A DNA stretch of 47,142 bases, from the NCBI GenBank assembly GCA_018817005.1, contig JAHIUF010000003.1:1-47142 (forward strand), read 5' to 3'. Below the pieces are notes generated by a model that worked only from the letters and a program-made list of their open reading frames with translations, did no database searches and was not told the DNA's origin. This document shows positions 1 through 47,142 of this stretch, in pieces. How positions within the stretch are numbered: the first letter of the stretch is position 1; the number at the start of each line of letters is the position of its first letter. Position numbers and translations under genes: made by a program. This stretch comes from Nanobdellota archaeon. Lineage in GTDB: Archaea > Nanobdellota > Nanobdellia > Woesearchaeales > GCA-2686295.

Positions 1-72
1 AGAAGTGGCACTTCTGCCACTTCTAAACTGTTTAATAATCCATTTTCTCTTCTTTTCAGTCAACATTCCCAT
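1..72 (-). CDS. 5' fragment of a basic, possibly HTH/transposase-type protein
   Basis: Only the first 24 codons are inside the window; the frame stays open to base 1. It begins at an ATG (72 down to 70) with GGTG seven bases upstream, the Shine-Dalgarno spacing used elsewhere here. The peptide starts MGMLTEKKRKWIIKQ and continues with a basic, Ser/Arg-rich stretch. This resembles the first helix of HTH domains in IS481-like transposases of DPANN archaea, but that is a recollection of family style and not a match I could test. It is divergent from the vapBC-like pair. A perfect 10-bp inverted repeat (1-10 and 15-24, loop CTTC) lies within its codons. Confidence 0.4.
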   Translation of the reverse strand, partial: MGMLTEKKRKWIIKQFRSGRSATS

Positions 73-159
73 AAAAAAACACCAAAAAGAAGAAAAACTT
101 CAAGATTTAAAGAAGTGTAAACAGATTACGATCTTAAACAAACACAAATAAAATCAAAA

Positions 160-187
160 GATTTAAATATTTTAACGTATTTACGTT
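160..187 (+). promoter_or_regulatory. TATA region and palindromic operator of the toxin-antitoxin pair
   Basis: An AT-rich TATA-like stretch (GATTTAAATATTTT, about 160-173) is followed directly by a perfect inverted repeat AACGTA-TT-TACGTT at 174-187, and then by the GGTGA Shine-Dalgarno at 199-203. A palindrome between TATA box and start is where VapB/RHH antitoxins normally bind to repress their own operon. Autoregulation is an inference. Confidence 0.5.
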
Positions 188-208
188 TTTTAACAAAAGG
201 TGATTTTT

Positions 209-451
209 ATGGTAAGCATAACTGTATCTGTACCTAAAGAAACAAGAGTTTTAATGAACAAATTTGAAGAAATGAATTGGTCTGGTTTTGTAAAGAAGTC
301 AATAGAACAAAAAACGAAACAGCTTGAGAAGTTGGAAGAGTTAAAAAAACAATTAGAAAAAGAGAATGAAATTAATAATTGGTCGGTAAAACTTCAAAGA
401 GCTTCTAGAAATGGAAGACTTCAGGAATTAAAGAAAAAGGGGCTGTTATGA
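209..451 (+). CDS. VapB-like antitoxin (ribbon-helix-helix type N-terminus)
   Basis: A small protein of 80 residues. The start is ATG 209, five bases after GGTGA; an in-frame GTG at 200 is rejected because it lies inside that Shine-Dalgarno. The N-terminus (MVSITVSVPKETRVLMNKF) has the alternating polar/hydrophobic strand and helix of an RHH DNA-binding domain. The remainder is a Lys/Glu-rich helix that would wrap the toxin. It overlaps the next gene by four bases (ATGA, 448-451), typical of vapBC operons. Function follows from the partner and layout; the sequence itself is low in diagnostic residues. Confidence 0.75.
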   Translation: MVSITVSVPKETRVLMNKFEEMNWSGFVKKSIEQKTKQLEKLEELKKQLEKENEINNWSVKLQRASRNGRLQELKKKGLL

Positions 452-873
452 AGCTAGTTGTAGATACAAACGTGTTATTTTCTTTCTTTTGGAAAAATTC
501 TATCTCTAAAAAATTACTTATGAACACAAGTATCGAATTGTTTTCTCCTGAATTTGCACTTGAAGAAATTAATAAATATGAAGAAGAAATAATTATTAAA
601 ACTAAAATAACTAAAGAAGAATTCAAAAATCTAAAAAAAGAACTTGCAATAATAATAAACTTTGTGCCTTTAGAAGAATACAAGGACTTTTTTAAACAGG
701 CAGTTAATATTTGTCCAGATACAGATGATGCTGATTTTTTTGCTTTAGCATTAAAATTTAGAGTTCATTTGTGGTCAAATGATTCAAAATTAAAAGATCA
801 AGAAGTTATTAAGATTATGACAACAAAAGACTTATTAAACAATCCTGATTTTGTAGATTCTATTTTTGATTGA
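448..873 (+). CDS. PIN-domain ribonuclease toxin, VapC-like
   Basis: A 141-residue PIN-domain protein of normal size. The first acidic residue sits in the opening strand (LVVDTNVLFSFF, Asp6), the conserved mid-helix Glu is in FALEEINKY, and the third acidic cluster is CPDTDDADFFALAL, followed by WSNDSKL with the fourth Asp. These four acidic positions bind Mg2+/Mn2+ and cut RNA in VapC toxins. Translation is coupled to the preceding antitoxin through ATGA. It resembles the PIN group found as stand-alone endoribonucleases in archaea; the target RNA cannot be deduced. Confidence 0.88.
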   Translation: MKLVVDTNVLFSFFWKNSISKKLLMNTSIELFSPEFALEEINKYEEEIIIKTKITKEEFKNLKKELAIIINFVPLEEYKDFFKQAVNICPDTDDADFFALALKFRVHLWSNDSKLKDQEVIKIMTTKDLLNNPDFVDSIFD

Positions 874-1021
874 TTTGCTTCTTGTAATTCAATTATGTAA
901 TTTATCGACTTTTATTTATAATTTCAATATGATTAAATAGTAATATTATAATTTTAGAAGAAACTAACTGATTTCTAAAGAATTTAAGAAGAAAAATATT
1001 TTGCTCTTAATAGTTTCTTGT

Positions 1022-1534
1022 TTATCCGTCGCCAAGTATTGTTAATATGTTTAGCATACCACAATAATCTCCTTCAGATTCTAAAATATCTACTGCTTGA
1101 CCACTACCTACATATTCATCAGCGTTTACACAGCAGGTGTCACCAGTCCAAAAAAATGCTTCGTCAATATCTTCAAGTTTGTTGCATGTCGCTCCACATA
1201 GAGAGTTATAACCAAAAGTAGCACACATAATGTTGTCTCCGCTTCCACCACCAGAACTACCACCACTTCCAGAACTGCCTGTTCCGCTAGTAGGTTTTGC
1301 AATAATAGTTGGAGTAGTTGTTTTTGTTTTTGGAATTGCTACAACTTCTTTATCTGGAATAGTATATCTTGAAGCTATTGCTTCTCCACCAAGATTGGAA
1401 GCTTGTTCAGCTGTTGCTATTGGCATATATGTTGCTGATGATCCTTTATTCATAAACATGACAATTAAACCGACGATTGCAACTATTGCTACAAGTGCGA
1501 TTATTGCTAATTCATTTCCTTTTTTTTCAGCCAA
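1022..1534 (-). CDS. Small secreted or membrane-anchored Gly-linker/Cys protein
   Basis: The start is TTG at 1534, five bases after GAGGTGA; an upstream in-frame GTG at 1543 overlaps that Shine-Dalgarno and is unlikely. The N-terminus is short and charged (LAEKKGNE) and is followed by one hydrophobic segment (about residues 9-28), acting as signal anchor. A Thr/Pro region and a Gly/Ser linker (about 90-105) lead to a Cys-rich C-terminal domain of about 65 residues with seven or eight Cys. Within it, FFWTGDTCCVNADEY resembles FVWTGSFCCGDDIGE of the 2601-aa protein at 23006-30811, so it may belong to the same surface system. No enzyme motif is visible. Confidence 0.75.
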   Translation of the reverse strand: MAEKKGNELAIIALVAIVAIVGLIVMFMNKGSSATYMPIATAEQASNLGGEAIASRYTIPDKEVVAIPKTKTTTPTIIAKPTSGTGSSGSGGSSGGGSGDNIMCATFGYNSLCGATCNKLEDIDEAFFWTGDTCCVNADEYVGSGQAVDILESEGDYCGMLNILTILGDG

Positions 1535-1568
1535 AAAAATCACCTCGAAAATTATTTAGTATCTGTTC

Positions 1569-1620
1569 TTTAGGATTATTACTATTCTTTAGAACTATTA
1601 CTATTTAAATGTTTTTTTTT
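1569..1620 (-). promoter_or_regulatory. Promoter of the small Cys protein
   Basis: Read on the minus strand, a run of A is followed by CATTTAAATAGTA (TATA box about 1601-1610). The 22-bp block 1599-1620 is identical to 34631-34652 upstream of another Cys-rich secreted protein gene. Downstream of the TATA box is an imperfect tandem duplication of about 19 bp (1569-1587 and 1588-1606, core ATTACTATT). Confidence 0.55.
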
Positions 1621-1747
1621 GCTGTTAGCACAATCCACTGGACATTCACGCGTCAGCTATTTAAATCAATTAATCAATTATTCTTATTACTGCGTATCGT
1701 TTTTTGAGCAAATCAAAAGACGAAGAAATTCATCGAGGTGATGCAAC

Positions 1748-1852
1748 ATGTCAACCGAGTATATTGAAAATTTGTTTTACAAACAAATAAGTGCTTTAAC
1801 AAAAAAAACTATGGACAGTTTTGATGTTCAGTTTAGTGATAGATGGTTTTAA
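1748..1852 (+). CDS. Small ORF of 34 residues, first of three
   Basis: A 34-codon ORF starting MSTEYIENLFYKQISALTKK and ending with an aromatic tail. It has a good Shine-Dalgarno (GAGGTGA, six bases before ATG 1748). A TATA-like CTATTTAAATC lies near 1657-1667, giving an untranslated leader of roughly 60 bases. The family is unknown to me. The case for a real gene is the ribosome binding site and the tight arrangement with two more small ORFs, not homology. Confidence 0.5.
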   Translation: MSTEYIENLFYKQISALTKKTMDSFDVQFSDRWF

Positions 1853-1867
1853 TTTGAGGTGATATAA

Positions 1868-1996
1868 ATGCTTGCTACTGAAAAAGAGAATGGTTATGAT
1901 TATTATGCTGAGAATATTGCGAGAGTAATTATTGATCATGGACTATTAGTTCCTGATGAAGAAGCTGCTTTCATAAATTTTGTTAGAGGTGTTTGA
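1868..1996 (+). CDS. Small acidic ORF of 42 residues, second of three
   Basis: Starts at ATG 1868 with GAGGTGA just upstream (1856-1862), 15 bases after the previous stop. The peptide begins MLATEKENGYDYYAENIARV, is acidic (Glu/Asp about one in five) and is predicted helical and soluble, with no membrane segment. Its end overlaps the Shine-Dalgarno of the next ORF, and only one base separates its stop from the next ATG. I do not recognise the family. Confidence 0.5.
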   Translation: MLATEKENGYDYYAENIARVIIDHGLLVPDEEAAFINFVRGV

Positions 1997-1997
1997 G

Positions 1998-2108
1998 ATG
2001 TTTCGTAAAACAAAATATCTTGATTGGACTGTTTATAAGAATAAGGTTGATTTTCTCGATCTTTTTTATTGGCAGCAATCCGTCAGAGCACAAAATCTAT
2101 CCCGATAG
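1998..2108 (+). CDS. Small basic ORF of 36 residues, third of three
   Basis: Starts at ATG 1998 one base after the preceding stop, with AGAGGTG at 1984-1990 inside the previous ORF. The peptide is basic and aromatic (MFRKTKYLDWTVYKNKVDFL, ending RAQNLSR). The contrast of an acidic small protein followed by a basic, aromatic one is noticeable, but I cannot assign a function. Confidence 0.45.
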   Translation: MFRKTKYLDWTVYKNKVDFLDLFYWQQSVRAQNLSR

Positions 2109-2147
2109 ATAGCTTTTTAAATCAACCAAAATTCTTTTTTCTTTATT

Positions 2148-2717
2148 ATGAAGATTATTTCCAGAAAAGAATTTGATAAGAATAAAAAAGAATTACTTTT
2201 AAAAATAAAGAAATCAGTTTTCATTTACCCTACTGATACTATTTATGGTCTTGGTTGTGATGCTCATAATTCGGAACTTGTTTCTCGAATTAGAGATTTA
2301 AAAGGCCGCTATCAAAGACCTTTTTCTATCATTGCTCCTTCAAAAAAATGGATTTTGGATAATTGTGAAGTTGGAAATGATGCTCGTGTATGGGTTGATA
2401 AACTTCCAGGTCATTACACACTAATTTTAAAGTTGAAACATGAAACTGTTCTTGCTAAAGAAATTAATCCTGGTTTAGGAACTGTTGGAATTCGAATTCC
2501 TGATAATTGGTTTTCAGAGGTTGTTGCACAACTTGGAGAACCAATTGTTACTACATCAGTTAATATATCTGGCAAACCTTTTATGACATCGATTGACAAT
2601 CTTGATGAATCAATTAAAAATGGCGTTGACTTTATATTCTTGAATGGTAAGTTGACTGGTAAGCCTTCGACTCTTGTTTTCTTAGATGGTAAGGAAGTAA
2701 AAGTTCAAGAGAGATGA
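2148..2717 (+). CDS. Sua5/YciO/YrdC-family L-threonylcarbamoyladenylate synthase
   Basis: This 189-residue protein matches the short YrdC form. Visible motifs are YPTDTIYGLGCDA (about 27-39), the KGR..RPF segment (nucleotide/threonine pocket, 52-59), PGHYTLIL, GLGTVGIRIPD, TTSVNISGKP and the C-terminal GKPSTLV. The family makes threonylcarbamoyl-AMP from threonine, bicarbonate and ATP, the first step of the t6A37 modification of ANN-decoding tRNAs. It lacks the extra C-terminal Sua5 domain. A TATA-like box about 30 bp upstream suggests a leaderless message, probably including the phosphoesterase gene 13 bp downstream. Confidence 0.9.
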   Translation: MKIISRKEFDKNKKELLLKIKKSVFIYPTDTIYGLGCDAHNSELVSRIRDLKGRYQRPFSIIAPSKKWILDNCEVGNDARVWVDKLPGHYTLILKLKHETVLAKEINPGLGTVGIRIPDNWFSEVVAQLGEPIVTTSVNISGKPFMTSIDNLDESIKNGVDFIFLNGKLTGKPSTLVFLDGKEVKVQER

Positions 2718-2730
2718 TTTTAGAAGAAAA

Positions 2731-3333
2731 ATGAAATTATTAGCTTTTGGTGATGTGCATGGAGATATTAGTTTAGTTGAGAAGCTTGCTAAGAAAGCTG
2801 AACAAGAGCATGTTGATTTGGTTATTATGTGCGGTGATATGACTCATTTTGATTCTAGTGTTGAAAATCTTATTGGTCCTTTTAAAAAAAAGAATTTGAA
2901 AATTTTACTTATTCCTGGTAATCATGAGAGTGTTGCTACTGCTGATTTTTTAGCGGATTTTTATGATGTGAAGAACATTCATGGTTATTCTGTTCGTTAT
3001 GCTGATGTTGGTATTTTTGGCTGCGGTGGTGCTAATGTTGGTCCTAATAGGATATCTGATTCTGAAGTTAAATCTCTTTTAAAAAAAAGTTTTGATAAGA
3101 TTAAGTATCTTCCTAAAACAATCATGGTTACTCATGCTCATCCTACAGGTACAAAGATGGAGCAATTTACAAGGTTTTTTCCTGGAAGCAGAGGTGTTCG
3201 CGAGGCGGTTGAAGAATTAAAACCTAATATTCTTCTTTGTAGTCATGTTCATGAAGCTGAGGGTATTGAAGAAATGATTGGTAACACTTTAGTTGTTAAT
3301 GTTGGTCGTAAGGGGAAAATCTTTGAGTTTTGA
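2731..3333 (+). CDS. Metallophosphoesterase (calcineurin-like, YfcE/MJ0936 style)
   Basis: A 200-residue protein with the full calcineurin-like motif series: FGDVHGD near the N-terminus (Asp8, His10), CGDMTHF, IPGNHES, THAHPTG and CSHVHEAEG. These residues hold two metal ions and act on phosphodiester or phosphomonoester bonds. The size fits archaeal YfcE/MJ0936-type phosphodiesterases; the physiological substrate is unknown. It is probably co-transcribed with the upstream YrdC gene. Confidence 0.88.
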   Translation: MKLLAFGDVHGDISLVEKLAKKAEQEHVDLVIMCGDMTHFDSSVENLIGPFKKKNLKILLIPGNHESVATADFLADFYDVKNIHGYSVRYADVGIFGCGGANVGPNRISDSEVKSLLKKSFDKIKYLPKTIMVTHAHPTGTKMEQFTRFFPGSRGVREAVEELKPNILLCSHVHEAEGIEEMIGNTLVVNVGRKGKIFEF

Positions 3334-3373
3334 GCTAAAGTTTTTTAAAAAAGATAGTATCACTTTTTTTTTT

Positions 3374-3583
3374 ATGACTAAATATTATTTATCAGATATT
3401 AATTTACCCGAGTCTAGAAGTACAGATGTTGTTTATAATTCTTCTTTTAAGAATAATGTTACAGAACTTGCAGATATTGTTTACACTTGTGTTGTTGCAG
3501 GTGTTATTACGATTGGTTGTGCAACTGTTTGTGCTCCTATTTATGTTGGAAAAAAAGTTTATGATTTGTTTAATAGAAAATAA
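3374..3583 (+). CDS. Small membrane protein, unknown
   Basis: A 69-residue protein. I start it at ATG 3374 because a TATA-like TTTTTTAAAA (3340-3350) lies 25-30 bp upstream, as for leaderless genes here; a longer in-frame reading from 3293 would overlap the phosphoesterase end. The polar N-terminus (about 30 residues) is followed by one hydrophobic helix (about residues 37-57, VVAGVITIGCATVCAPIYV) and a short basic tail. No family recognised. Confidence 0.55.
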   Translation: MTKYYLSDINLPESRSTDVVYNSSFKNNVTELADIVYTCVVAGVITIGCATVCAPIYVGKKVYDLFNRK

Positions 3584-3587
3584 TTGT

Positions 3588-3818
3588 TTAAATTATTTTA
3601 TCTCCTGACTTTGTTTCTATATGTATGATTTCTACTGGACAGGATTCTGCAGCTTCTTTATTTTCTTCTAGTTCATCTTCGTCAAACTCTACTTTTTTTG
3701 GTTTGGCTTTTTCTTCACCTTTGATGTTTACCATTTCCCAGTTGTTTGGGCATACTGCTGTACATGCTGCGCACCCTATACATTCGTTTAGATCTTGTTT
3801 TATTTTGTACTTCGCCAT
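3588..3818 (-). CDS. Ferredoxin, single [4Fe-4S] type
   Basis: A 76-residue protein with CIGCAACTAVCP (Cys13, 16, 19, 23) and a distal SCP motif (Cys61). By comparison with Pyrococcus/Thermotoga-type monocluster ferredoxins, Cys13, 16, 19 and 61 would bind one [4Fe-4S] cluster. The middle is an acidic, Lys-rich insertion. It is a small soluble electron carrier; the redox partner is not encoded nearby. The small acidic gene at 3835-4047 lies 16 bp upstream and probably shares its transcript. Confidence 0.92.
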   Translation of the reverse strand: MAKYKIKQDLNECIGCAACTAVCPNNWEMVNIKGEEKAKPKKVEFDEDELEENKEAAESCPVEIIHIETKSGDKII

Positions 3819-3834
3819 GTTTTTACACCTCTGT

Positions 3835-4047
3835 TTAGTATTCTATGATGCTGATTTTTGGGTTTTCGTCGTCTTTATCTTCTTTTGGCTTGTTTTCTTC
3901 TGCTCCAAACATGTTAAACATCCCGGGTGATGATGGGGTTGTGTTCATACTATCTGTTTTTTGTTCGCTAATAAATACGGACAAGAAGTTCACCATTTTT
4001 TGAATTTCTTCGACGCTGTCTTTTTTCGTATCGATTTTTATTTCCAT
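3835..4047 (-). CDS. Small conserved-looking acidic protein, unknown
   Basis: A 70-residue protein beginning MEIKIDTKKDSVEEIQKMVN, with a predicted strand and helix, then a Pro/Ser/Met linker (SSPGMFNMFG) and an acidic tail ending NPKISIIEY. I recall similar short proteins with this N-terminus in DPANN genomes but know no function. A TATA-like ACTATAAAAAC about 20 bp upstream implies a leaderless start. It probably forms an operon with the ferredoxin. Confidence 0.65.
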   Translation of the reverse strand: MEIKIDTKKDSVEEIQKMVNFLSVFISEQKTDSMNTTPSSPGMFNMFGAEENKPKEDKDDENPKISIIEY

Positions 4048-4224
4048 TTTATTTTATTTTTTGTTCTTGTAGTTTTTATAGTTTTTGGTGTGTTAGTGTG
4101 CGACAAAAATAAATTGTGTTTATTTTGGAGCATACTAATGTCCAACGACCAATCAATTCTATGAATTCCTTTTGTTGTTGATTATGTATGGGTCTGAGGA
4201 GACTTGAACTCCTGACCTCCGCCA

Positions 4225-4248
4225 TTTTCAAGTTCTTTGATAAGACTT
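4225..4248 (-). other. Anticodon-loop intron (37/38) of tRNA-Val(CAC), 24 nt
   Basis: Exon TTCA (positions 32-35) pairs with intron TGAA; the bulges are CAA and AAT, cut CA|A and AA|T. The intron itself folds as AAGTCTT with AAGAACTT. This is the canonical archaeal position. Confidence 0.85.
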
Positions 4249-4265
4249 TGTGAAGGCGACGTCAT

Positions 4266-4293
4266 TTGCGGAAATATTTCTTTTTTTTCTTTT
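4266..4293 (-). other. D-loop intron of tRNA-Val(CAC), 28 nt
   Basis: Exon GCGG in the D loop pairs with CCGC near the intron end; 3-nt bulges CTA and AAA flank this 4-bp helix, giving cuts CT|A and AA|A. The joined D arm then matches that of the second tRNA-Val. D-loop introns are non-canonical. Confidence 0.75.
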
Positions 4294-4381
4294 AGCCGCT
4301 AGACTACAGACCCTTTTATTTAATTTATTGTTTATGTTCTTTTGTTTTAATAATTTACTAAAATAATAGTAATCACTCTTA

Positions 4382-4409
4382 AGTAGTTAATAATCGAAAC
4401 ATTTATATA
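4382..4409 (+). promoter_or_regulatory. Promoter block shared with the 8777-8804 region
   Basis: BRE-like CGAAAC followed by TATA ATTTATATA, 22 bp before the ATG at 4432. The 28-bp block is identical (reverse complement) to 8777-8804, and weaker similarity extends upstream to about 4358 (CTAAAATAAT, ATCACT). Confidence 0.75.
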
Positions 4410-4431
4410 CTTTAAAGACTTAAAAGAACCA

Positions 4432-5193
4432 ATGTCGCCTCTTTTAAAGAAAAAAACCATTGTTGCAAAACTTTGTGGAGTGCCAATTTATGACAATCAA
4501 ATAGAAAAAAAAGGTGCTGTGACTATCATTAAACCAAGAATTTCTGTTGAACAATACTTTTTTTTGCAAAGGATGCAGCCATTCAGAGAACATGAAAAAA
4601 AGCTTGCAAAACAATGGGACAAAGAAGTAAGAGAAAGTCCTTTGTTTCCAGAAGAGTATAAAAACACTTATTGGTGTCATTACAATGAACGCGAAGTTAA
4701 CAAGATGGACACCTACTGGAAATATAAAGATCCAATAACAACTATTGTGCGATTGATAACAGGTGAATTCAAGAGATACGCAGATATTGCAGACAAATTT
4801 TATTGGGCAGAAACGAATCGAAGGCATACAGACCAGAAATTCTATAATCTAAGAAATACCAGTGTTATGGGATTGATGTCAAAAAACAAAGATAAATTTA
4901 CAGAAGAACTTTTTTCTGATGCTTTAAAATACGTTTTTTCTCTTGAAAAATTTGGAAATTTAGATGATTTAAGAGGTTTTTATGAGCGCTATTATAAAAA
5001 ACTCCAGAAGTGTATTCGTGATATATTCTGGCCCAACATACAAAATGCTCCTGCAAAAAACATGGTCTCTGAAAAACATGCAAACCTAATAGAACAGACG
5101 GAAGAGTCTTTTCGATGGAGCAGATCAAGACAAGACTATTTGTTTCAGTTGCGTATGAAAGAATATGATTATTATGCTCAATTGGTAAAATGA
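4432..5193 (+). CDS. Unknown 253-aa protein coupled to an arginase-fold gene
   Basis: I do not recognise the family. The protein is basic and rich in aromatic residues (Tyr, Trp and Phe about 15 percent) and in Lys/Glu, and looks entirely helical after a short N-terminal strand region (TIVAKLCGVPIYD). No signal peptide or membrane segment. The ATG at 4432 follows a strong TATA box by about 25 bp, so the message is leaderless. Its last codons overlap the next gene by four bases (ATGA, 5190-5193), implying coupled translation and perhaps a joint function with the arginase-fold protein. Confidence 0.7.
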   Translation: MSPLLKKKTIVAKLCGVPIYDNQIEKKGAVTIIKPRISVEQYFFLQRMQPFREHEKKLAKQWDKEVRESPLFPEEYKNTYWCHYNEREVNKMDTYWKYKDPITTIVRLITGEFKRYADIADKFYWAETNRRHTDQKFYNLRNTSVMGLMSKNKDKFTEELFSDALKYVFSLEKFGNLDDLRGFYERYYKKLQKCIRDIFWPNIQNAPAKNMVSEKHANLIEQTEESFRWSRSRQDYLFQLRMKEYDYYAQLVK

Positions 5194-5999
5194 AAAAAGT
5201 TGCAATCGTAGGCGTTCCCATAGATACAACCTTGGTTTTGATAGATTATGAATCTGATTATTATGTGCCGTTAGAAGTTCTTAACTTAAACTCGACGGTT
5301 GCAGCTAGAAAAATGATGATTGAAGTTGCAAAGAATATTTCTAACCTTGAGACTACTGACTTTGGAGAATTAACTTTTGGAATTGAAAGCCCTAAAACAA
5401 GAGAATTCAAAGTTGAAATAAGAGATTGTGATAAAGACTATTATGATTATATAAGTCTAGACACTCTCAAAACTGTAAAAGATGATATCTTATCTTTAAA
5501 AAAAGAGTTTGATTATGTGATTTGTACTGGTCCAAGTCACTTTGGAGCATTGTTGTTATATGAACCTGATGATTTTGTTGCTAGATTTGATTTTCATGGA
5601 GATTTCATTGCTGAACGTTCTGATTTGGTTGTAGGTGAAAATTATGCATCTTACATGAATACTGTTAAAAGGGATATAAAACCGAAAAGAATTTTTAATT
5701 ATGGTTGGGGTGGATTAAATTCCATAGAAAAAGCTTATGCTATGGATTTATGTGGTGAATTGGGTTTTGTTGGTGATAATAATCATCTTCAAGCTAATCA
5801 TTTTGATATTGATGTTGATTGTTTCAGAAACGATTTGAAAATGTCAAAGTATCATCATTGTGGAAATTTATTGCCAAAACAGGTTGAAACTATGATTTCT
5901 GAAGTGAAGCCTAAAAAGATAGGTGTTTGGGAGTATAGACCATTCTTTGATAGGGGAAATGGTGTGAAATTTCTAGAAACTCTTATTCAATCATTATAA
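5190..5999 (+). CDS. Arginase/agmatinase-fold (ureohydrolase-like) protein
   Basis: This 269-residue protein has the manganese ligands of ureohydrolases in order: TGPSHFG (His117, cf. GGDH), DFHGD (Asp134, His136, Asp138, cf. DAHxD) and HFDIDVD (Asp206, Asp208, cf. SxDxD). The C-terminal GVWEYRPFFD matches the usual E-x-P/D segment. The family hydrolyses guanidino or amidino groups, such as arginine, agmatine or formiminoglutamate. The substrate loops are unlike the classical enzymes, so I assign fold and probable metal-dependent hydrolase only. It is coupled to the unknown gene before it and overlaps tatD convergently by six bases. Confidence 0.72.
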   Translation: MKKVAIVGVPIDTTLVLIDYESDYYVPLEVLNLNSTVAARKMMIEVAKNISNLETTDFGELTFGIESPKTREFKVEIRDCDKDYYDYISLDTLKTVKDDILSLKKEFDYVICTGPSHFGALLLYEPDDFVARFDFHGDFIAERSDLVVGENYASYMNTVKRDIKPKRIFNYGWGGLNSIEKAYAMDLCGELGFVGDNNHLQANHFDIDVDCFRNDLKMSKYHHCGNLLPKQVETMISEVKPKKIGVWEYRPFFDRGNGVKFLETLIQSL

Positions 6000-6740
6000 G
6001 AATAAGTTCTGATAATTCATAAAGATAATATTTGCAACTTCTTCAGCATCCATGTTTTTTATTTCAGAAATTTTTTTTATTGTTTCAATAACATATTTTG
6101 GTTCATTTCGAGAAATTTTTGGGTTAGGAGATAGAAATGGTGCATCTGTTTCTGTAAGCAGTTGTTTTAAAGGACATAGCTTCACAGCTTCTTGAAACTG
6201 TTCTGAACGTACAACATTACAAGGTATGGATAAGTACCATTTATTATTAATAATTCTTTGTAAGAGCTTTTTTTTGCCTGAGAAGCAATGCATTACAACT
6301 TTTGCTAGTTTGTGTTTTTCAAGGATTTCAATAGCTTCAATTTCTGCTTTTCTCGAATGGACTATTATTGGAATGTTTAATTTTTTTGAAAGTTTGATAA
6401 ATTTTTCAAAACAAATAATTTGTTTTTGAAAATCATTATTGTGTTTCTTGTCAAGCCCCACTTCTCCAATTGCAAAAGGCTTGTTCTTTTTTATGAATAA
6501 CAATTCTTCATCAAATTCTTCTGGAGAGATAAGGTCGCATTCACAAGGGTAAAAGCCTAAGGCTGGTTTTATTATGTCAAATTTTTTAGAAAGAGATAAA
6601 ATATCTCTGTTACTTTTTGGATTTATTCCATTGCAAATAATTACTTTAACATTAGTTTTTTCACTGTTTCTAACTACTTGTTCTATATCTTTTTCAAACT
6701 CTGGAAAGTCAAGGTGTGCATGAACATCTATTAGTATCAT
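5994..6740 (-). CDS. TatD-family metal-dependent hydrolase (DNase)
   Basis: A 248-residue TIM-barrel amidohydrolase-like protein with the TatD signature: VHAHLD at the N-terminus, AIGEVGLD, IIVHSRKAE, VVMHCFSG and LTETDAPFL. The His, Glu and Asp residues of these motifs bind two metals. TatD proteins act as 3'-5' exonucleases or DNases on oxidised or damaged DNA. Length and motif order are normal. It faces the arginase-fold gene and overlaps it by six bases. Confidence 0.92.
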   Translation of the reverse strand: MILIDVHAHLDFPEFEKDIEQVVRNSEKTNVKVIICNGINPKSNRDILSLSKKFDIIKPALGFYPCECDLISPEEFDEELLFIKKNKPFAIGEVGLDKKHNNDFQKQIICFEKFIKLSKKLNIPIIVHSRKAEIEAIEILEKHKLAKVVMHCFSGKKKLLQRIINNKWYLSIPCNVVRSEQFQEAVKLCPLKQLLTETDAPFLSPNPKISRNEPKYVIETIKKISEIKNMDAEEVANIIFMNYQNLFL

Positions 6741-6768
6741 ATTACTAGTTAGAATTAGGTTGTTTTTA

Positions 6769-7137
6769 TTATTTGTTCTTTTTGAAGCTTTGAATCAGGT
6801 CAATTACGTATTTTCCTTCTTCGAGTTTATATATTAAAGGTTGTTTTTTGAAGAGATTCACAATGTCAAGTTCGTATTGTCCTGGTCTTAGTATTTTTAT
6901 TGATTCTATGTCTAAAACAATAGGTTTTTCTTTGTCAATTTGTGTTCCTAAGATGTCATAAACATCTTTTTCTATTTGTTCCTTATCTTTTTGAGAAAGT
7001 TGAATGTGTTCTTCTTGTCGTTCAAGAGCTGATTTTTTAATGTAAAAAAACAATTTTCCGCCGCATTTACAGCCTTTTAGAATTTCGCTAGAACCATCAC
7101 CGTACATAGTTCCACACTTAACACATTGGTGGGGGAT
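6769..7137 (-). CDS. Zn-ribbon protein of the DUF2072 type, with probable AUC start
   Basis: The first ATG (7107) would leave out half of the zinc ribbon. Extending upstream in frame adds IPHQCVKCGT, giving CVKC...CKCGG, the paired Cys motif expected of archaeal DUF2072 zinc-ribbon proteins, whose N-terminus typically reads MPHQC. The codon in the Met position is ATC at 7137-7135, six bases after GGTGA, matching the Shine-Dalgarno spacing of neighbours, and two bases after the stop of the DUF2073 gene. So I take ATC as start (122 aa). The C-terminal half has an alpha/beta pattern (KYVIDL). Function is unknown; the link with the GTPase is conserved in archaea. Confidence 0.72.
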   Translation of the reverse strand: MPHQCVKCGTMYGDGSSEILKGCKCGGKLFFYIKKSALERQEEHIQLSQKDKEQIEKDVYDILGTQIDKEKPIVLDIESIKILRPGQYELDIVNLFKKQPLIYKLEEGKYVIDLIQSFKKNK

Positions 7138-7139
7138 TT

Positions 7140-7535
7140 TTAATCACCTTTTTTCTTTTTAGAACTTGCTTCTTCTAAGAGTAATTGTATTTTTTCAGGA
7201 TCTTGTTTTATCTCTTTGATAATGTTGGCGGGTCCAATTATTGTGAAACCTTTTCTATCGCCTAAGAGAAAGTTAAGAACCGCTTCTTTTATTTTATCCC
7301 AAAGAATAGTGTTTTCCTTTATGCTTGAATGCATGACGCTGATTTCTATACCTTTGAATTTACTGTCAATTTCTTCCATGGTTTTTGCAATCAGCTCTGT
7401 TTCTTCATGACTTTTAAGCTTTCCTTCGAGAAGAACTATCTTGTTTTGCTTTACTAGGGTGAGTATTTTATTAATTCTTTTGATTGAATTTAAATGCTGT
7501 ATTTCCATATGTGGTACGAATTGTATTGTTAGCAA
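7140..7535 (-). CDS. DUF2073-type archaeal protein
   Basis: A 131-residue protein starting at TTG 7535, six bases after GGTGA. The sequence (MLTIQFVPHMEIQHLNSIKR at the start, then IVLLEGKLKSHEETELIA, IEISVMH and FTIIGPA) fits the archaeal DUF2073 family as I remember it, which is regularly found between an Era-like GTPase and a zinc-ribbon protein. Its terminal codons GGT GAT TAA also supply the GGTGA that sets the start of the next gene. A regulatory or GTPase-partner role is inferred from context only. Confidence 0.75.
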   Translation of the reverse strand: MLTIQFVPHMEIQHLNSIKRINKILTLVKQNKIVLLEGKLKSHEETELIAKTMEEIDSKFKGIEISVMHSSIKENTILWDKIKEAVLNFLLGDRKGFTIIGPANIIKEIKQDPEKIQLLLEEASSKKKKGD

Positions 7536-7552
7536 AAATTATCACCTTTTTT

Positions 7553-8185
7553 TTACTTAACCACTTTGAAGAGAGCGTCATAAAAGTCTTCTAAATTATT
7601 ACCAAATTTTGCGCTTATACCGATAACTTCGTATTGTGGGAATGCTGATTGTATTTTTTTGATATCTGCTTTTTTTAAGTCAATTTTGTTTGCAACTACA
7701 AGGACTGGTATGCTTCTTGCTTCTAAGTTTCCAAGAATTGTGATGTTGACTTGTGTGTATGGATCTTTTGAACTGTCTAAAACAACGATGACAGCATCCA
7801 TTTCATCAAGCCATTTTATGGAGTCAATAACTCCTTTAGTGGCTTCTTTCGCTCTGGTTTTAGCCTCGTTTTCTTTCATTCCAGACTTTAAGAATTCTTC
7901 ATAATCAATCTTTGTTGCGATTCCTGGTGTGTCGACAAGGTTAAATTTTAGTTCTTTTCCTTTGTGTTTGATGGAGATTTCTTCTTTAATCTGTATTTCT
8001 CTTGTTTCATGAGCAATATTAGAAACAGTACCCATCTCTTCGCCAAGCCAATCCTCACAAATCTTGTTTGCAAGCGTTGTTTTACCGCCGTTAGGCGGTC
8101 CATAAATACCAAGCTTTAACTGTTTCTTCTTCTTGAAAATGTTCTTGAAGAGTTTGCTTAAGATTTTTTTGAATATTCCTACCAT
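7553..8185 (-). CDS. Era/Obg-like archaeal small GTPase
   Basis: A 210-residue GTPase. After a basic amphipathic N-terminus (FKKILSKLFKNIFKKKK, possible membrane or RNA contact) comes G1 (GPPNGGKT, about 29-36), a G2 region with Thr, G3 (LVDTPG), G4 (VANKID) and G5 (GISAKFG). All nucleotide-binding residues are present. The DUF2073 and DUF2072 genes follow directly, forming a conserved archaeal set of unproved role, plausibly in ribosome or membrane biogenesis. A TATA box (AATTTTATATAC, about 8222-8233) leaves a leader of about 20 bases. Confidence 0.87.
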   Translation of the reverse strand: MVGIFKKILSKLFKNIFKKKKQLKLGIYGPPNGGKTTLANKICEDWLGEEMGTVSNIAHETREIQIKEEISIKHKGKELKFNLVDTPGIATKIDYEEFLKSGMKENEAKTRAKEATKGVIDSIKWLDEMDAVIVVLDSSKDPYTQVNITILGNLEARSIPVLVVANKIDLKKADIKKIQSAFPQYEVIGISAKFGNNLEDFYDALFKVVK

Positions 8186-8252
8186 AGTTTCTCTAACCCT
8201 TGAACATAATTAGAAAACTTTTAGTATATAAAATTTGCGATTTTGATTGGGA

Positions 8253-8753
8253 TTACTTTTTATAGTTGTTTGTTTGCATTTGTTGAAAGAAAATGTGTAA
8301 AAAACTATCTAATGTGTTTTTCTTGTTTTGTTCGCCTGTTACTAATGAGTCGAGATAGTTTTGTGCATTAATATTAGTTAATATTGTGTCTGCAGGAAGA
8401 TTTGTTTGTTCTTCTCGATAATCTATTCGAAAAAAGAATTCTTTTCCTGTTCCGGTTATTATGTCTGGGTTGACAGTCATTATTGTTTTATTTGATAAAA
8501 TAATGATTTCATACAGTTCTTTTCCTTTTTCGAATGTTTTTTTATAAAGATTGTCTCTTTGTTCACCTGTTTTTTTTACCCAATTTTTTATTTCTTCGAG
8601 TTTTTCTTCTGTTGATTTTATTATTTTGTTATCTTGATAGTTCTCTTCGGTATTTTTGAGTGTTGTTTCTTCTTGTTTTGTCGTTGCTGTTTGGGCTAAT
8701 GTTGTATATGTAAATATCAATGGAATTATCATTAATAGGCTTTTTTTGTTCAT
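8253..8753 (-). CDS. Secreted protein of unknown function
   Basis: A 166-residue protein with a clear signal peptide (MNKKSLLMIIPLIFTYTTLAQ), a Thr/Glu/Lys-rich coiled region (about 22-75) and a C-terminal part with beta and helical segments (ILSNKTIMTV, FFFRIDYR). No Cys and no known motif. It is divergent from the L,D-transpeptidase gene, and its TATA promoter contains the 28-bp block repeated at 4382-4409. A shared role with the neighbouring transpeptidase at the cell surface is possible but unsupported. Confidence 0.7.
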   Translation of the reverse strand: MNKKSLLMIIPLIFTYTTLAQTATTKQEETTLKNTEENYQDNKIIKSTEEKLEEIKNWVKKTGEQRDNLYKKTFEKGKELYEIIILSNKTIMTVNPDIITGTGKEFFFRIDYREEQTNLPADTILTNINAQNYLDSLVTGEQNKKNTLDSFLHIFFQQMQTNNYKK

Positions 8754-8776
8754 TAAGTTTATTATTTATTTATTAA

Positions 8777-8804
8777 TATATAAATGTTTCGATTATTAAC
8801 TACT
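8777..8804 (-). promoter_or_regulatory. Promoter of the secreted 166-aa gene, duplicate of 4382-4409
   Basis: Reading on the minus strand, GTAGTTAATAATCGAAAC is followed by the TATA ATTTATATA, 24 bp before the ATG at 8753. All 28 bases are identical to the block before the unknown gene at 4432. It also lies between two divergent genes and could influence the transpeptidase gene. Confidence 0.75.
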
Positions 8805-8825
8805 AAATAGTGATTATTTTAGAAA

Positions 8826-8837
8826 AATTTATAAATA
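8826..8837 (+). promoter_or_regulatory. TATA box of the L,D-transpeptidase gene
   Basis: AATTTATAAATA ends about 20 bp before ATG 8858, the spacing for a leaderless archaeal message. This decides the start at 8858 over the in-frame ATT/GTG-type upstream codons from 8810, which lie on the wrong side of the promoter. Confidence 0.7.
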
Positions 8838-8857
8838 CTCATGTTTTTTGCTTTGTT

Positions 8858-9478
8858 ATGTTAACAAATGTAATTTTATCAATGCTTTTAGGTTTGTCAG
8901 CGCCAGAATCAATTGATACTAAGAAAACATTAGCAGATGATATAAATTCAATTAATATTGAAGAAAGTTTTTCAAATTCAATGTCTGTTTATGATTCTTT
9001 GGCAACCTACGCATTTGATTGGTCAAAAGAACATAATGACTATGCTGTGCTTATTGATAAGAATAAAAGACAACTCTATCTTTTTCATAATGGTTCTGTT
9101 GACACAACTTTTAAAGTTGGTTTAGGATTTAATCCTGTTGATGACAAATTGATAGAAGGAGATGGTTGTACTCCTGAAGGAATTTATTATGTTAGTATGA
9201 AAAAAAATGTTGGTCAAACACATTTTTACAAAGCTTTTTTACTGGATTATCCAAATAAGGAAGATTGGCAAAGATTCAATCAGGCAAAAAAGAAAGGTTT
9301 AATCTCTTCTGATGAATCGATTGGAGGGTTAATAGAGGTTCATGGTTGTGGAAGTTCTATAGATTGGACTTTGGGTTGTGTTGCTTTAAATGATTCAGAT
9401 ATGGATTATTTGTTTCCTTTGATTAAAAGAAATTATAATCCTATTGTTGTAATTGGAACAACCAATCAAGAATTTTGA
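8858..9478 (+). CDS. L,D-transpeptidase-like protein (YkuD/YafK type), exported
   Basis: A 206-residue protein with signal peptide MLTNVILSMLLGLSAPES and a YkuD domain in the second half: KNKRQLYLFHNG (first strands), FKVGLGFNP, GDGCTPEGIYYV and the catalytic EVHGCGSS...DWTLGCVALND with His162 and nucleophile Cys174. The GDG-TPEG and DWT-GC forms are those of the YafK subgroup. In bacteria such enzymes form 3-3 peptidoglycan crosslinks or attach proteins to the wall. An archaeon is not expected to have murein, so the substrate may be another polymer or a bacterial neighbour's wall. The end overlaps the convergent gene by 13 bases. Confidence 0.85.
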   Translation: MLTNVILSMLLGLSAPESIDTKKTLADDINSINIEESFSNSMSVYDSLATYAFDWSKEHNDYAVLIDKNKRQLYLFHNGSVDTTFKVGLGFNPVDDKLIEGDGCTPEGIYYVSMKKNVGQTHFYKAFLLDYPNKEDWQRFNQAKKKGLISSDESIGGLIEVHGCGSSIDWTLGCVALNDSDMDYLFPLIKRNYNPIVVIGTTNQEF

Positions 9479-10266
9479 TAGTCTGTTTTTTCTGGCTTTT
9501 TTTCAAATAGATTTTTTCTAAAAAAGAATACGGCTAAAATAATTATGACAACCACTGCAAGAATAATTATTATTGTATGATAAGAAACTCTTTCTTTTGT
9601 CATAGTTATTTCTTTGTTCAGAATTTGTATTGGTGTGATAGTTGTTTTGTCTTCGTATCCTTGTTTGCTTACCGATACTTCTAAGGTGTAACTGCCAGGC
9701 TTATTTATGGTGAATGATTCTTTGTTTTCTATAATTATTTCTTTGGTATTCTCATCTTTTAATACTATTTTTATATTTGCTTCTAGAGGGTTGTTTATGT
9801 TTAGAAATATATCTTGTTTCTTCATGAAAATCTTGTTTTGATTGTTAAAATTTTTATTGTCACAAATATTTACTTCCAAAGGTATATCTGGATATGATGA
9901 GATGCTAAATGGGATGAATTCTTTATACTCTTTACCTTCATTTATTATATTAACATAATAAATGTAATCTCCCGATGTCCAGTTGGGAAATAATTCTTTA
10001 TCTAAGTATAAATTTCGGGTTTCATTCTCTTCTAAAAATATTTGTTGTTGATTTTCATAAATTACTTCGTTTAACAGAAATAATTGTTCGTTAATTATAA
10101 ATGAAGATGTTTTTTCATTGCTAAGAACAACGATGCTGTCAAGTTGATTTACTTCTTCTAGCAACATATTGTCTTCAATAAGTGACTTAATTTCTAATGC
10201 GTTGACTATTGCAATAAATAATAGATACACAGTGAATATTGTTATTATTGTTTTTGCGAGTTTCAT
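9466..10266 (-). CDS. Membrane-anchored extracellular Ig-like protein
   Basis: A 266-residue protein: signal peptide (MKLAKTIITIFTVYLLFIAI...VNA), an extracellular beta-rich region (about 25-225) that ends in an Ig-like segment (SFTINKPGSYTLEVSV), then one C-terminal transmembrane helix (about 230-250) and a short basic cytoplasmic tail (FFRKNLFEKKPEK). It is the last gene of the giant-protein operon, starting two bases after the stop of the 3589-aa gene, so it may tether or help export that protein, which has no membrane segment of its own. Confidence 0.75.
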   Translation of the reverse strand: MKLAKTIITIFTVYLLFIAIVNALEIKSLIEDNMLLEEVNQLDSIVVLSNEKTSSFIINEQLFLLNEVIYENQQQIFLEENETRNLYLDKELFPNWTSGDYIYYVNIINEGKEYKEFIPFSISSYPDIPLEVNICDNKNFNNQNKIFMKKQDIFLNINNPLEANIKIVLKDENTKEIIIENKESFTINKPGSYTLEVSVSKQGYEDKTTITPIQILNKEITMTKERVSYHTIIIILAVVVIIILAVFFFRKNLFEKKPEKTDYQNS

Positions 10267-10268
10267 TT

Positions 10269-13200
10269 TTATGAGCTTAAAGATATTGGTAAATTAAATG
10301 TTTCAATCTCATTAAGATCTTGGTCGCATATAATAAGAGTAGACCCACTTAAAACATATAATTGTCCATCAAAAATATCTATATAGTCAGCTTTAGTTGG
10401 AAGAAAAATTGATTTATCATCACTAATTCTTATTATTTCTTGTGTTGTTAACAAGTATATTTCTTCATTATTAATTGCCAAATCAATTAAATTTTGACTT
10501 AGTCTTGTTGCTTGGTTGTTTTCTATTAGCCATATGCTTTCTGTGTTGTCTGTGTTTATTGTTTTCATATATGCTTTGTTGTTTTGTTCATCTATCCATA
10601 TTTCGTAAATGCTTTGTGTGTTTGGTGTTGTTATTTTTGTTGCTTGGTTGTTTTCTATTATGTATACGTATATGTTTTCTGTGTTGTCTTCGTTCACTGT
10701 TTTCATGTATGCTTTGTTGTTTTGTTCATCTATCCATATTTCGTAAATGTACTCTATGTCTGGTGTTGTTATTTTTGTTGCTTGGTTGTTTTCTATTATG
10801 TATATGCTTTTTGTGTTGTCTGTGTTTGTTGTTTTCATGTATGCTTTGTTGTTTTGTTCATCTATCCATATTTCGTAAATGCTTTTTGTGTTTGGTATTG
10901 TTATTTTTGTTGCTTGGTTGTTTTCTATTATGTATACGTATATGTTTTGTGTGTTGTCTGTGTTTGTTGTTTTTATGTATGCTTTGTTGTTTTGTTCATC
11001 TATCAATATTTTGTAAATGCTTTGTGTGTTTGGTGTTGTTATTATGTTTGTTGCTTGGTTGTTTTCTATTATGTATATGTTTTCTGTGTAGGAGGGGCTT
11101 CTTGTTTTCATGTATGCTTTGTTGTTTTGTTCATCTATCCATATTTCGTAAATGTACTCTATGTTTGGTGTTGTTATTTTTGTTGCTTGGTTGTTTTCTG
11201 TTAGCCATATGTTTTCTGTGACGGGTTTTGTTGTGTTCATTGTTTTTATGTATGCTTTGTTGTTTTGTCCATCTAAATTAAAATTTACAACTCCATCTTC
11301 AACAGAGAAAAATGAAGTTATAGTTGTTGTTAATTCATTTTCAAGATTTCGTGCTTTAAGAAGACGATTTTTTCTTACATAAAATGCATTCAAATCATTT
11401 ATTTCTATTTTGTTCATTGCCTCTGAAACTACATTTGTGTTTATTATTTCTCCGGTTTGTTTATTGATAGAAAATATCTTGTTAGTTATCGTTATATATA
11501 AATAATTATTATCTTGGGATAAGTCATAATTGTCTGCTATAATCGACCACCATTCTTCATTTATAATTATCTCTGTTGAAAATAAAATATTTTCATTTAA
11601 AACTTTTTGAACTAATAATTTATCATCTTCGGCTTTTAAAAGATAAATGACTCCTGTATTACTATTGTCAGCTTCTATATTTAATATGTTGTTGCTTTCA
11701 TAAACTGTGCTTTCAACATCAGTCTCTAAATTCTTTTCTTTAATGATTCCATCTCTTAAAAAATATAATTTTTTTGAGTTGCTATCTAATGAATAGTCTA
11801 TAACATCTGGATATTCTATGAATAGTGTTGTACTCTCAATTGGTATTTGGTAAAGTGTTTGGGATGATTCGGGAACTCCAAGCATAAATATAGTATTATC
11901 CAAAGCAGAAAATTTGAGATCTGAAGATTTGATAAACAAATCTATGTTTGGTTTTTTTAATACAAAATTTTCATCCGGAAAATTCATGACAACAAAAGAA
12001 TTTTCTGCTTCTTCAGATTTATCAATTGTGCAGAACAGCACATTTTCATCATTAATTGTGGAAGAGCCATATTTTTTTATTTCACAATCATAATTTAAGT
12101 TGCTTTCTGAATTTATGGTGTTCGCTTTGACACTATTTGGAGCACTTATAGTTCCTTCGTTTTTTGTTATAAATAATCTATATTCATCATCATCTTCTTC
12201 AAAAGATGTTATGATGTAGTTATCTGGTTGTGTTGATTCTTCTGCGAGATTCAGTTGTATTGTTGGATCTCCGTATAATATGAAAACAGGCCAAAGAAGT
12301 CTGACTGTGTCGCATACTGATTCAGTATTATCTGCAAGACAGAATGGGTCATTTTCATAGGTTTCATAAACCAATCGTCCGATTTCACCGTTTGTTCTTA
12401 ACAACTGCTGCATCATATCATCTCCTGCACTAGAGCTCATTATCTGTCCATCTATTGTGTTGCTACCAGTCATTGCTCCAAGATAGCCTATGGCTCCATG
12501 CTTTAAGAATTCTGCACCAAAGAGATAACTGCTTAGGTATGTTCCATCATACTCGCTTTGATGATCAACAATATAATTTACTCCCATTCTGAAAAAGGCA
12601 TTCGTGTTGCAAGATGCACCGACACCAAAAACATTATTCATATAAGGGATTACTGGTTTTTTATTGTTGTCAGGTCTGAAATAATTAGTATACCAGTTCA
12701 TCCAATAATAATATACTGAATGTCCATCATAATAGATTATGTCTGAATCAAGGACGTCTTCATCTGCAACTGTGTTCTTAGTACATATTGAATCTCTGGA
12801 ATCAAAAACACTGCAAATAGTTTCATAATAAGGATTGTATAACTTTGCAAGGTTATACATATAATCATTTGAGTCAACATCATCCCCTGCTCGAAGTATA
12901 ACTTTTTCAACAGGTTTAATCATCTTGTTATTTTCATCAGAGAAGAAAATGCTTCTTGCAACATAAGAGGACGTATCCGATGGTGTTATGCCGAATATCC
13001 TGCCAACATATTTAACAGGGTTTGGATTATTCATTCTAGCAGCATAGCAACTCTTATCACTATAGCCGTTAGATTTCAAAGCAAGACATTCATCAACGCT
13101 TGGAGGCTCTGTTCCTTGAGGTAAGAAATTGTGATTGGCAAGAATAGTTATGTATTTTAAATCATTATATGCATAGATTTGATTATATCCGCCATTGACG

Positions 13201-16200
13201 AATGCAATTTTTTCTTCTTTTGCAAAGCTTAAAACAGGTGCGCTTAATGAATCTTTCCAGAACACTTTTTGAAGAGCAATACCCTGATCATTTATTTGGT
13301 TTGTAACTGCAAAGTTTTCTATGTCATTAGTGTTTATTACCAGAATTTTGTCAGAATTAGAATATAATTGTTCTCTTAATTCTTCTTTTGTAAAGCTTTG
13401 AACTACATTACCAGCAAGGGTTATATCTCCAACAACAATAATCTTTTTTGATAGTATTTCAGGACTTATTTCATCGTAATCTTTGAAAAGCAGTGGTGCA
13501 TTTTTTTGTGCTGCAAGAATACTTGCAAGAAGACCAGTATCATAATCATCTTCGCTTATGACAACAGTTGTTATTTCTTCCCAAAACTCTAAATATTTAC
13601 TATTCGTTATTTGTTCATAACTCCCTTCTTCTAAATTTGCACCCACAATTACTTGCGTTCCTGGTTGTTGAGTAGTATCATCATAGAAATAAGCTTTATC
13701 AGCACCCCATTTTGTGACGAATTCTGTTACTGAGTCAGTATCAAAAGCATAATCTCCACTTACTTCTTCTTCATGATATATCAACAAAGGATATAGACAT
13801 TTTCCGGGTCTGTTTCCATCTTGACAGGATATATCGTTTATGTTAGTCCATGATGAAAGTGGCGTTGCTTTCAATGGTTTATGCCAGTCTTCATCAGTTG
13901 TTATAATAACTGTTTTGTCAGTGAATTTTGTCATATCTTTTTTGTTATTTAAAACTTTTAAATTGCAGCTATCAGGCACAAAGTTTCCGTTTACATCATC
14001 GATTGTTCCTTCACATACTATTTCTGTTATTGAGTCATCACCGGTTACTTTTCCGGTTATCTTTTCAAGTCCTCTAGTTACAAATCCTGTTATGTCTTTT
14101 ATTGCGTTTCCTGTACCACCGCTAGTGCTTCCTGTTCCAAATCTTAGTGTGAATCTTGCTGTGAGTGTTGGTTGTTCTCCTGTGCTTAAGTCTTTTGAAA
14201 CTCTAAGGTCGATTTTTAGGTTTGAATCTGTGAATTGTTTTTCAATGCTTAATGCGATTGCGATTTCTGCCTTGTCTTGTAACAACAATTTGTTTACATC
14301 TGGTTTTATGTTTAGTTTGAAGCTTCCCGAATCTTTTTCTGCTATTTGTGTTGCTGCAATTGCTGCTGCTCCTTCCATTCCTGGTTCGCCTATAAAGTCT
14401 TTTTTCTGAAATGAGGTTGTGAAAAAAGAAGTCATATCTGTAAATTTATTCATGCTGTCTTCCATAAATGCTGGCATATAAGAATAAACCCAGTTAATAT
14501 CATATTTATCCTTAAATGCGCTTTGGAATGCTCCTAAAAACTCGTTTTGTGTTAAGACTCCGTCAATTATTTTAGTTGAAATCTGCGCTGTAAAACTTTC
14601 CATGAGTTCATTGTTAAAAACGTTGTATGATGAATACTGTTTTTGTGCATAATGGTCAAGATTCATATCTGCTATTAGTTTGTATTGGTCATAATTTGCT
14701 TCAAATCGGTAAGGGTTTATCGCGCAGCTAGAACCTTCTTCTGCTTCGTCGCCTGTTACCATTTCTGTTATTGCAATGACGCTTCCTGTAGGTGGTGTTG
14801 GGGGTGTTAGGTCTGGTTTGCACATTCCTTCTTGACAAACACCTTTTTTGCCGTTTTCAAGCCATGCTTTTAGTTTTTCGTAATCTTTTTCAATACAACT
14901 AACATCAACGCATGATGAACCATCATTCGAACCAGTACATTCATATGAGTCTGCTGCAGGGTCAACGGTGAATGACCAGTCATTAACTTTGCGGTTTAAA
15001 AGATGATCATAGGCAATTATGCTTGCTTTGTAAAGACCGGGATCAAGATGTTTTGGCGTGTATATTAATATATTATTTACAAATGTTAAATCCGCAGCGG
15101 ATACGCTTTCGAATCCTTGATTACTGCTATCTTGAATATAAAATTTATACTTGTATATTCCTGTGTCAGAATCATCTTCAGCATCTGTTATTTTTGCTGA
15201 AATATGTATGTTTTGTCCAACAGTACTTCCATCCGCAGGATATAATTCTGTAATATCAGGCTGGTTGTTATCTTGGCTGTAACAAGAATACATATATTTG
15301 TTTTTCAACATTAATTCCATGCATTCTTCATTTACTCTTCCAAAACCATGATTGAATTCTTCTGGTGTTAGAAATTCTTGGTTTCTCATTATTCCAATGC
15401 TTGTAGGTCTAATATTACTGTTTATGTAAGAGCATCCTTGATATTGTCCAACCACTAATCTTGGAAACTCTCCAGAGATTGTTTCGGCAGGTCCTTCTCC
15501 TATAAGATTGCCAAATAGGGAATTAATTCCCCAATACTCATCTACATCTTCGGCTGGTGCACAATTAGGTTTTTGTGTATGATCACCAATGTCTGTTTCA
15601 ACATATTCATCTACTAGACCGCCAAAAGCATGTCCGAATTCGTGGATAAAAGTTCTTTCCAAATCTTCTTGATTTGTATTTGTGGATAAATACATGTCTC
15701 TCTGTTTAATTGGTTGGATGACTTTAGACCAATCAAATTCTGTTGATACAAAACTTCTAAAAGGAGATTCGTAGCTAAAAACAAAATCGAAGTTTGATGG
15801 AAACATCTGAACCACTGGCGTTGCCATTATTGATGCATCTCCTGATGCGTAACTTAAGTAATAGAAATGTAACAGTTGTTGATATTCTGGTTTGTTGAAT
15901 GGATAAACTTGTAGTAATCTATCTATGACGCTTGAAACGTGACTTCTAAATAATTGGTGATGAGGATAATCCATACCTATTATTTTAAAAACATAACCAA
16001 CATCACCATTTTCATCCTGTAAACTTCCTGAGTTAGGATATTTTAACCATACAAAGTCATCAGAATCCATATCATAAAAGGTAATTGTTTGTGAGTAAAT
16101 TACAACTCCTTCATCCCAAGGAGTATCAGGATTTGCTCGCATTATGACTTTGAACAAGTATTCTTTTCCAAGTTCAATTAGCGAGTTTTCTTTAGGTGTT

Positions 16201-19200
16201 TGTATATTATAACCTATGTTAACGCGAAAGAGATCATTACTGCCAGCTATTCTTTTTATATCATTTATGAACATGCATGGTTGAGGATTTATTATTTGAC
16301 CAGTTATAGGATCAATTAAATTTATCTTTAAGTGTTTATTATAATATTTGTCTGTATCTCCTTCTGCATATGTAGGATCATAATTAAGCACTAAATCCAT
16401 CTGAATATAACCAACGTATGTGTCTGTAAATGCTTTTAAAAATGAGTATTCTCTGGCATTTGTATCGATAAGACCTGTTGTTTTCAAATACTCTCCTAAT
16501 ATTTGGGTTGTTAATTGTTTTACAGTATCTAGTTGGTAACTTGAACCCCCAATATTATAGTTGTGTAAAATCTTTTTACACTCTACAAGTGCTTCTCGAT
16601 AAAGTTGTTTGTTAATTAATAATTTTACATAGGTGATGTGTGCATCAATTGCGTATCCTCTTCCTTGCCATTCTTTTAAATATTGTTCAAAATAATCTTT
16701 AGCGGTATCGGAATCGCCTACTAAAACATAGAAATGAGTTGCTAATTTTGCAAGAGCCATTCCAATTACTTTGTCATTATTATTTGACTGAGTCTCTATT
16801 AATTCTTGCATGGTAAAGATGAATTTCCCATCATCTAATTTTAAGTTAATTAGTCCTTTTAAAAAATAAGCAGAACTTATGATGAATGATGTGGGATAGT
16901 CAGTAATAACTTCTTGAAATAAAGGAAGTGCATCTTCATAGTTTTCTGAATTGTACAAGCACTTGGCTTTTAAGTATTTTAAATATGCAATGTAGTCGAT
17001 TGCATTAGGACAAGAATTAACAAATGTATCGATTGTTGTGCCGATGACACCTGTGGTGCAACTCTCTTTTGAGTATGGTTCTACATAACATGTTTCTTTA
17101 GCTTCGTCAAAGAGTGTTTGACAGTCCCCCTCTAACACGCTGATAATAGCAGTAACTGTTGTTGGTTCAGAATATCTGGTGTCGTCCCAGCCGTAATTAT
17201 AATTGTCAAAAACTTTTGCTTTGCATGTGACTTTATCTCCACTTTCAGTTGGAGGGAAAAATATGTTTGCAAAACATTGGTACTGCTTGTTTTCAGAATC
17301 ACCATATTTTTCAATACAATGAGTTGGTGAAAACACTTCGCCTTCTGTTTTTTCTTTTTCAACACCAAATTTATCAGTGATTGTTATAGAATATAACATG
17401 CTAATATCTTCCAATTCACTATCAATATCTGTTATGTTTGCTATGCAGGTTATATCCCTTTCTTTTAAAGGATTTTCAGGCCAAATTCTTAAAGAAGTGA
17501 TTGTTGGTGGTTCATTGCTGCCTTCAGTAATTTTAAAGTTCCATTCATATAAACCATTAATTGGAAGTCCTGCAAAATCATAGGCAGATACACTTACTTT
17601 AACATCATCTCCTATATTGAAGTATTCGTCCGGGTGAAATGAAACGACTAATTTATCTTTATTAGGATAGTTAGGATAATCAGTGATTATTGAACCTTGA
17701 ACATCAGTAAAACCATTCTTAGTAACTGTTACATCAACATTTTCACTCATGCCGTTATTATCTTCTATCCAAATAACTATGCTTGTTTTTGTATCTGAGG
17801 TTTCTGTTGGTTCATAAGATGATATTTGTGGGGGAGTTATGTCTTCTTTAACATTTAATTGTTTGGCTGCTTCAGAATAAATATCTCTGTTGTCAGCCAC
17901 GTATGCGTAGAATGTGTAGTCCGGTTCTCCGACAATATCATCAATGTATTCTGCCACCCAATTACTTGTAATAAATGTTGATCTATCGTAATTTGTAATT
18001 GTATATGCTGCTGGTTGTGTCTTTGCAAGTTCAAAATTATTTCCACTGCTTTCGCCATTATCTAATGCGAACATTACATCTTCAAAACTAGGTTTACCTA
18101 TTAAATTATCATATTCAAATACAACAAAATTAATGGTTTTTCCAATGCAACCAAAATGATAATATACAGATGTGCCAATATTTATACCTTGGTAAGTTTT
18201 ATATTTATAGTTATCTAATGATTCAACGCCGTATGTATCAGTCCAGTCAACAAAGAGTTTGCAAGGACTGTTACATTCACCATTGATGCAAATGTATCCG
18301 GCTTGTTCGCAGTCTTCTTTGAAAGCCCATTCACCCAGACCATTTTCATCTAAAACACATTCCATAACCAGGTTATTATCACAAGCCCTTTTTTTACTGG
18401 AATCTGTTTCTAACGCTGAATAATAATTATTATTCATACTGCACACATCTTCACCAATTTGTCTGCATTCACCACTCATACAAACTTTACCTTCAGGACA
18501 AATACTTAATAGTTCTACACAAGATCGTTCTTTGCTTTCAGAATCATAATCCCTTGAGCAGGTATATTCAATAACTGTTTCAGAATCTAGGCATTCATCA
18601 TTGTAGGTTCCTCGGGAATCTTTACATTCACCTAAAATTTCTGGATTGTTAAACACTTTTTCTTCAGGGCTGCCTCTGTCTGTTTCAATACAAGACCATG
18701 AATCTGTATCATCACTTACGCATTCGCCGTATTCACAATGAGTTCCTCTAGAGCAAGCCACTTGAATCTTAGAGCAGATACCATTTGGATAAACATTGCT
18801 TGAATAATCACAATATTGTTCATAAACAGTGTTTTCATCAACACAAGAGTCCCATCCGTTTGCAGCTGTTGAATCGCAGAATCCTTTTACACTTGGATCA
18901 ACACCAAAACCATCTGTGTCAATACAGAAGTCACCATCTGTAGGTATGGCTTTGCAGCCTTTATTATTAACGTCACTTCCAGAACTGCAGACAAGGTTTG
19001 GACTTTCACAACAATCATCATCAGAAGTTACAACATACTCAAATTCATTGTCAATTGTTTCACCTTCATCGCAAGTTCTGCACACAGGCCCTTCACACCA
19101 AGGACTTTTGGCTCGTATCATACAAGGTGTTATATCCATGCATGTTTTAAGACAGCATGATTCACCGGTAAATGGTAGAGTTGTCAAGTCAACTTTTTCA

Positions 19201-21038
19201 AACGTAACCTCATCAATACACTGCATATATCTTGGATTGCTTGATTCATCTTCGCATTCTTCTTTTGTTTTTCCACCCCTCTCACTGCAGGTTCTTGTAT
19301 CGATACATGTTCCTGCAAAACATTCTTCATAAGTATTTGGACAGCAAGTACTTTGGCCAGACTTAATCCATTTTGTTGTTGGAATATTATGATCAGTAGA
19401 ACATTGATAGCAAGTATCTGAAAAGCATTGTATATCTCCAATCTTACCTCCAGGGTCGTTATCTTTGTTTTCTCCACATAAAGGAACACATTCTCCTTCA
19501 GAACAAACATATCCACTAATTGCAGGGCAGTATATGTGTTCTGTTTCAACACCATTTTCACATCTCATTACTTGGCCTGTATTAGTATTAACACCAAATT
19601 CATTAACTTCACAATATTTGGAACCGTGAGGTATGTCATAGCCACAGTTGCAGCCAGCGATGTTGTTCTTACTTGTTGGTTCTATTGTTGAATCAGAATC
19701 CTTATAGCTGCACCCAAACTCACAAATATTTGTTTCCCATCTGTAAAGTTTTGCAAATTCTTCTCTTTCACAAGTGTGAACATCATTCCAGCAAACCTGT
19801 TCGTTTTCTTCAAACCAGATTCTGTTGCTTAAACTTTTATAATTGTTATCATTGTATTCATACTGACAAGTCCTAGGTATACAAACCATGTTTTCTTTTA
19901 TTGTAGATGGAGAACAGCTTTCTATATTTGCAAGTTTTATAGTTTTTTTATTACAATCAAAAATATATTCACAGCAAGGATCTTCTGATTTATCATCATA
20001 TATATACTTGCTACTCCAATCACTAATGAAATTTAAACCGAGAAGTCCCCAGTAATCATCACCGACAGGACCATATTCACCACAATAATTTGAAAGTCCA
20101 CATTGACCATCAATGCACGAACTTTCAGAACCATATTCATATGTGCAGTCAAATTCAGTATTGGCAAGCTCTTTTTCTATACTTCCATCAATGCATCGAT
20201 ATACAAAATATGAATCTTCACCACAGGTTGTTTGACCGTTTAACACAGTATTTCCTTGATTGTCAACACAGTTGCAACCACAAAAAATATCATTAACTGA
20301 ATAACAAGCTTCTCCCCAAGCAGCACCTGCCGTACGAGTGTTATGACAACCAGAATCTCCGCAATCATTTATGGCTTTCCAATAAGCAGGATTTGTTGTT
20401 TGATCAGTAAAATCTTCATAAACACAAGCATATCTTTTTGTTTGATCACTTATAAGATGATTTTCATCACAGATAACCATTGTGTAAGAATCAAACTCTC
20501 CATCAAAATAGCTTGCGGGCCACTCGTTTAAACCAAGCCCTGCTAATAATTGTAAAGTCCAGTCTAATTGGGAGTATGTAGGATATTCACAGTAAGGTTC
20601 TCTCACATGAAATTCGTAAAGGTCAGAGTCTGACAACTCGCTTTGGATAGTGCTGTCATCAGGATCAATCGCTTGTACACTCCAATAACAGGTATAAACA
20701 TGTTCTAATTCCAATGCTTCTTCATCACTGAATTGATAAGCAATAAAATCATCTGCTGAAGTGATTTCTTTGTTGAATTCAAAAATATCACCGTAATCAT
20801 CATCCACACAAGAAACAGTTAAATTATATCTTGTAACATCAGATCCTTCAGTATCAGTTGATGCAAACCACAAAAGAGCTGGTTTCATCTTATAAACCCA
20901 ACTATTATGACCATTTATTGGTGCATTCAGTTCAGGCTTTAACGGTGGCTCATTCGCAAGAACAAACGAGATGTTTAACATGCTGAAGATTATCAAGAAG
21001 AGGACCAACACTCTTATATGATTATTCTTGTTCATCAT
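10269..21038 (-). CDS. Giant (3589 aa) secreted Cys-rich protein with M64-type and C25-type peptidase domains
   Basis: Signal peptide (about 1-29), then an FN3/Ig-like domain (30-150), a long Cys-rich region (about 150-960), Ig-like segments (1050-1310), TPR-like helices (about 1315-1490), a zinc peptidase region with HEFGHAFGGLVDEY (His1799, Glu1800, His1803) and a following GC-Y..RPT..MR pattern as in M64 peptidases, another Ig-like domain (about 1925-2010), a caspase-like region resembling gingipains (C25) with DGHS (His2773), GASCNTN (Cys2810) and YGDPTIQL (about 2922), and a C-terminal beta-propeller-like part with six repeats. It starts by ATGA overlap with the 280-aa gene. No membrane anchor is seen. 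Two peptidases in one chain are unusual. Confidence 0.85.
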   Translation of the reverse strand: MMNKNNHIRVLVLFLIIFSMLNISFVLANEPPLKPELNAPINGHNSWVYKMKPALLWFASTDTEGSDVTRYNLTVSCVDDDYGDIFEFNKEITSADDFIAYQFSDEEALELEHVYTCYWSVQAIDPDDSTIQSELSDSDLYEFHVREPYCEYPTYSQLDWTLQLLAGLGLNEWPASYFDGEFDSYTMVICDENHLISDQTKRYACVYEDFTDQTTNPAYWKAINDCGDSGCHNTRTAGAAWGEACYSVNDIFCGCNCVDNQGNTVLNGQTTCGEDSYFVYRCIDGSIEKELANTEFDCTYEYGSESSCIDGQCGLSNYCGEYGPVGDDYWGLLGLNFISDWSSKYIYDDKSEDPCCEYIFDCNKKTIKLANIESCSPSTIKENMVCIPRTCQYEYNDNNYKSLSNRIWFEENEQVCWNDVHTCEREEFAKLYRWETNICEFGCSYKDSDSTIEPTSKNNIAGCNCGYDIPHGSKYCEVNEFGVNTNTGQVMRCENGVETEHIYCPAISGYVCSEGECVPLCGENKDNDPGGKIGDIQCFSDTCYQCSTDHNIPTTKWIKSGQSTCCPNTYEECFAGTCIDTRTCSERGGKTKEECEDESSNPRYMQCIDEVTFEKVDLTTLPFTGESCCLKTCMDITPCMIRAKSPWCEGPVCRTCDEGETIDNEFEYVVTSDDDCCESPNLVCSSGSDVNNKGCKAIPTDGDFCIDTDGFGVDPSVKGFCDSTAANGWDSCVDENTVYEQYCDYSSNVYPNGICSKIQVACSRGTHCEYGECVSDDTDSWSCIETDRGSPEEKVFNNPEILGECKDSRGTYNDECLDSETVIEYTCSRDYDSESKERSCVELLSICPEGKVCMSGECRQIGEDVCSMNNNYYSALETDSSKKRACDNNLVMECVLDENGLGEWAFKEDCEQAGYICINGECNSPCKLFVDWTDTYGVESLDNYKYKTYQGINIGTSVYYHFGCIGKTINFVVFEYDNLIGKPSFEDVMFALDNGESSGNNFELAKTQPAAYTITNYDRSTFITSNWVAEYIDDIVGEPDYTFYAYVADNRDIYSEAAKQLNVKEDITPPQISSYEPTETSDTKTSIVIWIEDNNGMSENVDVTVTKNGFTDVQGSIITDYPNYPNKDKLVVSFHPDEYFNIGDDVKVSVSAYDFAGLPINGLYEWNFKITEGSNEPPTITSLRIWPENPLKERDITCIANITDIDSELEDISMLYSITITDKFGVEKEKTEGEVFSPTHCIEKYGDSENKQYQCFANIFFPPTESGDKVTCKAKVFDNYNYGWDDTRYSEPTTVTAIISVLEGDCQTLFDEAKETCYVEPYSKESCTTGVIGTTIDTFVNSCPNAIDYIAYLKYLKAKCLYNSENYEDALPLFQEVITDYPTSFIISSAYFLKGLINLKLDDGKFIFTMQELIETQSNNNDKVIGMALAKLATHFYVLVGDSDTAKDYFEQYLKEWQGRGYAIDAHITYVKLLINKQLYREALVECKKILHNYNIGGSSYQLDTVKQLTTQILGEYLKTTGLIDTNAREYSFLKAFTDTYVGYIQMDLVLNYDPTYAEGDTDKYYNKHLKINLIDPITGQIINPQPCMFINDIKRIAGSNDLFRVNIGYNIQTPKENSLIELGKEYLFKVIMRANPDTPWDEGVVIYSQTITFYDMDSDDFVWLKYPNSGSLQDENGDVGYVFKIIGMDYPHHQLFRSHVSSVIDRLLQVYPFNKPEYQQLLHFYYLSYASGDASIMATPVVQMFPSNFDFVFSYESPFRSFVSTEFDWSKVIQPIKQRDMYLSTNTNQEDLERTFIHEFGHAFGGLVDEYVETDIGDHTQKPNCAPAEDVDEYWGINSLFGNLIGEGPAETISGEFPRLVVGQYQGCSYINSNIRPTSIGIMRNQEFLTPEEFNHGFGRVNEECMELMLKNKYMYSCYSQDNNQPDITELYPADGSTVGQNIHISAKITDAEDDSDTGIYKYKFYIQDSSNQGFESVSAADLTFVNNILIYTPKHLDPGLYKASIIAYDHLLNRKVNDWSFTVDPAADSYECTGSNDGSSCVDVSCIEKDYEKLKAWLENGKKGVCQEGMCKPDLTPPTPPTGSVIAITEMVTGDEAEEGSSCAINPYRFEANYDQYKLIADMNLDHYAQKQYSSYNVFNNELMESFTAQISTKIIDGVLTQNEFLGAFQSAFKDKYDINWVYSYMPAFMEDSMNKFTDMTSFFTTSFQKKDFIGEPGMEGAAAIAATQIAEKDSGSFKLNIKPDVNKLLLQDKAEIAIALSIEKQFTDSNLKIDLRVSKDLSTGEQPTLTARFTLRFGTGSTSGGTGNAIKDITGFVTRGLEKITGKVTGDDSITEIVCEGTIDDVNGNFVPDSCNLKVLNNKKDMTKFTDKTVIITTDEDWHKPLKATPLSSWTNINDISCQDGNRPGKCLYPLLIYHEEEVSGDYAFDTDSVTEFVTKWGADKAYFYDDTTQQPGTQVIVGANLEEGSYEQITNSKYLEFWEEITTVVISEDDYDTGLLASILAAQKNAPLLFKDYDEISPEILSKKIIVVGDITLAGNVVQSFTKEELREQLYSNSDKILVINTNDIENFAVTNQINDQGIALQKVFWKDSLSAPVLSFAKEEKIAFVNGGYNQIYAYNDLKYITILANHNFLPQGTEPPSVDECLALKSNGYSDKSCYAARMNNPNPVKYVGRIFGITPSDTSSYVARSIFFSDENNKMIKPVEKVILRAGDDVDSNDYMYNLAKLYNPYYETICSVFDSRDSICTKNTVADEDVLDSDIIYYDGHSVYYYWMNWYTNYFRPDNNKKPVIPYMNNVFGVGASCNTNAFFRMGVNYIVDHQSEYDGTYLSSYLFGAEFLKHGAIGYLGAMTGSNTIDGQIMSSSAGDDMMQQLLRTNGEIGRLVYETYENDPFCLADNTESVCDTVRLLWPVFILYGDPTIQLNLAEESTQPDNYIITSFEEDDDEYRLFITKNEGTISAPNSVKANTINSESNLNYDCEIKKYGSSTINDENVLFCTIDKSEEAENSFVVMNFPDENFVLKKPNIDLFIKSSDLKFSALDNTIFMLGVPESSQTLYQIPIESTTLFIEYPDVIDYSLDSNSKKLYFLRDGIIKEKNLETDVESTVYESNNILNIEADNSNTGVIYLLKAEDDKLLVQKVLNENILFSTEIIINEEWWSIIADNYDLSQDNNYLYITITNKIFSINKQTGEIINTNVVSEAMNKIEINDLNAFYVRKNRLLKARNLENELTTTITSFFSVEDGVVNFNLDGQNNKAYIKTMNTTKPVTENIWLTENNQATKITTPNIEYIYEIWIDEQNNKAYMKTRSPSYTENIYIIENNQATNIITTPNTQSIYKILIDEQNNKAYIKTTNTDNTQNIYVYIIENNQATKITIPNTKSIYEIWIDEQNNKAYMKTTNTDNTKSIYIIENNQATKITTPDIEYIYEIWIDEQNNKAYMKTVNEDNTENIYVYIIENNQATKITTPNTQSIYEIWIDEQNNKAYMKTINTDNTESIWLIENNQATRLSQNLIDLAINNEEIYLLTTQEIIRISDDKSIFLPTKADYIDIFDGQLYVLSGSTLIICDQDLNEIETFNLPISLSS
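10500..11275 (-). repeat. Six coding tandem repeats of 44-46 residues in the giant protein
   Basis: The unit reads DEQNNKAYMKT...NTEN-IY-IIENNQATKITTPNT...IYEIWI and occurs six times, with the first and last copies diverged. At DNA level the units are about 135 bp and very similar, which points to recent expansion. The pattern of short beta strands suggests propeller blades or a beta-solenoid. Confidence 0.85.
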
Positions 21039-21877
21039 TTAACCTTTTCAACCCTTATTTGACATATTTCTTTAAGTTTTGAATCTGCTATTTTATCGCA
21101 TGTTGAGCTTGCCCGATTCTTTGTTGCATATATATCGTAGCAAACATTCTTTATTTCCAAGTCATCTATTAACTCACAAAGATTGTCTCTGGTTTTTGTG
21201 ATGCTTTTCTTTCTATAATCTTCATCGAGGACAGGATCTTTTGGTTCTATGCACTCGCCGAATATGCTGCAGATAAGTCCTTGCGGGCACCCACAAATAC
21301 TGCACGAATCTCTTAATACCAATGGCTCTTTTATGATTTCTTTGACAACAATGTTATCAATTAAAATGTTAATATTATCTGGAGAGCTGAATGATAGTTT
21401 TTTATTCCAACCCTCATTTGTTTCTGTGAAAAATTTGTAACGAACTTTTATCCAGTTAAAACTTTCCTTAATCAAAGTGAATTTTTTGCTTGTAGGAATT
21501 CCTTCAATTTCAGTTATTAATCTTACATCACCATCAGTTGAGCGGGCATGAAACATTACTTCATAATAGGTATTTTGCTTGATGTAAAAAGGAATATCTT
21601 GATATGCTTCTTGAGATGAATCTGTAAGGACTATTTTACCACATTGTTCATCATCAGGATAACAATCAACTTTGTTCCATATAGGTTGAATATATCCAAA
21701 CCATCTTATTATTGAACACCCATAATCATTGACTTTCATTCCTGCAGGTGTAATTGGACATAAATCTATAGAATCATCAATTCTATCATTGTCTGAATCA
21801 ATTCCTGTTACTATTTGAAGCGAAATAAATATTGTGATTAAAATATATATAGTTATGAGTTCTTTTTTTCTTTTCAA
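21035..21877 (-). CDS. Secreted Cys-containing protein with TSP3-like calcium motif
   Basis: A 280-residue protein: signal peptide (about 1-26), a thrombospondin type 3-like calcium motif DSDNDRIDDSIDLCP, a beta-sandwich (about 60-185, carbohydrate-binding style, NWIKVRYKF and NINILIDNIVV), a CGCPQGLICSIFGEC module shared with neighbouring surface proteins, and a C-terminal helical Cys region. It overlaps the nucleotidyltransferase gene before it and the giant gene after it by four bases each, so the three are translationally coupled. Confidence 0.78.
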   Translation of the reverse strand: MKRKKELITIYILITIFISLQIVTGIDSDNDRIDDSIDLCPITPAGMKVNDYGCSIIRWFGYIQPIWNKVDCYPDDEQCGKIVLTDSSQEAYQDIPFYIKQNTYYEVMFHARSTDGDVRLITEIEGIPTSKKFTLIKESFNWIKVRYKFFTETNEGWNKKLSFSSPDNINILIDNIVVKEIIKEPLVLRDSCSICGCPQGLICSIFGECIEPKDPVLDEDYRKKSITKTRDNLCELIDDLEIKNVCYDIYATKNRASSTCDKIADSKLKEICQIRVEKVK

Positions 21878-22431
21878 ATTAATCTTTCTCCGTTTTTGAT
21901 TATGTCTTTTATTAGCGGGTCTTGTTTGTTTTTGTAAAATTCTTTTTTGTCAAAAAAGTGAATTTCAAGTTTGATTGCATACTTTTTTTCTAATTTCGAT
22001 ACTAAATTAGTGACTTTTTTGTTGTTGATTTTACCCAGTATTGCTATATCAACATCTGATTTTTGATTAAATATTAATTTTGAATACGAGCCGAAGAGGT
22101 ATACTTCTATTTCTTTTAAGATTGAAAGTTGTGTGATGAAATCTGTTATTAAGAAGTAGATTTTTAAAGGCAGTTCTTTTAAGTTTATGTATTGCTTTGA
22201 ACAAATATCTGTAAGCTTTTTTGAATTATCATTTTCGAAGTTGATTGAATATAGTCTTTTTTCTTTTTTAAGAATGTTTGCAGACAATATTTTGACTAAT
22301 GCTTTATCCAATAAAACATTGTTCATATATGTTTTTTCTTTTATTTCGTTTCGATTTAGTTTAATTCCGGGAGCTAATGCAAATAAACTTATTATTTTGA
22401 AACATTCTTGATTGAATATTTGAGTTATCAT
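21874..22431 (-). CDS. Nucleotidyltransferase (MNT type) with N-terminal winged helix
   Basis: 185 residues. The first 85 or so look like a winged-helix domain (LNRNEIKEKTYMNNVLLDKAL, then ILSANILKKEKRLYSIN). The second half is a minimal nucleotidyltransferase: FGSYSK...SDVDIAIL supplies the GS and DxD catalytic motif, and IKLEIHFFDKKEF supplies the third acidic strand. MNT proteins paired with HEPN proteins are antitoxins that AMPylate or oligoadenylate the toxin. It overlaps the HEPN-like gene by four bases (ATGA) on one side and the secreted protein on the other. Confidence 0.8.
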   Translation of the reverse strand: MITQIFNQECFKIISLFALAPGIKLNRNEIKEKTYMNNVLLDKALVKILSANILKKEKRLYSINFENDNSKKLTDICSKQYINLKELPLKIYFLITDFITQLSILKEIEVYLFGSYSKLIFNQKSDVDIAILGKINNKKVTNLVSKLEKKYAIKLEIHFFDKKEFYKNKQDPLIKDIIKNGERLI

Positions 22432-22916
22432 TTTTCTTTTATTAATATCTTAATTTTTTCTAAGTATGGTGCAACTACTTCTTCTAGGAACTTTGAAGCT
22501 TTCTTCTGATATTCTTTTTTCATAAAATCTGTTCCCGTGTAATATTGTGATTTGACTCGTTCTTTTTTTGCTTCGGCCAAATCATTTGCTAATGTTATGA
22601 ATTCTCCATATCCTTTTTCAATAAGTGTTAATAGTTCTTTGTTTTTTATTAGTTCTCTTAATACTTTGATTGTTGTGGCATGAACTTCAAATTCAATTTT
22701 TATTCTGAAATTCTTGGCGAGTAATAGTTTTGTGATATCATGCATGGCGTAATAACCTGAGATTATGCTCCATCTGGAAAACTCATTTTTGATGAATATA
22801 CTGTGTTCTAAATTTTCTTTATAGGAGTTTTCGAAAAAATTTACATATCTGAATAGTTCTAATTCATTTATTTTGCTTATTTTCTTTTGTTTAATTAAAA
22901 CTTCAAGTTTTACCAT
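22428..22916 (-). CDS. HEPN-like partner of the nucleotidyltransferase
   Basis: An all-helical 162-residue protein. The segment WSIISGYYAMHDITKLLLAK is typical of HEPN helix 2, followed by a long helix with HATTIKVLRELI and a C-terminal KERVKSQYYTG stretch as in many HEPN proteins next to MNT genes. A strict RX4-6H motif is not obvious (RIKIEFEVH is the closest), so RNase activity is uncertain. It is the first gene of the operon leading to the 3589-aa protein. The ATG is leaderless, about 28 bp after a TATA box. Confidence 0.65.
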   Translation of the reverse strand: MVKLEVLIKQKKISKINELELFRYVNFFENSYKENLEHSIFIKNEFSRWSIISGYYAMHDITKLLLAKNFRIKIEFEVHATTIKVLRELIKNKELLTLIEKGYGEFITLANDLAEAKKERVKSQYYTGTDFMKKEYQKKASKFLEEVVAPYLEKIKILIKEK

Positions 22917-22936
22917 TTTTTTAGTATAATTATTGT

Positions 22937-22950
22937 TTTATTTAAATATT
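22937..22950 (-). promoter_or_regulatory. TATA box of the HEPN/MNT/giant-protein operon
   Basis: On the minus strand AATATTTAAATAAA is centred about 28 bp before ATG 22916. It is the only good promoter seen before the five-gene coupled operon that runs to 9466. Confidence 0.6.
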
Positions 22951-23005
22951 TTACTTCTTTTTTGGTATTTTAATTCTTTTTTTGTTTCATAGGCAGATTT
23001 ATTCT

Positions 23006-26000
23006 TCATCCTTCCACCTCATCCAAATCAACATAAACCCAATTATAACCATTGCACATATAATCAGCATTTACAGACCTGAAACCTTGAGCTTCAGTAA
23101 ATCCAAGTTCAGAGCCTTTCTTAGACATGCCGTTCACAAACATACAGCTCTTTTCAATACCGCATTTATTTATATCATCATCAAAAGTTTCAGGACAAAT
23201 ATCTGGCTGAACAGGAATACAGTCATGATTAGCATTAGGCACATCTATTATTCCGTAGCAGCATCCGGTGTTGCCGTTTGCTTCAACAACATTTTCTCCA
23301 ATATCATCGCCACAGCAGAAACTACCAGTCCAGACAAAGCCTCTGTCTGCTGTCAGACAAGCAGTTTCACTGGTATCGGAATCAACACAAGCACCTCCCT
23401 GACAGACAAAGTTTGGCGATAAATCTGTATCACAAGGGAGAGTAATTGTTTCAATAGCATCGTTTGCCCCTGCACCATTAATGTATTTTTCTTTGACATA
23501 CAAATTATCTGAAGTGCAAGTATCCATTGATATTCCAGCTGAGCAATCTTGGCTTTTTGAATATACACAATTATTAGCAAGCACCACCGTAAGCCATGCA
23601 AAACAAGCTATGGGATGTTTACTTGTGGTGCAGGCTACTGCTGATATTGAGCCTGCAAAGTTTACTATATCATTAAGTTTTTTCCCACATTCACACACAT
23701 CTCCTGTTACTTTTCCATCTTCCATGCAGTCTTTACCAATCATTCTATCAACACAATATTGATCAGTACTCATTAGTAGTATATCAGTAGCCATATATCT
23801 GTTCACGCATTTTTCATTTTCATCACAAAGACAGCTTTCCTCATTACAAACAGTGCCACTTTTCATATCATTAGGATCAAGATAATATCTTTCATCAGAT
23901 CCATCAGTCATATGACACCAACCACCAATCTCATCAACTATTGAATTTGTTATTGTGTCTGTTGTTTTAATCTGAACTTCATTGCAACTTACAGAACAGG
24001 TTCCTCCACAGCAATAATACCCTGGACTGCAGATTGTCCCACCGCAACTGCATTCTCTGTTTAATAATCCTTCTTGACATGTAGGTGCTGGTCCGCATTC
24101 GCAGTTATCATCGCATCTGCCAATACAGTTTGCTTTTGCGCCTTCAAGTATTGTGTCTGCTTGAATGTCACAAACCTCTGATTCTTGGTTTATTATTCCA
24201 TCCATACAAGTTACTTCTGCGCAGATGCAGTCAGGTTTGCAAAGCCCTGGGCAGCTTCCTCTTGCATTTCCATCGCACAGCTCGACTATTCCTTGGTCGT
24301 TTAATTCTTGAACAACGCCATCACCGCAATACGTGAATGTTTCACCAACGATTCTTTTAAGGCCTGCGTTTTCAAGCAGGTTTGCGTTTCCGCAATATTG
24401 AGGCTGGTCAACTGAACAACTGCCTTTTGGCGTGTTGTCTTCGCAAACATCCAGGCATTCACCATAGAATCCGCATTCGATACCTGCGGCACAGCCGCAT
24501 AAGAAACAGTTAGGCAGCAGTTTTACGTTTTCTCCTTGGTTTTCAAGATTTATAGAGTCAATGTATAAATATTTGTTTTCTTCAAAATTATAGCCTGAAC
24601 CAATATGCAAACTCATCATGTGTGCGTTTACAGGTATTTCAAAGGTTTCTGAGTATTTATCATAGGTGAATCCTGCAACATTTATTGTTTTTTTCACACA
24701 ATATTCATCAATGCATTCATCCCAGTTTTCTAATCTTGCACTCATCTCATTGCCGTTTTCATCATAAAAGTAAAGTCTTATCATAAGTTCGTTTTCAATA
24801 TCTGATGCTGCAAAGAAAGTTAGTAAATATGTTGATTCTGATTCAACATTAATAAATGACTGGCTGACATGTGCATAGTTATTATCAGTTCTTAAAGCGT
24901 TCGAACCTCTATAAACATAATTTGTTGTGAGTTCAATATTCTCAGATTCAAAATACCAATCAGTGATTAAATTATCTTCAACAAACTCGAAGTCACCGTT
25001 TAATATGTGATTTTCAAAGCCACAATAATTCTTATATCCATTGCATTCACCATATGCAGTTCCATCTTCACATGTCGGTCCAACAAGTATCTTATTTGAT
25101 GATGCTATTGAATCTTCAAGGCCTGCAATGTTTCCACCGGTATTTACGATGAAATAATATTCAAGTCCAAATGTTTCATCATCTTCTACTTGTTCTTCAA
25201 CAACCCAAGATATTGCATCGTATATTTTTCCATCACTTCCAAATCTTTTGTTTGTCGGTACGATTTTGACTTTGTCATCTCTTTCATTAGCGTCTTCATC
25301 CATTATGAAAAAAGTCAGTTCTTTGTCGTTACAATCTTTTCCTTCAATTAATAAATAAACTGTATCGCCTGGTTTTGCGTGGATTTCATCAATTATTCCA
25401 TCATCTTCGACCGTCATGCTCCATTTAGCTTTTGTAAGACTACAAATTTGTTGAGCTTTACAGGTTCCATCAGGATGGCAAATACTATCGCCAGGACATA
25501 TTTCACTATCTGTTGGCTGCCAAGTTTTATCATCTCCAAGGCAATTATCTGATTCAAAACCACTCTGTGCATCACAGTATAATGGGAATTGGAATTGTCG
25601 TATGTCAAGAATCCACCCATTAAGCGACCCGTCGGATATTTGTAATCCTGCTATTGATTCTGGAGAAGCAATTATTTCGCTTACTTTATCGCTTTCCAAA
25701 CAGTATTCATCACAGTATTTGAGTGATAAGTCACCGTTAAACATCAGGAAGTTTTGTCCTTCAAGAGCATTATTTAGATTGAGTGACTGAATACCATTCT
25801 TATTAATAATCCCTTTATCTAAACTTATTGAACCAGATTTTATTGTTAGTGTTTGAGAATTGTCAAGGCTTTCAACCTTGAATCCTTGCCCACTACTTGG
25901 CAGACCATAATAATCTATACCGTAACCTTTGAGTACAGGACTAAACTTACCCATGAGTGTTTTTTCTTCTTCAGGAGCATTAGGATTGCAGTGTAATCGT

Positions 26001-29000
26001 TCACCAACAGATATTGGATCAATATTTACTGCTGCGTGCTCTCCAAGTTGGTCGTATACTTCTAATGTTGGTTGATATGTTCCGGTATATTGATAAGTAA
26101 ATATTGGATTTGATTCATAACTAAAGTCGTTTTCATTTCTAGGATCTTTAAAGTCCCAACTAAATGAGTATCCACCATTGCCTTTTATGATTCCAGAATC
26201 AAATGATACTTCAACCGGTATTTCACCAATATATTTATTTGCTGAAGGCCTTATTACTAAAGGATTATGAACTTGGATTGTTTTTAATTTACTGTTTTTA
26301 TTTCCAACAGAATCGGTGACTGTTACAAGTACATTATATTCTCTTGGTTCTTCTGTTGAAAAGCCTGCATCTGATTCGAATAGGTGTGTTGTTGTTGGTG
26401 TGGTTGTTGTTTCAGTTTTGCTATCTCCAAAGTCCCATTTATAGCTAATATAATTGCTAGAACCGCCTGAAACATCTGCATCAAACTCAATCTCTAATGG
26501 GTATGCACCATTATCTTTATCAGCTTCAAGTCCCACTTCAAGTTCTGGATAACCCACTTTTATTTCAATAATCTTTTTGGCAGTGCTAAATCCATCACTA
26601 ACACTTGCTTCTGCAAAATAAGTTCCAATTGAGCTGTATGTATGTGTCGAGTCTTGCTCACTGCTCGTTGTTCCATCCCCAAAGTTCCAGTTATAACTTA
26701 TTGTCGCATCGCCAAGTTTTGTTTCTTCTTTTTCAAATATAGCCCATAAACCACCACCTTGTGTTTCAAAAGAATCATAACATTTTGCACCATTATCAAC
26801 TGTTAATGTGACCATTTGACTGTTATAATAACAGCCATCATCTTGTCCAGAGCAGCAGGTAAGGGTTCCGTAGTGTGTGTCGCATTCACAGGATTCAATG
26901 CTCAAACTATTGGTATTTGCTACGTTATCATAACTATATTTTGTAATTACATTATTATTCATTACTCTTGATGAGAATTGAACTGTTAATGGTGGACTGC
27001 CTCCGCTTGTATCGCTATAAGCGTTTATCTTTACTAATGGTTGCTCAATCTTAATGTTTTCAATTGTTGCAAATGCGTATTGTAAATCATCATCCATTAC
27101 AGTTAGTATTACATTGTAGTTTCCTTTTTTAGTGTATGTGTGCGTTGGGTTTTGTTCACTGCTTGTTGTTCCGTCTCCAAACTCCCATCTATAGTCATAT
27201 TGTCCAGAACCACTACTTGCAGAACCATAAAAAGCCACGTTTACAGGCGCTTTAAGGTCTGATAATTCGAAATAATTAGTTTGTGCAGTTGATTTTATGT
27301 ATGAATCATCATAGCGGGTTATTATGTTTTGAATAATCGTTTTTCCTTCTGCATCAGTAACAGTGAGCGTTGATAAATAATTTCTTAGGTCCAAAAATGT
27401 GTGATGATAATTTTGTTGTCTGCTATCAGTAGTTCCGTCATGTTCAAAATCCCAGGCATATCTGTAAGGTTCAGTACCGCCATGAACTATGGCTTCAAAA
27501 TTAACAATGCAAGGATAATCATCTTTTTTACAAACATTCTTATCAACAGAAATTTCTGCAACCAATGGCCCTTTTTCACATTCATTATTGGCACAGCCAT
27601 AAAAACAATAATCTTCTATTTGACAATCACTGCCGCAAGTGTAATCTCCACCTGATTCAAAACATTCATTGGGTTCACAGGCATATGTTAATCCATCACT
27701 GCAAACTCCGCCACAGCAAAAGTCTGTGAATGAGACTTGGTCAACATCAGCATTGCACATATGATAATCATTATCAGCATCGCAGAATTCCAACTCATCA
27801 ACTATATCTACAGGAATACTTTCAGCCCATTCCTTCATACATTTACCCTGACCTGTAGAACTTGTAGCTGCACAAATTAAACCATCCCTGCATTCAGCAG
27901 TGCAGTCGCAGCTCCTTTCGATTCCGTAGTCACAATCATCATCACAATTATAATTGCCGCCGTAATCAAGATCAGGGCAATTATTATCATCAGTTATAAA
28001 CTCCCAGCCAGGCCACCCTTCGCCGTTATATAAATAAGCTGGTGTGGGTGAAAAATATTTTCTTGCCGTACCATCAACAGAAATCGAGTATGTTGCACCT
28101 GATGTTAAATCATTCTCAAAGTTAATTGTTAGTTGATGTCCGTTATTAACCCAGTTCCAAACAAAATTAAATCCAGAAGTTATTATTATTCCGTCTTTTT
28201 TTATTGTTACTGCATTTTGCATTGTTGGTATATCCATTAAATCGGAAAATGTAATAGTTATAGGGTTGTTAACAGGAACATTATAACCTGTTGGTGTTTT
28301 ATCAACAACTGTTAAAAACCAACATTCATCATGTGTTTCATCATCAATATATCCATCACAGTCATTGTCTATTCCATCAAAACAAAGCTCTCCTGTTTCA
28401 AATCCATTTCTACAGTTTCCGCCGGAATCAACACAATTGGTTGGATCATCACAACAAGCTTCTTTTCCATTACCACTAATTTTATACTCATTTTCATCAT
28501 CACCACAACATTCGTTTGTTGCAAATTGATATTCACCAGGAATCTCTCCCGAGTAACTTGTTGCTTTTGAACCCTTTTCAAGTTGAACTTGATCATAATA
28601 AATTGGATCTAAATTACTATGGTGTCCGTAAAGATAAACTCTCCAACCCTGATTTTCTGTTGAATCACCGTTATCATCATATCTTGGAATTGTAATTGTT
28701 AAGTCTATTGTTTGCCAATCATTATTACCTGCTTTTGTTGTTGTAAAACTTTTTCCCACAACTACTCCTTCTGAATTTTTCCAGTAAGGATTATGAAGAT
28801 TAATATACGCTTGATGATTAGAAGTTGTTTTAAATCTTACAGATAAAGTATAAGTTTCTCCAGGTTCTAATTTGTTTTGACTTTGAACGGTTTGATATAC
28901 TCCCTGCCAACAACCAGTGCTTGAAAGCTTTGCACAATTGCCTGAAAGACAGCCGCTTGTTACTAATTCTTCGTTATAATCCACCCTTGAGTCACAGTTA

Positions 29001-30811
29001 GGAGCCGTGTGAGTGTAGTGTCCCCAACCTTCCCAATCTTTTTCAAAGTCAGGATTTAATATTAGATTTCTTTCTCCTTGAGGAACTCCTTGCGAGCATA
29101 GTTCACAGTTATAATTTAAATCGCAATCTTCCCAGCCATCCATACCAGAGCAATATATTTTTTTGTCATTTTCAACAAGACCAGTGGCTATTTCACTTTG
29201 TTGATTATAACAGTTTGAATCATAGACGCAGTCACTTATTGAGTCACAGCAGCTTTGTGTTTTATCAGTTATTGCAGGACAATTATCACCTTCACAATAA
29301 GCAATAGTTGTTTTGATTAGAGCAACTTCTCCTGAGTCATCACCGCAGCATTTTGCTTGACCTTCAGCTTGTGAATTCCAGCAATTAGTGCTTGTATGAC
29401 CATCAATGGTTGCAAGATAGCAACCTTTAGCTGTTTCCAAACAACCGCAGATTGGCATTGCAAGATCTCCATCTGTTGACCATTCACCCGGTTCTTGTCC
29501 TCCGCAATAAGCAGTTTCCATTATACAAGGACTGGCAGCATCATTATTATCTTGTATGTAATCAGTCATGTCAGAATCGTAATCTCGACATATTCCATTT
29601 AATACGCAATCATTTGCATCATCACAACAGGCTTTATCATTGCTGTTAGTAATATCTCCTTCTTTTATTCTAGAGTGTTCTTCTGAGTCATCTCCACAAC
29701 AAGCACTTTTCCAACAAGCACTTTCTGCATTGCCTTCTGATAATCCTAAGAACAACGGTTTATTTATATTATTGTTTCCAGCACATTCACTTTTTGTTTC
29801 AAGCGTGTCTGCTTCGTCATTTAATTGATTATCACCGCACTCAATAAGAACTTGTATATTCCCCAAATAACCACCAACACCTTGTCCGCCTGCATTGCCA
29901 GAAGTGCAACCACTCTCACTATCTTGTCCTCCTGCGCCTCCTGCACCTCCAATGCCAGGAGAAATATCAATGTTAAATGATTCTTTACCACAATCTGTTG
30001 TCCAACAGGATAAATCGCCGACAGTGATTTCTATTGTTCCGCCATCACCGCCTCCGCCTCCGCCGCTTCCACCAGAAGGTTCTCCACATCCAACACAGCC
30101 AAATCCTGTATCTTTATCATCTCCGCCGTCTCCGCCGTCTCCGCCATTTCCGCCTTTAGCAGATATTAAATGGTTTTCCCCTAAATAAATTTTTTGAGCA
30201 TCAATAATGAGTTTTCCGCCTCCGCCTCCGCCAAAACCTCCTGTGCTGGCGCCACCCTTATCATCATTGCATCCTTTTCCCTTATCTGCTCCATCATATC
30301 CAGGTTCACCATATTTTCCATCAACAATTATATTTCCATAAAGGTTAATTTCTGTTGATATTATGTTTACTTGTGCGCCTGCTTGTGTTTCTACTGGCAC
30401 AGTTCCATGATTACAATTATTATCAGGACACTCAGACGCGTATGATCCTTTTCCACCATTCGAACCCTTATAGCCGGGTCCTCCGCCTCCACCTGATCCT
30501 CCTATTCCGCCAACACCAGTTGTGCTAGAACTTCTTGGTTGTCCAAATAGTGTTATGAACCGTAATTTGACGTTATCTTCAATTTGTAGTTTTTCTATGA
30601 TAAAGGTGTATTCAGTTAATTGAGGGGTATTGAATGTTACTAATTGATCAGATTTTATAATACAGTCTCCTGTGTATGTTTGTCCAGGATAAATTTTTAC
30701 ACCGTTATTGTTACATAATATATACTTATTATTGCCCAAAACAGTATTTGACAGCAGTACTACTACTAAGAACGAGATGATTATTTTAATACTTAAAGTT
30801 GATTTGTTCAT
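23006..30811 (-). CDS. Giant (2601 aa) secreted Cys-rich PKD-domain protein
   Basis: Signal peptide (1-26); a Gly-rich, beta-helix-like region (about 94-310, runs of Gly with KLIIDAQKIYLGENHLI); Cys-rich modules with CCGDD (three between about 370 and 800, one near the C-terminus); DGIDNDCDGYIDD (about 814); a Big_5-like domain (about 837-930); five PKD-like domains (about 1110-1570; WEFGDGTTSSEQ, WNFGDGTTSSEQ, WDFGDSKTE and two variants); two carbohydrate-binding-like sandwiches (NPDFEKDWEGW near 583, NGDFEF near 1934); DUF4215-like Cys repeats (about 2158-2250). No catalytic motif or anchor seen. It starts one base after the stop of the previous gene, so it belongs to that operon. Confidence 0.85.
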   Translation of the reverse strand: MNKSTLSIKIIISFLVVVLLSNTVLGNNKYILCNNNGVKIYPGQTYTGDCIIKSDQLVTFNTPQLTEYTFIIEKLQIEDNVKLRFITLFGQPRSSSTTGVGGIGGSGGGGGPGYKGSNGGKGSYASECPDNNCNHGTVPVETQAGAQVNIISTEINLYGNIIVDGKYGEPGYDGADKGKGCNDDKGGASTGGFGGGGGGKLIIDAQKIYLGENHLISAKGGNGGDGGDGGDDKDTGFGCVGCGEPSGGSGGGGGGDGGTIEITVGDLSCWTTDCGKESFNIDISPGIGGAGGAGGQDSESGCTSGNAGGQGVGGYLGNIQVLIECGDNQLNDEADTLETKSECAGNNNINKPLFLGLSEGNAESACWKSACCGDDSEEHSRIKEGDITNSNDKACCDDANDCVLNGICRDYDSDMTDYIQDNNDAASPCIMETAYCGGQEPGEWSTDGDLAMPICGCLETAKGCYLATIDGHTSTNCWNSQAEGQAKCCGDDSGEVALIKTTIAYCEGDNCPAITDKTQSCCDSISDCVYDSNCYNQQSEIATGLVENDKKIYCSGMDGWEDCDLNYNCELCSQGVPQGERNLILNPDFEKDWEGWGHYTHTAPNCDSRVDYNEELVTSGCLSGNCAKLSSTGCWQGVYQTVQSQNKLEPGETYTLSVRFKTTSNHQAYINLHNPYWKNSEGVVVGKSFTTTKAGNNDWQTIDLTITIPRYDDNGDSTENQGWRVYLYGHHSNLDPIYYDQVQLEKGSKATSYSGEIPGEYQFATNECCGDDENEYKISGNGKEACCDDPTNCVDSGGNCRNGFETGELCFDGIDNDCDGYIDDETHDECWFLTVVDKTPTGYNVPVNNPITITFSDLMDIPTMQNAVTIKKDGIIITSGFNFVWNWVNNGHQLTINFENDLTSGATYSISVDGTARKYFSPTPAYLYNGEGWPGWEFITDDNNCPDLDYGGNYNCDDDCDYGIERSCDCTAECRDGLICAATSSTGQGKCMKEWAESIPVDIVDELEFCDADNDYHMCNADVDQVSFTDFCCGGVCSDGLTYACEPNECFESGGDYTCGSDCQIEDYCFYGCANNECEKGPLVAEISVDKNVCKKDDYPCIVNFEAIVHGGTEPYRYAWDFEHDGTTDSRQQNYHHTFLDLRNYLSTLTVTDAEGKTIIQNIITRYDDSYIKSTAQTNYFELSDLKAPVNVAFYGSASSGSGQYDYRWEFGDGTTSSEQNPTHTYTKKGNYNVILTVMDDDLQYAFATIENIKIEQPLVKINAYSDTSGGSPPLTVQFSSRVMNNNVITKYSYDNVANTNSLSIESCECDTHYGTLTCCSGQDDGCYYNSQMVTLTVDNGAKCYDSFETQGGGLWAIFEKEETKLGDATISYNWNFGDGTTSSEQDSTHTYSSIGTYFAEASVSDGFSTAKKIIEIKVGYPELEVGLEADKDNGAYPLEIEFDADVSGGSSNYISYKWDFGDSKTETTTTPTTTHLFESDAGFSTEEPREYNVLVTVTDSVGNKNSKLKTIQVHNPLVIRPSANKYIGEIPVEVSFDSGIIKGNGGYSFSWDFKDPRNENDFSYESNPIFTYQYTGTYQPTLEVYDQLGEHAAVNIDPISVGERLHCNPNAPEEEKTLMGKFSPVLKGYGIDYYGLPSSGQGFKVESLDNSQTLTIKSGSISLDKGIINKNGIQSLNLNNALEGQNFLMFNGDLSLKYCDEYCLESDKVSEIIASPESIAGLQISDGSLNGWILDIRQFQFPLYCDAQSGFESDNCLGDDKTWQPTDSEICPGDSICHPDGTCKAQQICSLTKAKWSMTVEDDGIIDEIHAKPGDTVYLLIEGKDCNDKELTFFIMDEDANERDDKVKIVPTNKRFGSDGKIYDAISWVVEEQVEDDETFGLEYYFIVNTGGNIAGLEDSIASSNKILVGPTCEDGTAYGECNGYKNYCGFENHILNGDFEFVEDNLITDWYFESENIELTTNYVYRGSNALRTDNNYAHVSQSFINVESESTYLLTFFAASDIENELMIRLYFYDENGNEMSARLENWDECIDEYCVKKTINVAGFTYDKYSETFEIPVNAHMMSLHIGSGYNFEENKYLYIDSINLENQGENVKLLPNCFLCGCAAGIECGFYGECLDVCEDNTPKGSCSVDQPQYCGNANLLENAGLKRIVGETFTYCGDGVVQELNDQGIVELCDGNARGSCPGLCKPDCICAEVTCMDGIINQESEVCDIQADTILEGAKANCIGRCDDNCECGPAPTCQEGLLNRECSCGGTICSPGYYCCGGTCSVSCNEVQIKTTDTITNSIVDEIGGWCHMTDGSDERYYLDPNDMKSGTVCNEESCLCDENEKCVNRYMATDILLMSTDQYCVDRMIGKDCMEDGKVTGDVCECGKKLNDIVNFAGSISAVACTTSKHPIACFAWLTVVLANNCVYSKSQDCSAGISMDTCTSDNLYVKEKYINGAGANDAIETITLPCDTDLSPNFVCQGGACVDSDTSETACLTADRGFVWTGSFCCGDDIGENVVEANGNTGCCYGIIDVPNANHDCIPVQPDICPETFDDDINKCGIEKSCMFVNGMSKKGSELGFTEAQGFRSVNADYMCNGYNWVYVDLDEVEG

Positions 30812-30812
30812 C

Positions 30813-33386
30813 TTATTGTTCTACAATTTTAATAATAATCTTTGGTTTTGTTTTCATTGATTGGATATGTGCAACTGGCTTTACTTCCAAAACATTTGAT
30901 TTAATAGATGTTATGGAATCAGGGTTTAGTTTATTGCCTCTTACTGTTGCTGTGAAATAATATTTTGGATTGCATGGCTCGCTGAAATCACATTGTGGAA
31001 GCTCTGCTTTTTGAGCAATGCTTTTTAGTTGTTCATCATAATATGTTGAACCATCAGAAGCTATGAAAAAATTTCTGTCTGTATCAAATGCAGGCAAGTA
31101 AGCAGTGATTTTTGCACCACCATAATTAATATCTACTGTTTTTCCTTTAGATATTATTTTGTTTGTTTCAGCAAAGTTAGTTTCGAGACTTATGCTTAAC
31201 TGGTTTGTTGAAGAAGCAATAGCATATCCTGTTGGGATTCCATCATTAACAGAGTATAAAATTTCATCGCCAGTTTTTAAAGTGACATCAATTGATTTAA
31301 TTGCAGAATCAACTGTTATGCTTTCAACACTATCGGCACTTTTAACACCATCAACACTGCTAGTTGTTAATGGTTTACGTCTTAATATTTGAAGCTCTGG
31401 AAATGCATTTTCACAATCTTCTTCTTTACAGTTCTTCCCAACTTGTGAAGCTAATGGTTTTATTCGTTCATTGTTTACAAGACAAGTATTTTTAGATACA
31501 CAAGATGTTTCTTTGTATTCTGAAACCCACTCTTTACTGGCTTCATTATTTGTCATGATGTTTGTCAAAAAAGAGTTTTCTGGCTTTTCCTGTTCACCAA
31601 TGGCCTGTTTTTTTATTACAAATGAAACTTTAATGTTGTCACAATTCTTTCCAGACACAAATAATTGAACTGGTACTTGTTCATCTATTGATTCAAGAAT
31701 AATACTCTCTTGTTCTTCAACTATTGAATAACTATTCGTGTTTACTTGTTCATCATATTCTTTGTTAAGTGAAACCTGTGCTTTGAATAATTTTGAATTG
31801 TTTTTCTCATCAAGACTGCTTATTATTTCATCAATTTTTTCCAATAGTTGTTCTTTGTTTTCGTTATCGCTATTTATTATGTCTTCTTTTAAAGCAGCAA
31901 ACAACTGCCTATTATCTCTTAGAATATTCGCGGTTTTATCAGTATCATAATAAGGATTGTTTATTGTTATTTTGTTATACACATTAGTAATCTTTTTTGC
32001 AGATTCACTATCATATTCTTCAGCAATATCTAATAAAACTCCTTTTTGATTAGTTATTAGTTTTTCATAATCAATAGCGGTATCTGTTTGTTTATTATTT
32101 TTGAAATCAAGTTTTTTTAGGGTTTCATAAAGAATTGGTTTTGCTTCTTTTATCTCAGGGGATTCTAATTTTAAGATTAAGCTTTCAGTTCCTTTACTTG
32201 GTCTCCAATACGCATCCGTTAATATGCATGGCATTCCGAATGTTTTGTTGACTTGAATAGATTTACCAGTTGGGCAATGCTTATCAGGAATTATATCGCC
32301 AATGATGCCAATGTTTAATCCTTCAAGTTCCATAAGTTCTTCTTTATCTATGTTACCAATGAGACAGTAATCAACAATTATAGGTTCATTTTTAGGAGGT
32401 TCTACATAATCAGGAATAGGTATTTCTTCATCCTCTTCTATTGCTCTATCACTTGTAAATTCTTCAAAACTAATAGCGTATCCTGTTATTAATGAACCCA
32501 TATCCGTATCACAAGAATCAGCGCAAACTCCGTTTTTCGCGACTTTTCCAGGTTTTGAACAACAAGCAGTAGTTCTATCACAGCTATACGCATAGAATTC
32601 TTTGCTATCATCACCACAACAATTACCCTGTCCGGATTCATAATATCCTAAAAACCAAATCTTGTTACAACTTGACTCTTGACAATCAGCAATATTTGTG
32701 TCAGCGTTTGGATGCAGCGGACATAACAAATTATCATCCTTGTTTGTGCAGGGAACACATGGACCGCCGCAATCAATTCCTGTTTCATCTTGATTTTGTA
32801 TTCCATCAGTACAGCTATATAATATTGGATTATTTGTTAGTGACTGCTCATATGCTGTTTGAAATAAGATTATATTGTTTTCAACGAGAATTTGACCTGT
32901 TAGGTTGACACCTTTTATCTTTGTAACATTCATGCTTAGTCCTGTTGGACAAAATTCGCTTATTGGGTATCCGCCAACTGATATTCCTTTATCAACAAGC
33001 AACTCTAGTTCTAAAGAAAGTTCTCCTTTTAAGCAATACTCTGAAAAATCATAGTTTTTGAATCCTTCAAGACACATTCCTTCTTTGACTTGGTCTTCTG
33101 GATTATCACAACAAGCAACTGTTTCGTCTTCACCAGTTATTAAGTATTCGTATGCATCGTCACCACAACAATTATTCACGCCTTTTTCAAAAATCATTGT
33201 TTCACTATACGCGTTTGTTGATAATTTACATCCAACAACACAATGCTTGATATCATAATCACAATCATATCCATCACAATAAGTGCATTGTAAATTATTA
33301 TCAGGATCTGCGAGAACAAAACTTAATGAAACCAAAATTATCAAAAGTAAAAAGATTGTTTTAACAAATTTTATTTTATTGGTCAT
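30813..33386 (-). CDS. Secreted Cys-rich surface protein, 857 aa
   Basis: I start it at ATG 33386 (MTNKIKFVKTIFLLLIILVS), which gives a good signal peptide and an 11-bp overlap with the preceding gene; the longer in-frame reading to 33623 would lie inside that gene. It carries two CCGDD modules (CCGDDAYEY and CCGDDSKEF), one ETGIDCGGPC repeat, a long charged helical segment (about 440-560, possible coiled coil) and a beta-rich C-terminus. No enzyme signature. Translation is coupled to the 402-aa gene upstream and the 2601-aa gene downstream. Confidence 0.82.
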   Translation of the reverse strand: MTNKIKFVKTIFLLLIILVSLSFVLADPDNNLQCTYCDGYDCDYDIKHCVVGCKLSTNAYSETMIFEKGVNNCCGDDAYEYLITGEDETVACCDNPEDQVKEGMCLEGFKNYDFSEYCLKGELSLELELLVDKGISVGGYPISEFCPTGLSMNVTKIKGVNLTGQILVENNIILFQTAYEQSLTNNPILYSCTDGIQNQDETGIDCGGPCVPCTNKDDNLLCPLHPNADTNIADCQESSCNKIWFLGYYESGQGNCCGDDSKEFYAYSCDRTTACCSKPGKVAKNGVCADSCDTDMGSLITGYAISFEEFTSDRAIEEDEEIPIPDYVEPPKNEPIIVDYCLIGNIDKEELMELEGLNIGIIGDIIPDKHCPTGKSIQVNKTFGMPCILTDAYWRPSKGTESLILKLESPEIKEAKPILYETLKKLDFKNNKQTDTAIDYEKLITNQKGVLLDIAEEYDSESAKKITNVYNKITINNPYYDTDKTANILRDNRQLFAALKEDIINSDNENKEQLLEKIDEIISSLDEKNNSKLFKAQVSLNKEYDEQVNTNSYSIVEEQESIILESIDEQVPVQLFVSGKNCDNIKVSFVIKKQAIGEQEKPENSFLTNIMTNNEASKEWVSEYKETSCVSKNTCLVNNERIKPLASQVGKNCKEEDCENAFPELQILRRKPLTTSSVDGVKSADSVESITVDSAIKSIDVTLKTGDEILYSVNDGIPTGYAIASSTNQLSISLETNFAETNKIISKGKTVDINYGGAKITAYLPAFDTDRNFFIASDGSTYYDEQLKSIAQKAELPQCDFSEPCNPKYYFTATVRGNKLNPDSITSIKSNVLEVKPVAHIQSMKTKPKIIIKIVEQ

Positions 33387-34584
33387 TTTTAACATTGATA
33401 ATAAATTTTTCTGAATCTTGAGAAACATCTCCTCTAATCTCAATATATGCTGCTGATGTGCAATCATTTTGGAAAGCAACAAATCCTTCCGGACAACCAC
33501 AAATCGAGGCTTTGCGAACAAGTTTTCCTTGTAAATCACAAAACCATGGTGCTCCAAAAACAAATGATTGGGAGCAATGGTTAGAGGCTGTTCCGTCCTT
33601 ACAATAAACCGGGTTGACAACAATTATTTTCATTGTTATGCCGCTTTGTAGCACTCTATCTGAAACAATAAATGTGATCTCATATTCACCTACTTGTTCA
33701 GGTATGGGCTGCCAGTTAAAGACACCCACAGGAGTCAAAATTGATCTTAGGGGCATGTTTTCTGCAGAAAATGAAACCTGCATCCCTTCAGGATCATAAG
33801 CCTTTATCTGAAAACTTATGACATCTCCGGCATCAACATATTTATTTTCTATTGGTGTGATAACTGGCGCGTTGTTGATATCTGTTTTCTCATCACATAT
33901 CTTAGGACAACTTCCACCGCAATCAACTCCTGTTTCATCACCATTTTGGATGTTGTCATTACAAGCAGGTATTATGATATCGCAAGAAGTACATGGTCCT
34001 CCGCAATCAATACCAGTTTCGCCTTGGTTTTGAATACCATCACTACAACTAGGATTTGAAGTGCAAGGGTCACATGGTCCTCCACAATCAATTCCTATTT
34101 CACCCTGATTTTTTATATTATCATCACAAGTTGGACAAGCTCTGCAAGGCCCTCCGCAGTCAATGCTTGTTTCGCCCTGATTTTTGGTACCATCAGTACA
34201 ACTTGGACAGGGAGTGCATATTATTCCCCCGCAGTCAATTCCAAGTTCTCCTTTATCTCTTTTACCATTAAAACATCCTGGTCGAATCTTGTCCTCATAA
34301 ATGGAGATTATGTCCTTGCCACTACTTTTTATCTGTCCACAATCAACTTCATTAGCATTCTTTTTTAAATCTTCATAGAAACTATTAACATCAAGAATCT
34401 CGTCTATAGTATAAGAAGTGCTTAAAGGATTTTTGAAATAAGAAATAATCATTTGTTTTAAGTCTTCTTTCACCCTGTTAACATTTCTTAGTTCATCAGG
34501 ACAAGGGATAAATGCATAAGAAAAACTGGTTGATAAAATTATAACTATCACTAATGTAACAATTAGTTTATTCCACTGCGAAAT
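33376..34584 (-). CDS. Secreted protein with GIDCGGPC repeats, probable AUU start
   Basis: The first conventional start, GTG 34551, leaves a truncated signal peptide and no Shine-Dalgarno. Eleven codons further up, ATT at 34584-34582 lies six bases after GGGGGGA and gives MISQWNKLIVTLVIVIILST, a proper signal peptide, so I take ATT (402 aa). The mature N-terminus (CPDEL..., VDCG.IKSSGKDI..IYE) is paralogous to that of the subtilisin-like protein upstream. Next come five repeats of the form C-DGI-NQGETGIDCGGPC, then a He_PIG/cadherin-like domain (about 240-320) and a CGCPEGF module. Its own TATA box is at about 34635. Confidence 0.72.
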   Translation of the reverse strand: MSQWNKLIVTLVIVIILSTSFSYAFIPCPDELRNVNRVKEDLKQMIISYFKNPLSTSYTIDEILDVNSFYEDLKKNANEVDCGQIKSSGKDIISIYEDKIRPGCFNGKRDKGELGIDCGGIICTPCPSCTDGTKNQGETSIDCGGPCRACPTCDDNIKNQGEIGIDCGGPCDPCTSNPSCSDGIQNQGETGIDCGGPCTSCDIIIPACNDNIQNGDETGVDCGGSCPKICDEKTDINNAPVITPIENKYVDAGDVISFQIKAYDPEGMQVSFSAENMPLRSILTPVGVFNWQPIPEQVGEYEITFIVSDRVLQSGITMKIIVVNPVYCKDGTASNHCSQSFVFGAPWFCDLQGKLVRKASICGCPEGFVAFQNDCTSAAYIEIRGDVSQDSEKFIINVKNDQ

Positions 34585-34630
34585 CTTAAATCCCCCCTTA
34601 AAATCCTCTTTTTAAAATAAATTTATCTTC

Positions 34631-34652
34631 TACTATTTAAATGTTTTTTTTT
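34631..34652 (-). promoter_or_regulatory. Promoter of the GIDCGGPC-repeat protein operon
   Basis: On the minus strand a run of A is followed by CATTTAAATAGTA. Its 22 bases equal 1599-1620 upstream of the small Cys protein. Predicted initiation about 25 bp downstream gives a leader of about 30 bases that contains GGGGGGA before the ATT start. Confidence 0.55.
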
Positions 34653-34671
34653 GGGTTTTAACAACAAAAAA

Positions 34672-36777
34672 CTATATTTCTGTTTTCAATAGTTTTTTAC
34701 AGGAACCACCTATATCGCATATGAATCCTCTCGGACAACCGCATTTTTGACAATTGTTCATTAAATCATTTTCTCCACAAAATTTTGGTTTTGTTATTGA
34801 ACATTGTTCAAAATCTGTGCCATCGCTACAAGTCTCATGACAGCTATTATCTAAACTACAAACAGGATACTGTTCAGGACAATCACAAATCTTACAATTA
34901 TTAACTAGGCCTTCTGAGCTACAGAATAAAGGTGCATTATTTGAACATGAGCCTATTCTTGTTCCATCAGCACACAAAGTATAACAAAAGCCATCTTCAG
35001 CGCATTCTTTTCCTTCAGGACAACCGCACTTTTCACAATCAGACACCATACTTCCAAGACTGCATTTAAAGGGTTGTTGGTCAAAACAATCACCATTATA
35101 AAAAATATTTATAATTATACTGCATACAAGGGGATTGTTCCAAATAAGCGGCCAGCCTTCATAGTCATCTTTTGCATGTGTCAATGATTTTAAAGCATTA
35201 GCTCTGCCAGCCCCCAGCTTTCCTTTATATAATAGGTTTGCATAATCAATATTATCAGCACCACCCAGCAAGTGTTGTGTCAGGTAATCATTATCTTTAT
35301 CTGGATAAGCTGATTTTAAAAGTCCAAGAATTCCTGCAACTTCTGGTGTAGCACCAGATGTTCCTGTTATGTATGAATTACAGCCAGTGGCAACAATTCC
35401 TGTTGGTGCAGAGATATCTATCCATGATCCATAATTAGACCCACTCCATTTTGAGTCATCTTTATTGGTTGCCGCAACTGCAATTACATTATCATAAGCT
35501 GCAGGATATATTTTTTTATCATTATTATTATTTCCAGCCGCTGCAACTAATAATATGTTGTGTTTGTTATACGCATCATTAATAACATACTCTAATAAAT
35601 TATTTGTAGCAGCATCTAGTAGTGTTGATCCAAAACTCATAGAAATAATATCTGCAAGTTGATTATTCTTAATCCAAACAATCGCATCAGCTGTTACTGA
35701 ACTTTTACATTTTAATTCTATTTCACCATCAATTTCGTAAGGACCACATACTTTTATAGGTAGTATTTTGCACTCAGGACAAACTCCTGCCATGAAAAAA
35801 TCATTATTTGCTTTAGCAACCGCTACTCCCGCAACTCTTGTACCATGTTCACAACCATAATCAATAGAGTCGCGTATATCATTATTCCAATCCCAAAAAT
35901 TCCAACCATCAATAATCTTACCTTCAAATTCTGCCAGCAGATTTGTTTCATCAATAGACATTTGTGACAAAAGACCACTGTCAAGAATTGCAATTGTGAC
36001 ATCATCCCCTGTGCTTATATCCCAAGCATCAGGTACTCTCATCTTTTCAAGATTCCATTGTCTTGAAAATAATGAATCATCAACACCCATCTGTAAATCC
36101 ATCAAGTAATCCGGTTGTGCAAATTCAACATTTGGATCTGTTTGTAGTTCTTTTATGGCTTCTTCAACTTCTTTATTGTTGATTTTGATAGTGTATGTTT
36201 TTGGAAGTTTTAATTCTTTTAATTCTGAAAACTCATATTTGTTCTTTATGTTTTTCAATGATTTTTTGTTAGTATATATTATTTCTTTGTTCCAGATATC
36301 ATATTTTTTCAAAGTCACATCATCTTTTAATTTAACTATTATTTCTCCAGGAACATAGTTTTTTTCTTTAATAATTTCTGAGTCTGAAATATTGTTGTTC
36401 TTTGTTTGTGTGCAGGGAAGACAACTGCCTCCGCAATCAATTCCTGTTTCATCTTTATCTCTTACTTTATTAAAACAATTATTTATGACTTTTTCTTCGT
36501 AGATTGTTAATATATCTTTTCCGCTACTCTTAACTGTGCCACAGTCAACTTTTTCAGGATTTTCTTTTAATTGTTTATAAGTGTTAGACATATCTATAAT
36601 TTCATCAATTGAATATTTACTGGTTTGGGGGTGTTTAAAATAATCAATGATGCTAATTTTCAGATCTTTTTTGACTCTTTCAGCTGTTAATTCATCTGGA
36701 CAAGGTGTAAATGCGATTGCTGTTGTTAAAAGCAAACAAAATACTGTAAGAAATATAATCAAAGTTTTCTTATTCAT
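34672..36777 (-). CDS. Secreted subtilisin-family (S8) serine protease
   Basis: 701 residues. Signal peptide (about 1-22), an N-terminal domain paralogous to the next protein (CPDEL to GIDCGGSCLPC, 25-135), an inhibitor-type propeptide (VPGEIIVKLKDDV to FAQPDYL, about 150-235), the catalytic domain with Asp266 (ILDSG), His311 (EHGTRVAG), the oxyanion Asn in AAAGNN, and Ser474 (GTSGATPEVAG), then three Cys modules (CGCPEGKEC, CDCPEQYPVC, CGCPRGFIC). All triad residues are present, so it should be active after propeptide removal. It could process or degrade the neighbouring surface proteins. Start ATG has GGGAGG seven bases upstream. Confidence 0.93.
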   Translation of the reverse strand: MNKKTLIIFLTVFCLLLTTAIAFTPCPDELTAERVKKDLKISIIDYFKHPQTSKYSIDEIIDMSNTYKQLKENPEKVDCGTVKSSGKDILTIYEEKVINNCFNKVRDKDETGIDCGGSCLPCTQTKNNNISDSEIIKEKNYVPGEIIVKLKDDVTLKKYDIWNKEIIYTNKKSLKNIKNKYEFSELKELKLPKTYTIKINNKEVEEAIKELQTDPNVEFAQPDYLMDLQMGVDDSLFSRQWNLEKMRVPDAWDISTGDDVTIAILDSGLLSQMSIDETNLLAEFEGKIIDGWNFWDWNNDIRDSIDYGCEHGTRVAGVAVAKANNDFFMAGVCPECKILPIKVCGPYEIDGEIELKCKSSVTADAIVWIKNNQLADIISMSFGSTLLDAATNNLLEYVINDAYNKHNILLVAAAGNNNNDKKIYPAAYDNVIAVAATNKDDSKWSGSNYGSWIDISAPTGIVATGCNSYITGTSGATPEVAGILGLLKSAYPDKDNDYLTQHLLGGADNIDYANLLYKGKLGAGRANALKSLTHAKDDYEGWPLIWNNPLVCSIIINIFYNGDCFDQQPFKCSLGSMVSDCEKCGCPEGKECAEDGFCYTLCADGTRIGSCSNNAPLFCSSEGLVNNCKICDCPEQYPVCSLDNSCHETCSDGTDFEQCSITKPKFCGENDLMNNCQKCGCPRGFICDIGGSCKKLLKTEI

Positions 36778-36784
36778 ATAAAAA

Positions 36785-36828
36785 CCTCCCTTTTCTACTT
36801 TTTTAATTCTTAAGATATTTAAATATTT
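36785..36828 (-). promoter_or_regulatory. Promoter and ribosome binding site of the S8 protease gene
   Basis: On the minus strand a TATA box AAATATTTAAATATC (36814-36828) precedes the Shine-Dalgarno GGGAGG (36785-36790), which ends seven bases before ATG 36777. Predicted leader about 20 bases. Confidence 0.6.
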
Positions 36829-36887
36829 CTTTTAAGCGAAATTTAATTCAAAACATTTTTTAAATAAAAACTTATTTTTCTTTTTGT

Positions 36888-37190
36888 ATGCCAACTGTTT
36901 TTGAAGAAAAAATCTATCTTACACTTCGTAAAGTTCCAAGAGACAAAGTTACGACTTATGGTGAGCTTGCAAGAGCTGTTGGAACTAGAGCTTATCGGGC
37001 TGTTGGAAATGCAATGAATAAAAACCCTTATGCTCCTGCTGTTCCTTGCCACAGGGTTGTGTGCAGTGATGGAAGAATTGGCGGCTTTAGAAGTGGTGTT
37101 GATAAAAAAATTTCTCTTTTGAAAAAAGAAGGTGTGCAGGTTAAGAAAGGTTTTGTTTTGGATTTTGAAAAGAAATTGTTCAGGTTTTAA
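36888..37190 (+). CDS. Methylated-DNA--protein-cysteine methyltransferase (Ogt/MGMT, catalytic domain only)
   Basis: A 100-residue protein equal to the C-terminal domain of Ogt/AGT. The helix-turn-helix (VPRDKVTTYGELARAVG), the Arg finger and Asn hinge region (RAVGNAMNKNP), the active site PCHRV with Cys54, and IGGFRSG are present. The protein transfers an alkyl group from O6-alkylguanine to Cys54 in a suicidal repair reaction. The usual N-terminal domain is missing, as in the compact alkyltransferases and related ATL proteins, but Cys is retained, so repair rather than only recognition is likely. Leaderless, with a TATA-like box about 25 bp upstream. Confidence 0.9.
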   Translation: MPTVFEEKIYLTLRKVPRDKVTTYGELARAVGTRAYRAVGNAMNKNPYAPAVPCHRVVCSDGRIGGFRSGVDKKISLLKKEGVQVKKGFVLDFEKKLFRF

Positions 37191-37193
37191 CCA

Positions 37194-37646
37194 TTAAAAC
37201 TGTTTATCTACTTCTTTTAAGTATTCTTTTACTCTTTTCACGATTGAGTTTAAATAATATTTTTCAATGTTTTCCTCGAATAAGTCTAAAATTTTTGAGT
37301 TTTCTTTTATTCGATAATTATTAACAACTTTTTCTACCAAGAATAAATCTCTGATTCTTAATATTTGTCGCCTAATATTTGACGGTGCAATTCCAAGCAG
37401 TTGTTGTTTGTATTTTTTTCGATTCTCAATAACTAACAGTTCCACTTCTCTACTTGTTAAGTCCTTTTTAGATTCAAGTAAAACCTGCAATACATCAACA
37501 ACAACATCTCTAGAATCTCCCGGTTGTAAAAGCCCAAGCGAGAGGCAGAGTTTTCTTACAAGCTCACGTTTTTCTAAGCCTTCAGGGTTTTCATATTTTC
37601 TAAGAGTTATTTCTGCAAGCGGGGTGTCAATTGATATTTTTGCCAT
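37194..37646 (-). CDS. Conserved-looking helical archaeal protein, possible wHTH
   Basis: A 150-residue protein starting MAKISIDTPLAEITLRKYEN, with a repeated helix pattern: LEKRELVRKLCLSLGLLQPGDSR, then VVVDVLQVLLESKKDLTSREV, and NIRRQILRIRDLFLVEKV followed by NYRIKENS. The last part reads like a winged helix with a wing strand. I recall similar proteins in DPANN genomes but no function. It faces the alkyltransferase gene with a three-base gap between the two stops. Confidence 0.68.
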   Translation of the reverse strand: MAKISIDTPLAEITLRKYENPEGLEKRELVRKLCLSLGLLQPGDSRDVVVDVLQVLLESKKDLTSREVELLVIENRKKYKQQLLGIAPSNIRRQILRIRDLFLVEKVVNNYRIKENSKILDLFEENIEKYYLNSIVKRVKEYLKEVDKQF

Positions 37647-37702
37647 GAAAATTTTAAGATTTTATAGCTATATATAGTTTTCGATTAGAATTCTTCGATT
37701 TT

Positions 37703-38281
37703 TTAACATAGGTCGCTGCAAATATCTGTCCAGTATTTACAGCAAAGTTTACAAGGGAATTTGTCAAGCCAGAGATCATTACAATAAAGTTGAGCATCAC
37801 CTTCGATTATTGCTTTTGCTTCTACATTTGAACAAATATAAGGATAATCTCTAATTAAAAATGGTTCTTCTTCACAATTCATATAAATGGTGTTATTGAT
37901 TTTTGAAATTTCATTGTACCCTTTGGTTATGTTGCCGGTTATGTTTGCTGAAAAAAAAGATATGTAATTTTTATAACGATATGTTATTAGCAGTTCTGAG
38001 CCTTCTTTGATTGTTGCATTATAATCATAACCATTAACATAGTCTGGTAGAAAAAACTGTCTTTTATAACCATCTTCAACCCCATAAGCTATTTCAATTT
38101 CTGTTTTAACAACATCTGCAATTTGCTTGTTAGTTTCCTGTCGCCAGTTTTCATGAAGATCAATTGTTTTTCTTTCAACAACTATAAATATGCCTGTAAA
38201 CGCAAGCATCATAAAACCCATAAGAACAACAAACTCAGTGCTGGCCTGAGCTATTTTTCCGCAATTATTTCGCCTATTGAT
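37703..38281 (-). CDS. Pilin-like protein with class III signal peptide, probable AUC start
   Basis: Starting at the first ATG (38221) would cut off the motif QASTEFVVLMGF that lies upstream in frame. Following the frame back to ATC 38281-38279 adds MNRRNNCGKIA before it: a basic leader, a cleavage site A|Q and a hydrophobic helix, that is, a complete class III (FlaK/EppA-type) prepilin signal. GAGGTGG lies six bases before the ATC. The start is inside the 3' end of the other pilin gene (31-bp overlap). The mature part (about 180 aa) is beta-rich with a C-terminal Cys cluster (CKLCCKYWTDICSDLC). Start choice is an inference. Confidence 0.7.
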   Translation of the reverse strand: MNRRNNCGKIAQASTEFVVLMGFMMLAFTGIFIVVERKTIDLHENWRQETNKQIADVVKTEIEIAYGVEDGYKRQFFLPDYVNGYDYNATIKEGSELLITYRYKNYISFFSANITGNITKGYNEISKINNTIYMNCEEEPFLIRDYPYICSNVEAKAIIEGDAQLYCNDLWLDKFPCKLCCKYWTDICSDLC

Positions 38282-38715
38282 ATGTAGCCACCTCTTGACT
38301 CTATTTTTATATGTGCAAGACCTGAATGAAAGTTAGGCGAAATATCCTGTCTGTCAGGATCACTTGTTAAATAGTTGCCTGTGATATTTATATCTGCAAA
38401 GAACACTGCTTGAGTCACTCCTCTCTGAGTAGCATATTCAATCACAAGTTCATCTTCGGAATCCAAAATGTATGCGTCAACAATTGTTTCTGGAAAACTG
38501 ATTTGAAGAGTTGTCCATGAATTTTTCCCAACAACATAAATCGTTTCTGCATTATTTATGATTGTTTTTCCAATTTGATTAATCTGTGCAGCGATTGACT
38601 GCTCATTAGATGTTTGCGTGTACTGATAAAATATCACACTGCCAGGAATTAGTATTGCCATTGCAAGACCTATGATAAACATGTACTCGGTTGATATTTG
38701 CGCTTTTTTATGCAT
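38251..38715 (-). CDS. Pilin-like protein with class III signal peptide
   Basis: 154 residues. MHKKAQISTEYMFIIGLAMA is a class III signal peptide: basic leader, cleavage A|Q and a hydrophobic helix that forms the pilus core, followed by a beta-rich globular domain (about 60-154). Such proteins are processed by the EppA/FlaK peptidase and assembled by archaeal type IV pilus machinery, which is not in the window. AGAGG stands six bases before the ATG. It is co-transcribed with the next pilin-like gene and divergent from secF. Confidence 0.85.
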   Translation of the reverse strand: MHKKAQISTEYMFIIGLAMAILIPGSVIFYQYTQTSNEQSIAAQINQIGKTIINNAETIYVVGKNSWTTLQISFPETIVDAYILDSEDELVIEYATQRGVTQAVFFADINITGNYLTSDPDRQDISPNFHSGLAHIKIESRGGYISIGEIIAEK

Positions 38716-38727
38716 AAAAAACCTCTT

Positions 38728-38780
38728 TTTTAATGTAATTTTAATGTAATACTAATTTGTCTCACAAACTTTATAAAATT
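38728..38780. promoter_or_regulatory. Divergent pilin/secF promoter region with an 11-bp tandem repeat
   Basis: The 11-mer TTTTAATGTAA is repeated exactly at 38728-38738 and 38739-38749. Upstream on the pilin side a near-symmetric TATA block CTTTATAAAATTT (38768-38780) could serve either direction. A second AT box, GATTTATTAA (38801-38810), is about 30 bp before the secF ATG. Confidence 0.45.
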
Positions 38781-38834
38781 TGTCTTTTTCTAAAAGAAAA
38801 GATTTATTAATCCTGCTGAAACACTGATATTCAA

Positions 38835-39833
38835 ATGAAGCAATCAAGAAAGATTCGAAGAAAAGATTTTTTTAAAAAGAACAAAAAATCTTTATCTGAG
38901 GAAACTGAAGAGAAAACTGCTGAAGTAAAAGAAGTCTTAACTCCTAAAACTGAAAAAAAGAACTACTTCTTAAGAATATACGACGAAGAATACAAGAAAC
39001 TTCTCTTAATACCAATCCTGCTTCTCATTTTTTCGTTTATAATTATTGGTTCAACAATTATAACTACTGGTGATTTTGTGAATAAAGGTGTTTCTTTAAA
39101 AGGAGGGTTAACACTAACAATTCCTACTGAAGTCCAAATTTCTGCTGAAGAATTGAACAATTTTTTATCAGATAGGTTTTTGCAGAGTGATATTTCCGTT
39201 AGACAATTGTCTGAATTAGGTAGTTTGAATGGTTTGATAGTGGAAGCTTCAGATATTGAAGAAGAATTACTAACCAACACTATTGAAGAAAAAATTCCTG
39301 ATATTAGAGCTGTTTATTCTGTTGAAAGTATGGGTCCTACTCTGGGAAAAAGTTTTTTTAGGCAGACAATGATTGCAATTCTTATAGCCTTCTTATTCAT
39401 GGGATTAGTTGTTTTTTATTATTTTAGAACTTTTGTTCCAAGTTTGGCTGTGATAATGTCTGCGTTTTCAGATATTGTCATAACAATTGCAATTTTTAAT
39501 CTTTTAAACATGAAATTGAGCACAGCAGGTGTGGCTGCATTTCTTATGCTTATAGGATACAGTGTTGATACAGACATTCTTTTAAGTACAAGAGTTTTGA
39601 AACGAAAAGAAGGAACTGTTATGTCAAGAATTCTTGGTGCTATGAGTACAGGACTAACTATGAGTGCAACAACGATTGTTGCTGTAACAATTGCACTAAT
39701 TGTATCACAATCAGATGTTATAAGGCAAATAATGACTATTCTTTTAATAGGCTTATTAGTTGATTTGATAAACACATGGATACAAAACGTTGGAATAATA
39801 AGATTGTATTTAGAGAAGAGAAAACCACGATGA
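38835..39833 (+). CDS. secF: Protein translocase subunit SecF
   Basis: 332 residues. A long charged cytoplasmic N-terminus (about 1-55, KKNKKSLSEETEEK), the first transmembrane helix (LLLIPILLLIFSFIIIGS), an external domain with the conserved GxSLKGGL-type strand, then five helices, including the SecF hallmark region ending GYSVDTDILLSTRV and a last helix LLIGLLVDLINTW. SecDF uses the ion gradient to help preprotein export late in translocation, fitting the large secretome next door. The order secF-secD is the archaeal one; its stop overlaps the secD start (ATGA). Confidence 0.95.
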   Translation: MKQSRKIRRKDFFKKNKKSLSEETEEKTAEVKEVLTPKTEKKNYFLRIYDEEYKKLLLIPILLLIFSFIIIGSTIITTGDFVNKGVSLKGGLTLTIPTEVQISAEELNNFLSDRFLQSDISVRQLSELGSLNGLIVEASDIEEELLTNTIEEKIPDIRAVYSVESMGPTLGKSFFRQTMIAILIAFLFMGLVVFYYFRTFVPSLAVIMSAFSDIVITIAIFNLLNMKLSTAGVAAFLMLIGYSVDTDILLSTRVLKRKEGTVMSRILGAMSTGLTMSATTIVAVTIALIVSQSDVIRQIMTILLIGLLVDLINTWIQNVGIIRLYLEKRKPR

Positions 39834-41530
39834 GCAAGATAAAACAAATATTTACAAATGTCAGAGTTATTATTTTACTAGTGTTCTTACTTATTGCAAT
39901 AGTTAGTATTCATCCAAATCCTTTACACGAAGGAGCAACTATTCGTTTTGTTACAAGAAACAGTTCTGCAAGTAATGCAGGTATTGCAGGTCCTAAGGCT
40001 TCAAGTACGCCAATGAGCAAAGAGACAATCACATCTATAAATAATCGTCCCATAACGTCTGCAGATGATTATTATGAATTCGTATTCAACATACCTGCCA
40101 ATAAGACTTTTACATTAATCACTAATAAGAATATTTACAGACTTGTAACTTTGCCTGAATATGAAATCACTTTGTTAAATGAGTCTGAAACAAAGATTAT
40201 ATCAAAAGAAGTTTTTAATGAAACTTTGAACAAAACAATTATTATTAATGAATCAGTTATCGTACAGAAAGTTAACAAAGAGATTATTGGTGTTCAAGAT
40301 GTTGGTTTAGTGGTTTACGATGCTCCAACAACAAATATACGTAAAGGATTAGATTTATCAGGTGGAACAAGGGTTGTTTTAAAACCTGAAGAAGAAGTAA
40401 CTCCTGAAGAATTGGAAATCATAATCTCAAATATCAAAGAACGGTTAAATGTTTATGGTTTAAGTGATATAACTGTTAAGCAAACAAAGGATTTGGCAGG
40501 AAACAATTTCATAGTTGTTGAAATTGCTGGTGCCAATAAGGAAGAAGTAAAAGAACTATTGGCAAAACAGGGTAAGTTTGAAGCTAAAGTTGGGGATACA
40601 ACAGTCTTTAAAGGCGGTAATGATATAACATATGTTTGTCGAAGCGCTGATTGTTCAGGCATAGATCCTTCAGCTGGTTGTGGTCCTTCTGCTGAAGGTT
40701 GGGTTTGTAGATTTAGATTTAGTATTACTTTAAGTCCTGAAGCAGCTGCGAAACAAGCTAATGCAACAAAAGATGTACCAATAATTTACGAAGGGTCAGA
40801 TGCTTATTTGAATAAATCATTAGAATTATATCTTGATGATGTTTTAGTTGATAGTCTTAGGATTGGGTCTGAATTAAAAGGTAGTCCTGTAACTGATATT
40901 GCAATATCAGGTAGTGGTTCTGGAAAAACACAGCAAGAAGCAACGTACATGACTCTTCAAAACATGAAAAGACTTCAAACAATTCTTGTAACTGGAAGTC
41001 TGCCTGTAAAACTTGAAATTGTTAAAACAGACACAATATCTCCTTTGCTTGGAGATGAATTTATCAAAAATGCTATAATGATTGGAATGCTAGCAATTTT
41101 AAGCGTTGCAATAGTTGTTTTCATTAGATATCGTAAACTAAGTTTATCAATACCTATGATTATCACGATGCTTTCAGAAGCAATCATTATTCTTGGAATC
41201 GCATCAATTATTGGTTGGAATTTGGATTTGGCAGCTATTGCAGGAATAATAATTGCAATAGGTACGGGTGTAGATCACCAAATAGTCATTGCTGATGAAA
41301 CTCTTAAAGGCAAGGCTTCGGCTTATCTTAGCTGGAAGGATAAGATTAAGAATGCTTTCTTTATAATTATGGCCTCGTATTTTACAACAATAGTTGCAAT
41401 GATTCCTCTTTGGTTTGCTGGAGCAGGACTTTTGAAAGGTTTTGCAGTAACAACTATTCTGGGTGTTTCTGCAGGTGTGTTTGTAACAAGACCTGCTTTT
41501 GCAGTAGTAGTAGAAATTTTGAATAAATAA
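39830..41530 (+). CDS. secD: Protein translocase subunit SecD
   Basis: I start it at ATG 39830, overlapping the secF stop by four bases, not at the in-frame ATG 39776 inside secF. The 566 residues contain the first membrane helix (VIILLVFLLIAIVSI), the external P1 domain with the DLSGGTRVVLKPEE motif, a second external part with IAISGSGSGKTQQEA, and five C-terminal helices with the typical IGTGVDHQIVIADE element between helices 4 and 5. A PDZ-like insertion near residues 55-100 (ETITSINNRPITSADDYYE) is visible. Partner of SecF in protein export. Confidence 0.95.
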   Translation: MSKIKQIFTNVRVIILLVFLLIAIVSIHPNPLHEGATIRFVTRNSSASNAGIAGPKASSTPMSKETITSINNRPITSADDYYEFVFNIPANKTFTLITNKNIYRLVTLPEYEITLLNESETKIISKEVFNETLNKTIIINESVIVQKVNKEIIGVQDVGLVVYDAPTTNIRKGLDLSGGTRVVLKPEEEVTPEELEIIISNIKERLNVYGLSDITVKQTKDLAGNNFIVVEIAGANKEEVKELLAKQGKFEAKVGDTTVFKGGNDITYVCRSADCSGIDPSAGCGPSAEGWVCRFRFSITLSPEAAAKQANATKDVPIIYEGSDAYLNKSLELYLDDVLVDSLRIGSELKGSPVTDIAISGSGSGKTQQEATYMTLQNMKRLQTILVTGSLPVKLEIVKTDTISPLLGDEFIKNAIMIGMLAILSVAIVVFIRYRKLSLSIPMIITMLSEAIIILGIASIIGWNLDLAAIAGIIIAIGTGVDHQIVIADETLKGKASAYLSWKDKIKNAFFIIMASYFTTIVAMIPLWFAGAGLLKGFAVTTILGVSAGVFVTRPAFAVVVEILNK

Positions 41531-41557
41531 AAATAAAACTTTTTTTATCTGAAAATT

Positions 41558-41977
41558 TTAAAGTTGTTCTTTTAATCGGTACAAATTTGAAAAATCTACG
41601 ACTTTTGCAAAATCAGTTACTTCACTCAGTTTTTGTTCAAGTGTTTGAAGAAATAATTTTTTTAAACTGTCATCAAAATTAGAGTATAATATTATGTTTG
41701 CAGCTTGATTAGCATGATGTTCTGCTTGTTGGTAAATCATTCTTGATTTCGTAATATCTTTTTTCAATGATTCTAGCTTGTTGATTCGATAGAATAGTTC
41801 TCTGCAATAAGCGGTTTTTTTGACTTCTTTTATCTCTTTTAGCAGTTTTTGTTCCTCGTTTTTTGGTATTTGAGACAGATAAAAATTTGCATTGCATATG
41901 CAACTTTCCGGATTTCCACTTTTTGCTTCTTCTCTTGCTTTCTGTAAATAATCTTCTTTCGTATTATTGGTTGCCAT
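41558..41977 (-). CDS. Helical protein of unknown function
   Basis: 139 residues, almost entirely helical with heptad-like spacing (EEQKLLKEIKEVKKTAYCREL and LESLKKDITKSRMIYQQAEHH), three Cys (two as CIC near residue 28) and an Ala/Asn-rich helix. It begins MATNNTKEDYLQKAREEAKS, compatible with a small TPR-like or coiled-coil protein. No signal peptide or membrane segment. Family not recognised; convergent with secD. Confidence 0.6.
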   Translation of the reverse strand: MATNNTKEDYLQKAREEAKSGNPESCICNANFYLSQIPKNEEQKLLKEIKEVKKTAYCRELFYRINKLESLKKDITKSRMIYQQAEHHANQAANIILYSNFDDSLKKLFLQTLEQKLSEVTDFAKVVDFSNLYRLKEQL

Positions 41978-42099
41978 TTTGAATAAGTAATTTGGTTTTT
42001 TTTATAAATATTGATGAAAAATTATGAATTGGTTCAAGTTCCATGTTTTTTTGATTAGACACCGAAAAAAATTAAAATAAGTGTAACTTCGTTAAATTT

Positions 42100-42372
42100 A
42101 TGAATTGGGAAATATGGGGTGTAGTAGCAGGACTAATAACAGTATCAGGTTATATTCCACAAATAATCAAAGGCTATAGAACTAAGAAATTAGAGGATTT
42201 ATCCTACATGTTGAATATATTCATGGGTTTTGGAATGATTATGTGGTTAGTTTACGGCTTTGTCATAACCTCTTTTTCAGTAATATTTGCACAAGTACTA
42301 GGTGTTTCTCTGAATGTAACACTAATTTGGATGAAATATTATTATACTAATATAAACAAAAATAGTTCTTAG
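42100..42372 (+). CDS. SemiSWEET / PQ-loop sugar transporter-like protein
   Basis: A 90-residue protein with three transmembrane helices (about 4-22, 36-56 and 60-80), the size of one SemiSWEET half-transporter, which works as a dimer. The PQ motif is in SGYIPQIIKGYRTKKLEDLSY at the end of helix 1, and helix 2 has the usual GFGMIMWLVYG. SemiSWEETs move sugars by facilitated diffusion; related PQ-loop proteins move amino acids. The substrate is not predictable. Leaderless start, TATA-like AAATTAAAATAAG about 25 bp upstream. Confidence 0.87.
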   Translation: MNWEIWGVVAGLITVSGYIPQIIKGYRTKKLEDLSYMLNIFMGFGMIMWLVYGFVITSFSVIFAQVLGVSLNVTLIWMKYYYTNINKNSS

Positions 42373-42377
42373 AAAAA

Positions 42378-42490
42378 TATGGGCCCACTCATGAACAACC
42401 CTTTAAGAAATCGTTGATGGAAACATGACTCCTCTGCGAGTCGTAGTGCAAAAATCAAATGTTTTTGCATATAAAAAAGTATGGGCCCAC
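42378..42490. other. Structured non-coding stretch flanked by copies of a tRNA 3' end
   Basis: TATGGGCCCAC occurs at 42378-42388 and again at 42480-42490, where it is the acceptor end of tRNA-Val(GAC). Between them are two good hairpins: ATGACTC/GAGTCGT (42425-42444, 6-nt loop) and a perfect TGCAAAAA/TTTTTGCA (42447-42469, 7-nt loop). I find no ORF, complete tRNA or box C/D pair. It could be a small RNA, a processing signal downstream of the tRNA or a scar of integration at the tRNA end. Confidence 0.45.
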
Positions 42491-42495
42491 CCGGA

Positions 42496-42530
42496 ATTTC
42501 TAACAATAACTTTTTTTATGTTATTTGTTG
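42496..42530 (-). other. T-loop intron (59/60) of tRNA-Val(GAC), 35 nt
   Basis: Exon TTCG faces AGAA (three pairs and a G-A), bulges AGC and ATT are cut AG|C and AT|T, and AACAAATAAC with GTTATTGTT forms the inner stem with one bulged A. Joining restores a 7-nt T loop TTCGAGT and a five-pair T stem. Confidence 0.78.
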
Positions 42531-42552
42531 CTCGAACCGGGGACCTCCGCCA

Positions 42553-42594
42553 TATCAAAAACAACTGTTTTTGGATATCCAGCACAATTGTATA
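42553..42594 (-). other. Anticodon-loop intron (37/38) of tRNA-Val(GAC), 42 nt
   Basis: Exon TCGA pairs with intron TTGA (one G-U pair); bulges CAT and TAT are cut CA|T and TA|T. The intron stem is ACAATTG with CAGTTGT (7 bp, one G-U). Confidence 0.8.
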
Positions 42595-42730
42595 TGTCGA
42601 GGCGACATCATAGCCACTAGACTATAGGCCCATGTTTTGTTGTTAAAAATTCTTGTTTTATAAATATTTTGGAAACAAGGCTTGTTGCTCATGCTTAATT
42701 ATTTAAACAACTTGTTGTTTGTTTTCTCTT

Positions 42731-43210
42731 ATGGATACTTATTATGATGAAATATTTGTTGGTTATGATGATTTGCATCGAAAGGAACAGGAGAAAAAGC
42801 TTCGGATAATTGCTAATAATTTGAAAGTTTCTCCTTCGGATAAGTTATTGGATGTTGGTTGTGGAACTGGATTTTCAAAGGAATTCTTTGATTGTGAATG
42901 GATTGGTGTTGACCCTGCAAAAAATCTTTTGAAGAAATCTCTTGGAAAAACTGTTTGTGCTAGTGCTGAATCTCTTCCTTTTTCAGATGACTCTTTTGAT
43001 ATTGTTATATCTGTTACTGCTATCCATAATTTTTCTAACTTTAAAAAAGGTTTTTTAGAGATGAAGCGTGTTGGAAAAGAAAAATTTGTTTTTTCAATTT
43101 TGAAATGTTCTAAATCTTTTGGTGAGATAAACAAGTTTATTAATTCTTTTTTTAAAATATCCGAGGTTGTTGAAGAGGAAAAAGATGTTATTTTCTTTTG
43201 TTTCTTGTGA
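42731..43210 (+). CDS. Class I SAM-dependent methyltransferase
   Basis: 159 residues from ATG 42731, chosen because TATA-like TTATTTAAAC lies about 25 bp upstream; an earlier in-frame codon at 42719 would be too close. Motif I is LLDVGCGTGFS, the acidic end of strand 2 is GVDPAKNLL, motif II/III ASAESLPFSDDSFDIVISVTAIHNF. It is shorter than most (the C-terminal strands are compact). This form resembles UbiE/Methyltransf_11 proteins; the substrate is unknown. Confidence 0.85.
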   Translation: MDTYYDEIFVGYDDLHRKEQEKKLRIIANNLKVSPSDKLLDVGCGTGFSKEFFDCEWIGVDPAKNLLKKSLGKTVCASAESLPFSDDSFDIVISVTAIHNFSNFKKGFLEMKRVGKEKFVFSILKCSKSFGEINKFINSFFKISEVVEEEKDVIFFCFL

Positions 43211-43240
43211 TTTTCATAGTTATGGTTATCTTGATATTTT

Positions 43241-43293
43241 CAAAACCAAAATGTTTTTGGATATAAATTTCATTAACATAAAATTTATATAAT
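43241..43293 (+). promoter_or_regulatory. Promoter/operator element related to the terminal 55-bp repeat
   Basis: Contains an inverted repeat CCAAAA-TG-TTTTTGG, then ATATAAATTTCATTAACA and a TATA box AAATTTATATAAT. It aligns over its whole length (roughly 85 percent identity by eye) with the reverse complement of each unit at 47024-47133. In both places the element has the same orientation relative to a TTG-start gene about 50 bp downstream. Confidence 0.65.
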
Positions 43294-43347
43294 CTAAGAA
43301 TTTTTTTTTAATATATTGTTAATATACTATTAAAAAGGTGATATTTG

Positions 43348-44151
43348 TTGGCTTTTGAAAAAATAATGGATCCGAGTGTTAAAAACCTCGCTAAAACTTT
43401 ATTGAGTAATGGACTTGCATCTTCTGAAACTCAGGCTATTGAGATGGCTCAGGGCATGGTTGTTACTGAAAGGAAAATTCAGGCTGATTTTGATGATCAA
43501 AAGCCGTTTGTTGAAGAAAAACCAGTTCTTTCTTCTGATCAAAATGTTTCTGAACAAGATTCGGAATCAATCGAAGAGAAAGATTTTGCTTCTCAAGTAA
43601 CAACTGATTTGATAAAAGATGCTGTTCAAAAACAAAAGGAATCTTCCTGTGCTGATCTTGGGATTGCGAGAACTGCAAGACTTTTTGAAGAGGAGAATGG
43701 TGTTAGTTCTTCTGAGGGTGTAATGAAGGAATCTGTTGTTGATAATAATCATGAACTTGATTCTGACAAACCTCTAAAAGACTTGATGGATGAAGATGCA
43801 GCACAGATTTATGGCTCTCCTGATACGTTCAAAGAACCAGTTGTTTCTTCTGATGGGGATATAACTATTAGCGATGCTTCTGATGAATCTTTTTCTTCTT
43901 CTAATAATATGAATTGGTCTTCTGATAATTCTGATTTTGAAATTAAAAAGTCTGTTGTTGAAAAAGAAAAAGACTCTGAATTAGAGTCTGATGAGTCTGA
44001 TAAAACTGACGAAACGGATGAGTCTAATGTTTCTGATGAACCTGCTGATGAAGAATCTAAAAAATCTGATGAGAAGAAATCTAAAAAGGTTGATGATTGT
44101 CCGGAATCAACTATCGATCTTTCAGATGTTTTTAATTTTGGGAAAAAATAA
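43348..44151 (+). CDS. Acidic Ser/Glu/Asp-rich protein with small N-terminal helical domain
   Basis: Two adjacent TTG codons (43345 and 43348) are possible; I take 43348 because it lies six bases after GGTGA, giving 267 residues. The first 50 or so (MDPSVKNLAKTLLSNG, ETQAIEMAQGMVVTERK) form a compact helical domain; the rest is disordered, very acidic (SDESDKTDETDESNVSDEPA) and ends with a short motif STIDLSDVFNFG that may bind a partner. No enzyme signature. Two other patches of moderate hydrophobicity occur at about 95-115. Adaptor or regulatory role is only a guess. Confidence 0.72.
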   Translation: MAFEKIMDPSVKNLAKTLLSNGLASSETQAIEMAQGMVVTERKIQADFDDQKPFVEEKPVLSSDQNVSEQDSESIEEKDFASQVTTDLIKDAVQKQKESSCADLGIARTARLFEEENGVSSSEGVMKESVVDNNHELDSDKPLKDLMDEDAAQIYGSPDTFKEPVVSSDGDITISDASDESFSSSNNMNWSSDNSDFEIKKSVVEKEKDSELESDESDKTDETDESNVSDEPADEESKKSDEKKSKKVDDCPESTIDLSDVFNFGKK

Positions 44152-44229
44152 TTAGTTTTTTATCTTTTATTTTTTATTTTTTACTTTATTTTTTTGTTTA
44201 GTTTATAAATTATCCACCCACAAAAACGT

Positions 44230-44300
44230 AACCTTTATATACTACTTTATAATCATGATTTTAAATAGCTACTTTATAATAAATATTCGGGGGGTAGGAG
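44230..44300 (+). promoter_or_regulatory. Strong promoter with two TATA boxes before the 614-aa surface protein
   Basis: A first TATA box CCTTTATATAC (44232-44242) is followed by two exact copies of CTACTTTATAAT (44242-44253 and 44269-44280) spaced 27 bp apart, then GGGGGGTAGGAG (about 44289-44300) as Shine-Dalgarno before ATG 44304. The most upstream box would give a leader that includes this site. Confidence 0.6.
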
Positions 44301-44303
44301 ACT

Positions 44304-46148
44304 ATGAAAAAACTATTTTTATTGGTAATAACATTCTTATTAACCTTAATGGTTGTAAGTGCAAACCCAGTTGTAAACGCCATAAGTGGAAAAACTGTGG
44401 CTGAAGGCAGCGTTCTTTCTTTTGATGTGACTTGTTCAACACCAGATAGTGGTGCGACAACATTCACTCATAACGGAACTGCTGGAACACTAACAAAAAC
44501 TAATGATACACTGGCAGTTTTTAGTTGGACACCAGGATACAGTGCTGCAGGAACATACTCATATAATTTTACTGTTGCAGATGTTGATTCTAGTTCATCA
44601 ACAACAATGACAATAATAGTTACAAACACGAACAGGAATCCAACAATAACCTCAACACCAACAACATCAGTTGTTAAAAATCACTTATACACATATAATG
44701 CAATTGCTACCGACCTTGATAGTGATGTAATAACCTTTTCTTTAATATCACCACAAATTGGAATGGTAATAAATTCAACTTCTGGTGTTATGACTTGGAC
44801 ACCAACAATTCTTGGAAACTATACTGTAAAAGTAAAAGCAGCAGATGTAAACGGCGGGTCATATACCCAAAACTATACATTGACAGTGTTAGACACAACC
44901 TATTCATTAAGGCTTTCAGATGTGACTTTAGGTGATGAAAGAGAAGAGAATCACACAGCAACACTAACAGTTGAGAACATTGGAAGTGAAACAATAACAA
45001 ACATTGCAATAAGCGATAATGTACCATCAGATTATCAAATAGGCTATTCTGCAAAAACAATCGCAAGCCTTGCAGCAGGAGCATCCACAACAATAATTGT
45101 TGAAGGATACATTCCAGATAATCAGGATTCAGGAAAGGAAAATGTTGGAACAATGACTGCAACTGGAACAAGCAATGGACAAATAGTAACTGGCACAGGT
45201 AAATTATACATAGAAGCTGAAAACAACCTGATAATAAATGACATGACAATAACTGTAGATGACGACGATGAAAGTGTTGATGATGGTGATAAAATAGAAG
45301 TAAGGCCTGGAAGTACAATAATAATGGAGATTGAACTTAAGAATACAAATAGAGACTATGACATTGAAGACATTGAACTTAATGTATATGATGAAGATGG
45401 AGACTTAGATATTGATGAGTCAGAAGATGGAATTGACATAAAAGACGGCAAAAGAGAAACAATAACCTTTGAGTTCGTAGTTGATAACGACGCAGATGAA
45501 GAAACATACGAAGTGATAATTGAAGTATACGGAGAAGACGAAAACGGAGCCACACATGGAGAAACATGGGAGATTGACTTTGAAGTCGACAGAAAAACAC
45601 ACGAGGTAATAGTCACAAGAACAATTGTTGATACAATTACTTGTGGACAAAAAGAGTTTGATTTGCAAATCAGGGTTGAAAACACTGGAACCAGAGATGA
45701 AGATGAAGTTGCAATTGAAGTGAAAAGTACAACTCTGGATTACAACGAAATAATATATGACTTAGAACTTGACGAAGGAGATGACCTGGAAAGAACCTTC
45801 ACAATACCAATACCTGAAGGAACGACTACAGGAACAAAAACAATAACAATATATACTTATTATGACAACGATGAAGAATCTGATATTGCATATGCTTACT
45901 TAACTATGCCTACCGCTTGTGGAGTTACAGATGACACAACAACCGAAGAAGATAGTACAGGTATAATTGTGCAGCAACCAGATGGAACAGATTTAGATGA
46001 CTCAGTACTTATTGATTCTTCAACAGGAAAAGAGACTAAAAGTGCAGGACTAGGAGATAATATTTTAACGATTGTTTTGTTAGTCTTAGCAAATTTGTTG
46101 GTTTTAACAATAATAGTTATCTTGGTTGTTAAGTATTTGTTTAAATAA
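44304..46148 (+). CDS. Surface (S-layer-like) protein with cadherin/He_PIG domains and C-terminal anchor
   Basis: 614 residues. Signal peptide MKKLFLLVITFLLTLMVVSA; two Ig/He_PIG-type domains (about 22-105 and 110-195; VFSWTPGYSAAGTYSYNFTV and SGVMTWTPTILGNYTVKVKA); two further beta-sandwich domains (about 200-300, TATLTVENIGSETITNIAI, and 420-520) around an extremely acidic domain (about 310-420, DDDDESVDDGDK); one C-terminal transmembrane helix (about 588-610) with a KYLFK tail. It has the layout of an abundant archaeal envelope protein, and its strong promoter agrees. No Cys modules of the other surface proteins occur here. Confidence 0.8.
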   Translation: MKKLFLLVITFLLTLMVVSANPVVNAISGKTVAEGSVLSFDVTCSTPDSGATTFTHNGTAGTLTKTNDTLAVFSWTPGYSAAGTYSYNFTVADVDSSSSTTMTIIVTNTNRNPTITSTPTTSVVKNHLYTYNAIATDLDSDVITFSLISPQIGMVINSTSGVMTWTPTILGNYTVKVKAADVNGGSYTQNYTLTVLDTTYSLRLSDVTLGDEREENHTATLTVENIGSETITNIAISDNVPSDYQIGYSAKTIASLAAGASTTIIVEGYIPDNQDSGKENVGTMTATGTSNGQIVTGTGKLYIEAENNLIINDMTITVDDDDESVDDGDKIEVRPGSTIIMEIELKNTNRDYDIEDIELNVYDEDGDLDIDESEDGIDIKDGKRETITFEFVVDNDADEETYEVIIEVYGEDENGATHGETWEIDFEVDRKTHEVIVTRTIVDTITCGQKEFDLQIRVENTGTRDEDEVAIEVKSTTLDYNEIIYDLELDEGDDLERTFTIPIPEGTTTGTKTITIYTYYDNDEESDIAYAYLTMPTACGVTDDTTTEEDSTGIIVQQPDGTDLDDSVLIDSSTGKETKSAGLGDNILTIVLLVLANLLVLTIIVILVVKYLFK

Positions 46149-46185
46149 AAACAGAAATAATTTTTTTTTTATTTTTTTTTTAACT

Positions 46186-46983
46186 TTATCTTTTTATGAA
46201 TTCTTGCATGACCTCAACAAATTCTTGAGCATCTTTTAGGTATTCATCGAATTGTTTGCCAGTAATTTCTTGGATTTCTCTTGATAGAATCATTTTGCTT
46301 AATTTATAGAATTCACGCATAATCTTTGGATATTTTTTATCTAAAAGATTCGTTTTAACCATTTTTTCTTCTAAAAAATCTGCAACATGTTCAGGAGAGG
46401 GTGGAACCTCGTTTAATTTCATTAAAGCTGCATGTGATGCATCAATAACTGCCCAGTAAAGATCAACTACTGCCTGAGAAATATGCCATTTGGAATTAAT
46501 AATTGTTTGTGGTGCTCTGTTAAAATAAGTCCACATGGATTCTGCACTAGGTCTGATTCTTCCCTGATGAAGAAGTGTTTGTAATGGCTCAAAAAACCCT
46601 GTGTCTATAAGTGCAATTCCATCTCTGAGAATGTTTACAGCAACAGGATCACCAGCTCTTACATACTCCCAGAAATTTGTGAATTTAAGAGTTGTTATGT
46701 GGAGCTTTGTGCTGACTTCCCTCACAATTTTTTCCACAATTATTCTGTAAGTTTGAATAAGTTCTTTTGTTAAAACAATATTTATATCATCTATGACAAG
46801 TAATATGTCAATATCATTGCTTTTAGACTTTTTTCTTGCAGTACTTCCAAAGAGAACTATTCCTTTTATCAAATGGTCAAGTTCTTTGTAAATCTTTTTT
46901 GCGAAAGAATAAGCGAAGTCGATACTTTCTGTTTCATATTTATCAGTATTGACCTTTTTGTTCTTTTCGACCTTGAAATCCAA
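46186..46983 (-). CDS. Nucleotidyltransferase fused to a HEPN-like helical domain
   Basis: 265 residues from TTG 46983, six bases after GAGGTG. The N-terminal half is a minimal nucleotidyltransferase: IVLFGSTARKKSKSNDIDIL holds the GS and DxD motif, and ITTLKFTNF the third strand. The second half (about 130-265) is helical and HEPN-like (SKWHISQAVVDLYWAVIDASHAAL). MNT and HEPN are usually separate toxin-antitoxin proteins; here they are one chain, so it may be a single-protein regulator or an ordinary archaeal nucleotidyltransferase of unknown substrate. Expression would come from the repeat-borne TATA box upstream. Confidence 0.8.
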   Translation of the reverse strand: MDFKVEKNKKVNTDKYETESIDFAYSFAKKIYKELDHLIKGIVLFGSTARKKSKSNDIDILLVIDDINIVLTKELIQTYRIIVEKIVREVSTKLHITTLKFTNFWEYVRAGDPVAVNILRDGIALIDTGFFEPLQTLLHQGRIRPSAESMWTYFNRAPQTIINSKWHISQAVVDLYWAVIDASHAALMKLNEVPPSPEHVADFLEEKMVKTNLLDKKYPKIMREFYKLSKMILSREIQEITGKQFDEYLKDAQEFVEVMQEFIKR

Positions 46984-47023
46984 CTATAACACCTCTTTTT
47001 TAAAATTAACTTTAAAACTCTCT

Positions 47024-47142
47024 ATTATATAAATTTTATTGTTAGTGAAATTTATGTCCAAAAATCTTTTGATTTTTGATTATATAAATTTTATTGTTAG
47101 TGAAATTTATGTCCAAAAATCTTTTGATTTTTGATTATATAA
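47024..47142. repeat. Tandem 55-bp repeat with hairpin and TATA box, cut by the window end
   Basis: Two exact 55-bp units (47024-47078 and 47079-47133) and nine bases of a third. Each has a palindrome CAAAAATC-TTTT-GATTTTTG and, on the minus strand, a TATA box AAATTTATATAAT. Both units point toward the nucleotidyltransferase gene starting at 46983. The array may continue beyond the window; it has no spacers, so it is not a CRISPR. Confidence 0.9.

Follow-up and report, generated by a model that had tools for sequence, protein, structure and literature searches.

Metallo- and cysteine peptidase domains joined in one giant predicted exported protein of a woesearchaeote

Introduction

Does one exported archaeal protein carry two unrelated peptidase domains, and what might such a chain do outside the cell? 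The question is raised by a giant gene in a 47,142-nucleotide stretch from a Nanobdellota archaeon (assembly GCA_018817005.1, contig JAHIUF010000003.1), referred to here as the window, whose archaeal origin is supported by a SecD encoded within it that is 75% identical to the SecD of a Ca. Woesearchaeota MAG. M64 peptidases are best known from gut IgA proteases. A first-pass annotation read the gene as a secreted chain that combines an M64-like zinc peptidase with a gingipain-like C25 cysteine peptidase. The present study examines both domains, the remainder of the chain and its genomic setting.

Results

An uninterrupted frame with the motifs of two peptidase families

The gene is a single frame of 3589 codons with an ATG start and no internal stops, lying at exactly the coordinates first proposed for it; the strand, left unstated at that time, is minus.

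10269..21038, minus strand: giant gene, encoding a 3589-aa predicted exported protein that combines an M64 and a C25 peptidase domain
20952..21038, minus strand: signal-like hydrophobic N-terminal segment, residues 1-29 (hydropathy 2.74 over residues 10-28)

The motifs that had been named likewise occur at their assigned residues: HEFGHAFGGLVDEY from His1799, followed by GCSY (1868), RPT (1877), MR (1884) and VNE (1902), and then His2773 in DGHS, Cys2810 in GASCNTN and YGDPTIQL (2922). The separation between the two sets, given as about 970 residues, is 974 from His1799 to His2773. Residues 1-29 would act as a signal peptide. A hydropathy scan of the 3589-aa chain found no second strong hydrophobic segment, and thus neither a C-terminal transmembrane segment nor a membrane anchor.

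A full-length Pfam scan of the chain matched neither M64 nor C25, and relatives of each domain were therefore gathered; a search of the genome contigs with the whole chain found none. Because the window sequence alone is below threshold in Pfam, assignment of both domains rests on these relatives and on predicted folds. Leave-one-out profiles were built without the window sequence, and 500 shuffles of the 3589-aa protein, used as the control, gave zero matches to the C25, CWB2-like plus C25 or M64 profiles.

The M64 domain

15279..15989, minus strand: M64 (igalysin) catalytic domain, residues 1684-1920 (leave-one-out profile, PF09471 in relatives, Foldseek)
15603..15644, minus strand: zinc motif HEFGHAFGGLVDEY, residues 1799-1812 (H, E, H, D, E and Y invariant in 33 sequences)
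15384..15395, minus strand: Met-turn GIMR, residues 1882-1885 (Met1884 invariant in the M64 alignment)

The leave-one-out M64 profile matches the giant chain at about 1e-24. All 33 members of the M64 alignment match PF09471, which on the window sequence itself reaches E=0.003, below the cut-off. A plain search against solved structures found the Bacteroides M64 proteins 3p1v (E=0.0026) and 4df9 (E=0.014) at residues 1785-1889, and a profile built from M64 relatives of the same order found 3p1v at 4.6e-21 and the Thomasclavelia ramosa IgA protease at about 4e-12. The family signature is HExxHxxxGxxD with a family Glu, a Tyr switch and a Met-turn (PMC12237041). The segment HEFGHAFGGLVD at residues 1799-1810 fits this signature, its H, E, H and D being invariant across the 33 sequences, and the invariant columns of the alignment comprise H1799, E1800, H1803, D1810, E1811, Y1812 and M1884. 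The best 17 Foldseek matches of the predicted model are all M64 structures, with E down to 5e-8. Model quality is good in the catalytic core alone and poor outside it (mean pLDDT 59); the poor modelling of the flanks keeps whole-model TM scores against the matched structures as low as 0.25-0.33.

The M64 structures also hold a second, structural zinc, bound by a Glu and three Cys, which is not a family-wide criterion (sources including PMC12237041). The window domain has the Glu, Glu1811, and no Cys ligand at the Met-turn, where Gly1882 stands, or at the two later positions. The archaeal M64 set has two other invariant cysteines, C1826 and C1869, which perhaps form a disulfide.

The CWB2-like and C25 domains

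13239..13919, minus strand: CWB2-like domain, residues about 2374-2600 (profile, weak Pfam match, Foldseek list)
12234..13271, minus strand: C25 (gingipain-like) catalytic domain, residues 2590-2935 (profiles, PF01364 in relatives, Foldseek)
12720..12722, minus strand: catalytic His2773, context DGHS (alignment of C25 relatives)
12609..12611, minus strand: catalytic Cys2810, context ASCNTN (invariant among aligned relatives)

For C25, the leave-one-out profile matches the giant chain at 2.5e-27, and a joint profile of the CWB2-like and C25 domains does so at 1.9e-82. PF01364 is matched by 17 of the 25 members of the C25 alignment (best 1.7e-16) and not directly by the window sequence; a PF01364 search of the window's own genome gave no match, nor did the controls. 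H2773 and C2810 fall in invariant columns, in the order and at the spacing of C25. The profile of the relatives matches gingipain R (1cvr) at 1.2e-4, pairing the GHG of that protein with the family His, and an alignment of the profile with 4ief extends to the region of the catalytic Cys. Among Foldseek matches of the predicted C25 model (pTM 0.85), RgpB and Kgp are the best and the sole ones with E below 0.001. The M64 and C25 regions, as modelled, therefore appear to match M64 and gingipain structures at the level of the fold, the comparison on which the first-pass annotation had staked its assignment. Profiles, structure prediction and Foldseek together bear out its central claim, that two unrelated peptidase folds occur in one exported archaeal chain.

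Directly N-terminal of C25 is a CWB2-like domain that had been overlooked. The profile of this family matches Clostridioides difficile Cwp8 at 1e-4 and SlpH at 1.9e-4, and Cwp8 is also among the Foldseek matches of the CWB2-like plus C25 region; PF04122 on the CWB2-like region stays below its cut-off (E=0.0025, 18.8 bits against 24.9). The order CWB2-like then C25 recurs across the archaeal class, in some cases with an insert between the two.

A Gly directly following the catalytic His is usual in clan CD. It is found in 17 of 19 aligned rows, with Ala in one, and in the window the residue after His2773 is Ser. This GHS instead of HG calls for caution about the activity of the C25 domain, not about its fold. 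It also bears on the reading in which the M64 domain, the C25 domain or both are inactive and serve as a binding or scaffold module. That reading could further draw on the C25 tree, where the window sequence is divergent, on a long branch and unreliably placed, on the failure of Pfam to detect C25 and to raise M64 above threshold in the window sequence alone, and on the missing Cys ligands of the structural M64 zinc. We nevertheless judge it very unlikely, since the residues with a direct catalytic part are all kept: H1799, E1800, H1803, D1810, Y1812 and M1884 in the one domain, H2773 and C2810 in the other. On these residues, the window M64 domain would be a working zinc peptidase and the C25 domain a working cysteine peptidase.

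Other parts of the chain

18249..20591, minus strand: Cys-rich region with roughly 75 Cys, at residues about 150-930
16539..17021, minus strand: TPR region, residues about 1340-1500 (PF13174, E=9.6e-5)
14949..15266, minus strand: Ig-like domain after M64, residues 1925-2030 (Big_7, E=0.003, below the curated cut-off)
10505..11275, minus strand: tandem repeats of 46 aa (5.7 copies of a 138-bp unit)

The catalytic domains had been described as joined to TPR, Ig-like and propeller parts. The TPR part is borne out by PF13174, and TIGR02795 also matches there at E=3.1e-5, below its cut-off. The Ig-like parts come down to the weak Big_7 match, and the propeller to about six 46-aa tandem repeats, which are possible beta-propeller blades. 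The Cys-rich region has no Pfam match.

Distribution of the two domains and integrity of the fusion

Within the order, M64 profile matches were found in 88 of 353 genomes and C25 profile matches in 20 of 353; C25 was present in 18 of the 371 genomes sampled across the archaeal phylum. The two families circulate as separate proteins in the archaeal class. Across genomes of the phylum, the window protein is the only one with M64 and C25 in one frame among the long frames retrieved around C25 and M64 matches, a few of the retrieved C25 frames running off a contig end, where a fusion to M64 is possible. Both enzyme families, exported archaeal C25 peptidases and giant DPANN proteins were already known; what is new, among the genomes examined, is the joining of M64 to C25. 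A narrow literature search found no earlier report of archaeal M64.

Several features of the relatives were recorded along the way. Many M64 frames of the order are about 380-420 aa long, and the aligned members are without the structural-zinc Cys of the bacterial structures. A same-genus C25 protein (L051, G001:C27) has a type I dockerin at residues 244-299 (PF00404, E=2e-5), and one relative (L006, G051:C5), matched through an Ig-like part, has an open frame of 8836 aa.

A fusion seen in no other genome examined, in a draft assembly of 91 contigs, could have been created by an assembly error that joined two separate genes. The 3589 codons nevertheless form one uninterrupted frame, and the start and stop of the gene abut neighbours on the same strand. 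Moreover, the DNA at the junction occurs once in the genome, and both overall and third-position G+C stay even from one side of it to the other; we therefore regard an artefact as extremely unlikely.

Genomic setting

8186..37702, no strand assigned: 29.5-kb block with the whole exported-protein cluster, missing from this position in five relatives
7553-8185: GTPase gene flanking the block
37703-38221: pilin-like gene flanking the block
8810-9478, plus strand: YkuD L,D-transpeptidase domain (PF03734, E=4e-15)
9466..10266, minus strand: 266-aa exported protein with a C-terminal transmembrane segment, downstream of the giant gene at a distance of 2 bases
21035..21877, minus strand: 280-aa exported protein, 4-base overlap with the giant gene
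21874-22916, minus strand: HEPN-like and MNT nucleotidyltransferase genes (PF05168, E=0.003, below cut-off; PF01909, 2e-7)
23006..30811, minus strand: 2601-aa exported PKD / CBM_4_9 / Big_5 protein (Pfam)
34672..36777, minus strand: subtilase (S8) with a fervidolysin-like propeptide (PF00082, 1.5e-40; PF22148, 1.1e-10)

The GTPase and pilin-like genes adjoin in five relatives, which belong to the same genus or family as the window organism. The gap between them is 73 bases in the same-genus genome G001 and less than about 0.8 kb in the other four, whereas in the window they are 29.5 kb apart. The simplest reading is that the block was inserted in the window lineage; its loss in the five relatives is possible. 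Neither repeats, direct or inverted, nor a tRNA nor a clear G+C shift was found at the borders.

One strand of the block encodes the subtilase, three exported proteins (the 2601-aa protein among them), the HEPN-MNT pair, the 280-aa protein, the giant chain and the 266-aa protein. The HEPN-like and MNT genes share a 4-base overlap and the pair also overlaps the 280-aa gene. Because the last five genes of the block overlap or abut, their arrangement suggests that they would form one transcript. The 266-aa protein is a candidate membrane partner of the giant chain.

Other contents of the block can be noted in their own right. The HEPN-MNT genes constitute a toxin-antitoxin-type pair within an exported-protein operon. 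To our knowledge, archaea generally lack peptidoglycan, the substrate of the YkuD L,D-transpeptidase. A region of about 95 aa at the N terminus is common to the subtilase (36412-36711, minus strand) and a 391-aa neighbour (34207-34512, minus strand) at 60% identity, and recurs in a separate M64 protein from another family (L042, G016:C37; 34%, E=2.8e-9); it is possibly a module of exported proteins. At the edge of the island, a short protein (36888-37190, plus strand) resembles by eye the DNA-binding part of methylguanine methyltransferase.

Discussion

Our analyses suggest, with a probability of about 0.55, that the giant chain of this woesearchaeote is a proteolytic machine, secreted or associated with the surface, in which M64 and CWB2-like plus C25 domains are joined to adhesive parts and which has a nutritional role. 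Specifically, the chain would be exported by Sec. Encoded in an island of secreted proteins that is specific to the lineage, it would bring together an M64 metzincin, an endopeptidase, and a CWB2-like plus C25 unit. Its Cys-rich, Ig-like, repeat or propeller-like and CWB2-like parts would be adhesive and hold it on the cell surface or on a polymer, possibly via the co-encoded 266-aa membrane protein. Both active sites, with the co-encoded subtilase, would then cut external proteins into peptides for uptake, with two catalytic classes at work, probably three with the subtilase. At one estuarine sediment site, C25 peptidases were the commonest predicted exported peptidases, and C25 is known in archaea from Bathyarchaeota and Thermoprofundales (PMC6752024); this abundance and presence favor a nutritional role. 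Set against it are the Ser beside the C25 His, the poor model of the M64 flanks and the want of a membrane anchor in the chain.

The window domains resemble known enzymes in their catalytic parts and differ in context. The Bacteroides M64 proteins BF3526 (4DF9/9QDI) and BACOVA_00663 (3P1V), the best profile and Foldseek matches, have the zinc motif, third-ligand Asp, Glu, Tyr and Met-turn of the window domain; they are bacterial proteins of about 400 residues, and their structural-zinc Cys are missing in the window. As in the window, the M64 domain of the T. ramosa IgAse is set within a long exported multidomain chain, and its C606-I-M608-R is equivalent to the window Met-turn GIMR; unlike the window chain, it has one protease, a sortase motif and no second peptidase, and it cuts IgA (PMC12237041). 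The window chain shows no sign of IgA specificity. The gingipains RgpB, RgpA and Kgp share with the window the C25 fold and the order and spacing of His and Cys. RgpA and Kgp also join the protease to adhesin parts. In contrast to the window chain, the gingipains have GHG rather than GHS, no CWB2-like domain or second peptidase, and T9SS export in Bacteroidota. The C25 proteins of Bathyarchaeota and Thermoprofundales are, like the window chain, exported archaeal gingipain-like enzymes, from sediment, although the part of the source consulted reports no M64 partner for them (PMC6752024). Finally, the CWB2-like domain of the window, N-terminal of C25, is a single divergent unit below the Pfam cut-off when set beside the C. 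difficile CWB2 proteins Cwp8 and SlpH.

Gingipain precursors, with their adhesin parts, are matured by proteolysis. By analogy, one peptidase might process the giant chain or its island neighbors, several of which are long exported proteins encoded beside it, leaving external work to the other. No cleavage site or propeptide was identified for the M64 or C25 domain, and the neighboring subtilase, which has its own propeptide domain, could process as well; we hold such a maturation role to be decidedly unlikely.

A further alternative is interspecies attack or host attachment in the manner of SPEARE, with the adhesive parts binding a host and the peptidases opening its S-layer or surface proteins. 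The DPANN context, the size and adhesive domains of the chain and the lineage-specific island speak for it, as do the giant surface proteins of nanohaloarchaea, which have been proposed to act in host interaction (PMC6642349; PMC10266531). SPEARE of Nanohaloarchaeota is indeed a giant exported DPANN protein with adhesion domains, like the window chain (PMC6642349). It is, however, membrane-anchored with a cytoplasmic ATPase domain, whereas a VirB4/TraG-like ATPase, a pore toxin and a cytoplasmic part all went undetected by Pfam in the window chain, which also lacks a C-terminal transmembrane segment. Moreover, the serine-protease claim for SPEARE is itself disputed (PMC10266531), in contrast to the two peptidase domains supported here. 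We consider this alternative unlikely. The predatory, host-attachment or self-processing machine originally proposed is possible but unsupported: neither an ATPase for injection nor a pore domain or membrane anchor was found in the chain, and nothing points to self-cleavage. In a broader version, a horizontally spread or recently assembled island would be an extracellular attack system acting on the surface of a partner cell, its metallo-, cysteine and serine peptidases working together with the two-protease chain central and surface-held; this we regard as quite unlikely.

The preferred reading, a proteolytic machine with a nutritional role, concerns a chain in which profiles, the conservation of active-site residues and the fold all speak for two catalytic domains, while the protease of SPEARE is disputed. 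M64 peptidases are frequent in this order of archaea, and the pairing of a CWB2-like domain with C25 is an architecture conserved in archaea. With support for both domains, a direct test comes within reach of whether small archaea use giant multi-enzyme chains to digest or attack external material.
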